NCBI RefSeq assembly: GCF_003122215.1
Contig: NZ_QEYD01000008.1
Location: 1-64,000 of the forward strand
From: Pararhodobacter marinus
GTDB lineage: Bacteria > Pseudomonadota > Alphaproteobacteria > Rhodobacterales > Rhodobacteraceae
DNA: 64,000 nucleotides
Reading direction: 5' to 3'
In this document: positions 1-64,000 of the stretch, piece by piece
How positions within the stretch are numbered: position 1 is the first letter of the stretch
Layout: each line of letters begins with the position of its first letter
Translations under genes and position numbers: made by a program
Notes under the pieces: generated by a model
Told to the model about the DNA's origin: nothing
What the model saw: only the letters and a program-made list of their open reading frames with translations
The model's database searches: none

Positions 1-89
1 AGCATCGCCCGCGACGCGTAAACCGCCGCCGTATAGCCCGCAGGCCCCGAGCCGATGATCAGCACGCGCGTGTGTTTCGAGGTCTGCAT
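1..89 (-). CDS. trxB: Thioredoxin reductase, N-terminal fragment (cut by window edge)
   Basis: Only the first 29 or so codons are inside the window; the gene runs off the left edge. The visible N-terminus contains [20 protein letters not shown], the Rossmann GxGxxG/A FAD-binding motif in the form typical of bacterial thioredoxin reductase, the NADPH-dependent flavoprotein that keeps thioredoxin reduced in the cytoplasm. The ATG at 87-89 is preceded by a GGGAGAGA ribosome site. The gene follows the gntR-type regulator on the same strand after 73 bp, so read-through is possible, but functional linkage is unlikely. Other pyridine-nucleotide disulfide reductases share the fold, and the CxxC that would settle it lies outside the window. 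Confidence 0.82.
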
Positions 90-162
90 CGGTCTCTCCC
101 ATCCATGGCTCGGGGACACTAACGGCGATCTGTTGTGTATATCAACCGGGAAACCGGGTGTA

Positions 163-840
163 TCAGCCGGTTCGGGGCGAGTCCGTTCTGGCCACCGCGC
201 GCCAGGCGCTCATCAGGCGGTGGAATTTCTCGCCCTGCACCGACACATGATCGCGCAGGGCAGCCGCCGCCCGGTCGGGCTGGCCCGCCGCGATGGCGTC
301 GACGACCTGCGCGTGTTCGGCGAGCGATTGTGTCAGCCGTCCCGGCGCGCGCAGCTGCGTGCGCCGATAGGGACGCAGCCGTTTCTGCAGGTCGCGGCAC
401 CGTGCCGCCAGGAACGCGTTGCCGCTTTCATCGTAGATCAGGCGGTGAAAGGTCTCGTTCGCTTCGTAATAGGTGTCGATATCGTTGTTGTCCGCGGCAG
501 CGGCGCAGGCATCGTTGGCATGGCGCAGGGCGGTGACGGTGTCGGGCGCGATCCGGCTGCAGGCAAGCCGCGCGCAGAAGGCTTCGAGCTCGGCCATGAC
601 CTGGAACATTTCGTACAGGTCCACCGGCCCCGGCTGACGTACGAAGACGCCGCGATTGGCGTGCTGCTCGACCAGACCGGTAGCCGAGAGCCGGCGCAGT
701 GCTTCGCGCACCGGCGTGCGGGAGACGCCGAATTGCGTGGCCAGCCGTGTTTCGTCCAGGCGCTCGCCATCGGCATAGCGTCCTTCGAAAATCGCGTCCT
801 GCAGCGCGCTTTCTATGCGTTCGACGTGATCCCGGGCCAT
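163..840 (-). CDS. GntR-family (FCD subfamily) transcriptional regulator, MatR-like by context
   Basis: A 225-residue regulator. Residues about 8-70 form a winged helix-turn-helix with the GntR signature [14 protein letters not shown]. The rest is an all-helical FCD ligand-binding domain, with the usual Asp/His ligands visible as ETFHRLIYD and the [12 protein letters not shown] end. I chose the ATG at 838-840 (MARDHVER) over an in-frame upstream start because it aligns with the family N-terminus. It is divergent from matB, the arrangement expected of a local regulator. In rhizobial malonate clusters the GntR protein MatR represses matB and responds to malonate; that role is inferred here from position and from the operator-like TTGCATACAA between the genes. 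Confidence 0.87.
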
Positions 841-882
841 AGCCTTGCCTAGCCAGCCGCGACATGCGGCGCAACAGAAAGA

Positions 883-892
883 TTGCATACAA
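883..892. promoter_or_regulatory. Candidate GntR/MatR operator in the gntR-matB intergenic region
   Basis: The sequence TTGCATACAA is a near-palindrome (TTG-N4-CAA) in the 203 bp divergent gap. It resembles the TTGTATAC-type core I recall for rhizobial MatR. A second TTTGCATAA follows 6 bp later and GTGCAATT after that, so the half-site TTGCA/TGCAA recurs within about 35 bp. A weak matB promoter (TTTGCA, 17 bp, TACACA) would start inside this cluster, so a bound regulator could block it. Confidence 0.4.
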
Positions 893-1043
893 TTTCGTTT
901 GCATAAAGTGCAATTCTTGCTACACAGACGACAATCGCACGCGTCCGGCTGTCGATCCGCCCGGATCGTCCGGGCATCGGTACGCAGCCGCGGGCAGTGT
1001 CGCCGTTTGCGGACCCGACGCCCCAGCCGGAAAGGAGAACGCC

Positions 1044-2561
1044 ATGACCAACCCGCTTTACGACCGCCTGTTCGCCCCGCACGAGGGCAGCGACCGGGTG
1101 TTTCTCTATCTGCCCGACGGCGCCGAGATCGCGTATCGCGATTTCCTGGCCCGCGCCGCGGCGATGGCCAGCGCGCTGGCGGATCTGGGGCTGAAGCCGG
1201 GCGACCGTGTCGCGGTGCAGGTCGAGAAATCGCCCGAGGCGCTGATGCTCTACGCCGCCTGCGTGCGGGGCGGTTTCGTCTTCCTGCCGCTCAACACCGC
1301 CTATACCGGCGCCGAGCTGGACTATTTCGTTACCGATAGCGGCGCGGCGCTGACGGTGTGCGATCCGAAGGATGCCGAAACGCTGGCGCCGATCGCGGGC
1401 AAGATCGGCGGGCAGGTGCTGACGCTCGATGCTTCGGGCGGCGGAAGCCTTGTCGATCGGGCGCGCGACGTGACCGCGATCCGCCCGGTCGAGACCCGCG
1501 CGGCGGACGACCTGGCGGCGCTTCTCTACACCTCGGGCACGACGGGCCGGTCCAAGGGCGCGATGCTGTTGCAGTCGAACCTGATGTCGAACGCGCAGAC
1601 GCTGGTCGATCTGTGGCGCTTCACGGCAGACGATGTGCTGCTGCATGCGCTGCCGGTCTTCCATACCCACGGGCTGTTCGTGGCGACCAACGTGATCCTG
1701 TCGGCGGGCGCGAGCATGGTGTTCTTCCCCAGGCTCGACGTGCCGGCGCTGTTGGACCACATGCCGCGCGCGACCACGCTGATGGGGGTGCCCACCTTCT
1801 ATACCCGGCTGCTGGCCGATCCCCGGCTTGACCGCGAGGTCACGGCGGGGATGCGGCTGTTCATCTCGGGCAGCGCGCCGCTTCTGGAGGAAACGCATCG
1901 CCAGTTCGAGGCGCGGACGGGGCACCGGATCCTCGAACGCTACGGCATGACGGAAACCAACATGAACACCTCGAACCCCTACGAGGGCGACCGCAGGCCG
2001 GGCACCGTCGGGCCGGCGATGCCGGGGATCGAGGTGAAGGTCACCGACCCGGCCACGGGCGCGGAGCTGCCCCGCGGCGAAGTCGGCATGATCGAGGTGC
2101 GCGGTCCCAATGTCTTCAAGGGCTACTGGAACATGCCCGAGAAGACCGCCGAGGAATTGCGCGCGGACGGGTTCTTCATCACCGGCGACCTGGGGACGAT
2201 CAGCGAGGACGGCTATGTCTCGATCGTGGGGCGCGGCAAGGACCTGATCATCTCGGGCGGCTACAACATCTACCCCAAGGAGGTGGAGCTGGAACTCGAC
2301 GCGCAGCCCGGCGTGCTGGAAAGCGCGGTGGTGGGCGTCCCGCATCCCGATTTCGGCGAAACGGTGCTGGCGGTTCTGGTGCCCGAGCCCGGCGCGACCC
2401 CCGATACCGACGCGATCCGCGCCGCGCTGGACGCGACGCTCGCCCGTTTCAAGCAGCCGCGCCATTACATCGTGATCGACGCGCTGCCGCGCAACACGAT
2501 GGGCAAGGTGCAAAAGGCGGCCTTGCGCGAGACCTATCGCGACATCGCGCGCGGTCAGTGA
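1044..2561 (+). CDS. matB: Malonate--CoA ligase (malonyl-CoA synthetase)
   Basis: A 505-residue ANL-superfamily adenylate-forming enzyme that activates malonate to malonyl-CoA with ATP and CoA in the cytoplasm. Visible motifs in order are the P-loop LLYTSGTTGRSKGAML (about 155-170), the ERYGMTETNM acyl-adenylate motif (about 290), TGDLG, and the C-terminal GRGKDLIISGGYNIYPKEVE hinge. The final NTMGKVQKAAL carries the catalytic Lys. Length and the MTN..YDRLF start match MatB from alphaproteobacteria. The ATG follows AAAGGAGAAC. It heads a two-gene unit with the amidase. No malonyl-CoA decarboxylase (matA) is present in the window, so the fate of the product is unclear. Another short dicarboxylate or acyl-CoA ligase is the alternative. 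Confidence 0.87.
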   Translation: MTNPLYDRLFAPHEGSDRVFLYLPDGAEIAYRDFLARAAAMASALADLGLKPGDRVAVQVEKSPEALMLYAACVRGGFVFLPLNTAYTGAELDYFVTDSGAALTVCDPKDAETLAPIAGKIGGQVLTLDASGGGSLVDRARDVTAIRPVETRAADDLAALLYTSGTTGRSKGAMLLQSNLMSNAQTLVDLWRFTADDVLLHALPVFHTHGLFVATNVILSAGASMVFFPRLDVPALLDHMPRATTLMGVPTFYTRLLADPRLDREVTAGMRLFISGSAPLLEETHRQFEARTGHRILERYGMTETNMNTSNPYEGDRRPGTVGPAMPGIEVKVTDPATGAELPRGEVGMIEVRGPNVFKGYWNMPEKTAEELRADGFFITGDLGTISEDGYVSIVGRGKDLIISGGYNIYPKEVELELDAQPGVLESAVVGVPHPDFGETVLAVLVPEPGATPDTDAIRAALDATLARFKQPRHYIVIDALPRNTMGKVQKAALRETYRDIARGQ

Positions 2562-2591
2562 CGGAAGACGGCCCCTGCCAAAGGGGCAGAG

Positions 2592-4109
2592 ATGGAGCGA
2601 CAGATGACGAAACCAGACGCCACCGATCCCGCGGATCTGTCGGCCACCGAGGCGCGCCGGGCGATCTCGCGCAAGGCGCTCAGCGCCGGCGAGTTGGCCG
2701 AGGCCTGCATCGCCCGGGTCGAGGCCGTGGATCACGCGGTGAACGCGCTGGTCGCGCGGGATTTCGACGCGGTGCGCAAGGCCGCGCGCGCGGCAGACGA
2801 GGCGCAGGCGCGGGGCGACGCGCTGGGCTTGCTGCACGGGCTGCCGTTTGGCGTGAAGGACATGATCGACGTCACGGGGCTGCCCACCACCTTCGGGTCC
2901 GAGCTGTTCGCGGGCAATATCGCGACCGGGGACGATGCGATGGTCACCGCCATGCGCGGCGCGGGCGCGATCCCGCTCGGCAAGACCAACAACCCGGAAT
3001 GGAGCGCGGGCGGCAACACCCGCAACCGGGTCTATGGGGCGACGGCCAATCCCTATGACCTGACGCGGACCTGCGCGGGATCCTCGGGCGGGTCGGCGGC
3101 GGCGCTGGCCTGCGGGTATGCGCCGCTCGCCACCGGCTCGGATACCGGCGGTTCACTGCGCAACCCGGCGGCTTATTGCGGCGTGGTGGGGTTCCGGCCC
3201 AGCCCGGGCGTCGTGCCCGGCGACAAGCGCGGGATCGGCCTTGTGCCGCTCTCGACCTCGGGACCGATGGCGCGCAATGTCGCCGATGCGGGGCTGATGC
3301 TGTCGGTGCTGGCCCGCCCCGACGGCCGCGATCCCTTCACCACGGTCGTGGACGGGCGCACCGCGTGGGAGCCGTCCGATTTCGCCACGCTGCCGCCGGT
3401 CGATCTGTCGGCGCTGCGTATCGCCGTGACCGAGGATTACGGCTTCGCGCCGACGGAATCGATCGTCCGCGACCATTTCCGCAAGGCTGTCGCGGCGCTT
3501 GCGCCCTTCATGGGGCGGGTCGAGGATACCACGCCCGACTGCACCGGCGCCGACCGCATCTTCGCGGTGCTGCGCGGGCTGTTGTTCGTGTCCACGCATG
3601 GCACGCGCTTCGATCAGCATCCCGACAAGGTGGGGCCGAATGTCCGCGACAACGTGATCGAAGGCCGCGGTTACGGCGCCGACGATTTCGCCGCTGCCTT
3701 CACCGATCAGACGGCCTATTACCTTCGCTGGCAGGACTGGTTCCGGGATCACGACGTGATCCTGTCGCCCGCGGTGACGGTCAGCCCGCGCGACTGGCAC
3801 GAGCTTTATCCCGCCGAGATCGACGGCAAGCCCACGCAGAGCTATTACCACTGGCTGGCGATGGCCTATGCCTCGACCCTGGCGGGCCACCCGTCGATCA
3901 CCGTGCCCTGCGGGTTCGATGCGAACGGAATGCCCTTCGGTCTGCAGATCGTCGGGCGGCGCCATGCCGACCGCGCTGTGCTGGCCGTCGCCGCCGAGAT
4001 CGAGGCGATCATCGCGTCGATCCCCGACCTGGCGCCGCGCGCGCCCGACCTTGCCGCGCTGCGCTCGGCCCCGCCGCTCTCGGACGCGCCCGGTTTCCTC
4101 AGCTTCTGA
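2592..4109 (+). CDS. Amidase-signature family amidase, possibly malonamidase-like
   Basis: A 505-residue amidase-signature enzyme. The Ser-cisSer-Lys triad is visible as Lys89 (FGVKD), Ser164 (CAGSSGGS) and nucleophile Ser188 (GSDTGGSLR), with the expected 24-residue Ser-Ser spacing. It hydrolyses a carboxamide to acid and ammonia; the substrate cannot be read from sequence. Because it follows matB after 30 bp and is capped by a shared terminator, a malonamate-type substrate (as for Bradyrhizobium malonamidase E2) is attractive. Glu-tRNA(Gln) amidotransferase subunit A shares the family, but no gatB or gatC lies nearby. Two starts are possible, ATG 2592 and ATG 2604; the second has GGAG six bases upstream. 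Confidence 0.85.
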   Translation: MERQMTKPDATDPADLSATEARRAISRKALSAGELAEACIARVEAVDHAVNALVARDFDAVRKAARAADEAQARGDALGLLHGLPFGVKDMIDVTGLPTTFGSELFAGNIATGDDAMVTAMRGAGAIPLGKTNNPEWSAGGNTRNRVYGATANPYDLTRTCAGSSGGSAAALACGYAPLATGSDTGGSLRNPAAYCGVVGFRPSPGVVPGDKRGIGLVPLSTSGPMARNVADAGLMLSVLARPDGRDPFTTVVDGRTAWEPSDFATLPPVDLSALRIAVTEDYGFAPTESIVRDHFRKAVAALAPFMGRVEDTTPDCTGADRIFAVLRGLLFVSTHGTRFDQHPDKVGPNVRDNVIEGRGYGADDFAAAFTDQTAYYLRWQDWFRDHDVILSPAVTVSPRDWHELYPAEIDGKPTQSYYHWLAMAYASTLAGHPSITVPCGFDANGMPFGLQIVGRRHADRAVLAVAAEIEAIIASIPDLAPRAPDLAALRSAPPLSDAPGFLSF

Positions 4110-4140
4110 GCGCAGCCCCGGGCTTCCCCATGCTGTCCTG

Positions 4141-4171
4141 TGCCGCTCCGGTCCTGCCGGGGCGGCATTTT
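4141..4171 (+). terminator. Rho-independent terminator of the matB-amidase unit
   Basis: An 11 bp stem (TGCCGCTCCGG paired with CCGGGGCGGCA, one T-G wobble), a TCCTG loop and a TTTT run begin 31 bp after the amidase stop. It ends both matB and the amidase. Confidence 0.72.
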
Positions 4172-4205
4172 GCGTCCTGATGGGGCGTCAGCCGTCCCGC
4201 GCATG

Positions 4206-4231
4206 AAAAAGGGCGCCGCGGAACGGCGCCC
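4206..4231 (-). terminator. Rho-independent terminator of the dctPQM operon
   Basis: Read on the minus strand, a perfect 7 bp stem GGGCGCC/GGCGCCC with a 7-base loop is followed directly by TTTTT. It lies 25 bp after the dctP stop. Confidence 0.78.
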
Positions 4232-4255
4232 TTCACGTTCTTGATGAAGGCGGGA

Positions 4256-5257
4256 TTATTCGGGCGCGTAGTCGGCGACCATCGCGCGCAGTTCCTCGAT
4301 CCGGGCCGGGTCGACGTCTTCAAGCAGCTCGGCCATGCTGGCGGTCGCGTCGCGGAACGTGGCGATTTCATCGTCGTTCGGGCGGTAGACCGCGATCCCG
4401 GCGGCTTCGAGTGCCTCCATCGATTCCTCCTGCGAGGTCTCGACCCAGGCGAAGACATCACGCAGACCGGCGAGCGAGGCTTCTTCGAGCTGGGCGCGCT
4501 GTTCGTCCGACAGCCCGTCCCACCACGCGGTCGAGGCCAGCGCGACGCGGGCCGACATGATCACGCGGGCATCGGTGAAGTTGGTGAACAGGTCGGCCTG
4601 GCCGAAGGCAAGCGGCACGACCGAGGCGTTGACATAGCCGTTGGCGATGCCGGTCTGCAGCGCGTTCGGGACTTCCGAGAACGGGATGACGACGCCGTCG
4701 GCGCCCATCATGCGGAACATTTCCAGCTGGTTGGCATCGAGCGCGCGCATCCGCAGGCCCTGCATGTCCGACACGCTGCGCACTTCCTTCTGGTTGTTGA
4801 AGATGCCCAGCATACCGCCCGTGGGCACGATGGCCAGAACGTGCATCCCTTCGGCCGCCAGCTCTTCGTTGATCGTGTCGAGATAGTCGCTCTCGGTGAA
4901 GAAGTCGAAGACATGCTGCGAATTGGCGAAGGTATAGGGCAGCTGCATCACCCGCATTTCGGGCACGAACTGATAGGTCACGGCATAGTTCGACATCGAC
5001 ATGTCGAGGATCCCGGCGCGGATCTGGTCCAGACGCTCGTCTTCGCCGCCGATGGAATCGCGCGGGAAGCTCTCGGTCTCCCAGCCCATGTCGCGCAGGG
5101 TCGACAGCATCGTGTCGACATAGCGATAGCTGCCCTGCGTTTCACGGTCGGGGGTGGAATCGAGCGCGATGGCGATCGACTGGGCATGCGCGGCGGGCGC
5201 GGCAAAGGCAAAGGCCAGCGCGGCTGCGGCGGTAAGGGGGCGGAAGGAAAGGGTCAT
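4256..5257 (-). CDS. dctP: TRAP transporter substrate-binding protein (DctP family)
   Basis: A 333-residue periplasmic solute receptor. A classical signal peptide occupies residues 1-25 (n-region Arg, Ala/Phe-rich core, AHA cleavage site). The mature protein has the DctP pattern, including the SMSNYAVTYQFVPEMRVMQL segment around 95-115 and the region near residue 165 (MQGLRMRALDANQLEMFR) that holds the conserved Arg which salt-bridges substrate carboxylates. It captures an organic acid for the DctQM membrane complex. The start lies 3 bp after the dctQ stop with GGAG upstream, so dctM-dctQ-dctP form one operon with the receptor last. Substrate unknown; malonate (MatPQM-like) or a product of the divergent tetR cluster are the contextual options. 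Confidence 0.92.
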   Translation of the reverse strand: MTLSFRPLTAAAALAFAFAAPAAHAQSIAIALDSTPDRETQGSYRYVDTMLSTLRDMGWETESFPRDSIGGEDERLDQIRAGILDMSMSNYAVTYQFVPEMRVMQLPYTFANSQHVFDFFTESDYLDTINEELAAEGMHVLAIVPTGGMLGIFNNQKEVRSVSDMQGLRMRALDANQLEMFRMMGADGVVIPFSEVPNALQTGIANGYVNASVVPLAFGQADLFTNFTDARVIMSARVALASTAWWDGLSDEQRAQLEEASLAGLRDVFAWVETSQEESMEALEAAGIAVYRPNDDEIATFRDATASMAELLEDVDPARIEELRAMVADYAPE

Positions 5258-5260
5258 TGA

Positions 5261-5827
5261 TCACTCCGTGGCATGGGATGAGAATTGAGTGGCATAGACG
5301 GTTTCGCGTGCCAGCACGCGCGGCGAAACGAGGGCGCCAAGTCCCGCAAGGCCGTGGAAGAGGATGAGGATCAGCGCGACCGGCAGTGCCGCCGCCATCC
5401 ACGCGGTCGACACTTCCAGCCCTTCCGAGGTGCGGCCGATCTGGCGGATGAAGAACGGGTAGGTGAACCACAGCACCGGCAGGAAGAAGAGCCACGAGCC
5501 CACGAAGCGCGAAAAGGCCTGCGCCTTCAGCCGCCAGACCACGTTCGCAGGCGGGTTCACCATTGCCGGGTCGGCATGGGTATGGAACGCGCAGGACGCG
5601 CCCAGAAGCCCGCCCCAGACCATCAGCCAGCGGGCCAGCTCCTCGGTCCAGAAGGGGGGTGAGTCAAAGGCGTAGCGGGCGATGACCTGCAGCATCATCG
5701 TGGCCAGCATGCCCAGAAAGAACAGCCCGGCCGCGCGGCGCGCGATCCAGTTGATCGCTTCCGAGAGCGCATAGACGCGGTCGGCGATACGGACGAGGAC
5801 GGAGTCGGAGGAAAACACGTTGGTCAT
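5261..5827 (-). CDS. dctQ: TRAP transporter small permease subunit (DctQ family)
   Basis: A 188-residue integral membrane protein with four predicted hydrophobic segments (around 28-50, 65-85, 108-128 and 148-170), the size and topology of DctQ. The sequence between the first two segments, PPFWTEELARWLMVW, is the highly conserved DctQ signature. It pairs with DctM to form the sodium-driven membrane unit of the transporter. Translation starts at ATG 5827 with the GAGG that contains the dctM stop region acting as ribosome site; the two genes are separated by 10 bp, so they are probably translationally coupled. Confidence 0.91.
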   Translation of the reverse strand: MTNVFSSDSVLVRIADRVYALSEAINWIARRAAGLFFLGMLATMMLQVIARYAFDSPPFWTEELARWLMVWGGLLGASCAFHTHADPAMVNPPANVVWRLKAQAFSRFVGSWLFFLPVLWFTYPFFIRQIGRTSEGLEVSTAWMAAALPVALILILFHGLAGLGALVSPRVLARETVYATQFSSHATE

Positions 5828-5837
5828 CGTCGGATCC

Positions 5838-7124
5838 TCAATTCACGAAGCCGGTCAGGCGCGGCAGGAACAGGCTGATTTCCGGCACGAAGGTCAGCAG
5901 CAGAAGCACGCCCAGTTGCACCAGCAGGAAGGGCGCGGCCTTGCGCGCGATCGACCAGTAGGGCGTCCCCGACACCGCCGACACGACCAGAAGCGCCGCG
6001 CCGAACGGGGGGGTGACGATGCCCAGCGTCAGGTTGACGATGATCACGATGCCCAGATGCACGGGATCGGCGCCCATCTCGATCCCGGTGGGGACGAGCA
6101 GCGGCACCAGCAGCGCCAGCGCCACGGGAACCTCCAGAAACATGCCCGCGACCAGGAAGACGACGTTGAGCAGCAGCAGGTATTTCCAGCCCTCGAAGCC
6201 CAGCCCGATCAGTTGCTCGGCCAGTCGCGCGGGGATCTGTTCCAGGCCCGCCAGATAGCCGAAGATCGCCACCGCCGAGAGCAGGATGAAGATCGACCCT
6301 GACAGGATCGCGGTGCGCTCGAGGCTTTCGATCAGCTTGCGGATCGTCATCTGCCGATAGATCAGGCCCGCGATGATCGCGCAGCAGACGGCGACGCCCG
6401 CGGCCTCGGTCGGGGTCATGATCCCGAACACGATCCCCGACAGGATGATCACCGGAATGACCGTCGCGGGCAGGGCATAGACAAAGCGGCGCAGGATCTC
6501 GCGCGGGGGCATGCGTTCGCCCGTGGGGTGGTTGTGGCGGTGGGCGATCCACGCATTGGCGGCGAACAGCGCGCCGGCCATCACCAGACCCGGCAGGATC
6601 CCGGCGATGAACATGGCCGCGACCGAGGTGTTCATCAGCGCGCCGTAGAAGATCATGATGATGGACGGCGGAATGATCGGTCCGATCACCGACGAGGCCG
6701 CCGTGATCGCGCCCGCGTAGCTGGAGGTATAGCCCGCCTTGCGCATCGCCGGAACCAGCGTATTCGATACCGAGGCCGCATCAGCCATGGCCGAGCCCGA
6801 GATGCCCGCGAAGAAGACCGAGGTGAGGATGTTCACATGCCCCAGCCCGCCCTTGAGCCGTGCCATCAGCGCCATGGCCAGATCGATGAGCGCCTTGGTC
6901 ACGCCCGAGCGGTTCATGATCTCGCCCGCCAGGATGAACAGCGGCATCGACATGATCGAGAACAGGTCGATATGGGCGATGATCCGTTGCGGCGCGGCGG
7001 CCAGGAACCGCGCGCGGTCAGCCGCGAAGAACGACAGCACCGAGGCGGCCCCGATCAGATGCGCCAGCACCGCCCCGCCGAACAGCAAGGCGATGGACAA
7101 AAGGAGGATCGGAAGTGCGGCCAT
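5838..7124 (-). CDS. dctM: TRAP transporter large permease subunit (DctM family)
   Basis: A 428-residue polytopic membrane protein with about 12-13 hydrophobic segments. Conserved DctM features are visible: SMPLFILAGEIMNRSG near the N-terminus, GISGSAMADAA, ASSVIGPIIPPSIIMIFYG, and NLTLGIVTPPFGAALLV near the end. It is the transport subunit of the TRAP system. The start ATG at 7122-7124 follows AGGAGC; a longer in-frame extension to 7244 lacks family similarity and runs through the promoter region. It is the first gene of the operon and is divergent from the tetR-type gene, sharing a 168 bp AT-rich control region. Confidence 0.92.
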   Translation of the reverse strand: MAALPILLLSIALLFGGAVLAHLIGAASVLSFFAADRARFLAAAPQRIIAHIDLFSIMSMPLFILAGEIMNRSGVTKALIDLAMALMARLKGGLGHVNILTSVFFAGISGSAMADAASVSNTLVPAMRKAGYTSSYAGAITAASSVIGPIIPPSIIMIFYGALMNTSVAAMFIAGILPGLVMAGALFAANAWIAHRHNHPTGERMPPREILRRFVYALPATVIPVIILSGIVFGIMTPTEAAGVAVCCAIIAGLIYRQMTIRKLIESLERTAILSGSIFILLSAVAIFGYLAGLEQIPARLAEQLIGLGFEGWKYLLLLNVVFLVAGMFLEVPVALALLVPLLVPTGIEMGADPVHLGIVIIVNLTLGIVTPPFGAALLVVSAVSGTPYWSIARKAAPFLLVQLGVLLLLTFVPEISLFLPRLTGFVN

Positions 7125-7260
7125 GGGCGCTCCTGGTCGTGGTGTTGTGACGGCGTCGGGGAAAAAACTGCGCCGTGCGATGTCGAGGTCTGTTGATCTT
7201 TCAATTGCACAGTGTTCTATAAATGAATGGAGCAAGCGCCCCATTGCAAGAAATAATTAG

Positions 7261-7273
7261 ATTTAGCCTAAAT
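7261..7273. promoter_or_regulatory. Palindromic operator candidate upstream of the tetR-type gene
   Basis: ATTTAG-C-CTAAAT is a perfect 6+6 palindrome with a one-base centre, 19 bp before the regulator ATG. It sits in the most AT-rich part of the dctM-tetR divergent region (about 7195-7280). The size and place fit a TetR autoregulatory site. A TATAAA lies at about 7219-7224 on the plus strand; its -35 partner is unclear. Confidence 0.45.
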
Positions 7274-7292
7274 ATTTTGCAGCGTGGTGGAG

Positions 7293-8039
7293 ATGAGCGA
7301 GAAAAAAGAACAGAAAACCAACGGCAAGCCGCGCGGACGCGCGGCGGCGGTCGGGCTGACCAAGGACCGGATTGTCGATGTCGCCATCGCGCAGATCGAC
7401 GAGAAGGGCTTTCACGCCTTCTCGATGCGCGAACTGGCCCGCGCGCTGGGCGTGTCTCCCAACAACATCTACTGGCATGTCGGCGGCACCAAGGAAGACC
7501 TGTTCGGCGAGATCGCCGCGCGCTTCACCGCGGAGGTGAGCCAGAGCCTGCCGCGCGACAAGCCGTGGCAGGACCGGTTGCGCACGGTGTTCCTGTCCTA
7601 CCGCGAAGCCGTCAGCGATCACGCCAATGTCGCGCCGCTTCTGGGTGCGCAGCTGAAATCCAACGGCGTCGCCAACCTCGCGCTGGTCGAGGCGGTGCTG
7701 ACCGCGCTGCACGACGCGGGCTATCGCGGGCCGGGGATGCGGGACGCGTTCAACGCGCTGATCGGCGGGCTGTGCGGTTTCGTGACGATGGAATTCGCGC
7801 CCGCGCCCGACGACAAGGCGCAGGAATGGGAGGCGCTGTTCGCCGAACGCGTGGCCGGCATCGATCCTGCGCTCTTTCCCTACACCCATTCGGTGTTGCC
7901 GGAATTTTCGAACCGGATCTTCGTCCTGCGCTGGGAAAACGGCAAGGACGTCTCTTATGCCAGCAGTTTCGACTTCCTGCTCGATCTGCTGATCGAAGGC
8001 CTTTCGGCCCATGCCCCCAACCAAACCCCCACATCGTGA
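7293..8039 (+). CDS. TetR/AcrR-family transcriptional regulator
   Basis: A 248-residue regulator. Residues about 20-68 hold the TetR helix-turn-helix (IDEKGFHAFSMRELARALGV then SPNNIYWHVGGTKEDL). The C-terminal two thirds is a helical ligand-binding domain similar in length to the TetR_C class of tetracycline-repressor-like proteins. I chose ATG 7293 (MSEKKEQ); a GTG at 7284 in frame is possible, and neither has an ideal ribosome site. It is divergent from dctMQP and leads, 16 bp later, into the ridA-to-phosphotriesterase run, so it probably controls one or both units, with a catabolic intermediate as inducer. Ligand unknown. Confidence 0.86.
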   Translation: MSEKKEQKTNGKPRGRAAAVGLTKDRIVDVAIAQIDEKGFHAFSMRELARALGVSPNNIYWHVGGTKEDLFGEIAARFTAEVSQSLPRDKPWQDRLRTVFLSYREAVSDHANVAPLLGAQLKSNGVANLALVEAVLTALHDAGYRGPGMRDAFNALIGGLCGFVTMEFAPAPDDKAQEWEALFAERVAGIDPALFPYTHSVLPEFSNRIFVLRWENGKDVSYASSFDFLLDLLIEGLSAHAPNQTPTS

Positions 8040-8055
8040 AACAAAGGACACGACC

Positions 8056-8400
8056 ATGACCGATCTTCCCAAGCTCCCGTTCTCGAAAACCCGCCGCATC
8101 GACAGCACCGTCTACCTGTCGGGCGAGCTTGGCTTTGACGCCGAGGGCAAGATCCCCGCCGGGATCGAAGCGCAGACCCGCAACTGCCTGAACCGCATTC
8201 AGGCGACGCTGGAAACCGAAGGGCTGGGGCTGGCCAATGTGGTGTCGTGCACCTGCTATCTGACCGATACCGCCGATTTTGCGGCGTTCAACGCGGTCTA
8301 CGGCCAGTTCTTCGCCGATCCGCTTCCCGTGCGCACGACCGTTCGCGCGGACCTGATGATCGACGCCAAGGTCGAGATCACCGTCATCGCCAAGGCCTGA
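8056..8400 (+). CDS. RidA-family enamine/imine deaminase
   Basis: A 114-residue member of the RidA/YjgF/UK114 family. The conserved Arg that binds the imino-acid carboxylate is present in LPVRTTVRAD, and the closing VEITVIAKA strand is typical. RidA proteins hydrolyse reactive 2-enamine/2-imine intermediates to 2-oxoacids and ammonia. That fits the gene that follows, an FAD-dependent oxidase of the DadA type, whose immediate product would be an imino acid. The start is ATG 8056 behind AAAGGA; an upstream in-frame ATG at 8011 lies inside the tetR gene. This is a pathway-dedicated RidA rather than the housekeeping copy, judging by context. Confidence 0.9.
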   Translation: MTDLPKLPFSKTRRIDSTVYLSGELGFDAEGKIPAGIEAQTRNCLNRIQATLETEGLGLANVVSCTCYLTDTADFAAFNAVYGQFFADPLPVRTTVRADLMIDAKVEITVIAKA

Positions 8401-8445
8401 TCCGCCGCGCCGGGGGAGAGCGGCGCGCAACCTGAAAGAAACGAC

Positions 8446-9693
8446 ATGTCGGAAATTCTTGTTCTCGGGGCCGGGATGGTGGGGGTCTCCACCGCGCTGG
8501 CGCTGCAGGAAAAGGGCCATGCGGTCACGCTGGCCGACCGCCGCGAACCGGGGCGCGAGACCAGCTTCGGCAATGCGGGCATCATTCAGGTCGAAGCCGC
8601 CGAACCCTACGCGATGCCGCGCGCCATGGGCGAGCTCTTGCGCTATGCGCTGGGGCGGTCGAACGATCTTGTCTGGTCGCCCTCGGGCGTCGCCGGCATG
8701 GCGCCCGCCCTGTGGCGCTACTGGCTGGCCTCGGCGCCGTCGCGCCGGGCGGCGCTGGGCGCGGTCTATGCGCAGATGACCGCGCGCTCGACCGCCGATC
8801 ACGCGCCGCTGATCGCGGCCTCGGGATCCGAGAACCTGATCGCGCGCGACGGGCTGGCGCTGGTGTTCCGACATGCCGCCGGGTTCGAGGCCGAAGCGGC
8901 GAATGCCGCGCGGCTGGCCGAAACCTATGGCATCGAATCGCGCGTTCTGGACGGCGCCGAATGGCTGCGCGAGGAGCCGGCGCTGAAAGCGGCACCGGCG
9001 GGCGCGGTGCATTACACCAAAAGCTGGAGCGTCGCCGATCCCGGCGCCCTGACGGCGGCCTATGCCGACCTGTTCGTGCGGCGCGGCGGGCGGTTCGTGC
9101 AGGTGGACGCCGACAGCCTGAGCGCCACGCCGTCCGGCTGGCGCGTCAGGGGACCCGAAGGCCCGATCTCGGCCGCGCGGGCCGTGCTGTGCCTGGGGCC
9201 CTGGACCGGCGCGCTGCTGCGCCGGTTCGGCCTGCGCGTGCCGATGGTTCTGAAGCGTGGCTATCACGCGCATTACGATGCGCCGCAGCGTCCGCGCCGC
9301 CCCTATCTGGATGCCGATAACGGCGTTGTCCTGACGCCCATGCGCGACGGTTTGCGGATGGCCACCGGCGCCGCGCTGGTGCCGCAGGGCGCGCCCGCCG
9401 ATCCGCGCCAGTTGCGCCGGGCCGAGCGCCAGGTCGCGGACCTGATCGAGCTGGGACCGCGCGTCGAGGCGCCGCAATGGTTCGGCACGCGCCCCTGCCT
9501 GCCCGGAATGCTGCCGATGGTCGGCGCGGTGCCGGGCCAGACCGGCCTGTGGGTCAATTTCGGTCACGGCCACCAGGGCCTCACGCTGGGCCCGACCACC
9601 GCCGGCCTGCTGGCCCAAGCCATGGCGGGCGAGACTTCCCCGCTTCACGATGCGCTGGCGCCCGCCACGCAGCTCAAAAGGACAATTCGATGA
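8446..9693 (+). CDS. FAD-dependent D-amino-acid dehydrogenase/oxidase (DadA-like)
   Basis: A 415-residue DAO-fold flavoenzyme. The N-terminal dinucleotide motif ILVLGAGMVGVSTALALQEK and the early TSFGNAGII segment are characteristic of DadA-like dehydrogenases. The C-terminal GTRPCLPGMLPMVGAVPGQ and FGHGHQGLTLGPTTAGLLA form the second FAD/substrate signature. It should oxidise a D-amino acid, secondary amine or related compound to an imine, passing electrons to the membrane quinone pool or oxygen. Together with the upstream RidA it makes a plausible oxidation-plus-imine-hydrolysis pair. Its TGA overlaps the next ATG (ATGA at 9690). Substrate is not predictable; glycine or sarcosine-type oxidases are alternatives. 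Confidence 0.86.
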   Translation: MSEILVLGAGMVGVSTALALQEKGHAVTLADRREPGRETSFGNAGIIQVEAAEPYAMPRAMGELLRYALGRSNDLVWSPSGVAGMAPALWRYWLASAPSRRAALGAVYAQMTARSTADHAPLIAASGSENLIARDGLALVFRHAAGFEAEAANAARLAETYGIESRVLDGAEWLREEPALKAAPAGAVHYTKSWSVADPGALTAAYADLFVRRGGRFVQVDADSLSATPSGWRVRGPEGPISAARAVLCLGPWTGALLRRFGLRVPMVLKRGYHAHYDAPQRPRRPYLDADNGVVLTPMRDGLRMATGAALVPQGAPADPRQLRRAERQVADLIELGPRVEAPQWFGTRPCLPGMLPMVGAVPGQTGLWVNFGHGHQGLTLGPTTAGLLAQAMAGETSPLHDALAPATQLKRTIR

Positions 9694-10991
9694 CGCAACC
9701 GCTCGCCACTCCGAACCCGAAGATCCCGGTCGATGCCGCGCGTCTCGATGCCGCCCATGCCGCCGCACTGAACGCCTATGTCGCGCGCAACCCGGGCAGT
9801 GCCGCCGCGCTCGACCGCGCGCGCCGGGTCCTGCCCGGCGGCAATACCCGCACCTCGCTCTGGTCCGAACCCTTCCCGCTCTGCATCGAGGGCGGCGAGG
9901 GCTGCCGCATCCGCGACGTGGACGGGCATGTCTATGTCGACCTGCTGGGCGAGTTCACCGCGGGCATCTTCGGCCATTCCTCGCCGGTCCTGGCCAAGGC
10001 GCTGGCCGATGCCCATGCGCGCGGGATCAACCTGTCCTCGCACACGCCCTACGAGGTCGAGCTGGCCGAGCGGCTTTGCGCCCGGTTCCCCTCGATGGAT
10101 CGCGTGCGCTTCGCCAATTCCGGGACCGAGGCCAACCTGATGGCCGTGACCGCCGCGCGGCTGGTCACCGGGCGCGGCACGGTCGTGGTGTTCAAGGGCG
10201 GCTATCACGGCGGGTTCCTGACCTTCGGCGGCGGCGGATCGCCGGTCAACGTGCCCTTCGACTATGCCTGCCTGCCCTATAACGACATCGACGCGGCCAC
10301 GGCCGAGTTCGCGGCGCATGGGGACAAGATCGCCTGCGTGCTGGTCGAGCCGATGCTGGGCGCGGGGGGCTGCATTCCGGGCGCGCCGGACTTTCTGCAG
10401 GCCTTGCGCAAGCTTGCCAGCGAACACGGTGCCTTCCTGATTTTCGACGAGGTGCAGACCGCGCGGATGAGCGAAGGCGGCGCGCAGGCGCGGCTGGGCA
10501 TCACACCCGACATGACCACGGTGGGCAAGTTCTTCGGCGGCGGTCTGGCCTTTGGCGCCTTCGGCGGGCGGGCCGACATCATGGACCATTTCGACCCCTC
10601 GCGCGCCGGGTCGCTGCCGCATGCGGGCACGTTCAACAACAACAGCCTGACCATGGCGGCGGGCGTGACGGCGATCGACACCTACCTGACCGCCGTATCG
10701 CTTGACGCGCTCTATGCGCGCGGCGAGACGCTGCGGGCGAGCCTCACTGCCCTTTTCGCCGAGCGCGGGCTGCCCTTCCGGGTCAGCGGCATGGGCGCGA
10801 TCATGAACATCCATCCCGACAGCGGCGTCTCGGCCGAAATGGATCGCAAGCTGCTCGCGCTGTTGCACCTGACGATGCAGGAACGGGGCTATTACTTCGC
10901 CGCGCGGGGTCTCATGGCGCTGTCCTTTGCCATCGGCGATGACGAGATCGCCGGCTTTCTGGCCGCTCTGGGCGAAGGGATCGGGCTGTGA
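9690..10991 (+). CDS. Class III PLP aminotransferase, beta-amino-acid (beta-phenylalanine) transaminase type
   Basis: A 433-residue fold-type I aminotransferase of the glutamate-1-semialdehyde mutase-like branch. Visible are FANSGTEANLMAVTAA (phosphate binding), KGGYHGG, the Asp of FDEVQTAR that holds the pyridine nitrogen, and the Schiff-base Lys in TTVGKFFGGGLAFGAFGG. The sequence closely resembles what I remember of Variovorax beta-phenylalanine aminotransferase, including the two Arg residues that bind the substrate carboxylate (NTRTSLW near residue 50 and AARGLMALS near 410). That points to a beta-amino acid amino donor rather than to heme synthesis. The ATG overlaps the preceding stop by 4 bp. 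Confidence 0.8.
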   Translation: MTQPLATPNPKIPVDAARLDAAHAAALNAYVARNPGSAAALDRARRVLPGGNTRTSLWSEPFPLCIEGGEGCRIRDVDGHVYVDLLGEFTAGIFGHSSPVLAKALADAHARGINLSSHTPYEVELAERLCARFPSMDRVRFANSGTEANLMAVTAARLVTGRGTVVVFKGGYHGGFLTFGGGGSPVNVPFDYACLPYNDIDAATAEFAAHGDKIACVLVEPMLGAGGCIPGAPDFLQALRKLASEHGAFLIFDEVQTARMSEGGAQARLGITPDMTTVGKFFGGGLAFGAFGGRADIMDHFDPSRAGSLPHAGTFNNNSLTMAAGVTAIDTYLTAVSLDALYARGETLRASLTALFAERGLPFRVSGMGAIMNIHPDSGVSAEMDRKLLALLHLTMQERGYYFAARGLMALSFAIGDDEIAGFLAALGEGIGL

Positions 10992-12499
10992 TCGAAAGGG
11001 GCTTCGACTGCGTTCTGCGCGGGGGCCGGGTGATGGATCCTGCGACCGGGTTCGACCGTGTCGCGGATATCGGGCTGTGCGACGGCCGGATCGTTGCCAT
11101 CGGCGGCGACCTGGGCGCGGGGCGCGTCGAATTGCAGGCTGAGGGGCTGGTCGTGGCGCCGGGCTTTGTCGACATCCACGCGCATGGCCAGTCGCTGGCC
11201 GCCGACCGGATGCAGGCTTTCGACGGCGTGACTACCGCGCTGGAACTGGAAGTGGGCGCGCTGCCGGTCCGGGACTGGTACGCCGCGCAATCCGGGCGCC
11301 GGCGGGTGTGCAATTACGGCACCTCGGCGGCCTGGCTCTTCGCCCGCCAACAGGTGAAGATCGGCCTGGCGCCGGATGCCAGCGTGTCGTCGATGATCGG
11401 CATGGGGCAGGGGGCGGACGACCGCCGCTGGTCGGTCGAGGCCGCAAGCGACACCGAGGCGGAACGCATCGCCGACCATCTGCGCGCGGCGCTGGAAGAC
11501 GGCGCCATCGGCATCGGCATCCCCAATGGCTACGCGCCCGGCGCCGGGATCAAGGAGCTTGCGCTCGTCTGCGATCTGGCCGCCGAGGCCGGAAGCGTGA
11601 CCTTCACCCATATCGCCAATGCCTCGAATATCGACCTGGAAAGCTCGGTCGACAGCTATGTGCAGATCATCGGACTGGCCGGGGCCACCGGCGCGCATAT
11701 GCATGTCTGCCACCTGAACTCGACCTCGCTTCTGGATGTCGAGCGGGCCGCGCAGGTGCTGGGCCGGGCACAGGCGCAGGGCCTGCCGATCACGGTCGAG
11801 GCCTATCCCTATGGCACCGGCTCGACGGTGGTCAGCGCGGGCTTCCTGCAACAGCCCGATTTCACCGGCCGCACCGGATCGACCTATGACCGGGTCGAGC
11901 TGTTGCGCACGGGCGAGCGGTTCACCGATGCGGGCGCCGTACGCGACGCCGCGGCGCGGGATTCGGGCGATATCATCCTGTGGCATTTCCTCGATACCCA
12001 GAACGATCCCGAGCATCAGCGCCTGCTGGACGTGTCGGTGCTCTATCCCGGCGGGGCCATCGCCTCGGACGCGCTGCCCTGGGTGATGCCCGATGGCAGC
12101 CTGTACGAAGGCGAAGCCTGGCCGCTGCCGGAAACGGCGGTGTCGCATCCGCGCTCGTCCGGGACCTTCACGCGATTTCTGGGCGACTATGTGCGCGAGC
12201 GGGGCAAGATCGGCCTGATGGAGGCGCTGGCCAAATGCACGATCATTCCCACGCGGGTGATCGAGGCATCGGCCCCGGCCATGCGGCGCAAGGGGCGGGT
12301 GCAGGTGGGCTGCGATGCCGATCTGGTCGTCTTCGACCCCGCCGGCCTGCGCGACTGCGCCACGTTCCGGGACATGAACCGTCCGGCGCAGGGGATGCGG
12401 CACGTGATCGTCAACGGCGTCCCGGTCATCCGCGACGGCGCGCTGGATACGGACGCGGCGCCCGGCCGGGCGATCCGGGGCCGGGGCCTGTCGCCATGA
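10988..12499 (+). CDS. Amidohydrolase-superfamily N-acyl-D-amino-acid deacylase-like enzyme
   Basis: A 503-residue metal-dependent amidohydrolase. The small beta-sandwich wraps the ends (LRGGRVMDPATG at the start, VGCDADLVVFDPA near the end), and the metal site begins with HAH at 64-66 (GFVDIHAHG). A likely bridging Glu (GVTTALELEVG), His residues in FTHIANAS and HMHVCHLNS, and an Asp in AIASDALPW follow. The layout matches D-aminoacylase/N-acyl-D-glutamate deacylase. It probably removes an acyl or carbamoyl group to free an amino acid for the neighbouring oxidase or transaminase. It starts at GTG 10988, whose TG is shared with the upstream TGA. Dihydroorotase/hydantoinase-type chemistry is possible. 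Confidence 0.8.
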   Translation: MIERGFDCVLRGGRVMDPATGFDRVADIGLCDGRIVAIGGDLGAGRVELQAEGLVVAPGFVDIHAHGQSLAADRMQAFDGVTTALELEVGALPVRDWYAAQSGRRRVCNYGTSAAWLFARQQVKIGLAPDASVSSMIGMGQGADDRRWSVEAASDTEAERIADHLRAALEDGAIGIGIPNGYAPGAGIKELALVCDLAAEAGSVTFTHIANASNIDLESSVDSYVQIIGLAGATGAHMHVCHLNSTSLLDVERAAQVLGRAQAQGLPITVEAYPYGTGSTVVSAGFLQQPDFTGRTGSTYDRVELLRTGERFTDAGAVRDAAARDSGDIILWHFLDTQNDPEHQRLLDVSVLYPGGAIASDALPWVMPDGSLYEGEAWPLPETAVSHPRSSGTFTRFLGDYVRERGKIGLMEALAKCTIIPTRVIEASAPAMRRKGRVQVGCDADLVVFDPAGLRDCATFRDMNRPAQGMRHVIVNGVPVIRDGALDTDAAPGRAIRGRGLSP

Positions 12500-13407
12500 G
12501 CGCGCCCGTTCCGGTCATCGTGGTCACGGGCTTTCTGGGCGCGGGCAAGACGACGTTCATCAACCGACTGCTCGACAGCGGACAGCGCCGCATCGCCGCC
12601 ATCGTCAACGATTTCGGCGCGATCAATGTCGATGTCGAGCTGATCGAGGGGCAGGTCGACGCGGTGATCGGGCTGGATAACGGCTGCATCTGCTGCAGCC
12701 TGCAGGGCGACCTGCTGCGCGCGCTCAAGCAGGTGCTGGCGCATGATCCCGAAGCCATCGTGATCGAGGCCTCGGGCGTGTCCGACCCGCGCGGCATCGT
12801 GCAGACGCTGGCGGATCCGGTGCTCTGGGCCGATCTGCGGCTGGATTGCACGCTGTGCCTCATCGACGCCGAGGACATCGCCGAGACCCCGGAACGCATG
12901 GACGACCCGGTCTGGCGCGCGCAGGTGCAGGGTTCGGATTTCGCCTTTCTGTCGAAGGCGGGCGACGGGGATGCGTCGGCGCTGCGTGTGCGGATCGGGG
13001 CCGGTTTCCGCGTCCGGGTCTTCGACACGCGCGACGCGCTGCCGATGGACGTGCTGTTCTCGGGGGCCGGGGGGACGGCCGCCCATGACCCCGCCGGGAT
13101 CGTGCAGGACGCGTCCCGCTTTGCCTCGCTGAACTGGGAAAGCGCGGCGCCGTTGCCGTTCAACGGGTTCCAGCGGCTGATGGAGGATCTGGCCCCGGCG
13201 CTTTACCGCGCGAAGGGCTTCGTGTCGCTGATCGAACGGCCCGGTGCGCCGCTCTTGTTCCAGATGGTCGGACGACGCGCCACGTTCGAGCCCGCGGCGA
13301 AGCCCGTCGCGGGCTGTCGTCTGGTGCTGATCGGCGCGCGGGAGACATTCGATGTCGAGATGGCCCGCGGACGGCTGACGGCACTGGCAGAAGGAGACGC
13401 GCCATGA
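12496..13407 (+). CDS. CobW/P47K (G3E) family GTP-binding metallochaperone-like protein
   Basis: A 303-residue G3E P-loop GTPase. Walker A is GFLGAGKT at residues 12-19, and the metal-binding CxCC motif is CICC at 64-67 in DNGCICCS. The C-terminal part is a CobW_C-like domain (KGFVSLIERP and later). Such proteins deliver zinc or another metal to client enzymes at the cost of GTP. Encoded between two binuclear metallohydrolases, with 4 bp overlaps on both sides, it is probably their dedicated metal-insertion factor. The guanine-specificity motif is altered (SKAGD in place of NKxD), so base preference may be relaxed. The start is ATG 12496; longer in-frame extension runs into the preceding gene and is not real. 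Confidence 0.87.
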   Translation: MSAPVPVIVVTGFLGAGKTTFINRLLDSGQRRIAAIVNDFGAINVDVELIEGQVDAVIGLDNGCICCSLQGDLLRALKQVLAHDPEAIVIEASGVSDPRGIVQTLADPVLWADLRLDCTLCLIDAEDIAETPERMDDPVWRAQVQGSDFAFLSKAGDGDASALRVRIGAGFRVRVFDTRDALPMDVLFSGAGGTAAHDPAGIVQDASRFASLNWESAAPLPFNGFQRLMEDLAPALYRAKGFVSLIERPGAPLLFQMVGRRATFEPAAKPVAGCRLVLIGARETFDVEMARGRLTALAEGDAP

Positions 13408-14450
13408 GCGACAGACACGGCAAGGTTCAGACCGTTACGGGACTGGTCGAGCCCGGAACGCTGGGCGCCACGCTGATGCATGAGCATCTGTTCATCGATC
13501 TCAATCCGCCCGCCTTTCGCGGCGACACCCTGCCCGAGGGCGTCACCGACGACCCGCTGGACATGTGCAACTGCTTTCGCGCGCGCTACGGGCAGGGGCA
13601 TTTCACCGACAATTACCGCATCGACGATTTCGCCGTGGTCCGCGACGAGGTGCAGGAAATGGCCCGCGCCGGCGGCGGGGCGATCGTCGATCTGACCGTC
13701 GGCGGGCTGGGGCCGCGCCCGCTGCTGCTGCGCCGGATGGCCGAGGAAACGGGCGTGCCCATCGTCATGGGCGCGGGGCATTATGTCGAGGAATACCAGC
13801 TGGCCGAAACCGCCGGGATGAGCGTGGAGCAGCTGGTGGCCCAGATCACCGATCAGGTTCTGGTCGGCGCCTGGGGCACGGATGTGAAGGCCGGGATCAT
13901 CGGCGAGATCGGCTGCCAGTCGCCTTGGACCGAGCGCGAGAAGAAGGTGATGGAAGCCGCCATCGAGGCGCAGGCGGCGACCGGGGCCGCGCTGAATGTG
14001 CATCCGGGGCGCGAGGCCGACCAGCCGCAGGAAGTGGCGGATTTCGTGGCCGCGCGCGGCGGGCCGATGGACCGGCTGATCCTGAGCCATATCGACCGGA
14101 CGATCTTTGACGAGGACACGCTGTTCCGGCTGGCCGATACCGGCGCGGTGATCGAATATGACCTGTTCGGCTGGGAGACGAGCTATTACTGGCCCAATCC
14201 CGATATCGACCTGCCCAATGACGCGACCCGCATCCAGTGGCTGCGCAAGCTGGTCGAGCGCGGGCATATCGACCAGATCCTCATCAGCCACGATGTCTGC
14301 ACCAAGGGGCGGCTCGAACGTTTCGGCGGGCACGGGTTCCAGCATATCTTCGCCAATGTGGTGCCGCTGATGCTGCGGCGCGGGTTCGATCAGGCTCAGG
14401 TGGACCATATTCTGGTCACGAATCCGGCGCGGCTGCTGACGCTGCGCTGA
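13404..14450 (+). CDS. Phosphotriesterase-family metal-dependent hydrolase (PHP type)
   Basis: A 348-residue TIM-barrel hydrolase. The complete binuclear metal ligand set is present: His26 and His28 (MHEH), Glu168 (GIIGEIG), His200 (NVHPGR), His229 (LSHID) and Asp297 (ISHDV). A Glu replaces the carboxylated Lys of true phosphotriesterase, as in the E. coli phosphotriesterase homology protein. Family members act mostly as lactonases or on N-acyl/carbamoyl bonds rather than on organophosphates. It is the last gene of the tetR-linked run and overlaps the CobW gene by ATGA. The convergent acetyl-CoA hydrolase gene ends only 4 bp away, leaving no room for a conventional terminator. Confidence 0.87.
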   Translation: MSDRHGKVQTVTGLVEPGTLGATLMHEHLFIDLNPPAFRGDTLPEGVTDDPLDMCNCFRARYGQGHFTDNYRIDDFAVVRDEVQEMARAGGGAIVDLTVGGLGPRPLLLRRMAEETGVPIVMGAGHYVEEYQLAETAGMSVEQLVAQITDQVLVGAWGTDVKAGIIGEIGCQSPWTEREKKVMEAAIEAQAATGAALNVHPGREADQPQEVADFVAARGGPMDRLILSHIDRTIFDEDTLFRLADTGAVIEYDLFGWETSYYWPNPDIDLPNDATRIQWLRKLVERGHIDQILISHDVCTKGRLERFGGHGFQHIFANVVPLMLRRGFDQAQVDHILVTNPARLLTLR

Positions 14451-14454
14451 GGCG

Positions 14455-16341
14455 TCAGGCCCGGTCGGTGCGTTCCAGCGCGCCAAGCAGGGCCCAGCGT
14501 TCCAGCCGGTCTTTCAGCCCGGCGGGGCGGTCGAGTGCCATCCGGTCCAGCGCCCCGGCGTGACGCTTCGGATCCGCGCGCAGCCCTTCCCAGATCAGCC
14601 CGGCCAAGGCCCGGCGCGAGGCCTGCGCCTGTGACAGCCGGTCCAGCGCGGGCAGAAGGCGTTGTTCCACCGGGGTGAAATCGGTGCCGAACGGGAAATC
14701 GGGCAGCGCCTTGGGGCCCAGCCATGCGGCCAGCGCCTCGGGCGTGTTGCGCGTCCAGTCTTCGGGAAGGGTGAAGTCGTCCGGCAGTTTCCCCGCCTTT
14801 TTCGCCTGCGCCACCAGATCGGGCTGAAAGCGGCTGTCGGCCACGCGCAGCATCGCCCGGACGACCTCTTCGTCGCGCCTGCCGCGAAGGTCGGCCACGC
14901 CGTATTCCGTCACCACCACGTCGCGATAGGCGCGCGGCACGCTTTCATGCGGATGCTCCCAGACGATGTTCGAGCGCACCTCCCCTCCGCTTTCGCGGGT
15001 CGCGGGCAGGGTGATGATCGCCCGCGCGCCATCAAGAGCGAAGGCCTGTTCGATGAAGTTGAACTGCCCGCCGATACCGGAGACTTCGCGCCCGTCCGAG
15101 GTGGCATCGCTGACGATCCCGCCCAGAAGCGTCGCCTTCATCGCGGAATTGACGAAACGCGCATCCCGCCTTGCGGCCCGTTTCGCGCTTTCGTCGCCGT
15201 AAAGCTGGTTGGTGAACGAGACGGGCACCATCTGCAGGCGCGCGCGGGCCTCGGGCGGCAGGGACGCCAGCCGCTGATAGAAATCCCGGCAATCCACGAA
15301 AAAGCCCGCATGGATCGCCGCACCCTCCACCTCGCGGCGGATAACGCCCGCTTCGAACAGGTGCAAAAGCCCGTCCACCAGCATTTCGGTCACGCAATAC
15401 AGCCCGGTGTCGAAGGCGCCGCGTTCGGCCAGATCGGCGGGAAGGCGGGCGGCAAAGGGGCGGCCCGAGGTCATCGCGTCGAGCCGGCCCTCGTGCCGGG
15501 CGATCAGCGCATGGGCGACCGCGTCACCGATGGCGCCGATGCCGATCTGCAGCGTGCCGCCGTCGCGGATCATGCCCGCCACCTGCAACCCGATCGCGTG
15601 CTCGGCCAGCCCCACCGGGCGCTTCACGACCGAGAAAAGGTCGAAATCCGGCGGGTCGCGCAGAAGGTAATCCAGCTCGGCGCCCGAGATCGTCGCCGAA
15701 GGACCGGGCAGGGCGGGAAGATGCGCGTTCGTCTCCCCCGCCAGGATGAAGTCCAGCCGTCCCGCCTCGCGGTCGCGGAGCAGGTCGGCGGTGATGTCGG
15801 TATTGCACGACAGGTTCAGCGCGCCGTCAGGCTCTTCGGCCAGAAGCTGCAGCACCAAGTTGGGCTGCCAGCGGCGCACCACCTCCAGCGCGTGGGTATA
15901 GTTCGACGCGATATAGTGGCGCTGCGCCTGTTCCACGCCCAGCCAGCGCCCGGCCAGCATGAAGAACTCGGCCACCTCGATATTCGCGGGCAGTTGCCCC
16001 GCGCGCAGAAGGCGCGCGTATTCCGGCACCGGGTAATCGCCGAACAGCCGGGTTCGCGCGGGCCCGAGGAAGCGCTTCGCCATCCCCGCCTCTGCCTCGG
16101 GCGGCTCGAGCGTCAGCGCGGTGACGATGGACAGGCGGATGTCGGGCTGACGGGCAACGGAGCGGGTCAGCGCATCGACCAGCGTCACGGGCTTGCCCAG
16201 CCCCAGGGGCAGCGCCAGCCGGATCTCGGGGCCACAGCGCGCGATCAGGGCTTCGGCGATGGCGTCGGCATCGGCCAGAACCGGCCCCACGCGCATGGCC
16301 CCGCCGCTGATCGGCGCGTCGCTTGGCGGAACGTCAGGCAA
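14455..16341 (-). CDS. Acetyl-CoA hydrolase/transferase family protein
   Basis: A 628-residue protein of the acetyl-CoA hydrolase/CoA-transferase family (longer than the roughly 500-residue acetate CoA-transferases). The C-terminal catalytic half contains MVPVSFTNQLYGDE, the glycine-rich SGIGGQFNFIEQAF acyl-CoA loop (about residue 425) and VVVTEYGVADLRGRRDEEV. It would release or transfer CoA from acetyl-CoA or a related short acyl-CoA. It is the last gene of the beta-oxidation operon and overlaps the fadB-type gene by 8 bp, starting from TTG at 16339-16341; an ATG at 16296 (MRVGPVL) is an alternative start. Placement suggests overflow of acetyl-CoA or CoA transfer onto a fatty acid. Confidence 0.83.
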   Translation of the reverse strand: MPDVPPSDAPISGGAMRVGPVLADADAIAEALIARCGPEIRLALPLGLGKPVTLVDALTRSVARQPDIRLSIVTALTLEPPEAEAGMAKRFLGPARTRLFGDYPVPEYARLLRAGQLPANIEVAEFFMLAGRWLGVEQAQRHYIASNYTHALEVVRRWQPNLVLQLLAEEPDGALNLSCNTDITADLLRDREAGRLDFILAGETNAHLPALPGPSATISGAELDYLLRDPPDFDLFSVVKRPVGLAEHAIGLQVAGMIRDGGTLQIGIGAIGDAVAHALIARHEGRLDAMTSGRPFAARLPADLAERGAFDTGLYCVTEMLVDGLLHLFEAGVIRREVEGAAIHAGFFVDCRDFYQRLASLPPEARARLQMVPVSFTNQLYGDESAKRAARRDARFVNSAMKATLLGGIVSDATSDGREVSGIGGQFNFIEQAFALDGARAIITLPATRESGGEVRSNIVWEHPHESVPRAYRDVVVTEYGVADLRGRRDEEVVRAMLRVADSRFQPDLVAQAKKAGKLPDDFTLPEDWTRNTPEALAAWLGPKALPDFPFGTDFTPVEQRLLPALDRLSQAQASRRALAGLIWEGLRADPKRHAGALDRMALDRPAGLKDRLERWALLGALERTDRA

Positions 16342-18403
16342 AACGGTCCCAGCCCGGATCGGGGGCGAAACGGGGCCCGTGTTGTTCTTCGAGCCGGCGC
16401 AGCGTGTCCGGCACGTCGCCCCGGACCCGCGCGTAATGCATCGGCCCGCCGCGGAACGGCGCCCAGCCGGTGCCGAAGATCATCGCGGCATCCAGCCGGT
16501 CGGCATCGTCCACGACGCCCTCGCGCAGGCATTCGACGGCGGCATTGCACATCGGCAGGATCAGCCGGTCGATGATGCGCGCATCCTCGTCGTCGCCCGA
16601 AGCGGTCTCGGGCGGCGCTTCCTTGTCGTAATCGTAAAGACCCTTGCCCGCCTTGCGTCCGGTTTCGCCGTCCTCGACCTTGCGGGCCAGCCAGTCGGGC
16701 ACGTCGGCCACCGGGCGGTCCAGCCCACGGCCGAGCGAGCGCGCGACTTCCAGACAGATATCCAGCCCCACCTGATCGGCCAGCGTCACCGGCCCCATCG
16801 GCATCCCGAAAGCCAGCGCGGCGCGGTCGAGGCGCTCTTTGTCCATGCCCTCGTCCAGCATCAGCATGGCTTCCAGCATGTAGGGCGCCAGCACGCGGTT
16901 CACCAGGAAGCCGGGGTAATCGCGGACCCGCACCGGCAGGCGATCCAGCTCGCCCACGAAGGCCGCGAGCCGGTCCAGCGTCTCGGCGGCGACACCCTCG
17001 TGCGAGACCAGCTCGACCAGGGGCATCCGCGAGACGGGGTTGAAGAAGTGCAGCCCGGCGAAGCGGGCGGGATCGGGGGCTGCGTCGAACAATGTCTCAA
17101 GCCGCAGGCTGGAGGTGTTGGTCGCCAGGATCGCGTCCGGTTTCATCGTGTTGACCAGCCCGGAATAGATCTTTTCCTTCAGCTCGGCGCGTTCCGGCGC
17201 CGCTTCGATCACCAGATCGGCGCGGGCGCGGCCCAGGCCGTCGGGATCGGGCATCATCCGGTCGAGCGCATCGCGCGCGTCGATGCCAGACAGGTGGCGC
17301 TTTTCGTAAATCTTGGCGGCGCGCTTTACCGCCTTGCCCAGGGGGGCAAGCTTGACGTCTTCCAGCGTAACCCGCTTGCCCCGAAGCGCGGACCAGGCGG
17401 CGATTTCCGCGCCCATGGCGCCCGCGCCGATCACGTGCACATGCCCGATCCCCGAGGCCCCGCTGGCGCCCGATTTCAGCGTCCGGCGCAGAAAGAAGAC
17501 GCGGATCAGCGCCTGCGCGGTGGCGCTTTCGAGAAGCGTCGCGAACGACTCGATCTCGGCCTTCTGCATGGCGTCCGCGTCGCCGCCATGGTCGTGCCAC
17601 AGGTCGATCAGCGCATAGGGCGCGGGATAGTGGCGGCGCGGCGCGGATTTCTCGGCCTCCTGCCGCATTCGGGTCGCGGCAAGGCTGCGCGCGGGCGACA
17701 GGCGCATCGCGCCGGCCTTGAGCCCCGTCTCGCGCGCGGGCAAGTCGCCCCGGATCGCGGCCTCGATGGCGGCGTCCACATGGCGTTCGGGGACCAGCGC
17801 GTCGACCAGACCCAGTTTCTTGACCTTGCGGTCATGGATCGACTTGCCGGTCAGCATGGCCTGCATCGCCTCGATGGGGTCGATCAGCCGGGTCAGGCGA
17901 AAGGTGCCGCCCAGCCCCGGATGCAAGCCCAGCTGAACCTCGGGAAAGCCCGCCTTGACGCCGTCGATCCCGATCCGCCGGTCGCAGGCCAGCGCCAGTT
18001 CCAGCCCCCCGCCCAGCGTGTTGCCGTGGATCACCGCTATGGTGGGAACCTCGAGCCCGGCCAGACGGTCAAGCACGGCGTGGCCCTGCCGGATCAGATC
18101 CAGCGCGGCGTCGCGACCGATATCGGCGAACCCGTCGATATCCGCGCCCGCAGCAAAGCCGGACCGCTTGGCCGAACGGATGACCAGCGCTTTCGCACCG
18201 CCCAAGGTATCCAGAAGGCCGTCCAGCTCGCGCAGGACGGTCTCGGAAATGACGTTGGTGCCGGTATCGGGGCAATCGAGCCACAGCGTCACAACGCCTT
18301 TCGCGTCGCTGCGTCGCCACGCGGAGGCGCCGTCGGCACGGGGCACGTCCGAGGCCCCGTCAGGCCCGGCGTCGGGGGTCAGGGTGTTGAGGAAATCGCT
18401 CAT
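16334..18403 (-). CDS. fadB: Fatty-acid oxidation bifunctional enoyl-CoA hydratase/3-hydroxyacyl-CoA dehydrogenase
   Basis: A 689-residue two-domain enzyme. Residues about 1-190 are a crotonase domain with the oxyanion and glutamate segments GGGLELALACDRRIG and FPEVQLGLHPGLGGTFRL. Residues about 300-480 are the NAD-binding 3-hydroxyacyl-CoA dehydrogenase domain (VHVIGAGAMGAEIA, catalytic His in GLHFFNPVSRMPLVEL), followed by two helical C-terminal domains (GMPMGPVTLADQVGLDICLE). It hydrates and then oxidises acyl-CoA intermediates. The start ATG at 18401-18403 overlaps the thiolase stop (ATGA), so the two subunits of the trifunctional system are translationally coupled. FadJ-type is equally possible; I use fadB loosely. 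Confidence 0.9.
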   Translation of the reverse strand: MSDFLNTLTPDAGPDGASDVPRADGASAWRRSDAKGVVTLWLDCPDTGTNVISETVLRELDGLLDTLGGAKALVIRSAKRSGFAAGADIDGFADIGRDAALDLIRQGHAVLDRLAGLEVPTIAVIHGNTLGGGLELALACDRRIGIDGVKAGFPEVQLGLHPGLGGTFRLTRLIDPIEAMQAMLTGKSIHDRKVKKLGLVDALVPERHVDAAIEAAIRGDLPARETGLKAGAMRLSPARSLAATRMRQEAEKSAPRRHYPAPYALIDLWHDHGGDADAMQKAEIESFATLLESATAQALIRVFFLRRTLKSGASGASGIGHVHVIGAGAMGAEIAAWSALRGKRVTLEDVKLAPLGKAVKRAAKIYEKRHLSGIDARDALDRMMPDPDGLGRARADLVIEAAPERAELKEKIYSGLVNTMKPDAILATNTSSLRLETLFDAAPDPARFAGLHFFNPVSRMPLVELVSHEGVAAETLDRLAAFVGELDRLPVRVRDYPGFLVNRVLAPYMLEAMLMLDEGMDKERLDRAALAFGMPMGPVTLADQVGLDICLEVARSLGRGLDRPVADVPDWLARKVEDGETGRKAGKGLYDYDKEAPPETASGDDEDARIIDRLILPMCNAAVECLREGVVDDADRLDAAMIFGTGWAPFRGGPMHYARVRGDVPDTLRRLEEQHGPRFAPDPGWDRFA

Positions 18404-19683
18404 GCCGCCTCCAGAAGCATCGCGCCGCCAAGGCCGCCACCGATGCATTCGGTGGCGATGCCGCGGCGCCCATTGCGGGCCTTCAGCGCATTGGCCAGAT
18501 GCAGCACGATGCGGTTGCCGCTGGTGCCGACCGGGTGACCGAGGCTGATCGCGCCGCCATCGACATTCAGCCGGTCGCGGTCGATCCGCCCGAAGGCCGC
18601 GTCGTAGCCCAGCACCTCGCGGCAGAAATCGTCGTCCTGCCACGCGGCGAGGCACGACAGCACCTGCGCCGCGAAGGCTTCGTTGAGTTCCCACAGGTCG
18701 ATATCGGTCACCCCGAGATCGTGGCGCTGCGCAAGCGGGGTCGACGCCAGAACCGGCCCCAAGCCCATGATCGACGGATCGAGCGCGGCCCATTCGCTGT
18801 CCACGATCCGGGCGATGGGCGTCAGGCCATGCGCCTCGACCGCGGTTTCCGAGGCCAGCAGCACCCACGAGGCGCCGTCGGTGATCTGGCTGGAATTGCC
18901 GGCCGTGACCTTGCCATAGGGCGGCTCGAAGACGGGTTTGAGCTTGCCCAGTTTCTCGAGCGAGCTGTCGGGGCGCACGCCATCGTCGCGCTCGTAGGCC
19001 TCGCCCGACCGGGCGAAGGCGGGCAATACCTCGGTCTTCAACGCGCCGCTTTCCTGCGCGCGGGCAAGCCGCTTGTGGCTTTCCACGGCATAGGCATCGG
19101 CGGTGGCACGGTCGATATTGAAGCGATGCGCCAGCACCTCGGCGGTCTGCCCCATGTTCAGCTTGGTGATCGGATCGGTCAGGCCCCGTTCAAGCCCGAT
19201 CACCGGCGAGAAGAAGTTGGGCCGCAGATCGGCCAGCGTCTGCAGCTTGTCGACCGGAGACCTGGCGCGGGCCATGTCGCCGAACCATTCCGTCGCCTCG
19301 TGACGATAGACCAGCGGCGCATGGCTCAGCGCCTCGGCCCCGCCGGCAAGGATCATCTGGTGGCTGCCATCGCGGATGTAGCGGTAAGCGGTGTCGATGC
19401 TCTGCATCCCAGAGCCGCAATTGATCTGGACGGTGAAGGCCACCGTTTCGTCGCCCAGCCCCAGCCGCAGGGCAGCGACGCGGGCGGGGTTCATTTCATC
19501 CTGAATGACGTTGACGCAGCCCAGCACCACAAGGTCGATGGCCTCGGGCGCGAAGGGCTGGCGCATCAACAGGGGGCGGCCACATTGCACGGCCAGATCC
19601 ACGGGGGTGAAAGGGCCGGGCTTGCCGCGCGCTTTCAGAAACGGGGTGCGCGCGCCATCGACGATATAGACGGGTCTGCTCAT
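18400..19683 (-). CDS. Acetyl-CoA C-acyltransferase (thiolase) of the beta-oxidation operon
   Basis: A 427-residue thiolase. The nucleophilic Cys is residue 89 in NCGSGMQS. The C-terminal active-site blocks are ISLGHPVGTSGNR (His) and CIGGGLGGAML (second Cys), and NEAFAAQVL is also conserved. It cleaves 3-ketoacyl-CoA to acetyl-CoA plus a shortened acyl-CoA, working with the adjacent FadB-type protein; the length and sequence are closer to FadI than to biosynthetic acetoacetyl-CoA thiolase (about 390 residues). It is translationally coupled on both sides, overlapping fadE by 4 bp upstream and the fadB-type gene by 4 bp downstream. Confidence 0.9.
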   Translation of the reverse strand: MSRPVYIVDGARTPFLKARGKPGPFTPVDLAVQCGRPLLMRQPFAPEAIDLVVLGCVNVIQDEMNPARVAALRLGLGDETVAFTVQINCGSGMQSIDTAYRYIRDGSHQMILAGGAEALSHAPLVYRHEATEWFGDMARARSPVDKLQTLADLRPNFFSPVIGLERGLTDPITKLNMGQTAEVLAHRFNIDRATADAYAVESHKRLARAQESGALKTEVLPAFARSGEAYERDDGVRPDSSLEKLGKLKPVFEPPYGKVTAGNSSQITDGASWVLLASETAVEAHGLTPIARIVDSEWAALDPSIMGLGPVLASTPLAQRHDLGVTDIDLWELNEAFAAQVLSCLAAWQDDDFCREVLGYDAAFGRIDRDRLNVDGGAISLGHPVGTSGNRIVLHLANALKARNGRRGIATECIGGGLGGAMLLEAA

Positions 19684-21926
19684 TCTGCGGCCTCGCGGTG
19701 GTCGGGGCGGGGATCGGTGGTCGTGCCGGGGAAAAGATCCGACAAAGCCTCGGGCGTGAAATCGTCTACCGCCACGACGCGTTGCACGGCGGCATCGGCT
19801 TCTTGCAGGCGGGCCATTTCAGCATCCGACAACACACCCGCCGCTTTCGCATCCGCCGGGCTTTTCTTCAGGTCGCGCAGGCGCTTGCGCAAGGGTTCGG
19901 TATCCAGGACCAGCCGATAGGCGGTTTCCAGCAGGCCCAGCCCGCTTTCGGGCGCGGGCGGATGCAGGCCGCTGACCAGCCGGTTGCGCGTCTCGGACGG
20001 CTGATAGGCCAGCATCGCCACTTTTTCGGTCAGGTCGTCCGAGGGGCCGCGCGAATGCGCGCCCGGGCGCGTCATCAGGCGCAACAGCCAGCGGGCCCAG
20101 GTGGCGGGAAAATTGTCGATCGTGGCTTCCAGCGCCCGCCCGATCGACTGGAACGAGGTTTCGGCAGCGTATCGCACAAGCGGCAGGTCGGCCTCATTGC
20201 GGCCGTCATCTTCCCACCGTTTCAGCACCGCGGCGACAAGGAACATTTCCGACAGCGCATCGCCCAGCCGGGCCGAGATCATCTCCTTGCGCTTCAGCGC
20301 ACCGCCCAGCGTCAGGAAAGCCAGGTCGGCGGTCATCGCGAAGGCCGACGACCAGCGGGCCAGCCGCCCGTAGAGATCGCGCACCTTGCCCGCATTCTCG
20401 GGCGCCCGGCCCTTGCCGGTCAGCGACGAGCCAAAGGCGCGGAACGCGTTCTTGGTGGAATGCCCGACATGCCCCCAGAACAGACGGTCGAAATCGTCGA
20501 GCGCCTTGTCGCGGTCCTCGTTCTGCAGGGCGGTCATTTCATCCAGCAGGTAGGGATGCGCGCGGATCGCGCCCTGACCGAAGATGATCAGGTTGCGCGT
20601 GACGATGTTGGCGCCCTCGACGGTGATGCCGATGGGGATCGCGCGATAGGCGGGTTGCAGGTAGTTCAGCGGCCCGTCGATCACCGCCTTGCCCGAATGC
20701 ACATCCATCGCGTCGTTGACGCTGGCGCGCATCCGCTCGGTCGCGTGGTATTTCATGATCGCCGAGATTACGGCCAGCTTCTTGCCCTGATCCAGGATCG
20801 CCGTCGTCAGGCGACGCCCGGAATCGATGGCATAGGCATTGGCGGCGATGCGCGCCAGCGGCTCCTGCACGCCCCCGAACAGGCCGATGGGCAGGTTGAA
20901 CTGGGTACGGATCCGGGCATAGGCGCCGGTGGAATGCGCTGACAACGCGGTCGCGGCGGCGGAAAGCGACGGCAGCGAGATCCCGCGCCCGGCGGCCAGC
21001 GCGCTCATCAGCATCATCCAGCCCTTGCCCGCGTAATCGGGACCGCCGATGATGTTTTCCAGCGGGATGAAGACGTCATGCCCCTCGGTCGGGCCGTTCA
21101 TGAACATCGTCCCTGAGGGCATGTGCCGCCGTCCGGTCACGACGCCGGGCAGGTCGGTCGGCACCAGCGCGCAGGTGATCCCCGGCTCGGGATCGTCGCC
21201 CAGAAGTCCATCGGGATCGCGCAGCTTGAAGGCCAGCCCCAGAACGGTCGAGACTGGCGCCAGTGTGATATAGCGCTTGGCCCAGTTCAGGCGGATGCCG
21301 AGAACCTCTTCGCCCTGCCACTCGCCCTTGCAGATCACGCCGTCATCGACCATCGCCGATGCGTCCGAGCCCGCCTGTTCGCTGGTCAGCCCGAAGGCCG
21401 GCAATTCCTCGCCCCGGGCAAGGCGTGGCAGCCAGTGGCTTTTCTGCGCCTCGGTGCCGAATTGAAGGATCAGCTCACCGGGGCCAAGCGAATTGGGCAC
21501 CATCACCGTGACCGCGCCCACGACCGAATGGCTGGAGATGTAGCGCACGACTTCGGAATGCGCGAAGGCCGAGAATCCCAGCCCGCCATGCTCCTTGGGG
21601 ATGATCATCCCGAAAAAGCCCTTCTCGCGCAGGAAATCCCACGCTTCGGGCGGCAGGTCGGCGGCGTGACGGTCGATCTGCCACGTATCCAGCATGTTGC
21701 AGAAATCGCGGCAGGGGCCGTCGATGAAGGCGCGCTCGTCTCCGGTCAGGGTCGGCGCGGGGATGTCGCGCAGCATGGACCAATCCGGGTTGCCCGCGAA
21801 CAGTTCGGCTTCGAAATGCACATCGCCCGCCGCGATGGCTTCGGATTCCGTCTTGGACAGGCTGGGCAGCGCGGTCTGCGCCCAGTTGAAGATGCGGCGG
21901 GTTATCTGGTCGCGGCGAAAGCTCAT
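19680..21926 (-). CDS. fadE: Acyl-CoA dehydrogenase, FadE type
   Basis: A 748-residue acyl-CoA dehydrogenase of the long FadE class (E. coli FadE is 814). The dehydrogenase core is at about 70-470, with GMIIPKEHGGLGFSAFAHSE, PAFGLTSEQAGSDA and the FAD-contacting segment LAAGRGISLPSLSA. A C-terminal extension of roughly 280 residues (DUF1974-like) follows. It introduces the 2,3 double bond in acyl-CoA and feeds electrons to ETF. The chosen ATG at 21924-21926 has AGGAGG eight bases upstream; a longer reading frame to 22103 lacks family similarity. It is the first gene of a four-gene operon, each member overlapping the next. Confidence 0.91.
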   Translation of the reverse strand: MSFRRDQITRRIFNWAQTALPSLSKTESEAIAAGDVHFEAELFAGNPDWSMLRDIPAPTLTGDERAFIDGPCRDFCNMLDTWQIDRHAADLPPEAWDFLREKGFFGMIIPKEHGGLGFSAFAHSEVVRYISSHSVVGAVTVMVPNSLGPGELILQFGTEAQKSHWLPRLARGEELPAFGLTSEQAGSDASAMVDDGVICKGEWQGEEVLGIRLNWAKRYITLAPVSTVLGLAFKLRDPDGLLGDDPEPGITCALVPTDLPGVVTGRRHMPSGTMFMNGPTEGHDVFIPLENIIGGPDYAGKGWMMLMSALAAGRGISLPSLSAAATALSAHSTGAYARIRTQFNLPIGLFGGVQEPLARIAANAYAIDSGRRLTTAILDQGKKLAVISAIMKYHATERMRASVNDAMDVHSGKAVIDGPLNYLQPAYRAIPIGITVEGANIVTRNLIIFGQGAIRAHPYLLDEMTALQNEDRDKALDDFDRLFWGHVGHSTKNAFRAFGSSLTGKGRAPENAGKVRDLYGRLARWSSAFAMTADLAFLTLGGALKRKEMISARLGDALSEMFLVAAVLKRWEDDGRNEADLPLVRYAAETSFQSIGRALEATIDNFPATWARWLLRLMTRPGAHSRGPSDDLTEKVAMLAYQPSETRNRLVSGLHPPAPESGLGLLETAYRLVLDTEPLRKRLRDLKKSPADAKAAGVLSDAEMARLQEADAAVQRVVAVDDFTPEALSDLFPGTTTDPRPDHREAAE

Positions 21927-22301
21927 CACAGGATCCTCCTGCAAAGGAAACCGTATCCTCGCCGGGAGGTTCCACGCTTTCCGCCGCGACAACGCCATGA
22001 CCGCGCAAAGAAGGGTGTTCGCGGGCCCGAAGGGAACGGCAGAGACGTAACGCCCGATCCGGCGCCGGGGTGAGAGGCGCGCGCTGATGCTCGCGGCCTT
22101 CAAGACGATGAGGCGCCGGGATCTGTGCCGGATCGGCCGGCAACAATAGGTGAAGGGCGGCGTCAGGAATGGCGTGGTGGCGAGGCTCGCCGCGTCTGGA
22201 TGCCCGAAAGATGAAAGCGTACCACGCGAAAGTCGCGCAATGTACCACGCCGGATTTTTCGTTTTGAAATCAGCAGACGTTCATCATCGGTTCATGCAGG
22301 G
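21927..22301. other. Leader region of the fadE operon; no gene seen
   Basis: These 375 bp separate the tRNA from fadE, both on the minus strand. I see no credible coding frame with a ribosome site. It contains a 9 bp direct repeat GTACCACGC at 22219-22227 and 22242-22250 (23 bp apart), a possible regulator site for fadE or tRNA-proximal structure. The strong AGGAGG for fadE is at the left edge. I could not identify a convincing -35/-10 pair or a hairpin plus T-run for tRNA termination. Confidence 0.5.
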
Positions 22302-22377
22302 TGGTAGGCCCGGAGGGACTCGAACCCCCAACCAAGGCGTTATGAGCGCCCTGCTCTGACCATTGAGCTACAGGCCC
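22302..22377 (-). tRNA. tRNA with CAT anticodon, probably tRNA-Ile2 (lysidine-modified)
   Basis: A full 76-base cloverleaf including an encoded CCA. The acceptor stem is GGGCCTG/CGGGCCT with terminal wobble pairs, the D arm GCTC/GAGC, the anticodon stem GGGCG/CGCCT with loop CTCATAA, and the T arm GGGGG-TTCGAGT-CCCTC. The anticodon is CAT. Among CAT tRNAs the GAGCAGG...CTTGGT pattern resembles isoleucine tRNA-2 (read as ATA after TilS modification) more than elongator Met, and the paired first base excludes initiator Met. Confidence 0.9.
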
Positions 22378-22546
22378 AGCCGCGTCTTGCGTAGCAGGTT
22401 GTACGCGGGGGTCAAGCATCTGGGAGCGCGCCTTTCCGGGTGTGACGGCAGGGCGCCCCGGGGGCCTGAACGGCTCAGCTTGACCCGGTGGCGCCGGTTT
22501 CCGTATCCTGCGCCGATATTTCTTTGTTCATTCATTCCGGGGATAG

Positions 22547-24037
22547 ATGCAGGGCGTTGGTTTAGGGGCGGTCGTGTGGCTGTGTCTCGCCTGTTCGGCG
22601 ATGGCGCAGGCACCTGCGGGATCGGCCGATACGGGCGCCGTGGCGCAGGCACCACCGGCGAATGTGACGCCGCCCGGACCGGCGCAGCCGTCGACGGGCG
22701 AGGCCGTCACGCAGGAAGCGGCGCCGCAACAAAGCGAGACGCAACAGGCCGGGCCAGAACAGGCCGGAGATCCCCCGCCGCCGCCCGATCCGGTGCTCTA
22801 CGCCTATTCCGGACCAGAACAGGGCGAGGTCGAAGGCATCCTCATCGACGGGGCGCGCGGCCATATCGCCACTTTCCAGCACGCGCTGAACGTGGCGCTT
22901 CTGGGATGCGGCGCCGGGATGGGCATCGACCCCGACGGCATGTTCGGCCCGCGCACACGGCAGGCGATCCGTCGTCTGGCGGAATGCGAGGGGATCGCCG
23001 CGCGCCTGCCCGAAAACAGCGCGGCGCGCGACGGGGCGATCACGCAGGCGCTGTGGTCGCTTCTGGTGCCGATGCAGCCGCCGCCGGGGCCGCGTGCCCG
23101 CGCCCGCGCGCTGCTTCTGTCCTTCGAGGGCACCGATATCACCGAACCGGCGCGCTGGAATTTCTGCCAGAACAACCGCGAGACCTACGATCCCGGCGCC
23201 GCAGATCCGACCTGCCTGACGAATGACCGCTGGTCCTATCTCACCTGGGGGCCGAACGGGGCCACGGCCGGGCACGGGCGCGAAATCCTGGCCATCCTCG
23301 CCCGCGTCGAGCGCTTCGACACTGACCTGATCGACCGCGCCTTCGCGACAGAGGCGGATGCGGTGCGGCGGATGTTCGACCTGTCTCTGCCCTTGGGTGA
23401 CGATAGCGAATTGCGGCGTTACCTGTGCGGCGTCTATGCCGATCCGGAACGGCGCGAATACTGGGCGCAGGGCTTTGCCGATCTGGGGAGAAGCCCCGAG
23501 GTGCGGTCGATCTATCGCCGGCTCTATGACTCGGCCAGTTTCGACGGCGGCAAGATCCGCACCTTTCTCGAGGCGTGGCGGCATGCCGGGCTGGAGCCTA
23601 CCGAGGTGGACTTCGCCTTTTTCAGCGACCGCGCCGCGCATACCGCCGTGCGCAACGTGGAAATCCGGCGCATCCTGCGGCGGATCATGGCGCGGGGCGG
23701 GGCCGAGATGACGCCCGCGCAGATCCGACGCGCCTTTGCCCGGCAGGCGCTGGTGTCGAACCGGTCGCAACGCGGGCCCCGGATGGGGCGCGACGTCACC
23801 TATTATATCGACGCGCTGGACGACAGCCTGACCCGGGCCGAGCGTCTGAACTGGGAGCGCGTGGGCGCGCGGCGCGCCTCGGCGGTGGGGCTGAGCGATG
23901 CGCGCCCGGCACCGGACCTGCGCGTGGGACCGCCCGATCGCTGGCGCGCCAGCGGCACGCGGCCCCTGACCGAAGCCGAGGCCGCGTCATGCCCCGCGCC
24001 GATCCTCAATCCGCGGACCCCGCGCCGCGGAAGCTGA
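22547..24037 (+). CDS. Secreted protein of unknown function with a peptidoglycan-binding-like segment
   Basis: A 496-residue protein. Residues 1-21 are a signal peptide ending SAMAQA. Residues about 22-80 are a Pro/Ala/Gln/Glu-rich low-complexity linker. Around 95-150 the pattern [11 protein letters not shown]...[17 protein letters not shown] resembles a PG_binding_1 repeat (FGxxTxxAI), with two Cys flanking. The main domain (about 170-430) contains [14 protein letters not shown] and [19 protein letters not shown], which look like an enzymatic core but which I do not recognise with certainty. Its ATG follows GGGGA, and it stands alone upstream of purM on the same strand. A periplasmic cell-wall or glycan hydrolase is only a guess. 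Confidence 0.72.
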
Positions 24038-24129
24038 CGCCGCGCAATCCCGCGGGACCGGGACCGTCAAGCGCATTGATCACCGGGCCGGGATGGGGTA
24101 ACCGGCGCCAAACTTCCTCGGGGGACACG

Positions 24130-25173
24130 ATGACCGGGACCAAGGGACTGACCTATGCTCAGGCGGGCGTCGATATCGATGCCGGCAACGCGCTTGTCGA
24201 GCGGATCAAGCCGGCGGCAAAACGCACGACGCGCGCGGGCACGATGTCGGGCCTTGGCGGGTTCGGCGCGCTGTTCGACCTGAAGGGCGCGGGCTACGAG
24301 GACCCGATCCTTGTCGCCGCGACCGACGGGGTGGGGACCAAGCTGCGCATCGCCATCGATACCGGCAACGTGGACACGATCGGTATCGACCTCGTGGCGA
24401 TGTGCGTCAACGATCTGGTCTGTCAGGGCGCCGAGCCGCTCTTCTTCCTTGATTACTTCGCCACCGGCAAGCTCGAGGTCGACGAGGCCGCGCGCATCAT
24501 CGAGGGCATCGCCGAGGGGTGCGCGCATTCCGGCTGCGCGCTGATCGGCGGCGAGACGGCCGAGATGCCGGGCATGTACCACACGGGCGATTTCGACCTT
24601 GCCGGGTTCGCGGTCGGCGCGATGGAGCGCGGGCAGGACCTGCCCAAGGGCGTGAAGGCGGGCGACGTGTTGCTGGGGCTTGCCTCGGACGGGGTGCATT
24701 CGAACGGCTATTCGCTGGTGCGCAAGATCGTCGAGAAGACGGGCCTGTCATGGGACGATTCCTGCCCCTTCGGCCCCGGCACGCTGGGTGCTGCGCTTCT
24801 GGCGCCGACGCGGCTGTATGTCCGCCCGGTCCTGGGCGCCATCAAGGCGGGCGGCGTTCATGCGCTGGCGCATATTACCGGCGGCGGCTTGACCGAGAAC
24901 CTGCCGCGCGTGCTGCCCGAGGGGCTGGGCGCCAGGATCGACCTGACGTCGTGGAGCCTGCCGCCGGTCTTCCGCTGGCTCGCCCAGAATGCCGAGCTGG
25001 AACAGGCCGAGCTGCTGAAGACCTTCAACTCGGGCATCGGCATGATCCTGGTGGTCGAGCCCGGACGCGCCGACGATCTGGAAGCGCTTCTGATCGGCGC
25101 GGGCGAGGTCGTGTCGCGGCTGGGTCATGTGATCGAGGGAGAGGGCGTGGCCTATTCCGGGTCGCTTCTGTGA
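24130..25173 (+). CDS. purM: Phosphoribosylformylglycinamidine cyclo-ligase (AIR synthetase)
   Basis: A 347-residue AIR synthetase catalysing the fifth step of de novo purine synthesis (FGAM plus ATP to AIR). Motifs include the N-terminal [61 protein letters not shown] and the C-terminal [13 protein letters not shown]. Length matches the family (about 345). The start is ATG 24130 with GGGGA upstream; the long in-frame 5' extension runs through the preceding gene in another frame and is discarded. It overlaps purN by GTGA, giving the conserved purMN pair. Confidence 0.96.
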
Positions 25174-25757
25174 CGCGCGTCGCCATCCTGATTTCGGGCG
25201 GTGGCTCGAACATGGTGGCGCTGGCACAGTCGATGACCGGCGATCACCCGGCCCGTCCGGTTCTGGTCCTGTCGAACGACCCCGCGGCCAAGGGGCTGGA
25301 GCGCGCCGCCGCCATGGGCATCGCCACAGCGGCAGTCGATCATCGCGATTTCAAGGGCGACCGCGCCGCTTTCGAGGCCGCGCTGCTTGAGCCGCTGCAG
25401 AGGGCCGAGCCGGATGTCGTGTGCCTTGCCGGGTTCATGCGCATCCTCACGCCGGAATTCATCCGGCGCTTCGAAGGGCGGATGCTGAATATCCATCCTT
25501 CGCTTCTGCCGAATTATCCCGGCCTGCATACCCATCAGCGCGCGCTGGACGCCGGCGATACCGAGGCCGGCTGCACCGTGCACGAAGTCACCGCCGAACT
25601 GGATGCCGGGCCGCTTCTGGGGCAGGCGCGGGTCCCCGTTCTGCCGGGCGACGATGCCGAGACGCTCGCCGCGCGGGTGCTGGTGCAGGAGCACCGGCTT
25701 TATCCCGCCGTGCTGCGGCGTTTCGTCGAGGGCGAGCGCGCGCCGCTCATTCTGTGA
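25170..25757 (+). CDS. purN: Phosphoribosylglycinamide formyltransferase (GART)
   Basis: A 195-residue N10-formyl-THF-dependent GAR transformylase, third step of purine synthesis. The phosphate-binding loop is LISGGGSNM near the N-terminus. The catalytic Asn-His-Asp set is visible in [20 protein letters not shown] and in [12 protein letters not shown]. It starts at GTG 25170, sharing bases with the purM TGA, and so is co-translated with purM. Its last 11 bp overlap the end of the convergent MFS gene. Confidence 0.95.
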
Positions 25758-26994
25758 CGCGCCACGGCACGCAGGCCAGCAGCGCCAGCGACAACGCGGC
25801 CAGGGCGGCGAACAGCCAAAGCGTGATCCACGGCCCCAGCGTGGCCAGCGAGGCGGCCATGGCAAAGGGTGACACAGCCGCGACCAGCATCCGCAGACCG
25901 GCCAGCTTGCCCAGCCGCGCCGCGTAGCCCAGCAGCCCGAACAGCGCCAGCGGCACAGTGCCGCGCACGGTTGTGGCCAGGCCCTGGCCGATGCCGAACA
26001 GCACCGCGAAGACCGAGACCGTCACCACTCCGACCGGTGCCAGCACCAGAACCACCAGCGCCAGCGCCAGGCAGGCCATCGCGACCAGCGCGGTTCCCAT
26101 CGGGTGGCGGTGGCTGGCGAACAGCATGTCGAGCACCCGCGCGCCCACCTGCGACGGCCCCATCAGCGCCCCCGCGGCGACCGCCGTGGCCTCGGGCAGG
26201 CCGACCGCGCCCAGCACCGGCACCCATTGCGCGCTGAACGCCGACATCACCGCCCAGCTCAGGCTCAGCCCCAGCGCCAGAAGCACCATCGCCCGGCCGT
26301 GCAGGCGCGCGGGCAGGGGGGCGAAGCGGGGCGCGGCCGGATCGCGGGGCGCGTCCGATCCCGGGCCGCGCGGCAAGGACAGGTGCAGCGGCAGGCACAG
26401 GATCAGGTGGAGCGCGGCAAAGGCCAGGTAGGTCTCGCGCCAGCCCCAGCCCTGCGACAGATACAGCGTCAGCGGCCAGAACACGGTCGATGCAAAGCCG
26501 CCGATCATCGTCGTCATGGTGATCGCCGCGCGCGCCCGGGCTTCGCCGACGGCCTGCGCGACGGCGGCGAAGGCCGCGTCATACAGCACCAGGGGCGCCA
26601 GCATCTCGACCGCGATCAGCGCCAGCACAAGGCTCCAGACCGCGCCGGCCTGCGACAGAAGCGCGAAGGCCAGCGCGCAGCCGACCGAGCCTGCGGCCAT
26701 CATCGTCCGCGCGCCCCGCCGGTCGATCAGCCGCCCGGCCAGCGGCGCGGTCAGGGCGCCCGACAGCAGGGCCACGGACAAACAGGCGAAGGCGGTGGTC
26801 GGGGAAATGCCCAGCTCGGCGCTGAGGGGCGCGACCAGCACGCCGAACGCGTAATAGATCGACCCGAAGCCCACGATCTGCGTGAGTCCCAGCGTCAGAA
26901 CGGGCTGGATCGCCGCGCGCCAGCCGCCGAACGGACGCTCCCGGGGTGCGCGCGGTCCCGGGTCGGACGCAGAGGGTCGTGTTTGCGCTGCCAT
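25747..26994 (-). CDS. Major facilitator superfamily transporter
   Basis: A 415-residue membrane protein with about 12 hydrophobic helices in two halves, joined by a basic/Pro-rich loop near 195-215. The inter-helix loop GRLIDRRGARTMM between helices 2 and 3 is the MFS motif-A equivalent. The N-terminal IVGFGSIYYAFGVLVAPLSAELG segment resembles the monocarboxylate-porter/NarK-like group of proteobacterial MFS proteins often annotated as unknown-substrate exporters. It converges on purN with an 11 bp overlap and is divergent from sucC across a 225 bp region that contains three palindromic sites. Substrate unknown. Confidence 0.83.
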   Translation of the reverse strand: MAAQTRPSASDPGPRAPRERPFGGWRAAIQPVLTLGLTQIVGFGSIYYAFGVLVAPLSAELGISPTTAFACLSVALLSGALTAPLAGRLIDRRGARTMMAAGSVGCALAFALLSQAGAVWSLVLALIAVEMLAPLVLYDAAFAAVAQAVGEARARAAITMTTMIGGFASTVFWPLTLYLSQGWGWRETYLAFAALHLILCLPLHLSLPRGPGSDAPRDPAAPRFAPLPARLHGRAMVLLALGLSLSWAVMSAFSAQWVPVLGAVGLPEATAVAAGALMGPSQVGARVLDMLFASHRHPMGTALVAMACLALALVVLVLAPVGVVTVSVFAVLFGIGQGLATTVRGTVPLALFGLLGYAARLGKLAGLRMLVAAVSPFAMAASLATLGPWITLWLFAALAALSLALLACVPWRVTE

Positions 26995-27061
26995 GGAGAC
27001 GACTCGTGACCCTGCTCTCTTCGATACCCGTTTGACGCGATGCGGGCCGGGCCATCATCGC

Positions 27062-27112
27062 GCGATCACGGTTCCGAGACTTGTGATCACACGTTTTCAG
27101 GGCGTGATCACA
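27062..27112. promoter_or_regulatory. Array of three TGATCAC operator-like palindromes, 21 bp apart
   Basis: GATC cores lie at 27064-27067, 27085-27088 and 27106-27109, so centres are exactly 21 bp (two helical turns) apart. The middle site is the perfect 10 bp palindrome TGTGATCACA, the third has an 8 bp core GTGATCAC, and the first is a degraded copy (GCGATCAC). The phased array sits in the divergent region between the MFS gene and sucC. It is probably bound cooperatively by a dimeric regulator that I cannot name. Confidence 0.55.
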
Positions 27113-27142
27113 AAACAAAGAAAAACCCTTCATCGCGCAGTT

Positions 27143-27171
27143 TTGCACGAATATTTCGTTTGTGCCACGAT
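27143..27171 (+). promoter_or_regulatory. Weak candidate sucC promoter
   Basis: TTGCAC, a 17 bp spacer and CACGAT would start transcription about 42 bases before the sucC GTG. The match to sigma-70 consensus is poor (three of six in each box), so this is tentative. Confidence 0.25.
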
Positions 27172-27219
27172 GGTCCTGTGTCATTACACGGCAAAATTCG
27201 CAGCAACGGGGGCAGTTCC

Positions 27220-28413
<1,194 letters not shown>

Positions 28414-28417
28414 TAGA

Positions 28418-29302
28418 ATGGCCATTCTTGTCAACGAAAACACCAAGGTGATCTGCCAGGGCCTGACCGGCTCGCAGGGGACCTTCCACAGCGAACAGGC
28501 CATCGCCTACGGCACCAAGATGGTCGGCGGCGTGACGCCCGGCAAAGGCGGCACCACGCATCTGGAGCTGCCGGTCTTCAACTCGGTGCACGAGGCCAAG
28601 CACGTGACCGAAGCGAATGCCTCGGTCATCTATGTGCCGCCGCCCTTCGCGGCCGACTCGATCCTCGAAGCGATCGACGCCGAGATGGAGCTGATCATCT
28701 GCATCACCGAGGGCATTCCGGTGCTCGACATGATGCGCGTGAAGCGGGCGCTGATCGACAGCAAGTCGCGCCTGATCGGCCCGAACTGCCCCGGTGTCAT
28801 CACCCCCGACGCCTGCAAGATCGGCATCATGCCCGGTCATATCCACAAGCGCGGCTCGGTCGGTGTCGTGTCGCGGTCGGGCACGCTGACCTACGAAGCC
28901 GTCAAGCAGACCTCGGACATGGGCCTGGGCCAGTCGACCGCAGTCGGCATCGGCGGCGACCCGATCAAGGGCACCGAGCATATCGACGTGCTGAACATGT
29001 TCCTCGACGACGACGAGACGCAGTCGATCATCATGATCGGCGAGATCGGCGGCTCGGCCGAGGAAGAAGCGGCCGAGTTCCTGAAGGAACAGAAGAAAAA
29101 AGGCCGCTACAAGCCGACCGCCGGTTTCATCGCCGGGCGCACCGCCCCTCCGGGCCGTCGCATGGGCCATGCCGGTGCCATCGTCTCGGGCGGCAAGGGC
29201 GACGCGGAATCGAAGATCGAGGCCATGAAATCGGCCGGGATCGTCGTTGCCGACAGCCCCGCCACGCTGGGCGAAGCCGTCATGAAGGCGATCAAGGGCT
29301 AA
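28418..29302 (+). CDS. sucD: Succinyl-CoA synthetase, alpha subunit
   Basis: A 294-residue CoA-binding subunit. [15 protein letters not shown] is the CoA-binding loop, [10 protein letters not shown] is conserved, and the phosphorylated active-site His is in [15 protein letters not shown] near residue 247. It starts 4 bp after sucC and is surely co-transcribed. A structured 419 bp gap follows before sucA. Confidence 0.97.
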
Positions 29303-29721
29303 GCGTCATGCACCCTCCGGCTGCCCCTGCGATCCCAGTCAGTGCCCCCGCTCCAGCGGGCGGGGCACTGGTGGCTGGTCGCGGGGGCGCGCAGCCGGCG
29401 GGCGCACGGCGCCTCACCGATGGCGGGCCGGAGACGGCCCGCCTTCCGCGTGCAGCCGGCGGGTGCGCAGGGACGCTCCGGGCGGATGACAGATCCGGTC
29501 CGGGCGACAAACTTCTGGCGGCGCGCCGGTCGCGCCCTATGGTTGGGAGAGACCCCTTTCCCGCCACCCCTGCGCTTCAGGGTGCAGGCATCAACATTCC
29601 GGTCACGATCGTGCCCCAGACTATCACCATGACGCGTATCGGCGGCGTCGCGGGTGACAAGACACCGACGTCGATCCGTTCGAACCCCTAAGCTTCCTTC
29701 CCTCATGCCGAGGACAAACAG
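29303..29721. other. Structured 419 bp gap between sucD and sucA
   Basis: I see no convincing gene. An open frame 29308-29691 (127 codons) exists, but its product is Gly/Ala/Pro/Arg-rich and lacks a ribosome site. The gap holds two strong hairpins. One is CAGTGCCCC/GGGGCACTG at 29340-29370, with a CGC/GCG inner stem and TCCA loop. The other is a perfect GGCGGGCC/GGCCCGCC at 29422-29443. The sucA ribosome site GAGGACAAACAG is at the right edge. A second promoter for sucA probably lies in the right half, but no clear -35/-10 pair stands out. Confidence 0.45.
29422..29443 (+). terminator. Possible terminator/attenuator hairpin after sucCD
   Basis: A perfect 8 bp GC stem with GGAGAC loop, 119 bp after the sucD stop. 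There is no T-run, so it is either a Rho-independent-like processing hairpin or a 3' stability element rather than a strict intrinsic terminator. Confidence 0.35.
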
Positions 29722-32685
29722 ATGAACGATCAAAGCCCCAACGACGCCATGCATGCCACGTCCTTCCTGGACGGGGCGAATGCCGATTACATCGACCAGA
29801 TGCAGGCGCGCTACGCGCAGGATCCGGCGAGCGTGGACGCCGCCTGGGCTGCGTTCTTCGAGGCGAATGGCGACGATTACGCCACCGCCACCAAGCAGGC
29901 CGAAGGCCCGAGCTGGGCCCGCAAGGACTGGCCGCCGACCCCCGATGACGAGGTGATGGGCGCGCTGACCGGCATGTGGCCCGCCGCGACCGAGGGCAAG
30001 GCCGCGGGCGACAAGATCCGCGCCAAGGCCGCCGAGAAGGGCGTCGAGATCACCGACAGCGAAGTGCAGCGCGCCGTTCTGGACAGCCTGCGCGCGCTGA
30101 TGATCATTCGCGCCTACCGGATCCGCGGCCACCTGATCGCCAATCTCGACCCGCTGAGCATGCGCGACGAGTCGATGCATCCCGAGCTGGATCCGAAAGC
30201 CTACGGCTTCACCGATGCCGACATGGATCGCCCGATCTTCATCGACAACGTGCTGGGCCTGCAGGTCGCCTCGATGCGGCAGATCATCGAGATCCTCAAG
30301 CGGACCTATTGCGGCACCTTCGCGCTGCAATTCATGCATATCTCGAACCCGCAGGAAGCCGCGTGGCTGAAAGAGCGGATCGAGGGCTACGGCAAGGAAA
30401 TCACCTTCACCAAGATGGGTCGCCGCGCGATCCTGAACAAACTGGTCGAGGCCGAGGGCTTCGAGAAGTTCTGCCACGTCAAGTTCATGGGCACCAAGCG
30501 CTTCGGGCTTGACGGCGGCGAAGCGCTGATCCCTGCGATGGAGCAGATCGTCAAGCGCGGTGGCGCGCTGGGCGTGAAGGATATCGTCATCGGCATGCCG
30601 CATCGCGGGCGCCTGTCGGTGCTGGCCAACGTGATGTCCAAACCCTATCGCGCGATCTTCAACGAGTTCCAGGGCGGCAGCTTCAAGCCCGACGATGTCG
30701 ACGGTTCGGGCGACGTGAAATACCACCTCGGCGCCTCGTCGGACCGGGAATTCGACGGCAATGTCGTGCACCTCTCGCTGACCGCGAACCCGTCGCACCT
30801 GGAGGCCGTGAACCCGGTCGTCCTGGGCAAGGTCCGCGCCAAGCAGGACCAGCTCAACGATGCCGAGCGCACCGCCGTGCTGCCGATCCTGTTGCACGGG
30901 GACGCGGCCTTTGCCGGGCAGGGCGTCGTCGCCGAATGCCTGCAGCTGTCGGGGATCAAGGGGCACCGCACCGGCGGCTGCATCCACATCATCGTCAACA
31001 ACCAGATCGGCTTTACCACCGCGCCGCATTTCTCGCGCACCTCGCCCTATCCGACGGATATCGCGCTGATGGTCGAAGCGCCGATCTTCCACGTCAACGG
31101 CGACGATCCCGAAGCCGTGGTCCACGCCGCCAAGGTCGCGACCGAGTTCCGCCAGCGCTTCGGCAAGGACGTGGTCATCGACATCTTCTGCTACCGCCGC
31201 TTCGGTCACAACGAGGGCGACGAGCCCATGTTCACCAACCCGGCGATGTACAAGAACATCAAGCGCCACAAGACGACGCTGCAGCTTTACACCGAGCGTC
31301 TGGTCAATGACGGTCTCATCCCCGAGGGCGAGATCGAGGACATGAAGGCCGCGTTCCAGTCGCATCTCAACAGCGAGTTCGAGATCGCCAAGGAATTCCG
31401 CCCCAACAAGGCCGACTGGCTGGACGGGCGCTGGAAGACCATGAAGCCGAAGGATCAGAACTATCAGCGCGGCCAGACGGCGATCAAGGAAGAGACGCTG
31501 CAGGAAATCGGCGCGGCGCTGACCAGCCATCCGGCGGATTTCGATCTGCACCGCACGGTGTCCCGCCAGCTCGACGCGAAGAAGAAGATGTTCGAGACCG
31601 GGGAGGGTTTCGACTGGGCCACGGCCGAGGCGATGGCCTTCGGTTCGCTCATGGTCGAGGGTTATCCGGTCCGTCTGGCCGGTCAGGATTGCTCGCGCGG
31701 GACCTTCTCGCAGCGGCACTCGGCCTTCGTCGATCAAAGCACCGAAGAGCGGTATTACCCGCTCAACCACATCCGCGCCGGTCAGGCCCGCTACGAGGTC
31801 ATCGACTCGATGCTCTCTGAATACGCGGTGCTGGGTTTCGAATACGGCTATTCGCTGTCGGAACCCAACGCGCTGGTCGCGTGGGAAGCGCAGTTTGGCG
31901 ACTTCGCCAACGGCGCGCAGATCATGTTCGACCAGTTCATCAACTCGGGCGAGTCGAAATGGCTGCGGATGTCGGGCCTGGTCCTGCTGCTGCCGCACGG
32001 CTTCGAGGGGCAGGGCCCCGAGCACAGCTCGGCGCGTCTGGAGCGCTTCCTGCAGATGTCGGCCGAAGATAACTGGATCGTCGCCAACTGTTCGACCCCG
32101 GCGAACTATTTCCACATCCTGCGTCGCCAGATGCACCGCGACTATCGCAAGCCGCTGGTGCTGATGACGCCGAAGTCGCTGCTGCGCCACCCGATGTGCA
32201 CCTCGACCAGCGCCGATTTCACGGAAGGGTCCACCTTCCACCGGATCCTGTGGGACGATGCCGAAAAGGGCAACAACTCGACGATCACGCTGAAGCCCGA
32301 CGCCGAGATCAAGCGCGTGGTGATGTGCTCGGGCAAGGTCTATTTCGACCTGCTGGCCGAGCGCGACGCGCGGGGGCTCGACGACACTTATCTTCTGCGT
32401 GTCGAACAGCTGTATCCGTTCCCGGCGCAGTCGATCTGCCAGGAGCTCGCGCGCTTCAAGAATGCCGAGATGGTCTGGTGCCAGGAAGAACCGAAAAACC
32501 AGGGGTCGTGGTCGTTCATCGCGCCCCTGCTGGAAGAGTCGCTGATCGAAATCGGCGCCAAGCAAACGCGCGCCCGCTATGCCGGTCGCGCCGCCTCGGC
32601 CTCGCCCGCCACGGGTCTGGCGTCGCGGCACAAGTCTCAGCAAGAAGCGCTCGTCAACGAAGCGCTGTCGTCGGAAGGAAAGTAA
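29722..32685 (+). CDS. sucA: 2-oxoglutarate dehydrogenase E1 component
   Basis: A 987-residue thiamine-diphosphate enzyme that decarboxylates 2-oxoglutarate and transfers the succinyl group to the E2 lipoyl arm. The N-terminal [17 protein letters not shown] helix binds E2. The TPP region includes [28 protein letters not shown] and the NNQIGFTT segment. The C-terminal half contains [12 protein letters not shown] and [17 protein letters not shown]. Length is typical of alphaproteobacterial OdhA (about 985-990). The start ATG is preceded by GAGGACAAACAG. It ends 4 bp before sucB. Confidence 0.97.
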
Positions 32686-32689
32686 CGTC

Positions 32690-33952
32690 ATGAGCATCGA
32701 AGTCCGCGTGCCCACGCTTGGGGAGAGCGTCTCGGAAGCGACCATCGCCACCTGGTTCAAGAAGCCGGGCGATGCCGTCTCTGCCGATGAGATGCTGTGC
32801 GAGCTGGAAACCGACAAGGTCACGGTCGAGGTTCCGGCGCCCGCCTCGGGCACCCTGTCCGAAATCATCGCCGCCGAGGGTGAAACGGTCGGCGTGAACG
32901 CCCTTCTGGCGATGATCTCGGAAGGCGAGGGCGCCGCCCCCGCGCCGAAATCGGACGCCAAGTCCGACGCCAAGGCAGACGACAAGCCCGCCGAAGAGCC
33001 GAAGGCCGACGCGCCCAAGGAAGAGCCCAAGAAAGACGGCGAGAAAAAGGGCGAGGATGCTCCCTCGGCCAAGAAGGCGATGGCCGAAGCGGGCCTGTCG
33101 TCGGATCAGGTTCAGGGCACCGGCCGCGACGGCCGGGTGATGAAGGAAGACGTGCAGCGCGCAGTGTCCGACGGTACCAAGGCCTCCCCCGCCCAGACCT
33201 CGGCCCCCGCGCCGGTCTCGGTGCCGCGCGGCCCGGTTCCCGCCGATGACGCGGTGCGCGAAGAGCGGGTGAAGATGACCCGCCTGCGCGCCACCATCGC
33301 GCGCCGCCTGAAGGACGCGCAGAACACCGCCGCGATGCTGACCACCTATAACGAGGTGGACATGTCGGCGGTGATGGCGCTGCGCAACGAGTACAAGGCG
33401 CAGTTCGAGAAGAAGCACGGCGTGAAGATGGGCTTCATGTCCTTCTTCGTCAAAGCCTGCTGCCATGCGCTGAAGGAAGTGCCCGAAGTCAACGCCGAGA
33501 TCGACGGCCAGGAAATTGTCTACAAGAACTACGTTCATATGGGCGTGGCCGTGGGCACGCCGTCGGGCCTGGTCGTGCCGGTCGTGCGCGATGCCGACCA
33601 GATGAGCTTTGCCGGCATCGAGAAGAAGATCGGCGAACTGGGCCTGCGCGCCCGCGACGGCAAGCTGTCGATGGCGGAAATGCAGGGCGGTTCGTTCACC
33701 ATCTCGAACGGCGGCGTCTATGGCTCGCTGATGTCCTCGCCCATCCTGAACCCCCCGCAATCGGGGATCCTGGGCATGCACAAGATCCAGGACCGCCCGG
33801 TCGTGGTGGACGGTCAGATCGTCATCCGGCCGATGATGTACCTCGCCCTGTCCTACGATCACCGGATCGTCGACGGCAAGGGCGCCGTGACCTTCCTTGT
33901 GCGGGTCAAGGAGGCGCTGGAAGATCCGCAGCGCCTGCTTTTGGACCTGTAA
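32690..33952 (+). CDS. sucB: Dihydrolipoyllysine-residue succinyltransferase, E2 of 2-oxoglutarate dehydrogenase
   Basis: A 420-residue E2. Residues 1-77 are a single lipoyl domain (lipoyl Lys in [12 protein letters not shown]). A charged Ala/Lys/Asp/Glu/Pro linker spans about 80-122 and contains short SDAK-type repeats. About 123-160 is the E1/E3-binding domain ([20 protein letters not shown]). The rest is the catalytic acyltransferase core ending with [16 protein letters not shown] (His/Asp). It transfers the succinyl group to CoA. The start is ATG 32690 after GGAAGGAAAG. Its E3 partner lpd follows 1.5 kb downstream, after an L,D-transpeptidase and two MAPEG genes. Confidence 0.97.
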
Positions 33953-33965
33953 GACCGACAGGCGG

Positions 33966-33993
33966 GCACGCACCCACGCTGTAGGGTGCGTGC
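33966..33993. repeat. Perfect 10 bp inverted repeat after sucB
   Basis: GCACGCACCC, an 8-base loop and GGGTGCGTGC form a perfect hairpin 13 bp after the sucB stop. A further copy of GCACGCACC begins at 33996, so the right arm can also pair with it (GGTGCGTGC-TT-GCACGCACC), making two mutually exclusive hairpins. No T-run follows. Likely a 3' stabiliser, an attenuator or a dispersed palindromic element. Confidence 0.5.
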
Positions 33994-34029
33994 TTGCACG
34001 CACCGCCCCTTTCGCCGGAGCAATCCGCC

Positions 34030-34572
34030 ATGAACCGCCGCACCGCCCTTCTGTCCGTCGCGTCAGCCCTCGCGCTGAGCACCGCCAGCCCGGCCAGCGC
34101 CCAGCTTTTCCGCCGCGGCCTGCCCGAGATGGCGCCCGCGCATGAACAGGCGGATTTCATCCTCGTGCTGAAAGACGCGCGGCGGCTGATCCTGTACCGG
34201 CAGGGGCAGCCGATCCGCGAATACCGCATCTCGATGGGCGACGGCGCCAATGACGGGCCGAAGCGCTTCGAAGGCGACGGCCGCACGCCCGAGGGCACCT
34301 ATGTCATCGACTGGCGCAACCCCAATTCGCTGGCCTATCTCAGCCTGCACATCTCGTATCCCAACGAGCAGGACGTGGCCTATGCCGCCTCGCATGGCCG
34401 CAGCGCCGGGGGCGACATCATGATCCACGGCATCAACAATGGCTGGGGTTTCCTGGGCGCCCTGCAGCGCACCCGCGACTGGACGGCGGGCTGCATCGCC
34501 GTCACCAATGGCGAGATGCGCGAGATCTGGTCGCTCGTCCCCGATGGCACCGTGATCGAGATCCGCCCATGA
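34030..34572 (+). CDS. L,D-transpeptidase family protein (YkuD domain)
   Basis: A 180-residue protein. A signal peptide of about 24 residues ends SPASAQ. The YkuD domain spans about 42-180, with catalytic His133 (IMIHGINN) and Cys155 in the WTAGCIAVTNGEM signature. It is expected in the periplasm, where such enzymes cross-link peptidoglycan or attach lipoproteins to it. The start is ATG 34030, with GGAG nine bases upstream. Its stop overlaps the first MAPEG gene (ATGA), so it belongs to the same transcript as the MAPEG pair inside the 2-oxoglutarate dehydrogenase cluster. Confidence 0.9.
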   Translation: MNRRTALLSVASALALSTASPASAQLFRRGLPEMAPAHEQADFILVLKDARRLILYRQGQPIREYRISMGDGANDGPKRFEGDGRTPEGTYVIDWRNPNSLAYLSLHISYPNEQDVAYAASHGRSAGGDIMIHGINNGWGFLGALQRTRDWTAGCIAVTNGEMREIWSLVPDGTVIEIRP

Positions 34573-34973
34573 TGCCCGGCCTGACCCCCGAACTCGCCGC
34601 CCTCTCGGCCCTCGCCTTCGTGCATTTCGCGACGATCTTCATAGCCCAGCGGTTTCTCACGCGCGATATCGGCACCGAGGGCAATACCGGCACGCGCGAA
34701 AACCTCGACGAACGCCTGTCGCCGCTGACCAAGCGCCTGCGCCGCGCCACCGACAATTTCACCGAGAATGTCGGCCCCTTCATCATCGCCGTTCTGGTCG
34801 TGGTCCTGGCGGGCAAGAGCTCGACCGCGACCGCCGTTCTGGCCTGGATCTATGTCGGCGCGCGGGTGCTCTACGTGCCCGCCTACGCGTTGGCCTGGGT
34901 GCCGTGGCGCACTTTGATTTTCGGCGTGGGCATGCTGTCGACGCTGGCGCTTCTGGTTCTCGGCCTTATCTGA
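34569..34973 (+). CDS. MAPEG-family membrane protein, copy 1
   Basis: A 134-residue protein with four hydrophobic segments (about 8-26, 68-86, 90-108 and 112-131) and the MAPEG arrangement of a basic, Asn/Glu-containing loop (RRATDNFTENVGPF) before helix 2 and the conserved ARVLYVPAY in helix 3. MAPEG proteins are membrane-associated glutathione/eicosanoid enzymes in eukaryotes; bacterial members are mostly uncharacterised. It overlaps the L,D-transpeptidase gene by 4 bp. The second MAPEG gene downstream shares the ARVLYVPAY...WVPWR pattern, indicating tandem duplication. Confidence 0.85.
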   Translation: MMPGLTPELAALSALAFVHFATIFIAQRFLTRDIGTEGNTGTRENLDERLSPLTKRLRRATDNFTENVGPFIIAVLVVVLAGKSSTATAVLAWIYVGARVLYVPAYALAWVPWRTLIFGVGMLSTLALLVLGLI

Positions 34974-34981
34974 GGGGGATG

Positions 34982-35371
34982 ATGACACCCGAACTTCTTG
35001 TCCTGACCCTCGCGGCGCTGTTGCAGGCGGTGCAATTCGCGCTGTTCTCGGTCACCGCGCAGCAGCAGGTCGGCCCGAAATACGCGGCGTCGCCGCGCGA
35101 TGAGCCGCGCCAGTTGACCGGCCTTGCCGGGCGCGCGCACCGGGCGATGAACAACCATTTCGAAGGGCTCATCCTTTTCACCATCGCGGTTCTGGTCGTC
35201 ACGCAGGGCGGCCAGTCGACCGGCGTGACGCAGGCCGCGGCCTGGACCTATCTCGGCGCGCGGGTGCTCTACGTGCCCGCCTATCTCTTCGGCTGGGTGC
35301 CCTGGCGCTCGGCCATCTGGTTCGTGGGATTTCTCGCCACGATCCTCATGCTGATCGCGGCGCTGATCTGA
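34982..35371 (+). CDS. MAPEG-family membrane protein, copy 2
   Basis: A 129-residue paralogue of the preceding gene, with four hydrophobic segments, the loop [16 protein letters not shown] before helix 2 (the Asn/His/Glu-containing MAPEG signature) and [19 protein letters not shown]. The spacing to copy 1 is only 8 bp. ATG 34982 is preferred because AGGGGG lies at suitable spacing; ATG 34979 directly abuts it. It is followed after 49 bp by lpd. Function unknown; the consistent association with a redox enzyme cluster suggests a membrane thiol or lipid-peroxide role, but that is inference. Confidence 0.85.
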
Positions 35372-35420
35372 GCACCGCCCACGACTGGCCCCCGCGCGGG
35401 GCATACGGAAGGAAACGATT

Positions 35421-36809
35421 ATGGCTGACTTCGACCTCATCGTCATCGGCGCGGGCCCGGGCGGCTATGTCTGCGCCATCCACGCGGCGCAGCTGGGCCT
35501 CAAGGTTGCCTGCGTCGAAGGACGCGAGACCCTGGGCGGCACCTGCCTCAATGTCGGCTGCATCCCGTCGAAGGCGCTTCTGAACGCGACCCACCACCTG
35601 CACGAGGCGCATGAGAACTTCGCCAAGATGGGCCTGATGGGCGACGCGCCGACGGTCGATTGGGAAAAGATGCAGGCCTACAAGCAGGATGTGGTGAACG
35701 GCAACACCAAGGGCATCGAATTCCTGTTCAAGAAGAACAAGGTCACCTGGCTCAAGGGCTGGGGCTCGATCCCCGAGGCCGGCAAGGTCAAGGTCGGCGA
35801 CGAGGTGCATTCGGCCAAGAACATCGTCATCGCCACCGGCTCGGAAGCGGCTTCGCTGCCCGGCGTCGAGGTCGATGAAGAGGTGATCGTCACCTCGACC
35901 GGCGCCCTGTCGCTGGGCAAGATCCCGAAATCGGTCGTGGTGATCGGCGCGGGTGTGATCGGTCTGGAAATGGGCTCGGTCTATCAGCGCCTGGGCGCCG
36001 AGGTGACGGTGGTCGAGTATCTCGACGCGATCACGCCGGGCATGGATGCCGAAATCGCCAAGAACTTCCAGAAGATCCTCACCAAGCAGGGCTTCAAGTT
36101 CGTCCTCGGCGCGGCGGTGCAGAAGGCCGAAAAGAAAGACGGCGGCGCCAGCGTCACCTACAGGCTGAAGAAAGACGACAGCGAGCATTCGATCGACGCC
36201 GATATCGTGCTGGTCGCGACCGGCCGCAAGCCCTTCACCGACGGGCTGGGTCTGGCCGATCTGGGCGTCGAGATGGAGAAGCGCGGTCAGGTCAAGATCG
36301 ACGACCACTGGGCGACCAGCGTCAAGGGCATCTACGCCATCGGCGATGCCGTGGTCGGCCCGATGCTGGCCCACAAGGCCGAGGACGAGGGCATGGCCGT
36401 GGCCGAGGTGATCGCCGGCAAGCATGGCCACGTGAATTACGGCGTGATCCCGGGCGTGATCTACACCGCGCCCGAAGTGGCCAATGTCGGCAAGACGGAA
36501 GAGCAGCTGAAAGAAGCGGGCGTCGAATACAAGGTCGGCAAGTTCCCCTTCATGGGCAACGCGCGCGCCAAGGCGGTCTTCCAGGCCGAGGGCTTCGTGA
36601 AGATCCTCGCCGACAAGAAGACCGACCGCGTGCTGGGCTGCCACATCATCGGTCCGGGCGCGGGCGACCTGATCCACGAAATCTGCGTGGCGATGGAATT
36701 CGGCGCCTCGGCGCAGGACGTGGCCCTGACCTGCCACGCGCACCCGACCTATTCGGAAGCGGTGCGCGAAGCCGCCCTCGCTTGCGGCGACGGCGCGATC
36801 CACGCCTGA
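35421..36809 (+). CDS. lpd: Dihydrolipoyl dehydrogenase (E3)
   Basis: A 462-residue FAD/NAD flavoprotein. The N-terminal FAD motif is [19 protein letters not shown], the redox-active disulfide lies in [16 protein letters not shown] (about 39-54), the NAD-binding motif is [15 protein letters not shown], and the C-terminal base pair His-Glu is in [14 protein letters not shown]. It reoxidises the dihydrolipoyl arm of SucB and transfers electrons to NAD. The ATG follows GGAAGGAAACG. It closes the TCA/2-oxoglutarate dehydrogenase block and is followed by a hairpin terminator and one dispersed repeat copy. Confidence 0.96.
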
Positions 36810-36830
36810 GAAACGCGCCGGCGGCGGCCC

Positions 36831-36870
36831 CCGGGGGTTTCACACCCCCGGACACCCGTGGAGTATTTTT
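36831..36870 (+). terminator. Terminator after lpd
   Basis: CCGGGGGT/ACCCCCGG, an 8 bp stem with TTCAC loop, is followed about 14 bases later by TATTTTT. The downstream GTGGAGTATTTTTAGCAAAA is similar to a motif I recall after many Rhodobacterales genes. Confidence 0.55.
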
Positions 36871-36926
36871 AGCAAAATGAAGGTGAGGCGCGTTGAGGCG
36901 CCGCGCCCTAAATTTCCTTAACCGCG

Positions 36927-36993
36927 CATCTTTGTTCCGCAAATATCCTCGGGGGGTGAGGCCGCAGGCCGAGGGGGGCAGACAGCCCCCCTC
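36927..36993 (+). repeat. Dispersed intergenic repeat, copy A (between convergent lpd and aminotransferase)
   Basis: The element reads CATCTTTGTTCCGC-AAATATCCTCGGGGGGTGAG, a GGCC-rich variable part, then the perfect hairpin GAGGGGGGC-AGACA-GCCCCCCTC. The hairpin lies 9 bp from the stop of the minus-strand aminotransferase. Copies B (45051) and C (62044) share both ends almost base for base. Confidence 0.8.
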
Positions 36994-37002
36994 TCGTCAG
37001 CC

Positions 37003-38358
37003 TCACAGTGCGCGGAAGCCCGCGTCGAGCGCGCCGAGGATCCCCTGCACATCGTCCGCCGTCAGAACCAGCGACGGCGACAGGATGATGTTCGGCCCCG
37101 AAACCCGCACCATGGCGCCGTTTTCATAAGCGACCTGCTGCACCTTCGCGGCGGTGGCCTTGTCGGGCGCGGCCTTGGTCGCGCGGTCCGAAACCAGTTC
37201 CAGCGCCACCATCAGCCCGTAGCCGCCGCGCACGTCGCCGATCACGTCGTACTTGTCCTTGAGTGCCTGCACGCCCGCGAACAGCTCGGCGCCGCGCGCC
37301 TTGGCATTCGCGGCGACGTCGAGCCGCTGCGTTTCCGCAAGGCAGGCCAGCGCCGCTGCCGCACCCACCGGATGGCCGGAATAGGTGTAGCCATGGCCGA
37401 TCGCGGCCTTGCCGGTTTCGTCCTTTTCGAACACCTCGGCCACGCCGTCCGAGATCATCGTCGCGCCGAAGGGGAAATAGCCGTTGGTGATGGCCTTGGC
37501 GGTCGACATCATGTCGGGCTGCACACCCCAGAGCCGCGAGCCGCTCCAGGCGCCGGTGCGGCCGAACGCGGTGATGACCTCGTCGGCGATCAGCAGGATG
37601 CCGTTCTTGCGGCAGATCTCGGCCACGCCGGGCATGAAGCTTTCATGCGGCACGATGACACCGCCCGCGCCAAGGATCGGCTCCATGATCATCGCCGCGA
37701 TGGTTCCCGCGCCCTGGAAGGCGATTTCGTCCTCGAGCGCCTGCAGGCAGAGCTGTGCCAGACGCGCGGGATCGCTTTCGTTGAACGGGTTGCGATAGGG
37801 ATAGGGGGCGGGGATATGGTAGCAGCCGGGCAGGAGCGGCTCGTACATCGTGCGGAAATTGGCGTTGCCATTGACCGAGGCGCCGCCGAAATGGGTGCCG
37901 TGATAGCCCTTCTTCAGGGACAGGAACTTGATCCGCCCGGCCTCGCCGCGGATCTTGTGGTATTGGCGGGCAAGCCGCAGCGCGGTTTCCACGCTGTCGC
38001 CGCCGCCCGAGGTGAAGAAAGCGCGGCTCAGCCCGTCGGGGGCGAAGAAATCCTTCAGCGCCTCGGCCAGCTCGATCACCTTGTCGTTCGAGGTGCCGCG
38101 GAAGATCGAGTAATAGGGCAGCTCGTCCAGCTGGCCCGCGATCGCGTCCTTCACCGGCTGGCACGAATAGCCCAGATTGACGTTCCACAGCCCGCCCACG
38201 CCGTCGATCACGGAATGACCGTCGATATCGGTGATCCGTACGCCCTGACCGCCGGTGACGATGGTCGGCGGGTTTCTGTGGTGATCGGCCGGATGGGTCA
38301 TCGGGTGCCACAGGTGGCGGGCATTGTTGGCCTTGAGGAAATTCTCGTCCTTCGGCAT
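37003..38358 (-). CDS. Class III (omega-amino acid/amine--pyruvate) aminotransferase
   Basis: A 451-residue PLP transaminase. The N-terminus NNARHLWHPMTHPADH, the phosphate-binding FFTSGGGDSVETALRLARQY, KKGYHGTHFGGASV, the Asp in LLIADEVITAFGRTG and the Schiff-base Lys in MMSTAKAITNGYFPFGA (near 285) place it in the omega-transaminase group (beta-alanine, taurine or diamine--pyruvate type). It would convert a terminal amine to an aldehyde. It is coupled to the iclR-type gene (11 bp apart) and divergent from tctCBA and an aldehyde dehydrogenase, which could take the aldehyde on to an acid. Exact donor unknown. Confidence 0.87.
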   Translation of the reverse strand: MPKDENFLKANNARHLWHPMTHPADHHRNPPTIVTGGQGVRITDIDGHSVIDGVGGLWNVNLGYSCQPVKDAIAGQLDELPYYSIFRGTSNDKVIELAEALKDFFAPDGLSRAFFTSGGGDSVETALRLARQYHKIRGEAGRIKFLSLKKGYHGTHFGGASVNGNANFRTMYEPLLPGCYHIPAPYPYRNPFNESDPARLAQLCLQALEDEIAFQGAGTIAAMIMEPILGAGGVIVPHESFMPGVAEICRKNGILLIADEVITAFGRTGAWSGSRLWGVQPDMMSTAKAITNGYFPFGATMISDGVAEVFEKDETGKAAIGHGYTYSGHPVGAAAALACLAETQRLDVAANAKARGAELFAGVQALKDKYDVIGDVRGGYGLMVALELVSDRATKAAPDKATAAKVQQVAYENGAMVRVSGPNIILSPSLVLTADDVQGILGALDAGFRAL

Positions 38359-38369
38359 CGGGCTCTCCC

Positions 38370-39140
38370 TTATGATGAGATGCGGTGTTCGGGGCTGGGC
38401 CGCCCGCCGAGCCCGGTCGTCGCGCTTTGCGCGGCGGGTTCGAGTGCGGCGATGATCTTGCGTTCGTGCTCGTCGCTGGCGCGAGAGGCGGGGATCGCCA
38501 CCGCCAGCGCGCCCGCGGCATAGCCGTCGGGGCCGAAGATCGGCACGGCGATGCCGTAGACTTCCGCCTCGAAGGTCTGGTCGGCGACCGCGTAGCCCCG
38601 CTCGCGGGTGCGGCGCACCACCTGTTCAAGCGCCGCGCGCGAGGTGGGAGTCATGCCGGTCACGGCGGTCAGCGTCCGCGCCAGCACGCGCTCTTGCTGT
38701 TCGGGGCGCAGGAAGGCGGTGACGGCGATGCCCGAGGCGGTGGCATGCAGCGGCAGAACCAGGCCCGGCTCGATATAGACGCGGTTGGCGCGGGCGGGCT
38801 CGATCACGCCGATATTGGCCAGGTCGCGCCCCGACAGGAGCGAGGCATGCGCCGTCTCGCCGGTCTCCTGCGCCAGTTTTTCCAGGATCGGGGTCAGCAC
38901 GCGCGTCACCGGCTGGGCATGTTCGCGCAGCCGCGCAAGCCGCAGCACGCCCGCCCCCAGCCGCCAGCGGCGGGTTTCCGGATTCTGCTCGACAAAGCCG
39001 CATTCGGCCATGTCGGCCAGCATCCGCAGCACCGTCGCCTTGTCGATTCCCGAGAGCCGCGCCAGATCGGAGAGACCGATCTCGACCCGTTTGTCGGTGA
39101 AGAAATCCAGTAATCTCAGGGCTTTCTCGACGGTTCGCAT
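38370..39140 (-). CDS. IclR-family transcriptional regulator
   Basis: A 256-residue regulator. Residues about 1-65 are the winged HTH (VEKALRLLDFF ... IGLSDLARLSGIDKATVLRML). Residues about 80-250 are the IclR effector domain (HATASGIAVTAFLRPEQ, FEAEVYGIAVPIFGPDG). The start at ATG 39140 matches the family N-terminus; an in-frame GTG at 39170 would add ten residues, and neither has a strong ribosome site. It shares a 156 bp divergent region with tctC and precedes the aminotransferase, so it probably controls both arms of the cluster in response to the transported acid or a derivative. Confidence 0.88.
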   Translation of the reverse strand: MRTVEKALRLLDFFTDKRVEIGLSDLARLSGIDKATVLRMLADMAECGFVEQNPETRRWRLGAGVLRLARLREHAQPVTRVLTPILEKLAQETGETAHASLLSGRDLANIGVIEPARANRVYIEPGLVLPLHATASGIAVTAFLRPEQQERVLARTLTAVTGMTPTSRAALEQVVRRTRERGYAVADQTFEAEVYGIAVPIFGPDGYAAGALAVAIPASRASDEHERKIIAALEPAAQSATTGLGGRPSPEHRISS

Positions 39141-39242
39141 CGGGGGTCCGGGATCAGGGGCGAAAAACACTCATTGCAAGCGCAAGAAAAGCCTTGACCG
39201 AATCCGGGTCGTCGCGCAAGCTAAATTTGAAACGTCGGTGTA

Positions 39243-39248
39243 TATAAT
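39243..39248 (+). promoter_or_regulatory. Consensus -10 box of the tctC promoter
   Basis: A perfect TATAAT lies 48 bp before the tctC ATG in the iclR-tctC divergent region. The sequence 17 bp upstream (GCTAAA) is a poor -35, which suggests that transcription needs activation, consistent with the adjacent IclR-type regulator. Confidence 0.45.
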
Positions 39249-39296
39249 GAACCGGCGAGCAATCAAAGACAGACCCAACCGACAAGGAGAAGCCCG

Positions 39297-40235
39297 ATGA
39301 AATTCCCCGTCTCACTGGCCCTGGCCGCAGCGATGGCGCTGCCCGCGGGTACCGCGCTGGCCGAGTATCCCGAAGGTCCCGTGCAATTCGTCGTGCCCTG
39401 GCCGCCGGGGGATCTGGAAGACGTGCTGACCCGCATGATCGCCGAGGATTTCCAGGAGGCGTACGGCCAGCCTGCCGCGGTGGTGAACCGTCCGGGCGGC
39501 GGGGGCGGCCCGTTCCCGGGCGCCATTGAGGTAGCCAACGCCCCGGCCGATGGGTCGATGGTCGGGTCCTTCGTGATCGGTGTGCCGGTCGTCGGCCCGA
39601 CGCTGGGGATCGAAGAGCTCAGCCCCGATCCTTTCGTGCCGGTCGGTATCTTCCTGACCTATCCTTTCGTGCTGGCGACCTCGGGCTCGTCCGAGTTCCA
39701 GACGATGGAAGAGCTGGCCGCCTATGCGCAGGACAACGAGGTTCTGCTGGGCCATTTCGGCGCCGCGCTGACGCCGACCGCCGTCAGCTTCGCGCTGGCC
39801 GAGACCATGGGCTTCAGCTGGGGCGCGGACGCGGCCTATGACGCGCTCGATTGCAATACCCTGGCCTCGGGCGATGTGGACGTGATCAACACCACGATCC
39901 AGCTGATCATGCCGTGCCTCGACGATGTGACGATCCTGGCCTCGGTGACCGGCGAGCGGCTCGAACTTGCGCCCGACGCGCCGACCGTGGGCGAGCTTGC
40001 GCCGGACCTGTCGATTTCGCTCTGGAACGGGCTCTTCGTGCACAAGGACACGCCGCAAGAAGCCATCGACGCCATCGCGGCCGTCGCGCAGGAGACCATC
40101 GCGTCCGAGCGCGCGCAGACCTTCGCCGCCGAGACCGGCGCGCAGATCTACTGGCAGGACACCGCCGCCGCGACCGCCCAGATCGAAAGCGACATCGCGA
40201 CGATGGCGCGGATCGACGAGCTGACCGCCGAGTAA
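39297..40235 (+). CDS. tctC: Tripartite tricarboxylate transporter substrate-binding protein (TctC/Bug family)
   Basis: A 312-residue periplasmic receptor with a signal peptide ending at TALA (residue 22). The Bug-family core is visible: QFVVPWPPGDLEDVLTRM, the NRPGGGGG substrate loop, and the C-terminal LFVHKDTPQEAIDAI. The ATG follows AAGGAGAAGCCC. It captures a carboxylate for TctBA. The first gene of the operon, it is separated from tctB by a strong hairpin, which would favour excess receptor over membrane subunits. The acidic, Trp-poor ligand loop does not reveal the substrate. Confidence 0.9.
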   Translation: MKFPVSLALAAAMALPAGTALAEYPEGPVQFVVPWPPGDLEDVLTRMIAEDFQEAYGQPAAVVNRPGGGGGPFPGAIEVANAPADGSMVGSFVIGVPVVGPTLGIEELSPDPFVPVGIFLTYPFVLATSGSSEFQTMEELAAYAQDNEVLLGHFGAALTPTAVSFALAETMGFSWGADAAYDALDCNTLASGDVDVINTTIQLIMPCLDDVTILASVTGERLELAPDAPTVGELAPDLSISLWNGLFVHKDTPQEAIDAIAAVAQETIASERAQTFAAETGAQIYWQDTAAATAQIESDIATMARIDELTAE

Positions 40236-40242
40236 GCAACCC

Positions 40243-40269
40243 GGCCCCGGCGCAAGGATCGCCGGGGCC
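40243..40269 (+). terminator. Intercistronic hairpin between tctC and tctB (attenuator)
   Basis: A perfect 10 bp stem GGCCCCGGCG/CGCCGGGGCC with a CAAGGAT loop is followed by TCTTTCC. It begins 7 bp after the tctC stop. Such hairpins typically allow partial termination and protect the receptor mRNA 3' end. Confidence 0.6.
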
Positions 40270-40289
40270 TCTTTCCATACGGGATCCGC

Positions 40290-40838
40290 ATGAGCGACGA
40301 GCGTCACGACCTGTCAGAGCTGACCCACCCGCCCCATCACCGCGCCGAGATCGTCTTCGCCGTCACCTCGTTCCTGATCGCCGTGATCCTGGCCGCGCTG
40401 TGGTCGTCGGAAACGAGCTGGGCGAGCGGGCAACCCTGGAGCCGACAGCCGGGCCTGTGGCCCCTGATCGCCATCGTCGGGATGCTGGTTTTCGGGGCGG
40501 GCGAGCTGATCGCCTGCCTGGTGCGCAACGCGCGGGCCGGTGGCGGGAACGTGCTGGCCGAGCTGGGCATCTGGGCCAAGGCGGGCGAATATGTCGTCTG
40601 GTTCCTGATCTACGTGATGGCGGTGCCCTATATCGGCTATCTGCCTGCGTCGGTTCTGTTCGCCACGCTGCTCGCGTTCCGGCTGGGGTATCGCGGGCTG
40701 CCGCTGCTGCTGGCACCGCTGATCGCGCTGGGCATCGTCGTCGTCTTCAAGGCCGGGCTGTCGGTCCGCATCCCGGGGGGCGCGGTCTATGACCTGCTGC
40801 CGCAGGGGCTGCGCAATTTCCTTGTCGTCTATCTGTAA
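40290..40838 (+). CDS. tctB: Tripartite tricarboxylate transporter small membrane subunit (TctB family)
   Basis: A 182-residue membrane protein with four to five hydrophobic segments (about 20-40, 57-78, 98-122, 124-142 and 146-156). Size, topology and position between tctC and tctA identify TctB, which is poorly conserved in sequence. The ATG at 40290 has only a weak ribosome site (GGGATCCGC), in keeping with lower expression than tctC. Confidence 0.85.
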   Translation: MSDERHDLSELTHPPHHRAEIVFAVTSFLIAVILAALWSSETSWASGQPWSRQPGLWPLIAIVGMLVFGAGELIACLVRNARAGGGNVLAELGIWAKAGEYVVWFLIYVMAVPYIGYLPASVLFATLLAFRLGYRGLPLLLAPLIALGIVVVFKAGLSVRIPGGAVYDLLPQGLRNFLVVYL

Positions 40839-40850
40839 GAGGGTCCGGAT

Positions 40851-42347
40851 TTGGACACGTTCATTGACGCGCTGGGCATCGTCTCGCGCTGGGATGTCAT
40901 CGCCGCGCTGATCGCGGGGTCGGTCGGCGGCGTGATCATCGGCGCGATCCCCGGCGTGGGCCCGGCGGTCGCCATCGCCATCCTGCTGCCCGCGACCTTC
41001 GGCATGGAGCCGATCGTCGGGCTGACGCTGCTTCTGGGCATCTACGGTTCGGCCCTGTTCGGCGGCTCGATCCCGTCGATCCTGATCAACACGCCCGGCA
41101 CGCCGGTCAACGCGCTGACCACCTATGACGGCTACCCGATGACCAAGGCGGGCGAGGCGCCGCGCGCGCTGGGCCTGAGCTTTGGCGCGTCGTTCTTCGG
41201 CGGCATCTTCGCGGTCATCGCGCTGATGCTGCTGTCGCCGGTTCTGGCCCGGATCGCGCCCATGTTCGGCTCGCGTGAGATCTTCCTCGCCGCTTTGCTG
41301 GGCTGCATCCTGGTCGTCGTCGCGCATCGCGGGCAGTCGCTGGCGGCGGGAGCGCTGCTGATGTTCGGGCTGTTCCTGAATACCGTGGGGATGGAGGCCA
41401 ACACCTATTCCCAGCGTTTCACCTTCGACCTGCCGTTCCTGACGCAGGGGGTCGACCTGATCGTCGTCGTGCTGGGCCTGTTCGCCGTCTCGCAGGCCTT
41501 CGTGCTGCTGATCGGCGCCGACGAGAAAGGCGAGGCGCCGACGATCAGCGGCAGCGTGGGCAAGGGCGTGCGCGAGGTGTTCCGTCACCCCCGCGTCGCC
41601 ACTGCCGGGTCGCTGTCGGGCACGATCATGGGGATCATCCCGGGCGTGGGCGAGTTCACGTCGCAATTCCTCAGCTACAGCTTCGCGCGGGCGACCTCGA
41701 AAAAGCCCGAGCTGTTCGGCAAGGGCAGTCCCGAAGGGCTGATCGCCTCGGAAACCGCCAACAACTCGGTCCCGCCCGCCGCCATGGTGCCGCTTCTGGC
41801 GCTGGGCATCCCGGGCGAGGCGCTGACGGCGATGATGCTCAGCGTGTTCTACGTCCATAACGTGATCCCCGGTCCGGGCCTGTTCCGGAACCAGATGGAT
41901 TTCGTGATGGCGCTCTATATCTGCCTGGCGCTGCTGAATATCCTCGCGCTGGCTTTCCTTCTGGTGGCGACAAAACCGCTGCTGAAGGTGCTGGTGATCC
42001 CCAACCGCTACCTCGGGATGATCATCCTCGCGCTCAGCTTCGTGGGGATCTATTCGCTGCGCAATTCGGCGGTGGATTGCATGATGGCGGCGGCGTTCGG
42101 GCTGCTGGGCGTGATGCTGAAGCGGCTGAACCTGCCGATCGTGCCGATCATCCTGGGCATGGTTCTGGGCGGCATCATGGAAAACAAGTTCCGCACCTCG
42201 CTGCCGCGCATTCAGTCCCTGTATTCATGGATCGACCGGCCCGTGGCGATGGCGATCTTCTGTCTCATCTGCATTGTTCTGGCGCTGCATGTCTGGGGAC
42301 TGTGGCGCGACTGGAAAGGAAAACGGAATGGATCAGTCCAGCATTGA
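40851..42347 (+). CDS. tctA: Tripartite tricarboxylate transporter large permease (TctA family)
   Basis: A 498-residue protein with about 11-12 hydrophobic segments. Diagnostic TctA segments are IIGAIPGVGPAVAIAILLP, FGGSIPSILINTPGTP and ASETANNSVPPAAMVPLLALGIPG. It is the channel-forming subunit of the TTT system. I use the TTG at 40851 (FDTFIDALGIV region), which has GAGGG eight bases upstream. Its 3' end overlaps the aldehyde dehydrogenase start by 20 bp, so transport and metabolism are co-expressed. Confidence 0.92.
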   Translation: MDTFIDALGIVSRWDVIAALIAGSVGGVIIGAIPGVGPAVAIAILLPATFGMEPIVGLTLLLGIYGSALFGGSIPSILINTPGTPVNALTTYDGYPMTKAGEAPRALGLSFGASFFGGIFAVIALMLLSPVLARIAPMFGSREIFLAALLGCILVVVAHRGQSLAAGALLMFGLFLNTVGMEANTYSQRFTFDLPFLTQGVDLIVVVLGLFAVSQAFVLLIGADEKGEAPTISGSVGKGVREVFRHPRVATAGSLSGTIMGIIPGVGEFTSQFLSYSFARATSKKPELFGKGSPEGLIASETANNSVPPAAMVPLLALGIPGEALTAMMLSVFYVHNVIPGPGLFRNQMDFVMALYICLALLNILALAFLLVATKPLLKVLVIPNRYLGMIILALSFVGIYSLRNSAVDCMMAAAFGLLGVMLKRLNLPIVPIILGMVLGGIMENKFRTSLPRIQSLYSWIDRPVAMAIFCLICIVLALHVWGLWRDWKGKRNGSVQH

Positions 42348-43812
42348 TGCGCTGGCGCAGGCGCCGGTCGGCCCGCAGGGCCTGTTCATCGGCGGCAAGT
42401 GGGTGTCGGCCATGGGCGGCGCCTCGCTGCCCGTGACCTCGCCCATCGACGGACGCGAATTCGCGCAGATCGCCGATGCCTCGGCCGGGGATGTGGATCT
42501 GGCCGTGAAGACGGCGCGCGCGGCCTTTCAATCGGGCGTCTGGTCGCGCGCGGCACCGGCCGAGCGCAAGAAAGTCCTGTTCCGCATCGCTGAGGCGATC
42601 GAGCGCGAGGCGCTGGCGCTGGCCGTGCTGGGCGTGCGCGACAACGGGACCGAGATCTCGATGGCGCTCAAGGCCGAACCGATGAGTGCCGCGGGCACCT
42701 TCCGCTATTATGCCGAGGCGCTCGACAAGGTGGGCGGCGAGATCGCACCCACCCCCGGCAACGTGCTGGGCCTGATCCACCGCGAGCCGGTGGGCGTGGT
42801 CGGCGCCATCGTGCCGTGGAACTTCCCGATGATGATCGGCGCGTGGAAGATCGCCCCGGCGCTGGCGATGGGCAATTCGGTGGTGCTGAAACCCTCGGAA
42901 GTGGCCTCGCTCTCGCTCTTGCGGCTGGCCGAGATCTGCGCCGAATGCGGCCTGCCCGACGGCGTGCTGAACGTCGTGACCGGCGCGGGCGCGACCTCGG
43001 GCGAGGCTCTGGGCCTGCATATGGATGTCGACGTGCTGGTCTTCACCGGCTCGGGCGGGGTCGGGCGCCGGTTGCTGGAATATTCCGCGCGCTCGAACCT
43101 CAAGCGCGTCTATCTGGAACTGGGCGGCAAATCCCCCAACATCGTCTTCGCCGACGCGCCCGATCTGCGGCAGGCGGCCAAGGTCAGCGCGGCGGGGATC
43201 TTCCGCAATTCCGGTCAGGTCTGCGTCGCGGGCTCGCGGCTGCTGGTCGAACGCTCGGTGCACGAGGAATTCGCCGGCATGCTGGCCGAGGAAGCGCGCG
43301 CGATGAAGATCGGCAACCCGCTGAAGCTGGACACGCAAGCGGGCGCGATATCGTCCGAGGCGCAACTGGCCCGCGTGCAGCATTTCGTCGAGAAGGCGCA
43401 GGACGAGGGCGGCGCGCTGCTGGCCGGGGGCGAGCGGATCCTGACCGAGACCGGCGGTAGCTATTACGCGCCGACGATCTTCGACAAGGTCGCGCCCGAG
43501 ATGACGCTGGCGCGCGAAGAGGTCTTCGGCCCGGTCGCCGCGATCACGCCCTTCGACACCGAGGAAGACGCCGTTCGCATGGCCAACGGGACCGATTTCG
43601 GGCTGGCCTCGGCGGTCTGGACCGGCAATCTCAGCCGAGCGCACCGCATGGTGCGGGCGATCGACGCGGGCGTCGTCCACGTCAACACCTATGGTGGCGC
43701 GGACAATACCGTGCCGCTGGGTGGGCACCGCCAATCCGGCAACGGGCATGACAAGTCGCTGCACGCGCTGGACAAATACGTGAACCTGAAAACGGCATGG
43801 ATTGCGCTGTGA
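42328..43812 (+). CDS. NAD(P)-dependent aldehyde dehydrogenase
   Basis: A 494-residue ALDH-superfamily enzyme. IVPWNFPMMIGAWKIAPALA is the nucleotide-fold entry, VVLKPSE binds the cofactor, Glu264 is the general base (YLELGGKSPN) and Cys299 is the nucleophile (SGQVCVAGSR). It oxidises an aldehyde to the acid. The sequence is closest to the broad betaine/gamma-glutamyl-aminobutyraldehyde dehydrogenase type. In this cluster the likely substrate is the aldehyde made by the divergent omega-transaminase. The ATG at 42328 has AAAGGA upstream and lies inside the end of tctA. The stop overlaps the next gene's GTG. Confidence 0.9.
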   Translation: MDQSSIDALAQAPVGPQGLFIGGKWVSAMGGASLPVTSPIDGREFAQIADASAGDVDLAVKTARAAFQSGVWSRAAPAERKKVLFRIAEAIEREALALAVLGVRDNGTEISMALKAEPMSAAGTFRYYAEALDKVGGEIAPTPGNVLGLIHREPVGVVGAIVPWNFPMMIGAWKIAPALAMGNSVVLKPSEVASLSLLRLAEICAECGLPDGVLNVVTGAGATSGEALGLHMDVDVLVFTGSGGVGRRLLEYSARSNLKRVYLELGGKSPNIVFADAPDLRQAAKVSAAGIFRNSGQVCVAGSRLLVERSVHEEFAGMLAEEARAMKIGNPLKLDTQAGAISSEAQLARVQHFVEKAQDEGGALLAGGERILTETGGSYYAPTIFDKVAPEMTLAREEVFGPVAAITPFDTEEDAVRMANGTDFGLASAVWTGNLSRAHRMVRAIDAGVVHVNTYGGADNTVPLGGHRQSGNGHDKSLHALDKYVNLKTAWIAL

Positions 43813-45044
43813 CGGATCGGACCATTCTTATCGTCGGCACCTACGACACCAAGCAGGACGAGCTGGGCTACCTGGCGCAGGTCATCCGCCAGCAAGGCGG
43901 CGGCGTGAAGACCATGGATGTCAGCGTGCTGGGCGATCCCGCGCAGCCCACCGATTATTCCAAGCACGATGTGGCCGAAGCGGGCGGGTCGTCCATCGCC
44001 GAGGCGATCGCGGGCGAGGACGAGAACCTTGCCATGCAGATCATGGCGCGCGGCGCCGCCGCGCTGGCAGCCCGGCTTCACGCGCAGGGCGTCTTCGACG
44101 GCGTCGTGGTGTTGGGCGGGTCGATGGGCACGGATCTGGCGCTCGACCTTTGCGCGGCGCTGCCCTTGGGCGTGCCGAAATACATCGTCTCGACCGTCAG
44201 TTTCTCGCCGATGATCCCGCCCGAGCGGCTGGCGGCGGATGTGCAGATGATCCTGTGGGCGGGCGGGCTTTACGGCCTGAACTCGGTCTGCAAGGCGTCG
44301 CTGTCACAGGCGGCGGGCGCCGTTCTGGGTGCCGCGCGCGCGGTCGAGAAACCGGCGCGCGACCGGCCCCTGATCGGCATGACTTCGTTCGGGAAGACCG
44401 TCCTGAGATACATGGTTGCGCTGAAACCGGCGCTGGAAGAGCGCGGCTTCGAGGTGGCGGTGTTCCACGCCACCGGCATGGGCGGGCGGGCTTTCGAGGC
44501 TTTGGCCGCCGAGGGCGCCTTTGCCGCCGTCATGGACTTCGCGCCGCAGGAAGTGGGCAATCACCTGCACGGCTCGGCCATCAGCGCGGGGCCCGACCGG
44601 ATGACGGCGGCGGGAAAGGCTGGCGTGCCGCAGATCGTGTCGATCGGCTGCTACGACCTTGTCGACCTTGTGGGCTGGCAGCCCATGCCCGAGCCTTTGC
44701 AGGACCGCCCGGCCCATGCGCATAACCGGCTGCTGACCTCGGTCATCATGACGGCCGAGGAGCGCCGCGCGATGGCGCGCACCCTGTGCGAGCGGCTGGC
44801 GCAGGCCGAAGGGCCGGTGGTGTTCCTGCTGCCCGTCCTGGGTGGCAACGAATGGGACCGGCCCGGCGGCCCGCTCTCGGATCCCGAGGCGCTGGCGGCC
44901 TTTGTCGATGAGATCCGCGCAAGCTGCCCGGACAATGTGCGGCTGGTCGAGCTGGACGCACATATCAACGACCCGGCCTTTGCCGAGGCGGCGCTGGCGG
45001 TGGTCGATGACTGGATCGCGGCAGGCGTCCTGCCACGCGGCTGA
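43809..45044 (+). CDS. Tm-1-like ATP-binding domain protein (UPF0261)
   Basis: A 411-residue protein of the UPF0261/Tm-1 N-terminal family. Diagnostic segments are ILIVGTYDTKQDELGYL, GVVVLGGSMGTDLALDL, STVSFSPMIP and IGMTSFGKTVLRY, and the end VRLVELDAHINDPAF matches the family C-terminus. Biochemical function is unknown; plant Tm-1 binds ATP and inhibits viral helicase. In many bacteria the gene pairs with a phosphoenolpyruvate-hydrolase-like TIM barrel, which is absent here. I use GTG 43809 (GTGA overlap with the dehydrogenase); ATG 43797 in frame is an alternative. Association with tctCBA and a dehydrogenase suggests a catabolic step. Confidence 0.86.
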   Translation: MTDRTILIVGTYDTKQDELGYLAQVIRQQGGGVKTMDVSVLGDPAQPTDYSKHDVAEAGGSSIAEAIAGEDENLAMQIMARGAAALAARLHAQGVFDGVVVLGGSMGTDLALDLCAALPLGVPKYIVSTVSFSPMIPPERLAADVQMILWAGGLYGLNSVCKASLSQAAGAVLGAARAVEKPARDRPLIGMTSFGKTVLRYMVALKPALEERGFEVAVFHATGMGGRAFEALAAEGAFAAVMDFAPQEVGNHLHGSAISAGPDRMTAAGKAGVPQIVSIGCYDLVDLVGWQPMPEPLQDRPAHAHNRLLTSVIMTAEERRAMARTLCERLAQAEGPVVFLLPVLGGNEWDRPGGPLSDPEALAAFVDEIRASCPDNVRLVELDAHINDPAFAEAALAVVDDWIAAGVLPRG

Positions 45045-45050
45045 CGGGGC

Positions 45051-45119
45051 AGGGGGGCTGTCTGCCCCCCTCGGCGCGGACGCGCCTCACCCCCCGAGGA
45101 TATTTTCGGAACAAAGATG
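45051..45119 (-). repeat. Dispersed intergenic repeat, copy B (between convergent UPF0261 and lipoprotein genes)
   Basis: This is the same element as at 36927 in inverted orientation: hairpin AGGGGGGC-TGTCT-GCCCCCCT, a variable GGCGCGGACGCGCC palindrome, then CACCCCCCGAGGATATTTTCGGAACAAAGATG. The hairpin starts 7 bp after the upstream gene's stop. Confidence 0.8.
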
Positions 45120-45175
45120 ACAGGGCCGCGGAAGGGCCGCGAGAGGGGCGCGGGGCGCGCCCCCGTGCGCCCTGG

Positions 45176-45646
45176 TCAGCGGCGGGCGCGGCGGCTGTTG
45201 TTGGCGCCCACGACGACCACTTCGACCGTGGTGTCGAGCTGGGCCTGCGTCATCGCATAGACCGCCGAGATCGTGCGTGCGGCGGCGCCGGGCGCGGCGA
45301 CCGGGGTTCGCGGCGCGGCGGCAACGAAGCGGAAGGTCAGCACGCCGCCCTGCGGGCGGCCGAAATTCTCGGCCACCAGTTGCGGGTCCCACCACCCGGC
45401 CGAGGGCATCACCGCATCGGCGCGGATGATCGCGCCCGACGAGGTCCGCTCGATCGTCAGCGTATCGACCTGCGGCACCAGCGGGCGGAAATCGGCGACG
45501 TTGCTCGTTTCGCCCAGATCGGGGCGCGCGGCTTCCTCCGACGAGGACCCGAACCAGTTGCGCGGATTCATCCGCGACTCGCGCAGGCCGCCGCAGGCGG
45601 TGACACTCAGCGAGGCGATCAGCAGCAGCGCGAGCGGGGTTTTCAT
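45176..45646 (-). CDS. Predicted lipoprotein of unknown function
   Basis: A 156-residue protein with a lipoprotein signal peptide; the lipobox is LSVTAC, with Cys18 as the acylation site, followed by GG (suggesting outer-membrane sorting). The mature part begins with a charged linker (RMNPRNWFGSSSEEAARPD) and has a small beta-rich domain (about 55-150, e.g. VDTLTIERTSSGAIIRADAVMP). I recognise no catalytic motif. It resembles small uncharacterised lipoproteins of Rhodobacterales. Alone on the minus strand, it converges on the UPF0261 gene and is divergent from sufE. Confidence 0.78.
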   Translation of the reverse strand: MKTPLALLLIASLSVTACGGLRESRMNPRNWFGSSSEEAARPDLGETSNVADFRPLVPQVDTLTIERTSSGAIIRADAVMPSAGWWDPQLVAENFGRPQGGVLTFRFVAAAPRTPVAAPGAAARTISAVYAMTQAQLDTTVEVVVVGANNSRRARR

Positions 45647-45831
45647 GGAAGTCCCTCCGGGAGGCAGACGAAAGACGCAGCGGATGCGTCTTCCGCCTAG
45701 CGCAAAGCGGGGCCGTTGAAAAGGGCGGGCTGGACCTTTGGCGCGTGCCGCCCTAGGTCTGGCATCGCAGGGCGCGCGCGCAGGCGCAGGCAGGCGGGCG
45801 CGCGGATCAGGGGCAGCAGGCAGGGCGGCAG

Positions 45832-46257
45832 ATGGCGCAGGACGAGTTCGACGAGATCGCGGAAACCTTCGATTTCCTGGACGATTGGGAAGAGCGCTAC
45901 CGGCATGTCATCGAGCTGGGCCGCGAGTTGCCCGAGATGGACGAGGCGCTGAAAGTGCCCGCCAACAAGGTCAATGGCTGCGCCAGCCAGGTCTGGCTTT
46001 TCCCCCGGATCGAGGACGGGCGGTTCGATTTCATGGGCGACAGCGACGCGATGATCGTGCGCGGGCTGATCGCGGTGCTGCACGCGCTTTATGCCGGGCG
46101 GCCGCTGGCCGAGGTGCCGGGCGTCGATGCAAGCGGGGCGCTGAAACGGCTGGGGCTGGACGAGCATCTGTCCTCGCAGCGCTCGAACGGGCTGCGCGCG
46201 ATGGTCGAGCGGATCCGGCTGGTCGCGGCGCAGGCGCTGGATGGCGGCGATGCCTGA
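45832..46257 (+). CDS. sufE: SufE-family cysteine desulfurase sulfur acceptor
   Basis: A 141-residue protein. The acceptor Cys50 lies in VNGCASQVWL, the defining SufE motif, and EIAETFDFLDDWEERYRHVIELG is the conserved N-terminal helix. SufE receives persulfide sulfur from SufS and passes it to the SufBCD scaffold for Fe-S assembly. Length matches the family. It is not beside a suf operon in this window. The gene overlaps the following TauE/SafE gene by 8-17 bp depending on that gene's start. Confidence 0.94.
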   Translation: MAQDEFDEIAETFDFLDDWEERYRHVIELGRELPEMDEALKVPANKVNGCASQVWLFPRIEDGRFDFMGDSDAMIVRGLIAVLHALYAGRPLAEVPGVDASGALKRLGLDEHLSSQRSNGLRAMVERIRLVAAQALDGGDA

Positions 46258-47068
46258 TCCCACGCTGCTGGCGCTGATGGCGGCGCTGCTGGCGGTGATC
46301 GGCGGGTTCGCCGGGATCATCGCCGGGCTTCTGGGCGTGGGCGGCGGCATCGTGCTGGTGCCGGCGTTTTTCTACGCCTTCACGCTTCTGGGCTATGCCG
46401 GGCCGCAGCTGATGCAGGTCTGTCTGGCGACCTCGCTGGCGACGATCATCGTGACCTCGCTGAAATCGGTGCGCACGCATAACAAGCGCGGCGCCGTGGA
46501 TTGGGAGATCCTGAAAGGCTGGGCAGCCTGGATCGCAATCGGCGCGGTGGTCGGCGTGCTGGCCGCGTCGGGCCTGCGCTCGGTGGCGCTGCAGGCGATC
46601 TTTGGCGGGGTCGGCGTGGTGGTGGGGCTCTACCTGGCGCTGGGACGCGAGCATTGGCGGCTGGGCGAGGCGATGCCGAAAGGCGGCGCGCGCGGGGCGA
46701 CGGGCGCCGGGATCGGGTTCCTGTCGGTCCTGATGGGGATCGGCGGCGGCTCGTTCGGGGTGCCGCTGATGACGCTGTTCGGCGTGCCGATCCATCGCGC
46801 GGTGGCGACGGCGGCGGGTTTCGGGATCACCATCGCCGTGCCCTCGGTTCTGGGTTTCCTGCTGATGCCGATCGACGCGCCGCCGCCCTATACGCTGGGT
46901 GCGGTCAACATCCCCGCCTTCCTGCTGGTCATCGCGATGACCAACCTGACAGCGCCCTTGGGCGTGAAGCTGGCGCATGCGATGGACCCGAAGCCGCTCC
47001 GGCGCGTGTTCGCGGTCTTCATCATGCTGATGGCGCTCAACATGCTGCGCAAGGCGCTGGGATACTGA
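46250..47068 (+). CDS. TauE/SafE-family sulfite/organosulfonate exporter-like permease
   Basis: A 272-residue membrane protein with about eight hydrophobic helices in two related halves, each starting with the family glycine motif (AGIIAGLLGVGGGIVLVPAF and IGFLSVLMGIGGGSFGVPLM). These proteins (PF01925) move sulfite, sulfoacetate or related anions. ATG 46250 is chosen; ATG 46241 would add MAA. It overlaps sufE, but overlap alone does not prove a sulfur role. The convergent permease gene ends 3 bp away. Confidence 0.88.
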   Translation: MPDPTLLALMAALLAVIGGFAGIIAGLLGVGGGIVLVPAFFYAFTLLGYAGPQLMQVCLATSLATIIVTSLKSVRTHNKRGAVDWEILKGWAAWIAIGAVVGVLAASGLRSVALQAIFGGVGVVVGLYLALGREHWRLGEAMPKGGARGATGAGIGFLSVLMGIGGGSFGVPLMTLFGVPIHRAVATAAGFGITIAVPSVLGFLLMPIDAPPPYTLGAVNIPAFLLVIAMTNLTAPLGVKLAHAMDPKPLRRVFAVFIMLMALNMLRKALGY

Positions 47069-47071
47069 GCG

Positions 47072-49591
47072 CTATTCCTGCGCGCGCAGAATGCCGGCAG
47101 GGCGTGCAGCGAGCGGTCTGAGCGCGAAGACGAGGCCCGCCAGAAGCACGGCGAGGATACCCCCGACAACCACGGACAGCGCCGAGCCGGGCGCGAAGCG
47201 ATAGGTCAGCTCCATCACCTGCGTGATCACCGCCCAGGCGGCCAGCCCGCCCGCGCCGATGGCCACGAGACCCGCCGCGCCGCCCATCAGCACCGAGCGC
47301 AACGCGAAGCTCAGCAGGATGCGGCCCCGCGTGGCGCCCACTGTCTTCAGGACGGCAGCCTCGAAGACCCGCGCGCGCTCGCCCGCCGCTGCCGCGCCGA
47401 TCAGCACCACGAAGCCGGTGGCCAGCGTCGCCAGCGCGGCAATCGAGGTGGCGGCGGCCAGCGCGTCCAGCGCCTCGGCGACGCGCTGGGTCGTCTCGCG
47501 GATCGGGATGGCGGTGACGTTGGGCAGGGCGTCGCCGACCGCGCGCAGGATCGCGCCCTCGCTGCCTTCGGGCGCGCGCAGCGTCGCGATGACCGTGTGC
47601 GGCGCCCCGGCAAAGGCCGCGGGGTTGAAGGTCATGACGAAGCCGATGCCGCCGGTCGAGAAATCCAGTTCGCGGAAATTGGCGATGGTGCCGGTGATGT
47701 CGCGGCCCATGACGTTGACCGTGATCGTGTCGCCCAGCGACAGGCCCAGCTCGGCGCCTTCCTCGGCGCCGAAGGAAATCAGCGGCGGGCCGTCATAGCC
47801 GTCGGGCCACCATTCGCCCTGGGTCAGCCGCAAGTCGCCCTGTTCGGCGGCATAGGTCACGCCCCGGTCGCCGCGCAGCACCCAGTGGCTGCCGTATTCG
47901 CGGGCCGGGCGGTCGTTGATCTGGCTGATCACGCCGCGCAGCTGCGGGGCGAGCTGGATGTCGTGGACGCCCTCGAAACCCGAGACGATCCCGCGGAAAC
48001 GGTCGACCTGATCGGGCTGGATGTCGAGGAAGAAGAAGCTGGGCGCACGGTCGGGCATCTCGGTCGAGATGGCGTTGCGCAGGTTGGTGTCAATCTGCCC
48101 CACCGAGGCCAGCACGGTCAGGCCCAGCCCCAGCGACAGCACGACGGCCACCGCGCCCTCGCGCGGGTTGCCCACGGCCCCCAGCGCCAGCCTGAGCGCC
48201 GTCTTGCCGCGCAGGGCGCGGGTCCGCGCAGCGCGGCGCGCCAGCGCCCGCAGGCCGAGCGCCACGACCGACAGGATGGCCAAGGCGCCGGCGATGCCAA
48301 GGGCGGCGCCGAGCGCCAGCTGCCACGTGCCCGAGAACAGCACGGCGGCCGCGATCAGCGCCGCGACGCTGAGGATCAGTGCCAGCAGCGGGCCGGGGCG
48401 CGGGCGCGCGCGGGTGCCGCCGCCGATGCCGCGAAACAGCGCCGCCGCGCGGACCTGCTCGACGCGCGACAGTGGCCAGAGCGTGAAGACCAGCGCGGTC
48501 AGCACGCCGTACAGCGCGGCCTCGCCCAGCGGTTGCCAGTAGATCCCGGCCTGAAGCGGGACGGGCAGGCTTTCCTGCGCGAAGGGCGCCGCCACCAGTA
48601 GCGCGCCCGCGCCCAGCGCGACGCCCAGCCCGACGCCCAGAAGCGTCAGCGCGCCGATCTGCAGGAAATACACGGCGAAAATGGTCCGTCCCTCGGCGCC
48701 CAGCGTCTTCAGCGTGGCGATGACGCCGGTCTTGGCGTCGAGATAGGCGCGCACCGCAGCCGATACGCCGATCCCGCCCACGGCCAGACCGGCCAGCCCG
48801 ACCAGCACCAGGAACGCGCCGATCCGGTCGACGAACCGCGCGACGCCGGGCACCGCGCGGGTGGAATCGCGCCAGCGGATGCCTGCGTCGTGGAACGTGT
48901 CAATGAGCGAACGGCGCACGCGGTCCAGCGTGTCGCCCTCGTTCAGGACAAGCCGGTACGAGGTCTCGAACATCGAGCCCGCGCCCAGAAGTCCCGCCTC
49001 GCGCAGGGGTGCCAGCCCTACCAGCGTACGCGGCCCCAGCGCAAAGCCGGTGCTCACGCTGTCGGGTTCGCGTTCCAGCGCGGCCATCAGGGCGAAATCC
49101 TGCGTGCCCAGCCGGACCGTATCGCCCACTTCCAGCCCCAGCCGGTCGATCAGCACCCGCTCGAGCGCGGCGCCGGGCAGGCCGTCGCGACCGGCCAGCA
49201 TCTGCGCCACGGACATCGCGGGCTCGAACCGGGCCTCGCCGACAAGCGGCCAGTTGGCGTCGATGCCCTTCACCTGCGTCAGCGCGCGGTCGCCATCGGG
49301 CCCCACGGCCATCGAGCGGAAATCGACCACCTCGCCCCAGGCGGCGGCGTTCTCGTCCAGCCAAGCGCGTTCGGCGTCCCCCGCGAAGCGATAGGTCAGC
49401 TCAAGCTCGGCATCGCCGCCCAGAAGCGCGCGCCCCTCGCGGGCCAGCCCGGCCTCGATCGCTGATCCGACCGATCCTACGGCGGCGATGGCGCCCACGC
49501 CCAGCGTCAGGCACAACAGGAAGATGCGGAAGCCGCCAAGGCCCCCGCGCAGTTCGCGGCGGGCCAGGCGGGCGGCAACGGCCAGGCTCAT
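47072..49591 (-). CDS. ABC transporter permease, YbbP/FtsX-MacB type
   Basis: An 839-residue permease. An N-terminal transmembrane helix (FRIFLLCLTLGVGAIAAVGS) and a large periplasmic MacB-like domain are followed by a first FtsX domain (about 250-370), two further helices, a second periplasmic domain (about 495-690) and a second FtsX domain at the C-terminus (ATSIAALATLATGFVVLIGA onward). This duplicated arrangement matches E. coli YbbP (804 residues), thought to be a mechanotransmitting or lipid-related export system. It starts at ATG 49591, overlapping the ATPase stop by 4 bp. Confidence 0.9.
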   Translation of the reverse strand: MSLAVAARLARRELRGGLGGFRIFLLCLTLGVGAIAAVGSVGSAIEAGLAREGRALLGGDAELELTYRFAGDAERAWLDENAAAWGEVVDFRSMAVGPDGDRALTQVKGIDANWPLVGEARFEPAMSVAQMLAGRDGLPGAALERVLIDRLGLEVGDTVRLGTQDFALMAALEREPDSVSTGFALGPRTLVGLAPLREAGLLGAGSMFETSYRLVLNEGDTLDRVRRSLIDTFHDAGIRWRDSTRAVPGVARFVDRIGAFLVLVGLAGLAVGGIGVSAAVRAYLDAKTGVIATLKTLGAEGRTIFAVYFLQIGALTLLGVGLGVALGAGALLVAAPFAQESLPVPLQAGIYWQPLGEAALYGVLTALVFTLWPLSRVEQVRAAALFRGIGGGTRARPRPGPLLALILSVAALIAAAVLFSGTWQLALGAALGIAGALAILSVVALGLRALARRAARTRALRGKTALRLALGAVGNPREGAVAVVLSLGLGLTVLASVGQIDTNLRNAISTEMPDRAPSFFFLDIQPDQVDRFRGIVSGFEGVHDIQLAPQLRGVISQINDRPAREYGSHWVLRGDRGVTYAAEQGDLRLTQGEWWPDGYDGPPLISFGAEEGAELGLSLGDTITVNVMGRDITGTIANFRELDFSTGGIGFVMTFNPAAFAGAPHTVIATLRAPEGSEGAILRAVGDALPNVTAIPIRETTQRVAEALDALAAATSIAALATLATGFVVLIGAAAAGERARVFEAAVLKTVGATRGRILLSFALRSVLMGGAAGLVAIGAGGLAAWAVITQVMELTYRFAPGSALSVVVGGILAVLLAGLVFALRPLAARPAGILRAQE

Positions 49592-50319
49592 TGCGCGGCC
49601 TCGGGCCGGGTATTATCGGGCCGGGTCTTGCGGGTCTCGCCGTCGATGCTGCCGTCGCGTAGCCCGATCACCCGGTCGCAGCGGTCTGCCAGTTCGGGCG
49701 CGTGGGTCACCAGCACCAGCGTCGCGCCGTGCCGGTCGCGCAGGCCGAACAGCAGCTCCATGATCGCTTCGCCATTGGGGCCGTCCAGATTGCCCGTCGG
49801 CTCGTCCGCCAGCAGGATCGCCGGGCGCGGCGCGGCGGCGCGGGCCAGCGCCACGCGCTGCTGCTCGCCGCCCGACATCTGCGCGGGATAATGGTGCATC
49901 CGCTTGGCGAGGCCCACGGCGGTGAGCTCGGCCTCGGCCCGCTCGAACGCATCCTTGCGGCCCGCAAGTTCCAGTGGCGTCGCCACGTTTTCCAGCGCGG
50001 TCATCGTCGGGATCAGGTGAAAGGACTGGAAGACCACCCCCATATTCCCGCGCCGGAAGCGGGCGAGCGCGTCTTCGTTCATCGTTGTCAGGTCGTGCCC
50101 CAGCGCCATGACGCTGCCGCCCGTGGCACGCTCGAGTCCTCCCATCAGCATCAGAAGCGAGGATTTCCCCGACCCCGACGGCCCGATCAGCCCGACCGAC
50201 TGGCCCTGCTCAATTTCCAGAGAGATCCCCTTGAGGATCTCGACAGGCCCGGCATTGCCTTGCAAGGTCAGAGAGGCATCACGCAGCGACAGAACAGGCG
50301 AGACGATGGAATCCGGCAT
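49588..50319 (-). CDS. ABC transporter ATP-binding protein, YbbA/LolD type
   Basis: A 243-residue ABC ATPase. Walker A is IGPSGSGKSSLL (about 45-56), the signature is MSGGEQQRVALARA, Walker B is ILLADEPTGNLDG and the H-loop is LVTHAPEL. It powers the YbbP-like permease encoded next. The ATG at 50317-50319 has AAAGGA nine bases upstream. The divergent tesA gene begins, on current evidence, at an ATG that overlaps this one (CATG). The same tesA/ybbAP neighbourhood exists in E. coli, which supports the assignment. Confidence 0.93.
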   Translation of the reverse strand: MPDSIVSPVLSLRDASLTLQGNAGPVEILKGISLEIEQGQSVGLIGPSGSGKSSLLMLMGGLERATGGSVMALGHDLTTMNEDALARFRRGNMGVVFQSFHLIPTMTALENVATPLELAGRKDAFERAEAELTAVGLAKRMHHYPAQMSGGEQQRVALARAAAPRPAILLADEPTGNLDGPNGEAIMELLFGLRDRHGATLVLVTHAPELADRCDRVIGLRDGSIDGETRKTRPDNTRPEAAQ

Positions 50320-51025
50320 GAAAAAAGTCCTTTGTACCTTCAGCCGATATGGGGTCTCGGACTGGGCAGGCAAGCTTCGCAGGGCGGTGACGGTTGGGCT
50401 TTTCACGCTGGGGGCCGGAATTTCTGTCGCACAGGCCGAAACGCTCAGGATCACGGCACTGGGGGACTCGCTGACACAGGGCTACGGGCTGGAACAGGGC
50501 GAGGGGCTGGTGCCGCAATTGCAGGCCTGGCTCGATGCGCGGGGCCACGATGTCGAAATCCTGAACGCCGGCGTCAGCGGTGACACGACCAGCGGCGGAC
50601 TGGCGCGGCTTGACTGGACGCTGGCGGACGAACCGGACGCGATGATCGTGGCGCTGGGCGGGAACGACCTGCTTCGGGGGATCGACCCGGCGCTGAGCCG
50701 CGACAATCTCGACCGGATCCTGTCGCGGCTGGAGACCGAGCAGATCCCCGCCTTGCTGGTGGGTCTGCCCGCGCCCGCCAATTACGGGCCCGAGTATCAG
50801 CAGGATTTCGCCGCCATGTATCCCGAGCTTGCCGCCGAGCACGACGCGCTTCTGGTGCCCGACATGCTGGCGCCGCTGATGGCGCGGGTGGAATCCGGCG
50901 CCGCGCCGGAAACCGTCATGCAGGGCGACATGGTCCACCCCAACGCGACGGGGGTCGGGCTGGTGGTCGAGCAACTGGGTCCGGTGGTCGAAGAGCTTCT
51001 GACGCGCGCCGGCGGCAATTCCTGA
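50318..51025 (+). CDS. tesA: Arylesterase / multifunctional thioesterase TesA (SGNH hydrolase)
   Basis: A 235-residue SGNH hydrolase. A hydrophobic export signal (AVTVGLFTLGAGISVAQA) ends near residue 40. Catalytic blocks follow: GDSLTQGYG (Ser), NAGVSGDTTSGG (Gly), ALGGNDLLRG (Asn) and GDMVHPNATG (Asp/His). It hydrolyses acyl esters or acyl-CoA in the periplasm. ATG 50318 gives an unusually long n-region and a start codon overlapping that of the divergent ATPase; GTG 50387 would give a shorter signal peptide and a 67 bp divergent promoter region, so the start is uncertain. Confidence 0.9.
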   Translation: MKKVLCTFSRYGVSDWAGKLRRAVTVGLFTLGAGISVAQAETLRITALGDSLTQGYGLEQGEGLVPQLQAWLDARGHDVEILNAGVSGDTTSGGLARLDWTLADEPDAMIVALGGNDLLRGIDPALSRDNLDRILSRLETEQIPALLVGLPAPANYGPEYQQDFAAMYPELAAEHDALLVPDMLAPLMARVESGAAPETVMQGDMVHPNATGVGLVVEQLGPVVEELLTRAGGNS

Positions 51026-51026
51026 G

Positions 51027-51833
51027 TCAATGCGCCGGGCGCTGCACGGTATCCAGAACCGAGCGCCCGCCATCCAGCGTCATCACCTGCCCGGTCATGA
51101 AGGCCGACGCGCCCGAGGCGAGGAACTGCGCCAGTTCCGCCACTTCCGAGGCGGTGCCGATCCGGTGCAGGGGCGTCCCCTGAATGATCGAATCGCGGTA
51201 TTCGGGATGTTCGGCAATCGTGTCGCGCAGCGTCCCCGACATCAGCGAACCGACCGCGATGGCATTCACCCGGATCGCATGGGGGGCCAGCGCCACGCCC
51301 ATCGAGCGCGTCATCTGTTCCAACGCGGCATTTGAGATCGAGAACCCCATCAGTTGCGGCTGGGTGCGATGCGCGGCGATCGACGAGATGTTGATGATCG
51401 TCCCCGCTTCCTGCGGCTTCTCGTCTTCCTGCTCGGCCTGCAGGATCATCCGGCGCGCCACCGCCTGCGAGGTCCGCAGCGCGACATTGAGATTCTGGTC
51501 GAGAAGTGTTTCGACCGAGTCGTCGGCGGCATCCAGCGGATCGGTCAGCATGAAGGACCGGGTGGCATTGATCAGCACGTCGACGCGGTCGAAGGCATCG
51601 AGCGTGGTCGACAACAGGTTCGCCACCGCCAGTTTCTCGCGCAGATCGCCGACGAAAAGGCGGCAATTCTCGGAACTGGCCAGATCGTCGCAATTGCTCT
51701 TCAGCCGCTTCTCGTTCTGGTCCGAGAACACGACATTCGCGCCCTCATCCAGGAAGTGCCGGGCGATGGCATGGCCGATGCCGGTCGCGGCGCCGGTGAT
51801 GATGGCGGTCTTGCCCTGGATCGAGAAACTCAT
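51027..51833 (-). CDS. SDR-family protein lacking the catalytic Tyr and Lys
   Basis: A 268-residue classical-SDR fold. The NAD(P) motif TGAATGIGHA (13-22) is intact and the C-terminal FLASGASAFMTGQVMTLDGG is typical. The active site is not: the Ser is present (ISS, 149-151), but the YxxxK motif reads FSISN, so Tyr is Phe164 and Lys is Asn168. The usual NNAG is INAT at 88-91. It probably binds a dinucleotide without normal oxidoreductase activity. ATG 51833 overlaps the stop of the rsmC-type gene (ATGA). It converges on tesA with a 1 bp gap. Confidence 0.88.
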   Translation of the reverse strand: MSFSIQGKTAIITGAATGIGHAIARHFLDEGANVVFSDQNEKRLKSNCDDLASSENCRLFVGDLREKLAVANLLSTTLDAFDRVDVLINATRSFMLTDPLDAADDSVETLLDQNLNVALRTSQAVARRMILQAEQEDEKPQEAGTIINISSIAAHRTQPQLMGFSISNAALEQMTRSMGVALAPHAIRVNAIAVGSLMSGTLRDTIAEHPEYRDSIIQGTPLHRIGTASEVAELAQFLASGASAFMTGQVMTLDGGRSVLDTVQRPAH

Positions 51834-52897
51834 GCGCGGCGTCCCCGGGTCTGCGCCACGCGACCGCGCGGCGCCTGAGCGGGCGCGCGCTGCGGCCCCT
51901 CGGCATGGAAGATCTTGAAGCTGTTGGTGCCCGGCAGCTCGCTGTGCTTGCGGAAACACTCGGCCAGCGTCGCCTCGTAGGGCAGATGCCGGTTGGCGAC
52001 CATGAACAGCTGGCCCGAGGGCTTCAGCATCGCCGCCGCGGTGCGGATGAACTGCGCACCCAGCCTTGGGTTGGCGTCGCGGCCCTGATGGAAGGGCGGG
52101 TTCATGATCACCGCATCAAGCTGCAATTTCAACAGGCTGGTCGCGTCGGCCCAGTGAAAGCGCGCGCGGGGATCGGTGACGTTCTCTTTCGCACAATCGA
52201 GCGCGCGGATATCGGATTCGATCAGGTGAAGCTCGGCCAGTCCGGGCGCCATCGCCAGCAATTGCGCCGACAGATAGCCCCAGCCCGCACCCAGATCGGC
52301 CGCGACGCCTTTCAGCCCGGCGGGAAAGGTGCTGGCCAGCAGCGCCGAGGCCGGGTCGATCCCGTCCGCCGAGAACAGGCCGGGCAGCGTGCGGTAGCTG
52401 CGCGTCTCGTCCTGCGCCTGACCGGGCAGGGCGCGCCAGTCGGCCAGCGTGTCGGTGCCGTCCGTGGCGTCGAACCACGCGATCTTGCCATGGCCCTTGG
52501 CGATGGCCTCGCTCAGGTCGACGCGGGCGCGCAGATCCTTGAGCGTGGTATCGGCGCCGTCGGTCTTCTGCCCGTCGACGATCACCGGCCCGCGGGTCAG
52601 CGCCACCGCCTGTGACAGCAGGTCGCGCCCTTCCGCCCGTCCGCGCGGCAGGCAGACCATCGCGGCGGCGTAGGGACCCTCGGCCGCCGGGATGCAGGCA
52701 TAGCCCTGCGCCTGGAATGCCGAGACGTCGGCGGCATGGGGCGACACGATCACCACGCGCTCGCGCGGGAGAGGGGTCAGCATTTCGCCGGCATGGGGGT
52801 GGAAGACGGCTATCGTGCCGCTGTCGGGCAGCACCAAGCCTGCCTCGAGGGCAAGCTCAAGCCGCAGCGCGCGCGGCGCCGGATCATTGAGGGACAT
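51830..52897 (-). CDS. Class I SAM-dependent methyltransferase, RsmC-like (16S rRNA m2G)
   Basis: A 355-residue protein with two tandem Rossmann-like halves, as in RsmC (343 residues in E. coli). The N-terminal half lacks a SAM motif. The C-terminal half has the SAM-binding VAADLGAGWGYLSAQLLA (about 200-217), an acidic LIESDIRALD and the catalytic AVIMNPPFHQG, which is typical of N2-guanine methyltransferases. The terminal 25 residues are a basic tail (RGRVAQTRGRRA). ATG 52897 is chosen; GTG 52906 is also in frame. It follows clpS after 25 bp and overlaps the SDR gene. Confidence 0.85.
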   Translation of the reverse strand: MSLNDPAPRALRLELALEAGLVLPDSGTIAVFHPHAGEMLTPLPRERVVIVSPHAADVSAFQAQGYACIPAAEGPYAAAMVCLPRGRAEGRDLLSQAVALTRGPVIVDGQKTDGADTTLKDLRARVDLSEAIAKGHGKIAWFDATDGTDTLADWRALPGQAQDETRSYRTLPGLFSADGIDPASALLASTFPAGLKGVAADLGAGWGYLSAQLLAMAPGLAELHLIESDIRALDCAKENVTDPRARFHWADATSLLKLQLDAVIMNPPFHQGRDANPRLGAQFIRTAAAMLKPSGQLFMVANRHLPYEATLAECFRKHSELPGTNSFKIFHAEGPQRAPAQAPRGRVAQTRGRRA

Positions 52898-52922
52898 GCG
52901 CGTCACAGGGCGCGGGGACGCC

Positions 52923-53267
52923 CTACTCCTTTTCCAGGGTGCATTGCAGCGGATGTTGGTGGCGCCGGGCGAAGTCCATCACCTGCGCGACCTTGGTTTC
53001 GGCGATCTCGTAGCTGAAGACGCCGACCACGGCGAGGCCCTTCTTGTGGACCGTGAGCATGATCTCGAACGCCTGGCTGTGGTTCAGCCCGAAGAAGCGT
53101 TCCAGAACATGGACCACGAACTCCATCGGCGTATAATCGTCGTTGAGCAGCAGGACCTTGTACATCGGCGGCTTTGCCGTCCGCGTGCGCGTCTTCAGCG
53201 CAATACCCGGATCGCCGGGATCGCCATCGCCGTCCTTGCGCTCGGTCATCGTGGGGGACAGAACCAT
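52923..53267 (-). CDS. clpS: ATP-dependent Clp protease adaptor ClpS
   Basis: A 114-residue adaptor. A flexible charged N-terminus of about 35 residues precedes the conserved core: [20 protein letters not shown], with the N-degron-binding Asn-Asp, and the [20 protein letters not shown] strand-helix. ClpS delivers N-end-rule substrates to ClpAP. The usual partner clpA is not next to it in this window. It appears to head a minus-strand unit with the rsmC-like and SDR genes. Confidence 0.95.
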
Positions 53268-53357
53268 GCGGTGTTTGAGCCTGAGTGACAGATTCGCGTT
53301 AAACCGACTATATAGCGCCGATTATCTTCAAGAAAACCCTACCAGCCGCGAGCAGCC

Positions 53358-54053
53358 ATGCAACTGACCACGATCGGGCTCGATGCCGACGATACGCTCT
53401 GGCATAACGAGCGCTTCTTTACCCTGACGCATCAGCGTTTCGCCGAATTGCTGTCCGACCATGCCGAACCCGGGCATCTGGCCGAAAGGCTGCTCGATGC
53501 CGAACGGCGCAATCTGGGGCAATACGGGTTCGGGGTGAAAGGCTTCACGCTGTCGATGATCGAAACCGCCATCGACGTGACCGAGGGGCGCGTGCCGGGC
53601 ACGGTGATCGGCCAGATCATCGCCGCCGGGCAAGAGATGCTGGCCCATCCGATCGAATTGTTGCCGGGCGCGCAGGAGACGGTCGAACGGCTTGCCGACG
53701 GGCACCGGCTGGTGCTGATCACCAAGGGCGATTTGCTGGACCAGGAGCGCAAACTGGCGCAGTCGGGGCTGGGCGATCTGTTCGACGCGGTCGAGATCGT
53801 CAGCCACAAGACGCCCGAGATCTATGCGCAGATCTTCGAACGGCACGGTGACGGGCCCGAGAGGGCGCTGATGGCCGGCAATTCGATGAAATCCGACGTC
53901 GTCCCGCCCATCGAGGCGGGCGCGTTCGGCGTCTTCGTGCCGCACGGGCTGGAATGGGCGCTGGAACGGGCCGAAGCCCCCGAAGACCATCCGCGCTTTC
54001 GGCGGATTTCCACCTTGTCGGAACTGCCCGATCTGTTGGCCGATCTGCGCTGA
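53358..54053 (+). CDS. HAD-superfamily hydrolase
   Basis: A 231-residue HAD phosphatase. Motif I is GLDADDTLW (Asp9 nucleophile, Asp11 acid/base), motif II is VLITKGD, motif III Lys is in VSHKTPEIYAQI and motif IV is MAGNSMKSDVVPPIEAG (one acidic residue in the second block). A helical cap lies between motifs I and II (about 20-105). It resembles the YjjG/PynA-like group of small-molecule phosphatases, but the substrate is unknown. It is divergent from clpS across 90 bp and followed by a hairpin-bearing leader before the carboxypeptidase gene. Confidence 0.88.
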   Translation: MQLTTIGLDADDTLWHNERFFTLTHQRFAELLSDHAEPGHLAERLLDAERRNLGQYGFGVKGFTLSMIETAIDVTEGRVPGTVIGQIIAAGQEMLAHPIELLPGAQETVERLADGHRLVLITKGDLLDQERKLAQSGLGDLFDAVEIVSHKTPEIYAQIFERHGDGPERALMAGNSMKSDVVPPIEAGAFGVFVPHGLEWALERAEAPEDHPRFRRISTLSELPDLLADLR

Positions 54054-54120
54054 TCCCCGATCTAGTGGCCGTGCCCGGTGGCGCTGCAATATCTGGGATT
54101 CACGTGAACAACGCGCGAAA

Positions 54121-54152
54121 AGACCTTGAAAAGGCGGGGGGTTTTCAGGTCT
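54121..54152. other. Long hairpin in the HAD-carboxypeptidase gap
   Basis: AGACCTTGAAAA and TTTTCAGGTCT form an 11 bp stem with one bulged T around a G-rich loop (GGCGGGGGG). It lies 68 bp after the HAD stop and 79 bp before the carboxypeptidase GTG. Without a following T-run it may be a 5' leader structure rather than a terminator. Confidence 0.4.
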
Positions 54153-54231
54153 GTGGATAGATGATACTCTGATCCCAGAGCAGAAATGACGTCCCCGCAC
54201 AAGACGGGGCGCAGAGGCAGAGGACAGGCAC

Positions 54232-56373
54232 GTGACAACGCACACCGGGCGTTGGTTCCGCGGCTTTGGTATCTTGGGATTCGCGACCGTTCTGGTCGTG
54301 CTGATGGCGCTTGGCGTGCCGAATCGCGCCCACGCCCAGCCCTATGCAGGGCTTCTCATGGATGTCCGGACCGGCGAGATCCTTTATCAGACCGACAATG
54401 CCAACGCGCGGCTTCATCCTGCGTCGTTGACCAAGATGATGACCCTCTACATCGCCTTCGAGGCGCTGGAAAACGGCGAGATCGACGCCGATGCGCGGGT
54501 GCGCATCTCGTCCCATGCCGCCGCGCAGCCGCCGTCGCGGCTGGGCCTGCGCTCGGGGCAGGAGATCGCGTTCCGCTACCTGATTCGCGCCGCCGCCCTG
54601 CGGTCGGGCAACGATGCGGCCGTGGCCATCGCCGAAGCGCTCGAAGGCTCGGTCTCGGCCTTTGCCGACCGGATGAACCGCACCGCGCGGGCCATCGGCA
54701 TGACGCGGACCCATTTCGTCAATCCGCACGGGCTGACGGCATCGGGGCATTTGTCCTCGGCGCATGACATGGCGTTGCTGGCGCGGCAGCTCTATTTCGA
54801 CCATCCGGCTTACTACAACATCTTCTCGCGCATGTCGGACAATGCGGGCATCGCCACCGTGCGCAACACCAACCGGCTGTTCCTGAGCAGCTATCGCGGC
54901 GCCGATGGCATCAAGACGGGCTTTACCAACGCGGCGGGCTACAACCTTGCCGCCATGGCCGAGCGCAACGGCGTGCGGATGCTGGCGGTGGTGTTCGGCG
55001 CGCGGTCCTCTCCTGACCGGCTGCGGCGCGTTTCGGCGCTTCTGGATCGCGGTTTCCGCGACGCGCCCCGCAGCGTGGCGACGCGCAGGCCGGCGCGCCC
55101 GGACTATGTGCGCGGCGCCGATGACCGGGGCGGCGGTGTCGCCGCCGGGCGCACGATCCGGCTGCAGACCGCGCCCGCCCGCTCGATCTTTCCGCGTCCC
55201 CGTCCGGGCCCCGAAGAGGCACCCCCCGCCGAGATGCCCGCCGAAATGATCGCCGCCCTGCGCGACGGGATCGACGAGGTTCTGGACGACGTGCTGGAGC
55301 CCGAGACCGGGCAGCAACCCGTCGAGGTGGCCGCGGCCGTGGACGAAGCGCTGGCCATCGCCCGCGAGATCGAAGAGGGCGGCGAAAGCGGTGATCCTGC
55401 GCTGGCCGACGGCGAAGACGCCGTCGATGCCGAGACCACGGCAGAGACGATGATCGCCGCGATTGCGCCCCAGGCCTCACCCGTTCCACCCGCCCGTCCC
55501 GCGGTCGATGTGGTTCAGCTTGTTCAGGACGAACCCGAAACCGCCGATAACGGCACCGACCATGGGGTCGAAGTCGCGCGCGCGGGGACCAGCGCGGTGG
55601 ATGCCAGCATCTTTGCCGCTCTGGCCGAAGCCGGCTCCGCCACGCCCGATATCGGCCCCGTGGGCGCCGCGACGGAAACGGCCGGCGGCGACGACAGCTC
55701 GGAGCCCCGCCAGTTCGACCACGATCCCGACAGCGTCTCGGTGGCCGAGGTCACGTCCGACGGGCTGGTCATCCCCGGCCTGCCGCCCATCTCGGTCCCC
55801 GAGGAAGGCGCGCGCGGCACCGAGGCCGCCGGAACTCCCGAGTCCGCGCGCGCGGCGGAAACCGCGCTTGCCGCGGCCAGCCCGGCGCCGGCCATGCCGG
55901 CCCTGCCGCAGATCGAGCCGGTCGCGCAGGATCTGAGCGTCGATGACGAAGGCCGGATCCTGTGGCGCGACGAGGAATTGCTGGTCGCTCTCGATGGCGA
56001 GAATCCCGAAGACCCGGTTCTGCAGCCCACCATCGTGCTGACCTCGTCGCTCGAAGACACGCCGGACGAGCCCGAGGAAGAGCGCGCGACCGAGGTGATC
56101 ACCCGCGTCTCGACATCGGGCGGGCGGCTCTGGCGGGTCGAGCTGGGCCGGTTCGGCAGCGCCTTCGAGGCCGACCGCGTGCTGTTGAGCGTGGCGCTTT
56201 CGGAAGCGGCGACGCTGGGGAACGGCGTGTTGAGGGTCGTGCCGCGCGGCGGGCGTCACGTTGCCGAGGTCAATTCGTTGACCGAGCAGGAGGCCGAGCT
56301 TGCCTGCCTCAGGCTGGCCGCGCGCAACCAGACCTGCAATGCCTATGGCCCGCAGGCCGGGGCCGATGGCTGA
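54232..56373 (+). CDS. D-alanyl-D-alanine carboxypeptidase with C-terminal SPOR domain
   Basis: A 713-residue penicillin-binding protein. A signal peptide ends at AHA (35). The DD-peptidase domain has all three motifs: SLTK at 65-68 (nucleophile Ser65), SGN at 125-127 and KTG at 228-230. After about residue 290 comes a roughly 330-residue Pro/Ala/Glu/Asp-rich low-complexity linker, and the last 80 residues (TSGGRLWRVELGRFGSAFEA onward) form a SPOR-type peptidoglycan-binding domain. It trims pentapeptides, probably at the division site to which SPOR domains bind. GTG start at 54232 after AGAGGA. The length is nearly double that of a plain DacA/C because of the linker and SPOR domain. Confidence 0.9.
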   Translation: MTTHTGRWFRGFGILGFATVLVVLMALGVPNRAHAQPYAGLLMDVRTGEILYQTDNANARLHPASLTKMMTLYIAFEALENGEIDADARVRISSHAAAQPPSRLGLRSGQEIAFRYLIRAAALRSGNDAAVAIAEALEGSVSAFADRMNRTARAIGMTRTHFVNPHGLTASGHLSSAHDMALLARQLYFDHPAYYNIFSRMSDNAGIATVRNTNRLFLSSYRGADGIKTGFTNAAGYNLAAMAERNGVRMLAVVFGARSSPDRLRRVSALLDRGFRDAPRSVATRRPARPDYVRGADDRGGGVAAGRTIRLQTAPARSIFPRPRPGPEEAPPAEMPAEMIAALRDGIDEVLDDVLEPETGQQPVEVAAAVDEALAIAREIEEGGESGDPALADGEDAVDAETTAETMIAAIAPQASPVPPARPAVDVVQLVQDEPETADNGTDHGVEVARAGTSAVDASIFAALAEAGSATPDIGPVGAATETAGGDDSSEPRQFDHDPDSVSVAEVTSDGLVIPGLPPISVPEEGARGTEAAGTPESARAAETALAAASPAPAMPALPQIEPVAQDLSVDDEGRILWRDEELLVALDGENPEDPVLQPTIVLTSSLEDTPDEPEEERATEVITRVSTSGGRLWRVELGRFGSAFEADRVLLSVALSEAATLGNGVLRVVPRGGRHVAEVNSLTEQEAELACLRLAARNQTCNAYGPQAGADG

Positions 56374-56399
56374 GCGTCGCGACGAGCGCGATACGAGAA

Positions 56400-56424
56400 A
56401 ACCCGGCGCAAGGCCGGGTTTTTT
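56400..56424. terminator. Bidirectional Rho-independent terminator
   Basis: AACCCGGC-GCAAG-GCCGGGTT, a perfect 8 bp stem followed by TTTT, ends the carboxypeptidase gene. Upstream GAGAAA gives a T-run on the other strand, so it can also end the convergent methyltransferase gene, whose stop is 24 bp away. Confidence 0.82.
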
Positions 56425-56447
56425 CATTCCATGGGGACAACGGATCG

Positions 56448-57464
56448 TCAGCGGGTGCAGATCAGCCGCACGGAATCGTATTTCTTCTCGGGCGCAGCCA
56501 TCGCCGTGGCGGCCAGAAGCCGCGCCGAGTGGCGGACCTGCCGGTCGATATCGGCCTGCGTCACCGCGCGGCGCTGCTGGGCGGCGGTGATGCGCGCCTC
56601 GTCCAGGATCCAGTCGGGCATGAACTGGCGGACATAGCCCCGGAACAGGACCGCGCGTACCGTCAGTCCCGCCGATTGCGCACAGGCGCGCAGGCTGTCG
56701 GGCGTGAAGAAATTCAGATGCCGCGGCGTGTCCAGCCAGCGCCAGCGCTCGCCCATCCAGCGACTGCCGGTCGAGGCGTTGTTGGGCACTTCCACCGACA
56801 GGATGCCGGTATCGGTGAGCAGGTCGCGGGCGTTCTGCAGCGCAAGGATCGGATCCATCGTGTGTTCCAGCACATGCGAGAACACGATGGCGTCGTATTT
56901 GCGCGCGCGGATGGCGGGGGGAAGATCCTCGGCCGTGCCAGCATGGACCTCGAGCCCTTTTTCACGCGCGACGGCCGCCGCGCGCTGATCGGGCTCGATG
57001 CCGACGGTGGCTTCGACATGGGCGCCGAAGGTCTTCATCCGGTCGCCGTTGCCGCAACCGATTTCAAGCCCGTTACGGGCGCCCCGGGGAATGACCGAGC
57101 CCCACCATTCCACGGTCGGCTCCGCGCCGCGTTCGAACCGGTAGGCGATCGAGCCCAGCAAACGCCCCAGCGCGCCGATGCGGCGCTCTTCCTCGGCGCT
57201 GTCCAGCGAATTGGGGTCGTCATGCGTGTAATAGGTGGGGAAATCGTAGAATTCGGGGATCTCGTCCAGCGCGGGGCGCGGATGGATCTGGCCGAAGCTG
57301 TGATCGGCATTCCACCAGATCTGCCGCTCACGCGACGTGACCGGGCGGCGCCAGTCCATCGGGACGGTCAGGCCGCGCGTCATGAGGGTTCCGGTCAGGG
57401 GACAACGCGGTTGCGCTCCCTGCGACTGGGCCGTTCGTTCAAGCAGGCCTGAGACATCTTTCAT
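56448..57464 (-). CDS. Class I SAM-dependent methyltransferase (Methyltransf_23 type)
   Basis: A 338-residue protein. An N-terminal region of about 125 residues contains a single Cys-Pro pair and many aromatic residues (FGQIHPRP, FYDFPTYYTHDD). The SAM domain follows with GLEIGCGNGDRM (motif I), GIEPDQRA (motif II acidic), YDAIVFSHVLEHTMDP and the lid segment WLDTPRHLNFFTPDSLR typical of sugar or lipid-linked methyltransferases (UbiG/O-antigen-like). Substrate unknown. ATG 57464 is preceded by AGAAGGAAACGG; an in-frame TTG at 57497 is less likely. Confidence 0.82.
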   Translation of the reverse strand: MKDVSGLLERTAQSQGAQPRCPLTGTLMTRGLTVPMDWRRPVTSRERQIWWNADHSFGQIHPRPALDEIPEFYDFPTYYTHDDPNSLDSAEEERRIGALGRLLGSIAYRFERGAEPTVEWWGSVIPRGARNGLEIGCGNGDRMKTFGAHVEATVGIEPDQRAAAVAREKGLEVHAGTAEDLPPAIRARKYDAIVFSHVLEHTMDPILALQNARDLLTDTGILSVEVPNNASTGSRWMGERWRWLDTPRHLNFFTPDSLRACAQSAGLTVRAVLFRGYVRQFMPDWILDEARITAAQQRRAVTQADIDRQVRHSARLLAATAMAAPEKKYDSVRLICTR

Positions 57465-57542
57465 AGCACCGTTTCCTTCTACAAGTTCAGTGCGCAATGA
57501 ACGCGGAATACGGCAAGAAAGCGGCGTGGGCGTATAGTAGGC

Positions 57543-57689
57543 TCAGATCGCGCTGGAATGCACGGGGATCGGCGCGATTGTTAGGCCATCGTCACCAATC
57601 GCGGCGCTTCCCGCGCTGATCGTGGCGGCAGTCAGGGCGAAAGCCGTGACGACGGCCCAGAATCGCGTGGCTTTGAAACGGGTCGGCAT
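57543..57689 (-). CDS. Small secreted peptide (48 residues), unknown function
   Basis: A short open frame with an excellent GAGGGAG ribosome site 8 bases before the ATG. The product starts MPTRFKATRF, continues with a hydrophobic core WAVVTAFALTAATISA and a plausible AGSAA or SAA cleavage point near residue 30, and leaves a mature piece of about 18 residues (IGDDGLTIAPIPVHSSAI). This is a complete signal-peptide architecture with almost nothing behind it. It lies between the methyltransferase gene and hemC, divergent from hemC. It could be a real small exported peptide or a leader; I know of no homologue. Confidence 0.55.
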   Translation of the reverse strand: MPTRFKATRFWAVVTAFALTAATISAGSAAIGDDGLTIAPIPVHSSAI

Positions 57690-57815
57690 GGAAAATCTCC
57701 CTCGGTCAATGGTGGTGAGTCGCGCGGGCCGGATGCAGGGTTCAAACAAAAGGTCGCGGCCCGGGCGCCGGTCTGGGTGATTGCGCGCGCGCCGCCGCGC
57801 GGCTAAGCAGGGGCC

Positions 57816-58775
57816 ATGAGCGTGACCCTTCCGACCCCCGACCAGACCCTCAAGATCGGCACACGCGGCTCGCCGCTGGCGCTTGCGCAGGCGCATGAGA
57901 CGCGCGACCGGCTGATGGCGGCCTTCGACCTGCCCGAAGCCGCGTTCGAGATCGTGGTGATCAAGACCACCGGCGACGACCGCTCGATGATCGAGGCCGA
58001 CCGCCCGCTCAAGGAGATCGGCAACAAGGGCCTGTTCACCCGCGAGATCGAGGAACAACTGGGCGACGGACGTATCGACCTGGCGGTCCACTCGATGAAG
58101 GACATGCCGGTCGAACAGCCCGAGGGGCTGGTCCTGGACTGCTACCTGCCGCGCGAGGATGTGCGTGATGCGTTCGTCTCGCCGGGCGTCGCGCGCCTTG
58201 CCGATCTTGAACCGGGGCAGGTGGTGGGCACGTCGTCGCTGCGCCGTCGGGCGCAGCTTCTGCACCGGCGCCCGGACCTGACCGTCGTCGAGTTCCGCGG
58301 CAATGTGCAGACCCGGCTGCGCAAGCTGTCCGAGGGCGTGGCGGATTGCACCTTTCTGGCCATGGCGGGGCTCAACCGGCTGGGCATGGCCAGGGTCGCG
58401 CGTTCCCCCATCGGCGTGGACGAGATGCTGCCCGCCATCGCGCAGGGCGCCATCGGCATCGAGCGGCGCCTGGACGATCCCCGCGCCGAGGCGATGCTGC
58501 GCGCGATCCACGACGCCGATACCGGCCACCGTCTGGCCGCCGAGCGCGCCTTTCTTGCCACGTTGGACGGCTCGTGCGAGACGCCGATTGCCGGGCTTGC
58601 CGTGCTGGAAGGTGACGAGATCTGGCTGCGCGGCGAGGTACTGCGCCCGGACGGCTCGGAATCGCTGAGCGACGAGGGCCGGGCGTCGATTTTTGACGCT
58701 GCCGATCTGGGCACCGAGATCGCGCGCCGCCTGCTCGAGCGCACGCCGCGCGGTTTCTTCGACTGGCGCGACTGA
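57816..58775 (+). CDS. hemC: Hydroxymethylbilane synthase (porphobilinogen deaminase)
   Basis: A 319-residue tetrapyrrole enzyme that condenses four porphobilinogen molecules. KIGTRGSPLALAQAHETRD begins the conserved N-terminus, IGNKGLFTREIEEQL and DLAVHSMKDMPVE follow, GTSSLRRRAQLL and EFRGNVQTRLRKL line the active site, and Cys254 (LDGSCETPIAG) carries the dipyrromethane cofactor. ATG 57816 has AGGGG upstream. Stands alone; converges on mnmH with a 67 bp gap. Confidence 0.97.
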   Translation: MSVTLPTPDQTLKIGTRGSPLALAQAHETRDRLMAAFDLPEAAFEIVVIKTTGDDRSMIEADRPLKEIGNKGLFTREIEEQLGDGRIDLAVHSMKDMPVEQPEGLVLDCYLPREDVRDAFVSPGVARLADLEPGQVVGTSSLRRRAQLLHRRPDLTVVEFRGNVQTRLRKLSEGVADCTFLAMAGLNRLGMARVARSPIGVDEMLPAIAQGAIGIERRLDDPRAEAMLRAIHDADTGHRLAAERAFLATLDGSCETPIAGLAVLEGDEIWLRGEVLRPDGSESLSDEGRASIFDAADLGTEIARRLLERTPRGFFDWRD

Positions 58776-58842
58776 CGGTCAGACATTTACCCGATATCGG
58801 ATTTGTCCCCTTTGTCGGCCTCTCGACGCGGCTGATCGCGCA

Positions 58843-59913
58843 TCACCGGTTGGAAAAATACCCTTCCAGATCCGCTGCGATCCGTTGCGCGAGCGTGTCC
58901 TGCGCCGCGTCGTCCAGGCTGTCCGAAGCATAGACGCGCAAGGCCGGCTTGCCCTGGCGCAGCCGGGTCCGGGCATAGCGCGGATCGTAATGCCCCTGCA
59001 TCAGCGCCGCGGCGAGGCGCAGGAAATCCCGTTCTCCGGCCAGTTTCTGCCAGGCCTCGATCGTCTCGCGCGACTGGTAGGGTTGCAGCGCGGCGATGCG
59101 CGCGGCCAGTTCCGCGGGATCCGCCGTCACATCGGCATAGGCGTGCGTGAGCCATTCCGCGCGCGCCTCAAGCGGTGCGGCGATCTCGATCCGGGGGGCC
59201 GCCTGCATCGAGGACCACAAGGCCGGGGGCACGCGGATCTCGCCGATCCGGTTCGATTCCGCTTCCACCAGCACCGGGCGGGCGGGGTCGAGTTTTGCCA
59301 TCTCGACCGCGAGCGCGCTCTCGAACCCTTTCTGCGCGGGCTGGCTTTCCCCGACGGTCAGCCCGAACAGGCTGCCCCGGTGCCGCGCCAGGCCCTCGAG
59401 GTCCAGAACCTGCCCGCCCATCGCCCGGATACGCTGCAGCAGCGCCGTCTTGGCGGTCCCGGTATTGCCGTCGAGCACCACCACCGGCGCGGGAAACGGA
59501 GCGTCGTAAAGCGCCTGCTGCACCAGCCGCCGCCAGCTCCGCCAGCCGCCCTCGAGCACGCCCACCCGCCAGCCGATCTGCCCGTAGATCAGCGCAATCG
59601 CGTTCGAGCGCATCCCGCCGCGCCAGCAATAGACCAGCGGGCGATATCCGGCGGGTTTGTCGGCCAGATAGGTCTCCAGATGCCGCGCCGCGTTTTTCGC
59701 CACCAGCGCGGCCCCCATGCGCCGCGCCTTGAAACGGCTGTCCTGCACATAGACGGTGCCGACCCGCGCGCGCTCGTCATTGTCCAGCGAGGGCAGGTTG
59801 ACCGCGCCCGGCACATGATCCTCGGCGTATTCGCCGGGCGAGCGGGTGTCGATCACCTCGTCATAGGGAAGCGACAGGATATCGGCGACGGAACGGAGCG
59901 TGAGACGTTGCAT
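58843..59913 (-). CDS. mnmH: tRNA 2-selenouridine/geranyl-2-thiouridine synthase
   Basis: A 356-residue fusion of a rhodanese domain (about 1-125) and a P-loop ATPase-like domain. The rhodanese Cys is residue 96 in VYCWRGGMRS. Walker A is GNTGTAKT at 149-156. The order and the DTRSPGEYAEDHVPGAVN entry are diagnostic of MnmH/SelU/YbbB, which replaces sulfur with selenium at the wobble 2-thiouridine of Lys, Glu and Gln tRNAs using selenophosphate. Selenophosphate synthase (selD) is not in the window. ATG 59913. Downstream of mazG on the same strand. Confidence 0.94.
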   Translation of the reverse strand: MQRLTLRSVADILSLPYDEVIDTRSPGEYAEDHVPGAVNLPSLDNDERARVGTVYVQDSRFKARRMGAALVAKNAARHLETYLADKPAGYRPLVYCWRGGMRSNAIALIYGQIGWRVGVLEGGWRSWRRLVQQALYDAPFPAPVVVLDGNTGTAKTALLQRIRAMGGQVLDLEGLARHRGSLFGLTVGESQPAQKGFESALAVEMAKLDPARPVLVEAESNRIGEIRVPPALWSSMQAAPRIEIAAPLEARAEWLTHAYADVTADPAELAARIAALQPYQSRETIEAWQKLAGERDFLRLAAALMQGHYDPRYARTRLRQGKPALRVYASDSLDDAAQDTLAQRIAADLEGYFSNR

Positions 59914-59952
59914 CCCACAGGCTTACTGCGCGCCCGCCCGCGCCGGAAGTCC

Positions 59953-60765
59953 CTAACCTTGGCGCGCCGCCTTCTCCGCTGCCTTGGCCGCGTCCCACAG
60001 GGCGTCCATCTCGGCCAGATCGCTGTCGGCAGGGCTGCGTCCCTGCGCCGCCAGCGCGGCCTCGATGGACCGGAAACGGCGGGTGAACTTGTCATTCGCG
60101 GCCCTGAGCGCCGCCTCGGGGTCGATATCGAGATGCCGCGCCAGATTGGCCATCACGAAGAGCAGGTCGCCATATTCCTCGAACCGGTCCTCGGGCGCGG
60201 CCTCGGTCAGTTCCTGCGCTTCCTCGGCGATCTTGGCGACGACCTGGCCAATCTCCGGCCAATCGAACCCCACCCGCGCGGCCCGCTTTTGCAGCTTCAC
60301 CGCGCGCGTCAGCCCGGCATGACCCACCGGAACATCGTCCAGAACCCCGCCCTGCGCCCGCGCCGCGCGTTCCCGGGCCTTCAGGGTTTCCCAGGCATCG
60401 GTCTGCGCCTCGGCGCTGTCGATCACGGCGTCGCCGAAGACATGCGGATGGCGCGCGACCATCTTGTCGGCGATACCGCGCAAGACGTCGTCCAGCGTGA
60501 ACAGCCCGGCCTCTTCGGCCATCTGCGCATGATACACCGACTGGAACATCAGGTCGCCCAACTCGCCCTTCAGCCCGTCCCAGTCCCGGCGTGCAATGGC
60601 ATCGGCGACCTCGTAGGCTTCTTCGATCGTGTAGGGCGCGATGGAGTCGAAATCCTGCTCGATATCCCACGGGCAGCCGGTCTCGCGGTCGCGCAGCCGC
60701 GCCATGATCCGTGCCAGCCGGGGCAGGCCGCCCTCGGGATCGTTGATAAGGGGATCGTCGGCCAT
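59953..60765 (-). CDS. mazG: Nucleoside triphosphate pyrophosphohydrolase MazG
   Basis: A 270-residue protein with two tandem MazG folds. The first has CPWDIEQDFDSIAPYTIEEA and the EExxE...ExxD metal site continued by LKGELGDLMFQSVYHAQMAEE. The second has VVAKIAEEAQELTEA and EEYGDLLFVMANLARHL, ending with NDKFTRRF. It hydrolyses NTPs to NMP plus PPi for nucleotide-pool sanitation. ATG 60765 (MADDPL) matches family N-termini; GTG 60774 is in frame. Divergent from the M20 hydrolase over 66 bp. Confidence 0.95.
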   Translation of the reverse strand: MADDPLINDPEGGLPRLARIMARLRDRETGCPWDIEQDFDSIAPYTIEEAYEVADAIARRDWDGLKGELGDLMFQSVYHAQMAEEAGLFTLDDVLRGIADKMVARHPHVFGDAVIDSAEAQTDAWETLKARERAARAQGGVLDDVPVGHAGLTRAVKLQKRAARVGFDWPEIGQVVAKIAEEAQELTEAAPEDRFEEYGDLLFVMANLARHLDIDPEAALRAANDKFTRRFRSIEAALAAQGRSPADSDLAEMDALWDAAKAAEKAARQG

Positions 60766-60831
60766 TGCACGCACCCGCTGTCTGGAGGAAGCTTGCGCCC
60801 TCTATCCCAAAGCCCCGCGCCGGAGTCCACC

Positions 60832-62007
60832 ATGCCCGCCCTAAACCGCATCGCCGATTACGCCCCCGAGATGACGGCCTGGCGCCGCCACCTGCACCAG
60901 CATCCCGAAACCCGCTTCGAATGCCACCGGACGGCGGCCTTCATCGCCGCGCGACTGCGCGACTTCGGCATCACCGAGATCCACGAAGGCATCGCGCAAT
61001 CGGGGATCGTGGCGATCATCGAGGGGCAGGGCGCGGGCCCGACCATCGGCCTGCGCGCCGATATCGACGCGCTGCCGATCACCGAGGAAACCGGGCTGCC
61101 GCATGCCTCGGAAGTCGCGGGCAAGATGCATGCCTGCGGCCATGACGGGCACACGACCATGCTTCTGGGCGCCGCGCGCTACCTGGCCGAGACGCGCAAC
61201 TTCTCGGGCCGCGTCGCGCTCATCTTCCAGCCGGCCGAGGAATGGGGCGGCGGCGCCGAGGTGATGGTCAAAGAGGGGATCATGGAGCGCTTCGGCATCA
61301 CCCGCGTCTTCGCCCTGCACAACGCGCCGGGCGTGCCCGAAGGCCGGTTCGAAGGCGCGCCCGGCCCGATCATGGCGGCGGTCGATACGCTCTGGGTAAC
61401 GGTGACGGGCCAGGGTGGCCACGGCGCCCATCCCGAGGAATGCGCCGACCCGGTCGCGGCCATCGTGCAGATGGTGAACGGTCTGCAGACCATCGTCTCG
61501 CGCAACCGCAAGGGCACCGATGCGCTGGTGATCTCGGTCACGCAGATCCATACCGGCACCGCCGACAACATCATCCCCGAGACCGGCTGGTTCTGCGCCA
61601 CCATTCGCACCTATGACAAGGCGGTTCAGACCATGGTCGAGACGCGCTGCCACGAGATGCTCTCGGGCATCGCCGCGGCAATGGGGGTGCGGGCCGAGAT
61701 CACGTTCGAGCGCGGCTATCCGGCCACCGTCAACCATGCCGGGGATTTCGACTTCGCGCTGGGCGTGGCGGCCGAGATCGGCAGCGGCGCGGGGGAATGC
61801 GAGCCGACGATGGGCGCCGAGGACTTCGCCTACATGCTCGAAGCCCGACCCGGCGCCTATCTGTTCCTCGGACAGGGCGACGGCGCCGGGCTTCATCACC
61901 CGCGCTACGATTTCAACGATGCGATCGCGCCGATCGGCGCCAGCTATTTCGCCCGCCTGGTGGAACGCGCGCAGCCCCGTGTCGCAGAGAGCGACAAGGC
62001 TGCCTAG
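60832..62007 (+). CDS. M20-family amidohydrolase (hippurate hydrolase-like)
   Basis: A 391-residue zinc amidohydrolase of the M20D/HipO group. The N-terminal WRRHLHQHPETRFEC and metal motifs RADIDALPI, KMHACGHDGHTTMLLGAA (Cys/His), IFQPAEEWGGGAEVM (Glu) and C-terminal LHHPRYDFND (His) are in family order. It removes an acyl group from an N-acyl amino acid such as hippurate or N-acetyl amino acids. ATG 60832 is chosen although the frame stays open for more than 2 kb upstream across mazG and mnmH on the other strand; that extension is an antisense artefact of high GC. Confidence 0.92.
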   Translation: MPALNRIADYAPEMTAWRRHLHQHPETRFECHRTAAFIAARLRDFGITEIHEGIAQSGIVAIIEGQGAGPTIGLRADIDALPITEETGLPHASEVAGKMHACGHDGHTTMLLGAARYLAETRNFSGRVALIFQPAEEWGGGAEVMVKEGIMERFGITRVFALHNAPGVPEGRFEGAPGPIMAAVDTLWVTVTGQGGHGAHPEECADPVAAIVQMVNGLQTIVSRNRKGTDALVISVTQIHTGTADNIIPETGWFCATIRTYDKAVQTMVETRCHEMLSGIAAAMGVRAEITFERGYPATVNHAGDFDFALGVAAEIGSGAGECEPTMGAEDFAYMLEARPGAYLFLGQGDGAGLHHPRYDFNDAIAPIGASYFARLVERAQPRVAESDKAA

Positions 62008-62043
62008 CGGCGAAAACGCCGGACAATCCGACGCGATGTGCCC

Positions 62044-62111
62044 GTCTTTGTTCCGGAAATATCCTCGGGGGTGAATTTGCCGCAGGCAAAGAGGGGGCAG
62101 ACAGCCCCCTC
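62044..62111 (+). repeat. Dispersed intergenic repeat, copy C (between convergent M20 hydrolase and tpiA)
   Basis: Same element as at 36927: GTCTTTGTTCCGG-AAATATCCTCGGGGGTGA, a variable TTTGCCGCAGGCAAA palindrome, then hairpin GAGGGGGC-AGACA-GCCCCCTC. The hairpin is 25 bp from the tpiA stop. The stem arms are one G/C shorter than in copies A and B. Confidence 0.8.
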
Positions 62112-62136
62112 GCCCCGCTGCAACCCGGCGCGCCGC

Positions 62137-62868
62137 TCAGGCGTTCTGCAGCGCGGTGACGATGGCGCCGAAATCCTCGGCCTTCAGCGACGCGCCGCCC
62201 ACCAGCGCGCCGTCGACATCGGCGATGGCGAAGATCGTTGCCGCGTTCTTGGGATTGACCGACCCGCCGTAAAGCAGCCGGATCCCCGCATCGGGTGCGT
62301 TCTTGCGCAGGAAGGCGTGGACCTCGGCGATCTGCTCCTCGGTCGGGGTGCGGCCGGTGCCGATGGCCCAGACCGGTTCATAGGCGATCACGGTATTCTC
62401 GGCCGTCGCGCCCTCGGGCAGCGATTCTGCCAGTTGCGCGCCGATCACCGAAAGCGTCTCGCCCGCATCGCGCTGCGTCTCGGTTTCACCCAGGCAGACC
62501 ACGGCAATCAACCCGGCGGCCCAGGCGGCCTGCGTCTTCGCGGCCACGTCGGCCGAGCTTTCACCGTGATCGGCGCGGCGTTCGGAATGCCCCAGGATCA
62601 CGTGGGACGCGCCTGCATCGCTGAGCATCGCGGCGGAAATGTCGCCGGTATGCGCGCCCTTCTCGGCGGCGTGGCAATCCTGCCCGCCGACCGCGACCGA
62701 GGTGCCGGTCATGGCCGTCGCCATCGGCGCCAGCAGCGTCGCGGGCGGGCAGATCAGGATATCCAGATCGGGCTGCGGATGGGCCGCGGCCAGTGCCATG
62801 GCCTCGGTCAGCTGGGCGGTCAGCCCGTTCATCTTCCAGTTCCCGGCGGCGAGTTTGCGGATGCTCAT
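62137..62868 (-). CDS. tpiA: Triose-phosphate isomerase
   Basis: A 243-residue TIM barrel. The catalytic Lys12 is in AAGNWKMNG, the electrophilic His in VILGHSERR, the base Glu in [13 protein letters not shown], and the phosphate loop is [12 protein letters not shown]. It interconverts DHAP and glyceraldehyde 3-phosphate. ATG 62868 (MSIRKLA) follows AGGGAGACC; a longer in-frame start to 62919 is unlikely. Divergent from ilvD over 238 bp. Confidence 0.96.
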
Positions 62869-63106
62869 ATAGGTCTCCCTGTTTGGCGCAAGTAAACCCG
62901 ATGCCGCCGCCGGGGCCAAGCCCGCATCCCGCCCCCGTGTTCGTCACGTCGCACGCGCCTCGTCCCATACGCCTGTCTGCAATCGACGGGCCCTCCCTTG
63001 ATCCTTGCCCGCAGAGGCACGATTTCTGGGCCAACGGGGTCAAGTTTCTTGTCCCGCCCGCCCGATCTGCGCTATTGAGCGCCCAGACAGCCACGAGGAC
63101 GCAACC

Positions 63107-64000
63107 ATGCCGCATTACCGCTCCCGCCGTTCCACCCATGGCCGCAACATGGCCGGGGCCCGGGGTCTCTGGCGTGCCACGGGGATGACCGACAGCGATT
63201 TCGGCAAGCCGATCATCGCCGTCGTCAACAGCTTCACCCAGTTCGTGCCCGGCCATGTCCATCTCAAGGATCTGGGCCAGATGGTCGCGCGTGAAATCGA
63301 AGCGGCGGGCGGCGTCGCCAAGGAATTCAACACCATCGCCGTCGATGACGGGATCGCGATGGGCCATGACGGGATGCTCTACTCGCTGCCCTCGCGCGAA
63401 CTGATCGCGGATTCGGTCGAATACATGGTCAACGCCCATTGCGCCGACGCGATGGTCTGCATCTCGAACTGCGACAAGATCACGCCGGGCATGATGATGG
63501 CCTCGATGCGGCTCAACATCCCGACGATCTTCGTCTCGGGCGGGCCGATGGAAGCGGGCAAGGTGCAGGTGGGCGACCTCGTGCGCAAGGTCGACCTCAT
63601 CGACGCGATGATCGTCGCCGCCGACGACCATTATTCCGACGAACAGGTCGAGGAATTCGAACAGAATGCCTGCCCGACCTGCGGCTCGTGCTCGGGCATG
63701 TTCACCGCGAACTCGATGAACTGCCTGGCCGAGGCGCTGGGCCTCGCGCTGCCGGGCAACGGCTCGATGCTGGCCACCCATGCCGACCGCAAGGAGATCT
63801 TCCTGCGCGCCGGGCGCCGCATCGTCGAGATCACCAAGGCGCATTACGAACGCGACGAACCCGGCTACCTGCCGCGCGAGGTGGCAACCTTCGAGGCCTT
63901 CGAGAACGCCATGTCGCTCGATATCGCCATGGGCGGCTCGACCAACACCGTGCTGCACCTTCTGGCCATCGCCCATGAGGGCGGCGTCGATTTCACCATG
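63107..64000 (+). CDS. ilvD: Dihydroxy-acid dehydratase, N-terminal part (cut by window edge)
   Basis: 298 codons are visible of an expected roughly 610. The enzyme dehydrates 2,3-dihydroxy acids in branched-chain amino acid synthesis. Motifs are [37 protein letters not shown], the Fe-S Cys in [14 protein letters not shown] and [17 protein letters not shown], and [11 protein letters not shown] near the right edge. ATG 63107 with GAGGAC upstream. The family also contains sugar-acid dehydratases (Edd, XylD); the [16 protein letters not shown] segment favours IlvD. Confidence 0.94.

Follow-up and report, generated by a model that had tools for sequence, protein, structure and literature searches.

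What does a compact operon gain by joining imine chemistry, transamination, two metal-dependent hydrolases and a putative metal-inserting GTPase? We analyzed a 64,000-nucleotide stretch of Pararhodobacter marinus DNA (contig NZ_QEYD01000008.1; the window), in which a sequence-only reading had placed a tetR-ridA-dadA-transaminase-amidohydrolase-cobW-phosphotriesterase operon at 7293-14450 and proposed that it encodes one complete route. Its reading frames, protein families and four gene overlaps are all confirmed. The order and orientation of the genes recur on two other contigs (L054, and L055 from the cultivated strain Pseudooceanicola sediminis CY03), which upholds the claim of a real operon, and a fourth cassette (L256) lacks exactly the amidohydrolase and CobW. 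The conserved unit is larger than had been noted, spanning 2607-14450, and includes divergent TRAP transporter genes and an amidase. Its features are as follows.

2607..4109, + strand: amidase (amidase-signature family); PF01425, E 5e-92; kept in L054, L055 and L256
4256..5257, - strand: TRAP solute-binding protein DctP; PF03480, E 4e-44; kept in 4/4 cassettes
5261..5827, - strand: TRAP small permease DctQ; PF04290, E 2e-15
5838..7124, - strand: TRAP large permease DctM; PF06808, E 1e-101, from residue 49 of a longer ORF
7190..7222, no strand assigned: conserved non-coding element in the TRAP-tetR gap, candidate promoter/operator; alignment of 4/4 cassettes
7293..8039, + strand: TetR-family regulator; PF00440, E 2.5e-12, and PF02909, E 3.5e-6
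8056..8400, + strand: RidA-like imine deaminase; PF01042, E 9e-27 (Pfam cut-off passed)
8446..9693, + strand: DadA-like FAD amino-acid oxidase/dehydrogenase; PF01266, E 1.4e-52
9690..10991, + strand: beta-amino-acid transaminase (class III); closest solved relatives 2yku and 4ao9
10988..12499, + strand: amidohydrolase with D-aminoacylase fold, CobW partner; GTG start; NF006560/PRK09061
12496..13407, + strand: CobW/COG0523 GTPase, candidate metallochaperone of the amidohydrolase; PF02492, E 1.6e-38, and PF07683, E 2.7e-13
13404..14450, + strand: PTER-type hydrolase of the phosphotriesterase (PTE) family, candidate for N-acyl-beta-amino-acid hydrolysis; PF02126, E 4e-70

The last five genes are linked by 4-base overlaps: ATGA at 9690, GTGA at 10988, and ATGA at 12496 and 13404. 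Protein identities to the window are 70-95% in L054 and 66-82% in L055, and the repeated gene order and orientation indicate that the grouping exceeds chance. The surroundings differ: comparison of six window flanking proteins with both contigs gave one match, in the region of a GntR-type regulator (50%, L054 only). The unit is under purifying selection, with dN/dS values against the window of 0.06-0.32, a range that leaves out the L055 transaminase, whose row was out of frame, and includes L054 dadA and L055 cobW alignments extending past the true stop. The identity of TetR to the window protein is 87% in L054, 80% in L256, 66% in L055, 45% in L032 and 38% in L051. The amidase is 71% (L251) and 64% (L252) identical to amidases adjoining DadA, and 46% identical to the L051 amidase, which sits after a transaminase. 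The TRAP transporter, already suspected of belonging to the cassette, is present in 4/4 cassettes and in L032.

For DctM, a start at residue 41 of the listed ORF (position 7124 instead of 7244) is more likely and matches the ORF starts of L054 and L256; this leaves a divergent control region of 168 bases (7125-7292). The element at 7190-7222, common to 4/4 cassettes, reads TTGATCTTT(C/T)AATTG(C/A)AC(A/G)GTGTTC(T/A)ATAA. A palindrome, ATTTAGcCTAAAT, at 7261 was considered as the TetR operator. Because L054, L055, L032 and L051 do not share it, we do not call it an operator; the 7190-7222 element is the better candidate.

Do these genes act in series? A single linear route, in which the two hydrolases open one blocked amino compound and all the enzymes follow one another, would suit the way in which the last five genes are tightly coupled in translation, as well as the complete conservation in three loci. 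The natural variants do not fit it. L256 does without the amidohydrolase and CobW, and its genome contains no homologue of either (E<=1e-20). The cassette tree, ((window,L054),L256),L055, indicates that this absence is a loss. L032 carries TetR-RidA-DadA-TRAP-amidohydrolase-CobW, with no transaminase or PTE within the stretch read, and in L198 and L202 the transaminase-PTE pair stands alone. A strict series would be intolerant of such losses, and we regard it as unlikely. The co-conservation on which the claim of one route hinged held in part: among the loci found, all six enzymes occur together only in the window, L054 and L055, while their modules occur elsewhere, so one complete route is not supported as stated. 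Natural variants divide the unit into amidase-RidA-DadA, amidohydrolase-CobW and beta-transaminase-PTE modules, and this clean separation is better explained by parallel branches.

We give an even chance to a multi-substrate catabolic operon that would deblock N-acyl D- and beta-amino acids and then deaminate them via two parallel routes. The operon, under TetR control, would serve the breakdown of N-blocked amino acids other than the ordinary L-alpha kind, and the TRAP transporter would bring in anionic substrates. In the D branch, the amidohydrolase, supplied with metal by CobW, would deblock N-acyl-D-amino acids; DadA would convert D-amino acids to imino acids and RidA these to keto acids. 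In the beta branch, the PTER-type PTE would deblock N-acyl-beta-amino acids, and the transaminase would convert beta-amino acids to beta-keto acids. As a third deblocking hydrolase, the amidase may act on amides or peptides. Both branches may draw on a shared food source, for example peptides or metabolites with D- and beta-residues.

Among NCBIfam models, the DadA-like oxidase scores best with PRK00711 (D-amino acid dehydrogenase), although its 150.9 bits lie below the cut-off of 383. A sequence search of the PDB at E<=1e-12 gave no match, whereas a profile search did find relatives. The AlphaFold model (pLDDT 86.7) has the glycine-oxidase/DadA fold, and the fold search ranks D-arginine dehydrogenase below both glycine oxidase and CmiS2. 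RidA reaches 83.7 bits against TIGR00004, below the cut-off of 106.25. Its PVRTTV segment aligns with PARSCV of 5yu2, so that the catalytic arginine, which we take to be Arg105 of E. coli RidA, is kept. The RidA-oxidase pair recurs in L250 and L251, in agreement with the proposal that the two belong together. Of 120 plasmid records with a DadA match, the analysis covered three. A Salipiger plasmid carries RidA-DadA (66%/54% identity) adjoining an amidase (71%), a D-serine ammonia-lyase above both NCBIfam cut-offs, an M20 peptidase and a gamma-glutamyltransferase. Amidohydrolases of 42% identity that lack CobW have as neighbours a DadA-like oxidase in L246 and M20-GNAT-menC genes in L248. Counting two DAO groups, 29/92 listed loci have an FAD oxidase gene no more than 6 kb from the amidohydrolase. 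A DadA of the cassette's own group is missing from that distance in 77/92 listed amidohydrolase-CobW loci, which counts against the D-branch link.

The oxidase could instead be a CmiS2-type enzyme acting on N-substituted (e.g. N-carboxymethyl) beta-amino acids, with both metallohydrolases deacylating beta-amino acids, making the cassette purely one for beta-amino acids. This is improbable in our judgement: the best-scoring model is a D-amino acid dehydrogenase, the closest RidA-DadA-amidase trio accompanies D-serine ammonia-lyase, and pairing with RidA suits primary imines.

In the two-branch reading, entry into the D branch depends on the amidohydrolase, which scores 676.6 bits against NF006560/PRK09061 (cut-off 340). 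Asp361, presumably equivalent by position to the catalytic Asp366 of D-aminoacylase, is kept in 92/92 near and 17/17 distant relatives. The available text of PMC12017989 gives the metal site of D-aminoacylase, a subtype V amidohydrolase, as Cys/His/His. The NCG of D-aminoacylase and N-acyl-D-glutamate deacylase (1m7j and 3gip) aligns with EVG in the cassette enzyme, in a sequence alignment possibly off by one. Unlike these enzymes, the amidohydrolase lacks the Cys ligand, as do all 92 near and 17 distant relatives at this column; Glu88, beside its place, is invariant in 109/109. As the ligand is absent, the D-specificity of the amidohydrolase is not assured.

A further difference from 1m7j and 3gip is the obligate-looking CobW neighbour of the near clade. 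Among the matches listed, CobW lies directly 3' of the amidohydrolase in 91/92 near-clade loci (L028 being the exception), as opposed to 1/17 more distant relatives. The 92 loci comprise the best 80 matches listed, 6 plasmids and 6 genome loci; they are close relatives and non-independent, and one contig appears twice (L029 = L077), giving 90/91 distinct loci with CobW. A motif scan found CobW at 87/92 loci and tblastn added L088, L094, L098 and L107, indicating that the motif was too strict; L028 was missed by both. The protein has the P-loop GFLGAGKT, a GCxCC motif (GCICC) and a CobW_C domain, with PF02492 and PF07683 above cut-off. It thus resembles COG0523/CobW GTPases such as YjiA (1nij) in the P-loop, the GCxCC motif and both CobW domains, but is tied to a single amidohydrolase clade.

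CobW had been proposed to serve both metalloenzymes. It follows the amidohydrolase instead, and L256, which lost both jointly, keeps PTE; this linkage argues that CobW partners the amidohydrolase and not both hydrolases. Few of the clients to which bacterial CobW/COG0523 proteins deliver metal are known. Loss of the Cys ligand was considered as an explanation for the presence of CobW and rejected, because the Cys is missing from the 17 distant relatives too, of which a single one has CobW. CobW could also be a general zinc-starvation gene inserted in the operon by chance and not serving the amidohydrolase. COG0523 proteins are commonly Zur-regulated according to the available text of PMC2770081, and one clade member, L028, does lack CobW. 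The adjacency in 91/92 listed loci and the joint loss in L256 speak against chance insertion. The linked CobWs also form their own branch apart from paralogues of the same genome; the midpoint rooting is uncertain and the branches are long, so we use the tree as consistent evidence only. We consider chance insertion quite improbable. The tie does not appear in the available main text of the COG0523 survey (PMC2770081), and PMC7174638, in its available text, names D-aminoacylase and CobW genes without linking them.

The beta branch is defined by the transaminase-PTE module. The transaminase is of the beta-amino-acid type, as proposed from sequence, and matches over its whole length the beta-transaminase MesAT (2yku, E 1e-122) and the beta-phenylalanine aminotransferase VpAT (4ao9, E 2e-121). 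R54, E88 and R406 align with VpAT R41, E75 and R398; we take R398 to be the carboxylate arginine of beta-transaminases. The roles of the R41/E75 motif are described in the available text of PMC9850050. In contrast, the VpAT aromatic-ring residues V43 and Y76 are replaced by Ser56 and Phe89, substitutions that bear on side-chain preference.

The best solved relative of PTE is 9efa (E 2.4e-75). The metal ligands H26, H28, E168, H200, H229 and D297 of PTE correspond to PTER H26, H28, E169, H201, H230 and D298, and R203, R232 and Y262 to the substrate residues R204, R233 and Y263; all are kept in 32/32 relatives. Both arginines are absent from the aligned segments of 3k2g and 3rhg. PTE differs from PTER in its bacterial operon context and at H300, a residue docked against the substrate, which is Cys299 in PTE (Cys in 28, Asp in 2 and Ala in 2 of the 32 relatives). 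Mouse PTER cleaves N-acetyltaurine and N-acetyl-beta-alanine (PMC11374699, PMC13311154) and prefers N-acetylated beta-amino acids (PMC13311154), according to the available text of these papers.

The transaminase lies within 8 kb of PTE at 4/27 unselected places (0.1 expected), a count that excludes three PTE plasmids chosen by score among 79 records with a PTE match. Across 385 genomes, PTE occurs in 21, the transaminase in 60 and both in 16 (Fisher 2e-10, kinship ignored). The pair is seen in several lineages; at 24/32 PTE loci the 8-kb range lacks a transaminase, and 44/60 transaminase genomes give no match to PTE at the cut-off, counts that weigh against the reading. At 2-3 loci (L051, L210, L212), a beta-keto-acid cleavage enzyme (BKACE) lies beside PTE and the transaminase. 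BKACE was sought in the cassette and not found; the genome's four copies are on other contigs.

PTE could instead free taurine, or another aminosulfonate, from its N-acetyl form ahead of deamination, as PTER hydrolyses N-acetyltaurine and PTE retains the Arg204 that the sulfonate requires (PMC11374699, PMC13311154, available text). We set this reading aside as highly improbable, since the genome's best match to sulfoacetaldehyde acetyltransferase (Xsc) reaches 285 bits, below the cut-off of 676.4. The transaminase retains the carboxylate arginine of beta-transaminases, and the BKACE neighbours indicate carboxylates.

The absence of a named pathway, as the sequence-only reading put it, stands for the exact gene set, which we did not find in the literature; three such parts are already joined in the ong pathway for oxidised chitin (GlcNAc1A) of Pseudoalteromonas, 'akin to D-amino acid catabolism' in its authors' words. 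Like the cassette, the ong cluster combines a D-aminoacylase-fold enzyme, a D-amino-acid deaminating enzyme and RidA in a regulated cluster. Its deaminase OngC, unlike the cassette oxidase, is PLP-dependent, its deacetylase has the Cys/His/His site of subtype V, and the eight genes given in the available text (PMC9537276) include neither CobW nor a beta-transaminase nor a PTE. Neither an OngC-type PLP deaminase nor a KDG kinase is among the cassette genes. The microcystin cluster mlrCADBEF directs an M81 peptidase, MlrC, and a D-aminoacylase, MlrF, at a peptide with D- and beta-residues (PMC4520899, PMC6256522, available text). In 24/92 listed loci, an M81 peptidase gene is found no further than 6 kb from the amidohydrolase-CobW pair. 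The cassette has none and the genome a single copy elsewhere, so we keep the microcystin reading only as an analogy.

Taken jointly, the modules tentatively suggest, at somewhat less than even odds, two novel elements: a D-aminoacylase-fold deacylase clade that has lost its Cys ligand and depends on a dedicated CobW for metal, and a bacterial N-acyl-beta-amino-acid pathway running from a PTER-type hydrolase through a beta-transaminase to a beta-keto-acid cleavage enzyme. Both would be joined to a D-amino-acid oxidase branch in one operon for peptides or metabolites with D- and beta-residues. The cassette is a candidate source of enzymes for chiral beta- and D-amino acid synthesis. Overlapping by 4 bases, nearly always adjacent and jointly lost, the amidohydrolase and CobW offer a simple client-chaperone system for in vitro testing. 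If the proposal is true, theirs would be a metallochaperone partnership devoted to one client, beyond the settings of cobalamin, nitrile hydratase and general zinc starvation. The occurrence of bacterial PTER-type enzymes near beta-transaminases and BKACE suggests an older, catabolic role of the PTER family.

The sequence-only reading had placed seven genes at 7293–14450: a TetR regulator, RidA, a DadA-like oxidase, a transaminase, an amidohydrolase, CobW and a phosphotriesterase-family hydrolase (PTE). ORF and family checks bore out their positions and families, and the four 4-base overlaps were also confirmed (ATGA, GTGA, ATGA and ATGA). The window lies on contig C29 of a 4.49 Mb genome in 30 contigs. 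We scanned 84,980 genomes with the amidohydrolase and took the best 80 loci. Among these, the complete gene set occurs in the same order in two: L054, from a Proteobacteria MAG (RHODO2), and L055, from Pseudooceanicola sediminis CY03, whose cassette proteins are 70–95% and 66–82% identical to those of the window, respectively. In both, the block extends to the amidase (window 2607–4109) and the divergently oriented TRAP genes. The conserved unit is larger than the seven-gene cassette. dN/dS of the cassette genes against the window is 0.06–0.32 in valid rows. GC content does not mark the cassette (0.684 vs 0.675 in the rest). The gene set is rare: within the window's family, counting its own genome, the PTE is found in 4 of 394 genomes (E≤1e-75) and the amidohydrolase in 18 of 248 (E≤1e-60).

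The cassette is flanked by the following features:
163–888, minus strand, GntR-type regulator upstream of the amidase (TIGR03338-like, below cut-off)
864–2561, plus strand, AMP-binding ligase upstream of the amidase
14455–19683, minus strand, convergent to the cassette: acetyl-CoA hydrolase/transferase, an enoyl-CoA hydratase/3-hydroxyacyl-CoA dehydrogenase-like ORF (by eye) and thiolase

Of six flanking proteins compared with L054 and L055, only the regulator region is matched, in L054 alone; the ligase is absent there, and the acyl-CoA genes were found in neither locus. L054 carries a second set straight after the cassette (13517–20094), comprising an M20 amidohydrolase, a TRAP transporter, a further class-III transaminase and a TetR that shares 36% identity with that of the window. 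The window's genome, window included, has seven RidA-family, nine G3E-GTPase and four beta-keto-acid cleavage enzyme (BKACE) matches, and one gene for an M81 (MlrC-type) metallopeptidase.

CobW adjoins the amidohydrolase in 86/86 loci (tblastn; 80 genome loci and 6 plasmids), and in 91/92 after six genome loci were added, one contig (which includes L077) being counted twice. L077 lies on contig G137:C1 of the window's GTDB family, to which Seohaeicola zhoushanensis belongs. The exception without CobW is L028; in L105 the contig end falls within CobW. The median relation between the amidohydrolase stop and the CobW start is an overlap. Among distant amidohydrolase relatives (30–48% identity), CobW is present in 1 of 17 (L039). 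Within 6 kb of the amidohydrolase, M81 genes occur in 24/92 loci, FAD amino-acid oxidases of one group in 15 and of a second in 14 (29/92 together) and TRAP permease genes in 17/92. The placing of M81 genes near the pair resembles the MlrC/MlrF association; the order is often TRAP-M81-amidohydrolase-CobW (L045, L047, L048, L050 and others). A Streptomyces locus (L248:5905–10656) combines an amidohydrolase relative with M20, GNAT and menC/enolase-type racemase-like genes, a group that we take to recall D-to-L amino acid conversion via N-acylation.

A natural deletion bears on the role of CobW. L256, from the window's family (genome G653), retains the amidase, TRAP, TetR, RidA, DadA, transaminase and PTE genes at 75–88% identity. 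Between the transaminase (end 14658) and the PTE (start 14711), no amidohydrolase or CobW was found beyond chance-level scraps, and the genome contains no amidohydrolase homologue at E≤1e-20 (profile A2). With L032 as the root, six shared proteins give the tree (((window,L054)100,L256)100,L055); a tree of transaminase and PTE has the same shape, its inner fork being less well supported (76 and 93). Because L256 falls inside the window/L054/L055 group, the absence is most simply explained by a single joint loss of both genes. The PTE was kept without CobW, which overturns the proposal that a private CobW metallochaperone serves both metallohydrolases.

The best solved relative of the window PTE is 9efa, a phosphotriesterase-related protein, whose alignment provides the residue numbering of the mammalian enzyme PTER. 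All six metal ligands, R204, R233 and Y263 are kept in the window PTE and in 32/32 relatives. H300 is replaced by Cys in the window; 28 of the relatives also have Cys at this position, 2 have Asp and 2 have Ala. The solved structures that match the transaminase best are MesAT (2yku) and VpAT (4ao9). Arg54, Glu88 and Arg406 align with VpAT R41, E75 and R398, the last of which has a functional role. VpAT V43 and Y76 are replaced by Ser and Phe. The R41/E75 motif of beta-transaminases is described in PMC9850050.

The transaminase-PTE pair recurs beyond the cassette. In 385 genomes of the class, the PTE is present in 21, the transaminase in 60 and both in 16 at the cut-offs used (Fisher 2e-10, kinship ignored). 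At 27 PTE places not picked for it, a transaminase lies within 8 kb in four (L198, L202, and L210 and L212, which share a genome), vs 0.1 expected. Three plasmid PTE matches were opened. The Paraburkholderia graminis plasmid (L051) has the order BKACE-PTE-TetR(38%)-porin-MFS-transaminase-amidase(46%). In the Sinorhizobium meliloti plasmid (L053), the PTE is adjoined by a transaminase in two pieces (8625–9886), which looks broken in that strain, and L052 has no transaminase close to the PTE. BKACE substrates are beta-keto acids, the expected product of a beta-transaminase. BKACE also adjoins L210 (confirmed by Pfam) and L212, but none was detected at the 13 transaminase loci that lack a PTE. 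In both BKACE-PTE-transaminase clusters of the L210/L212 genome (G519), an MttB-type methyltransferase gene follows, identified by Pfam in L210 and by first-residue similarity in L212. PTE relatives of 43–44% identity (L257 and L258) adjoin amino-acid ABC transporter genes and another amidohydrolase, with octopine-dehydrogenase-like FAD enzymes nearby, by eye.

L256 lacks amidohydrolase-CobW with the rest of the cassette present, and L032 has no transaminase-PTE within its 16.5 kb; each module can come or go while the remainder stays. The cassette had been read as one complete route. Its gene set holds as a conserved unit, but since the modules are separable in these variants, a funnel fits better than a single reaction chain: alternative deblocking hydrolases would feed two deamination routes. 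No paper joining these genes was found among open-licence full texts; of the named systems, the ong pathway (PMC9537276) comes nearest. We read the cassette as a catabolic operon for blocked amino acids, with a PTER-type branch and a client-specific CobW, for which we infer the substrates, the metal and a common food source.
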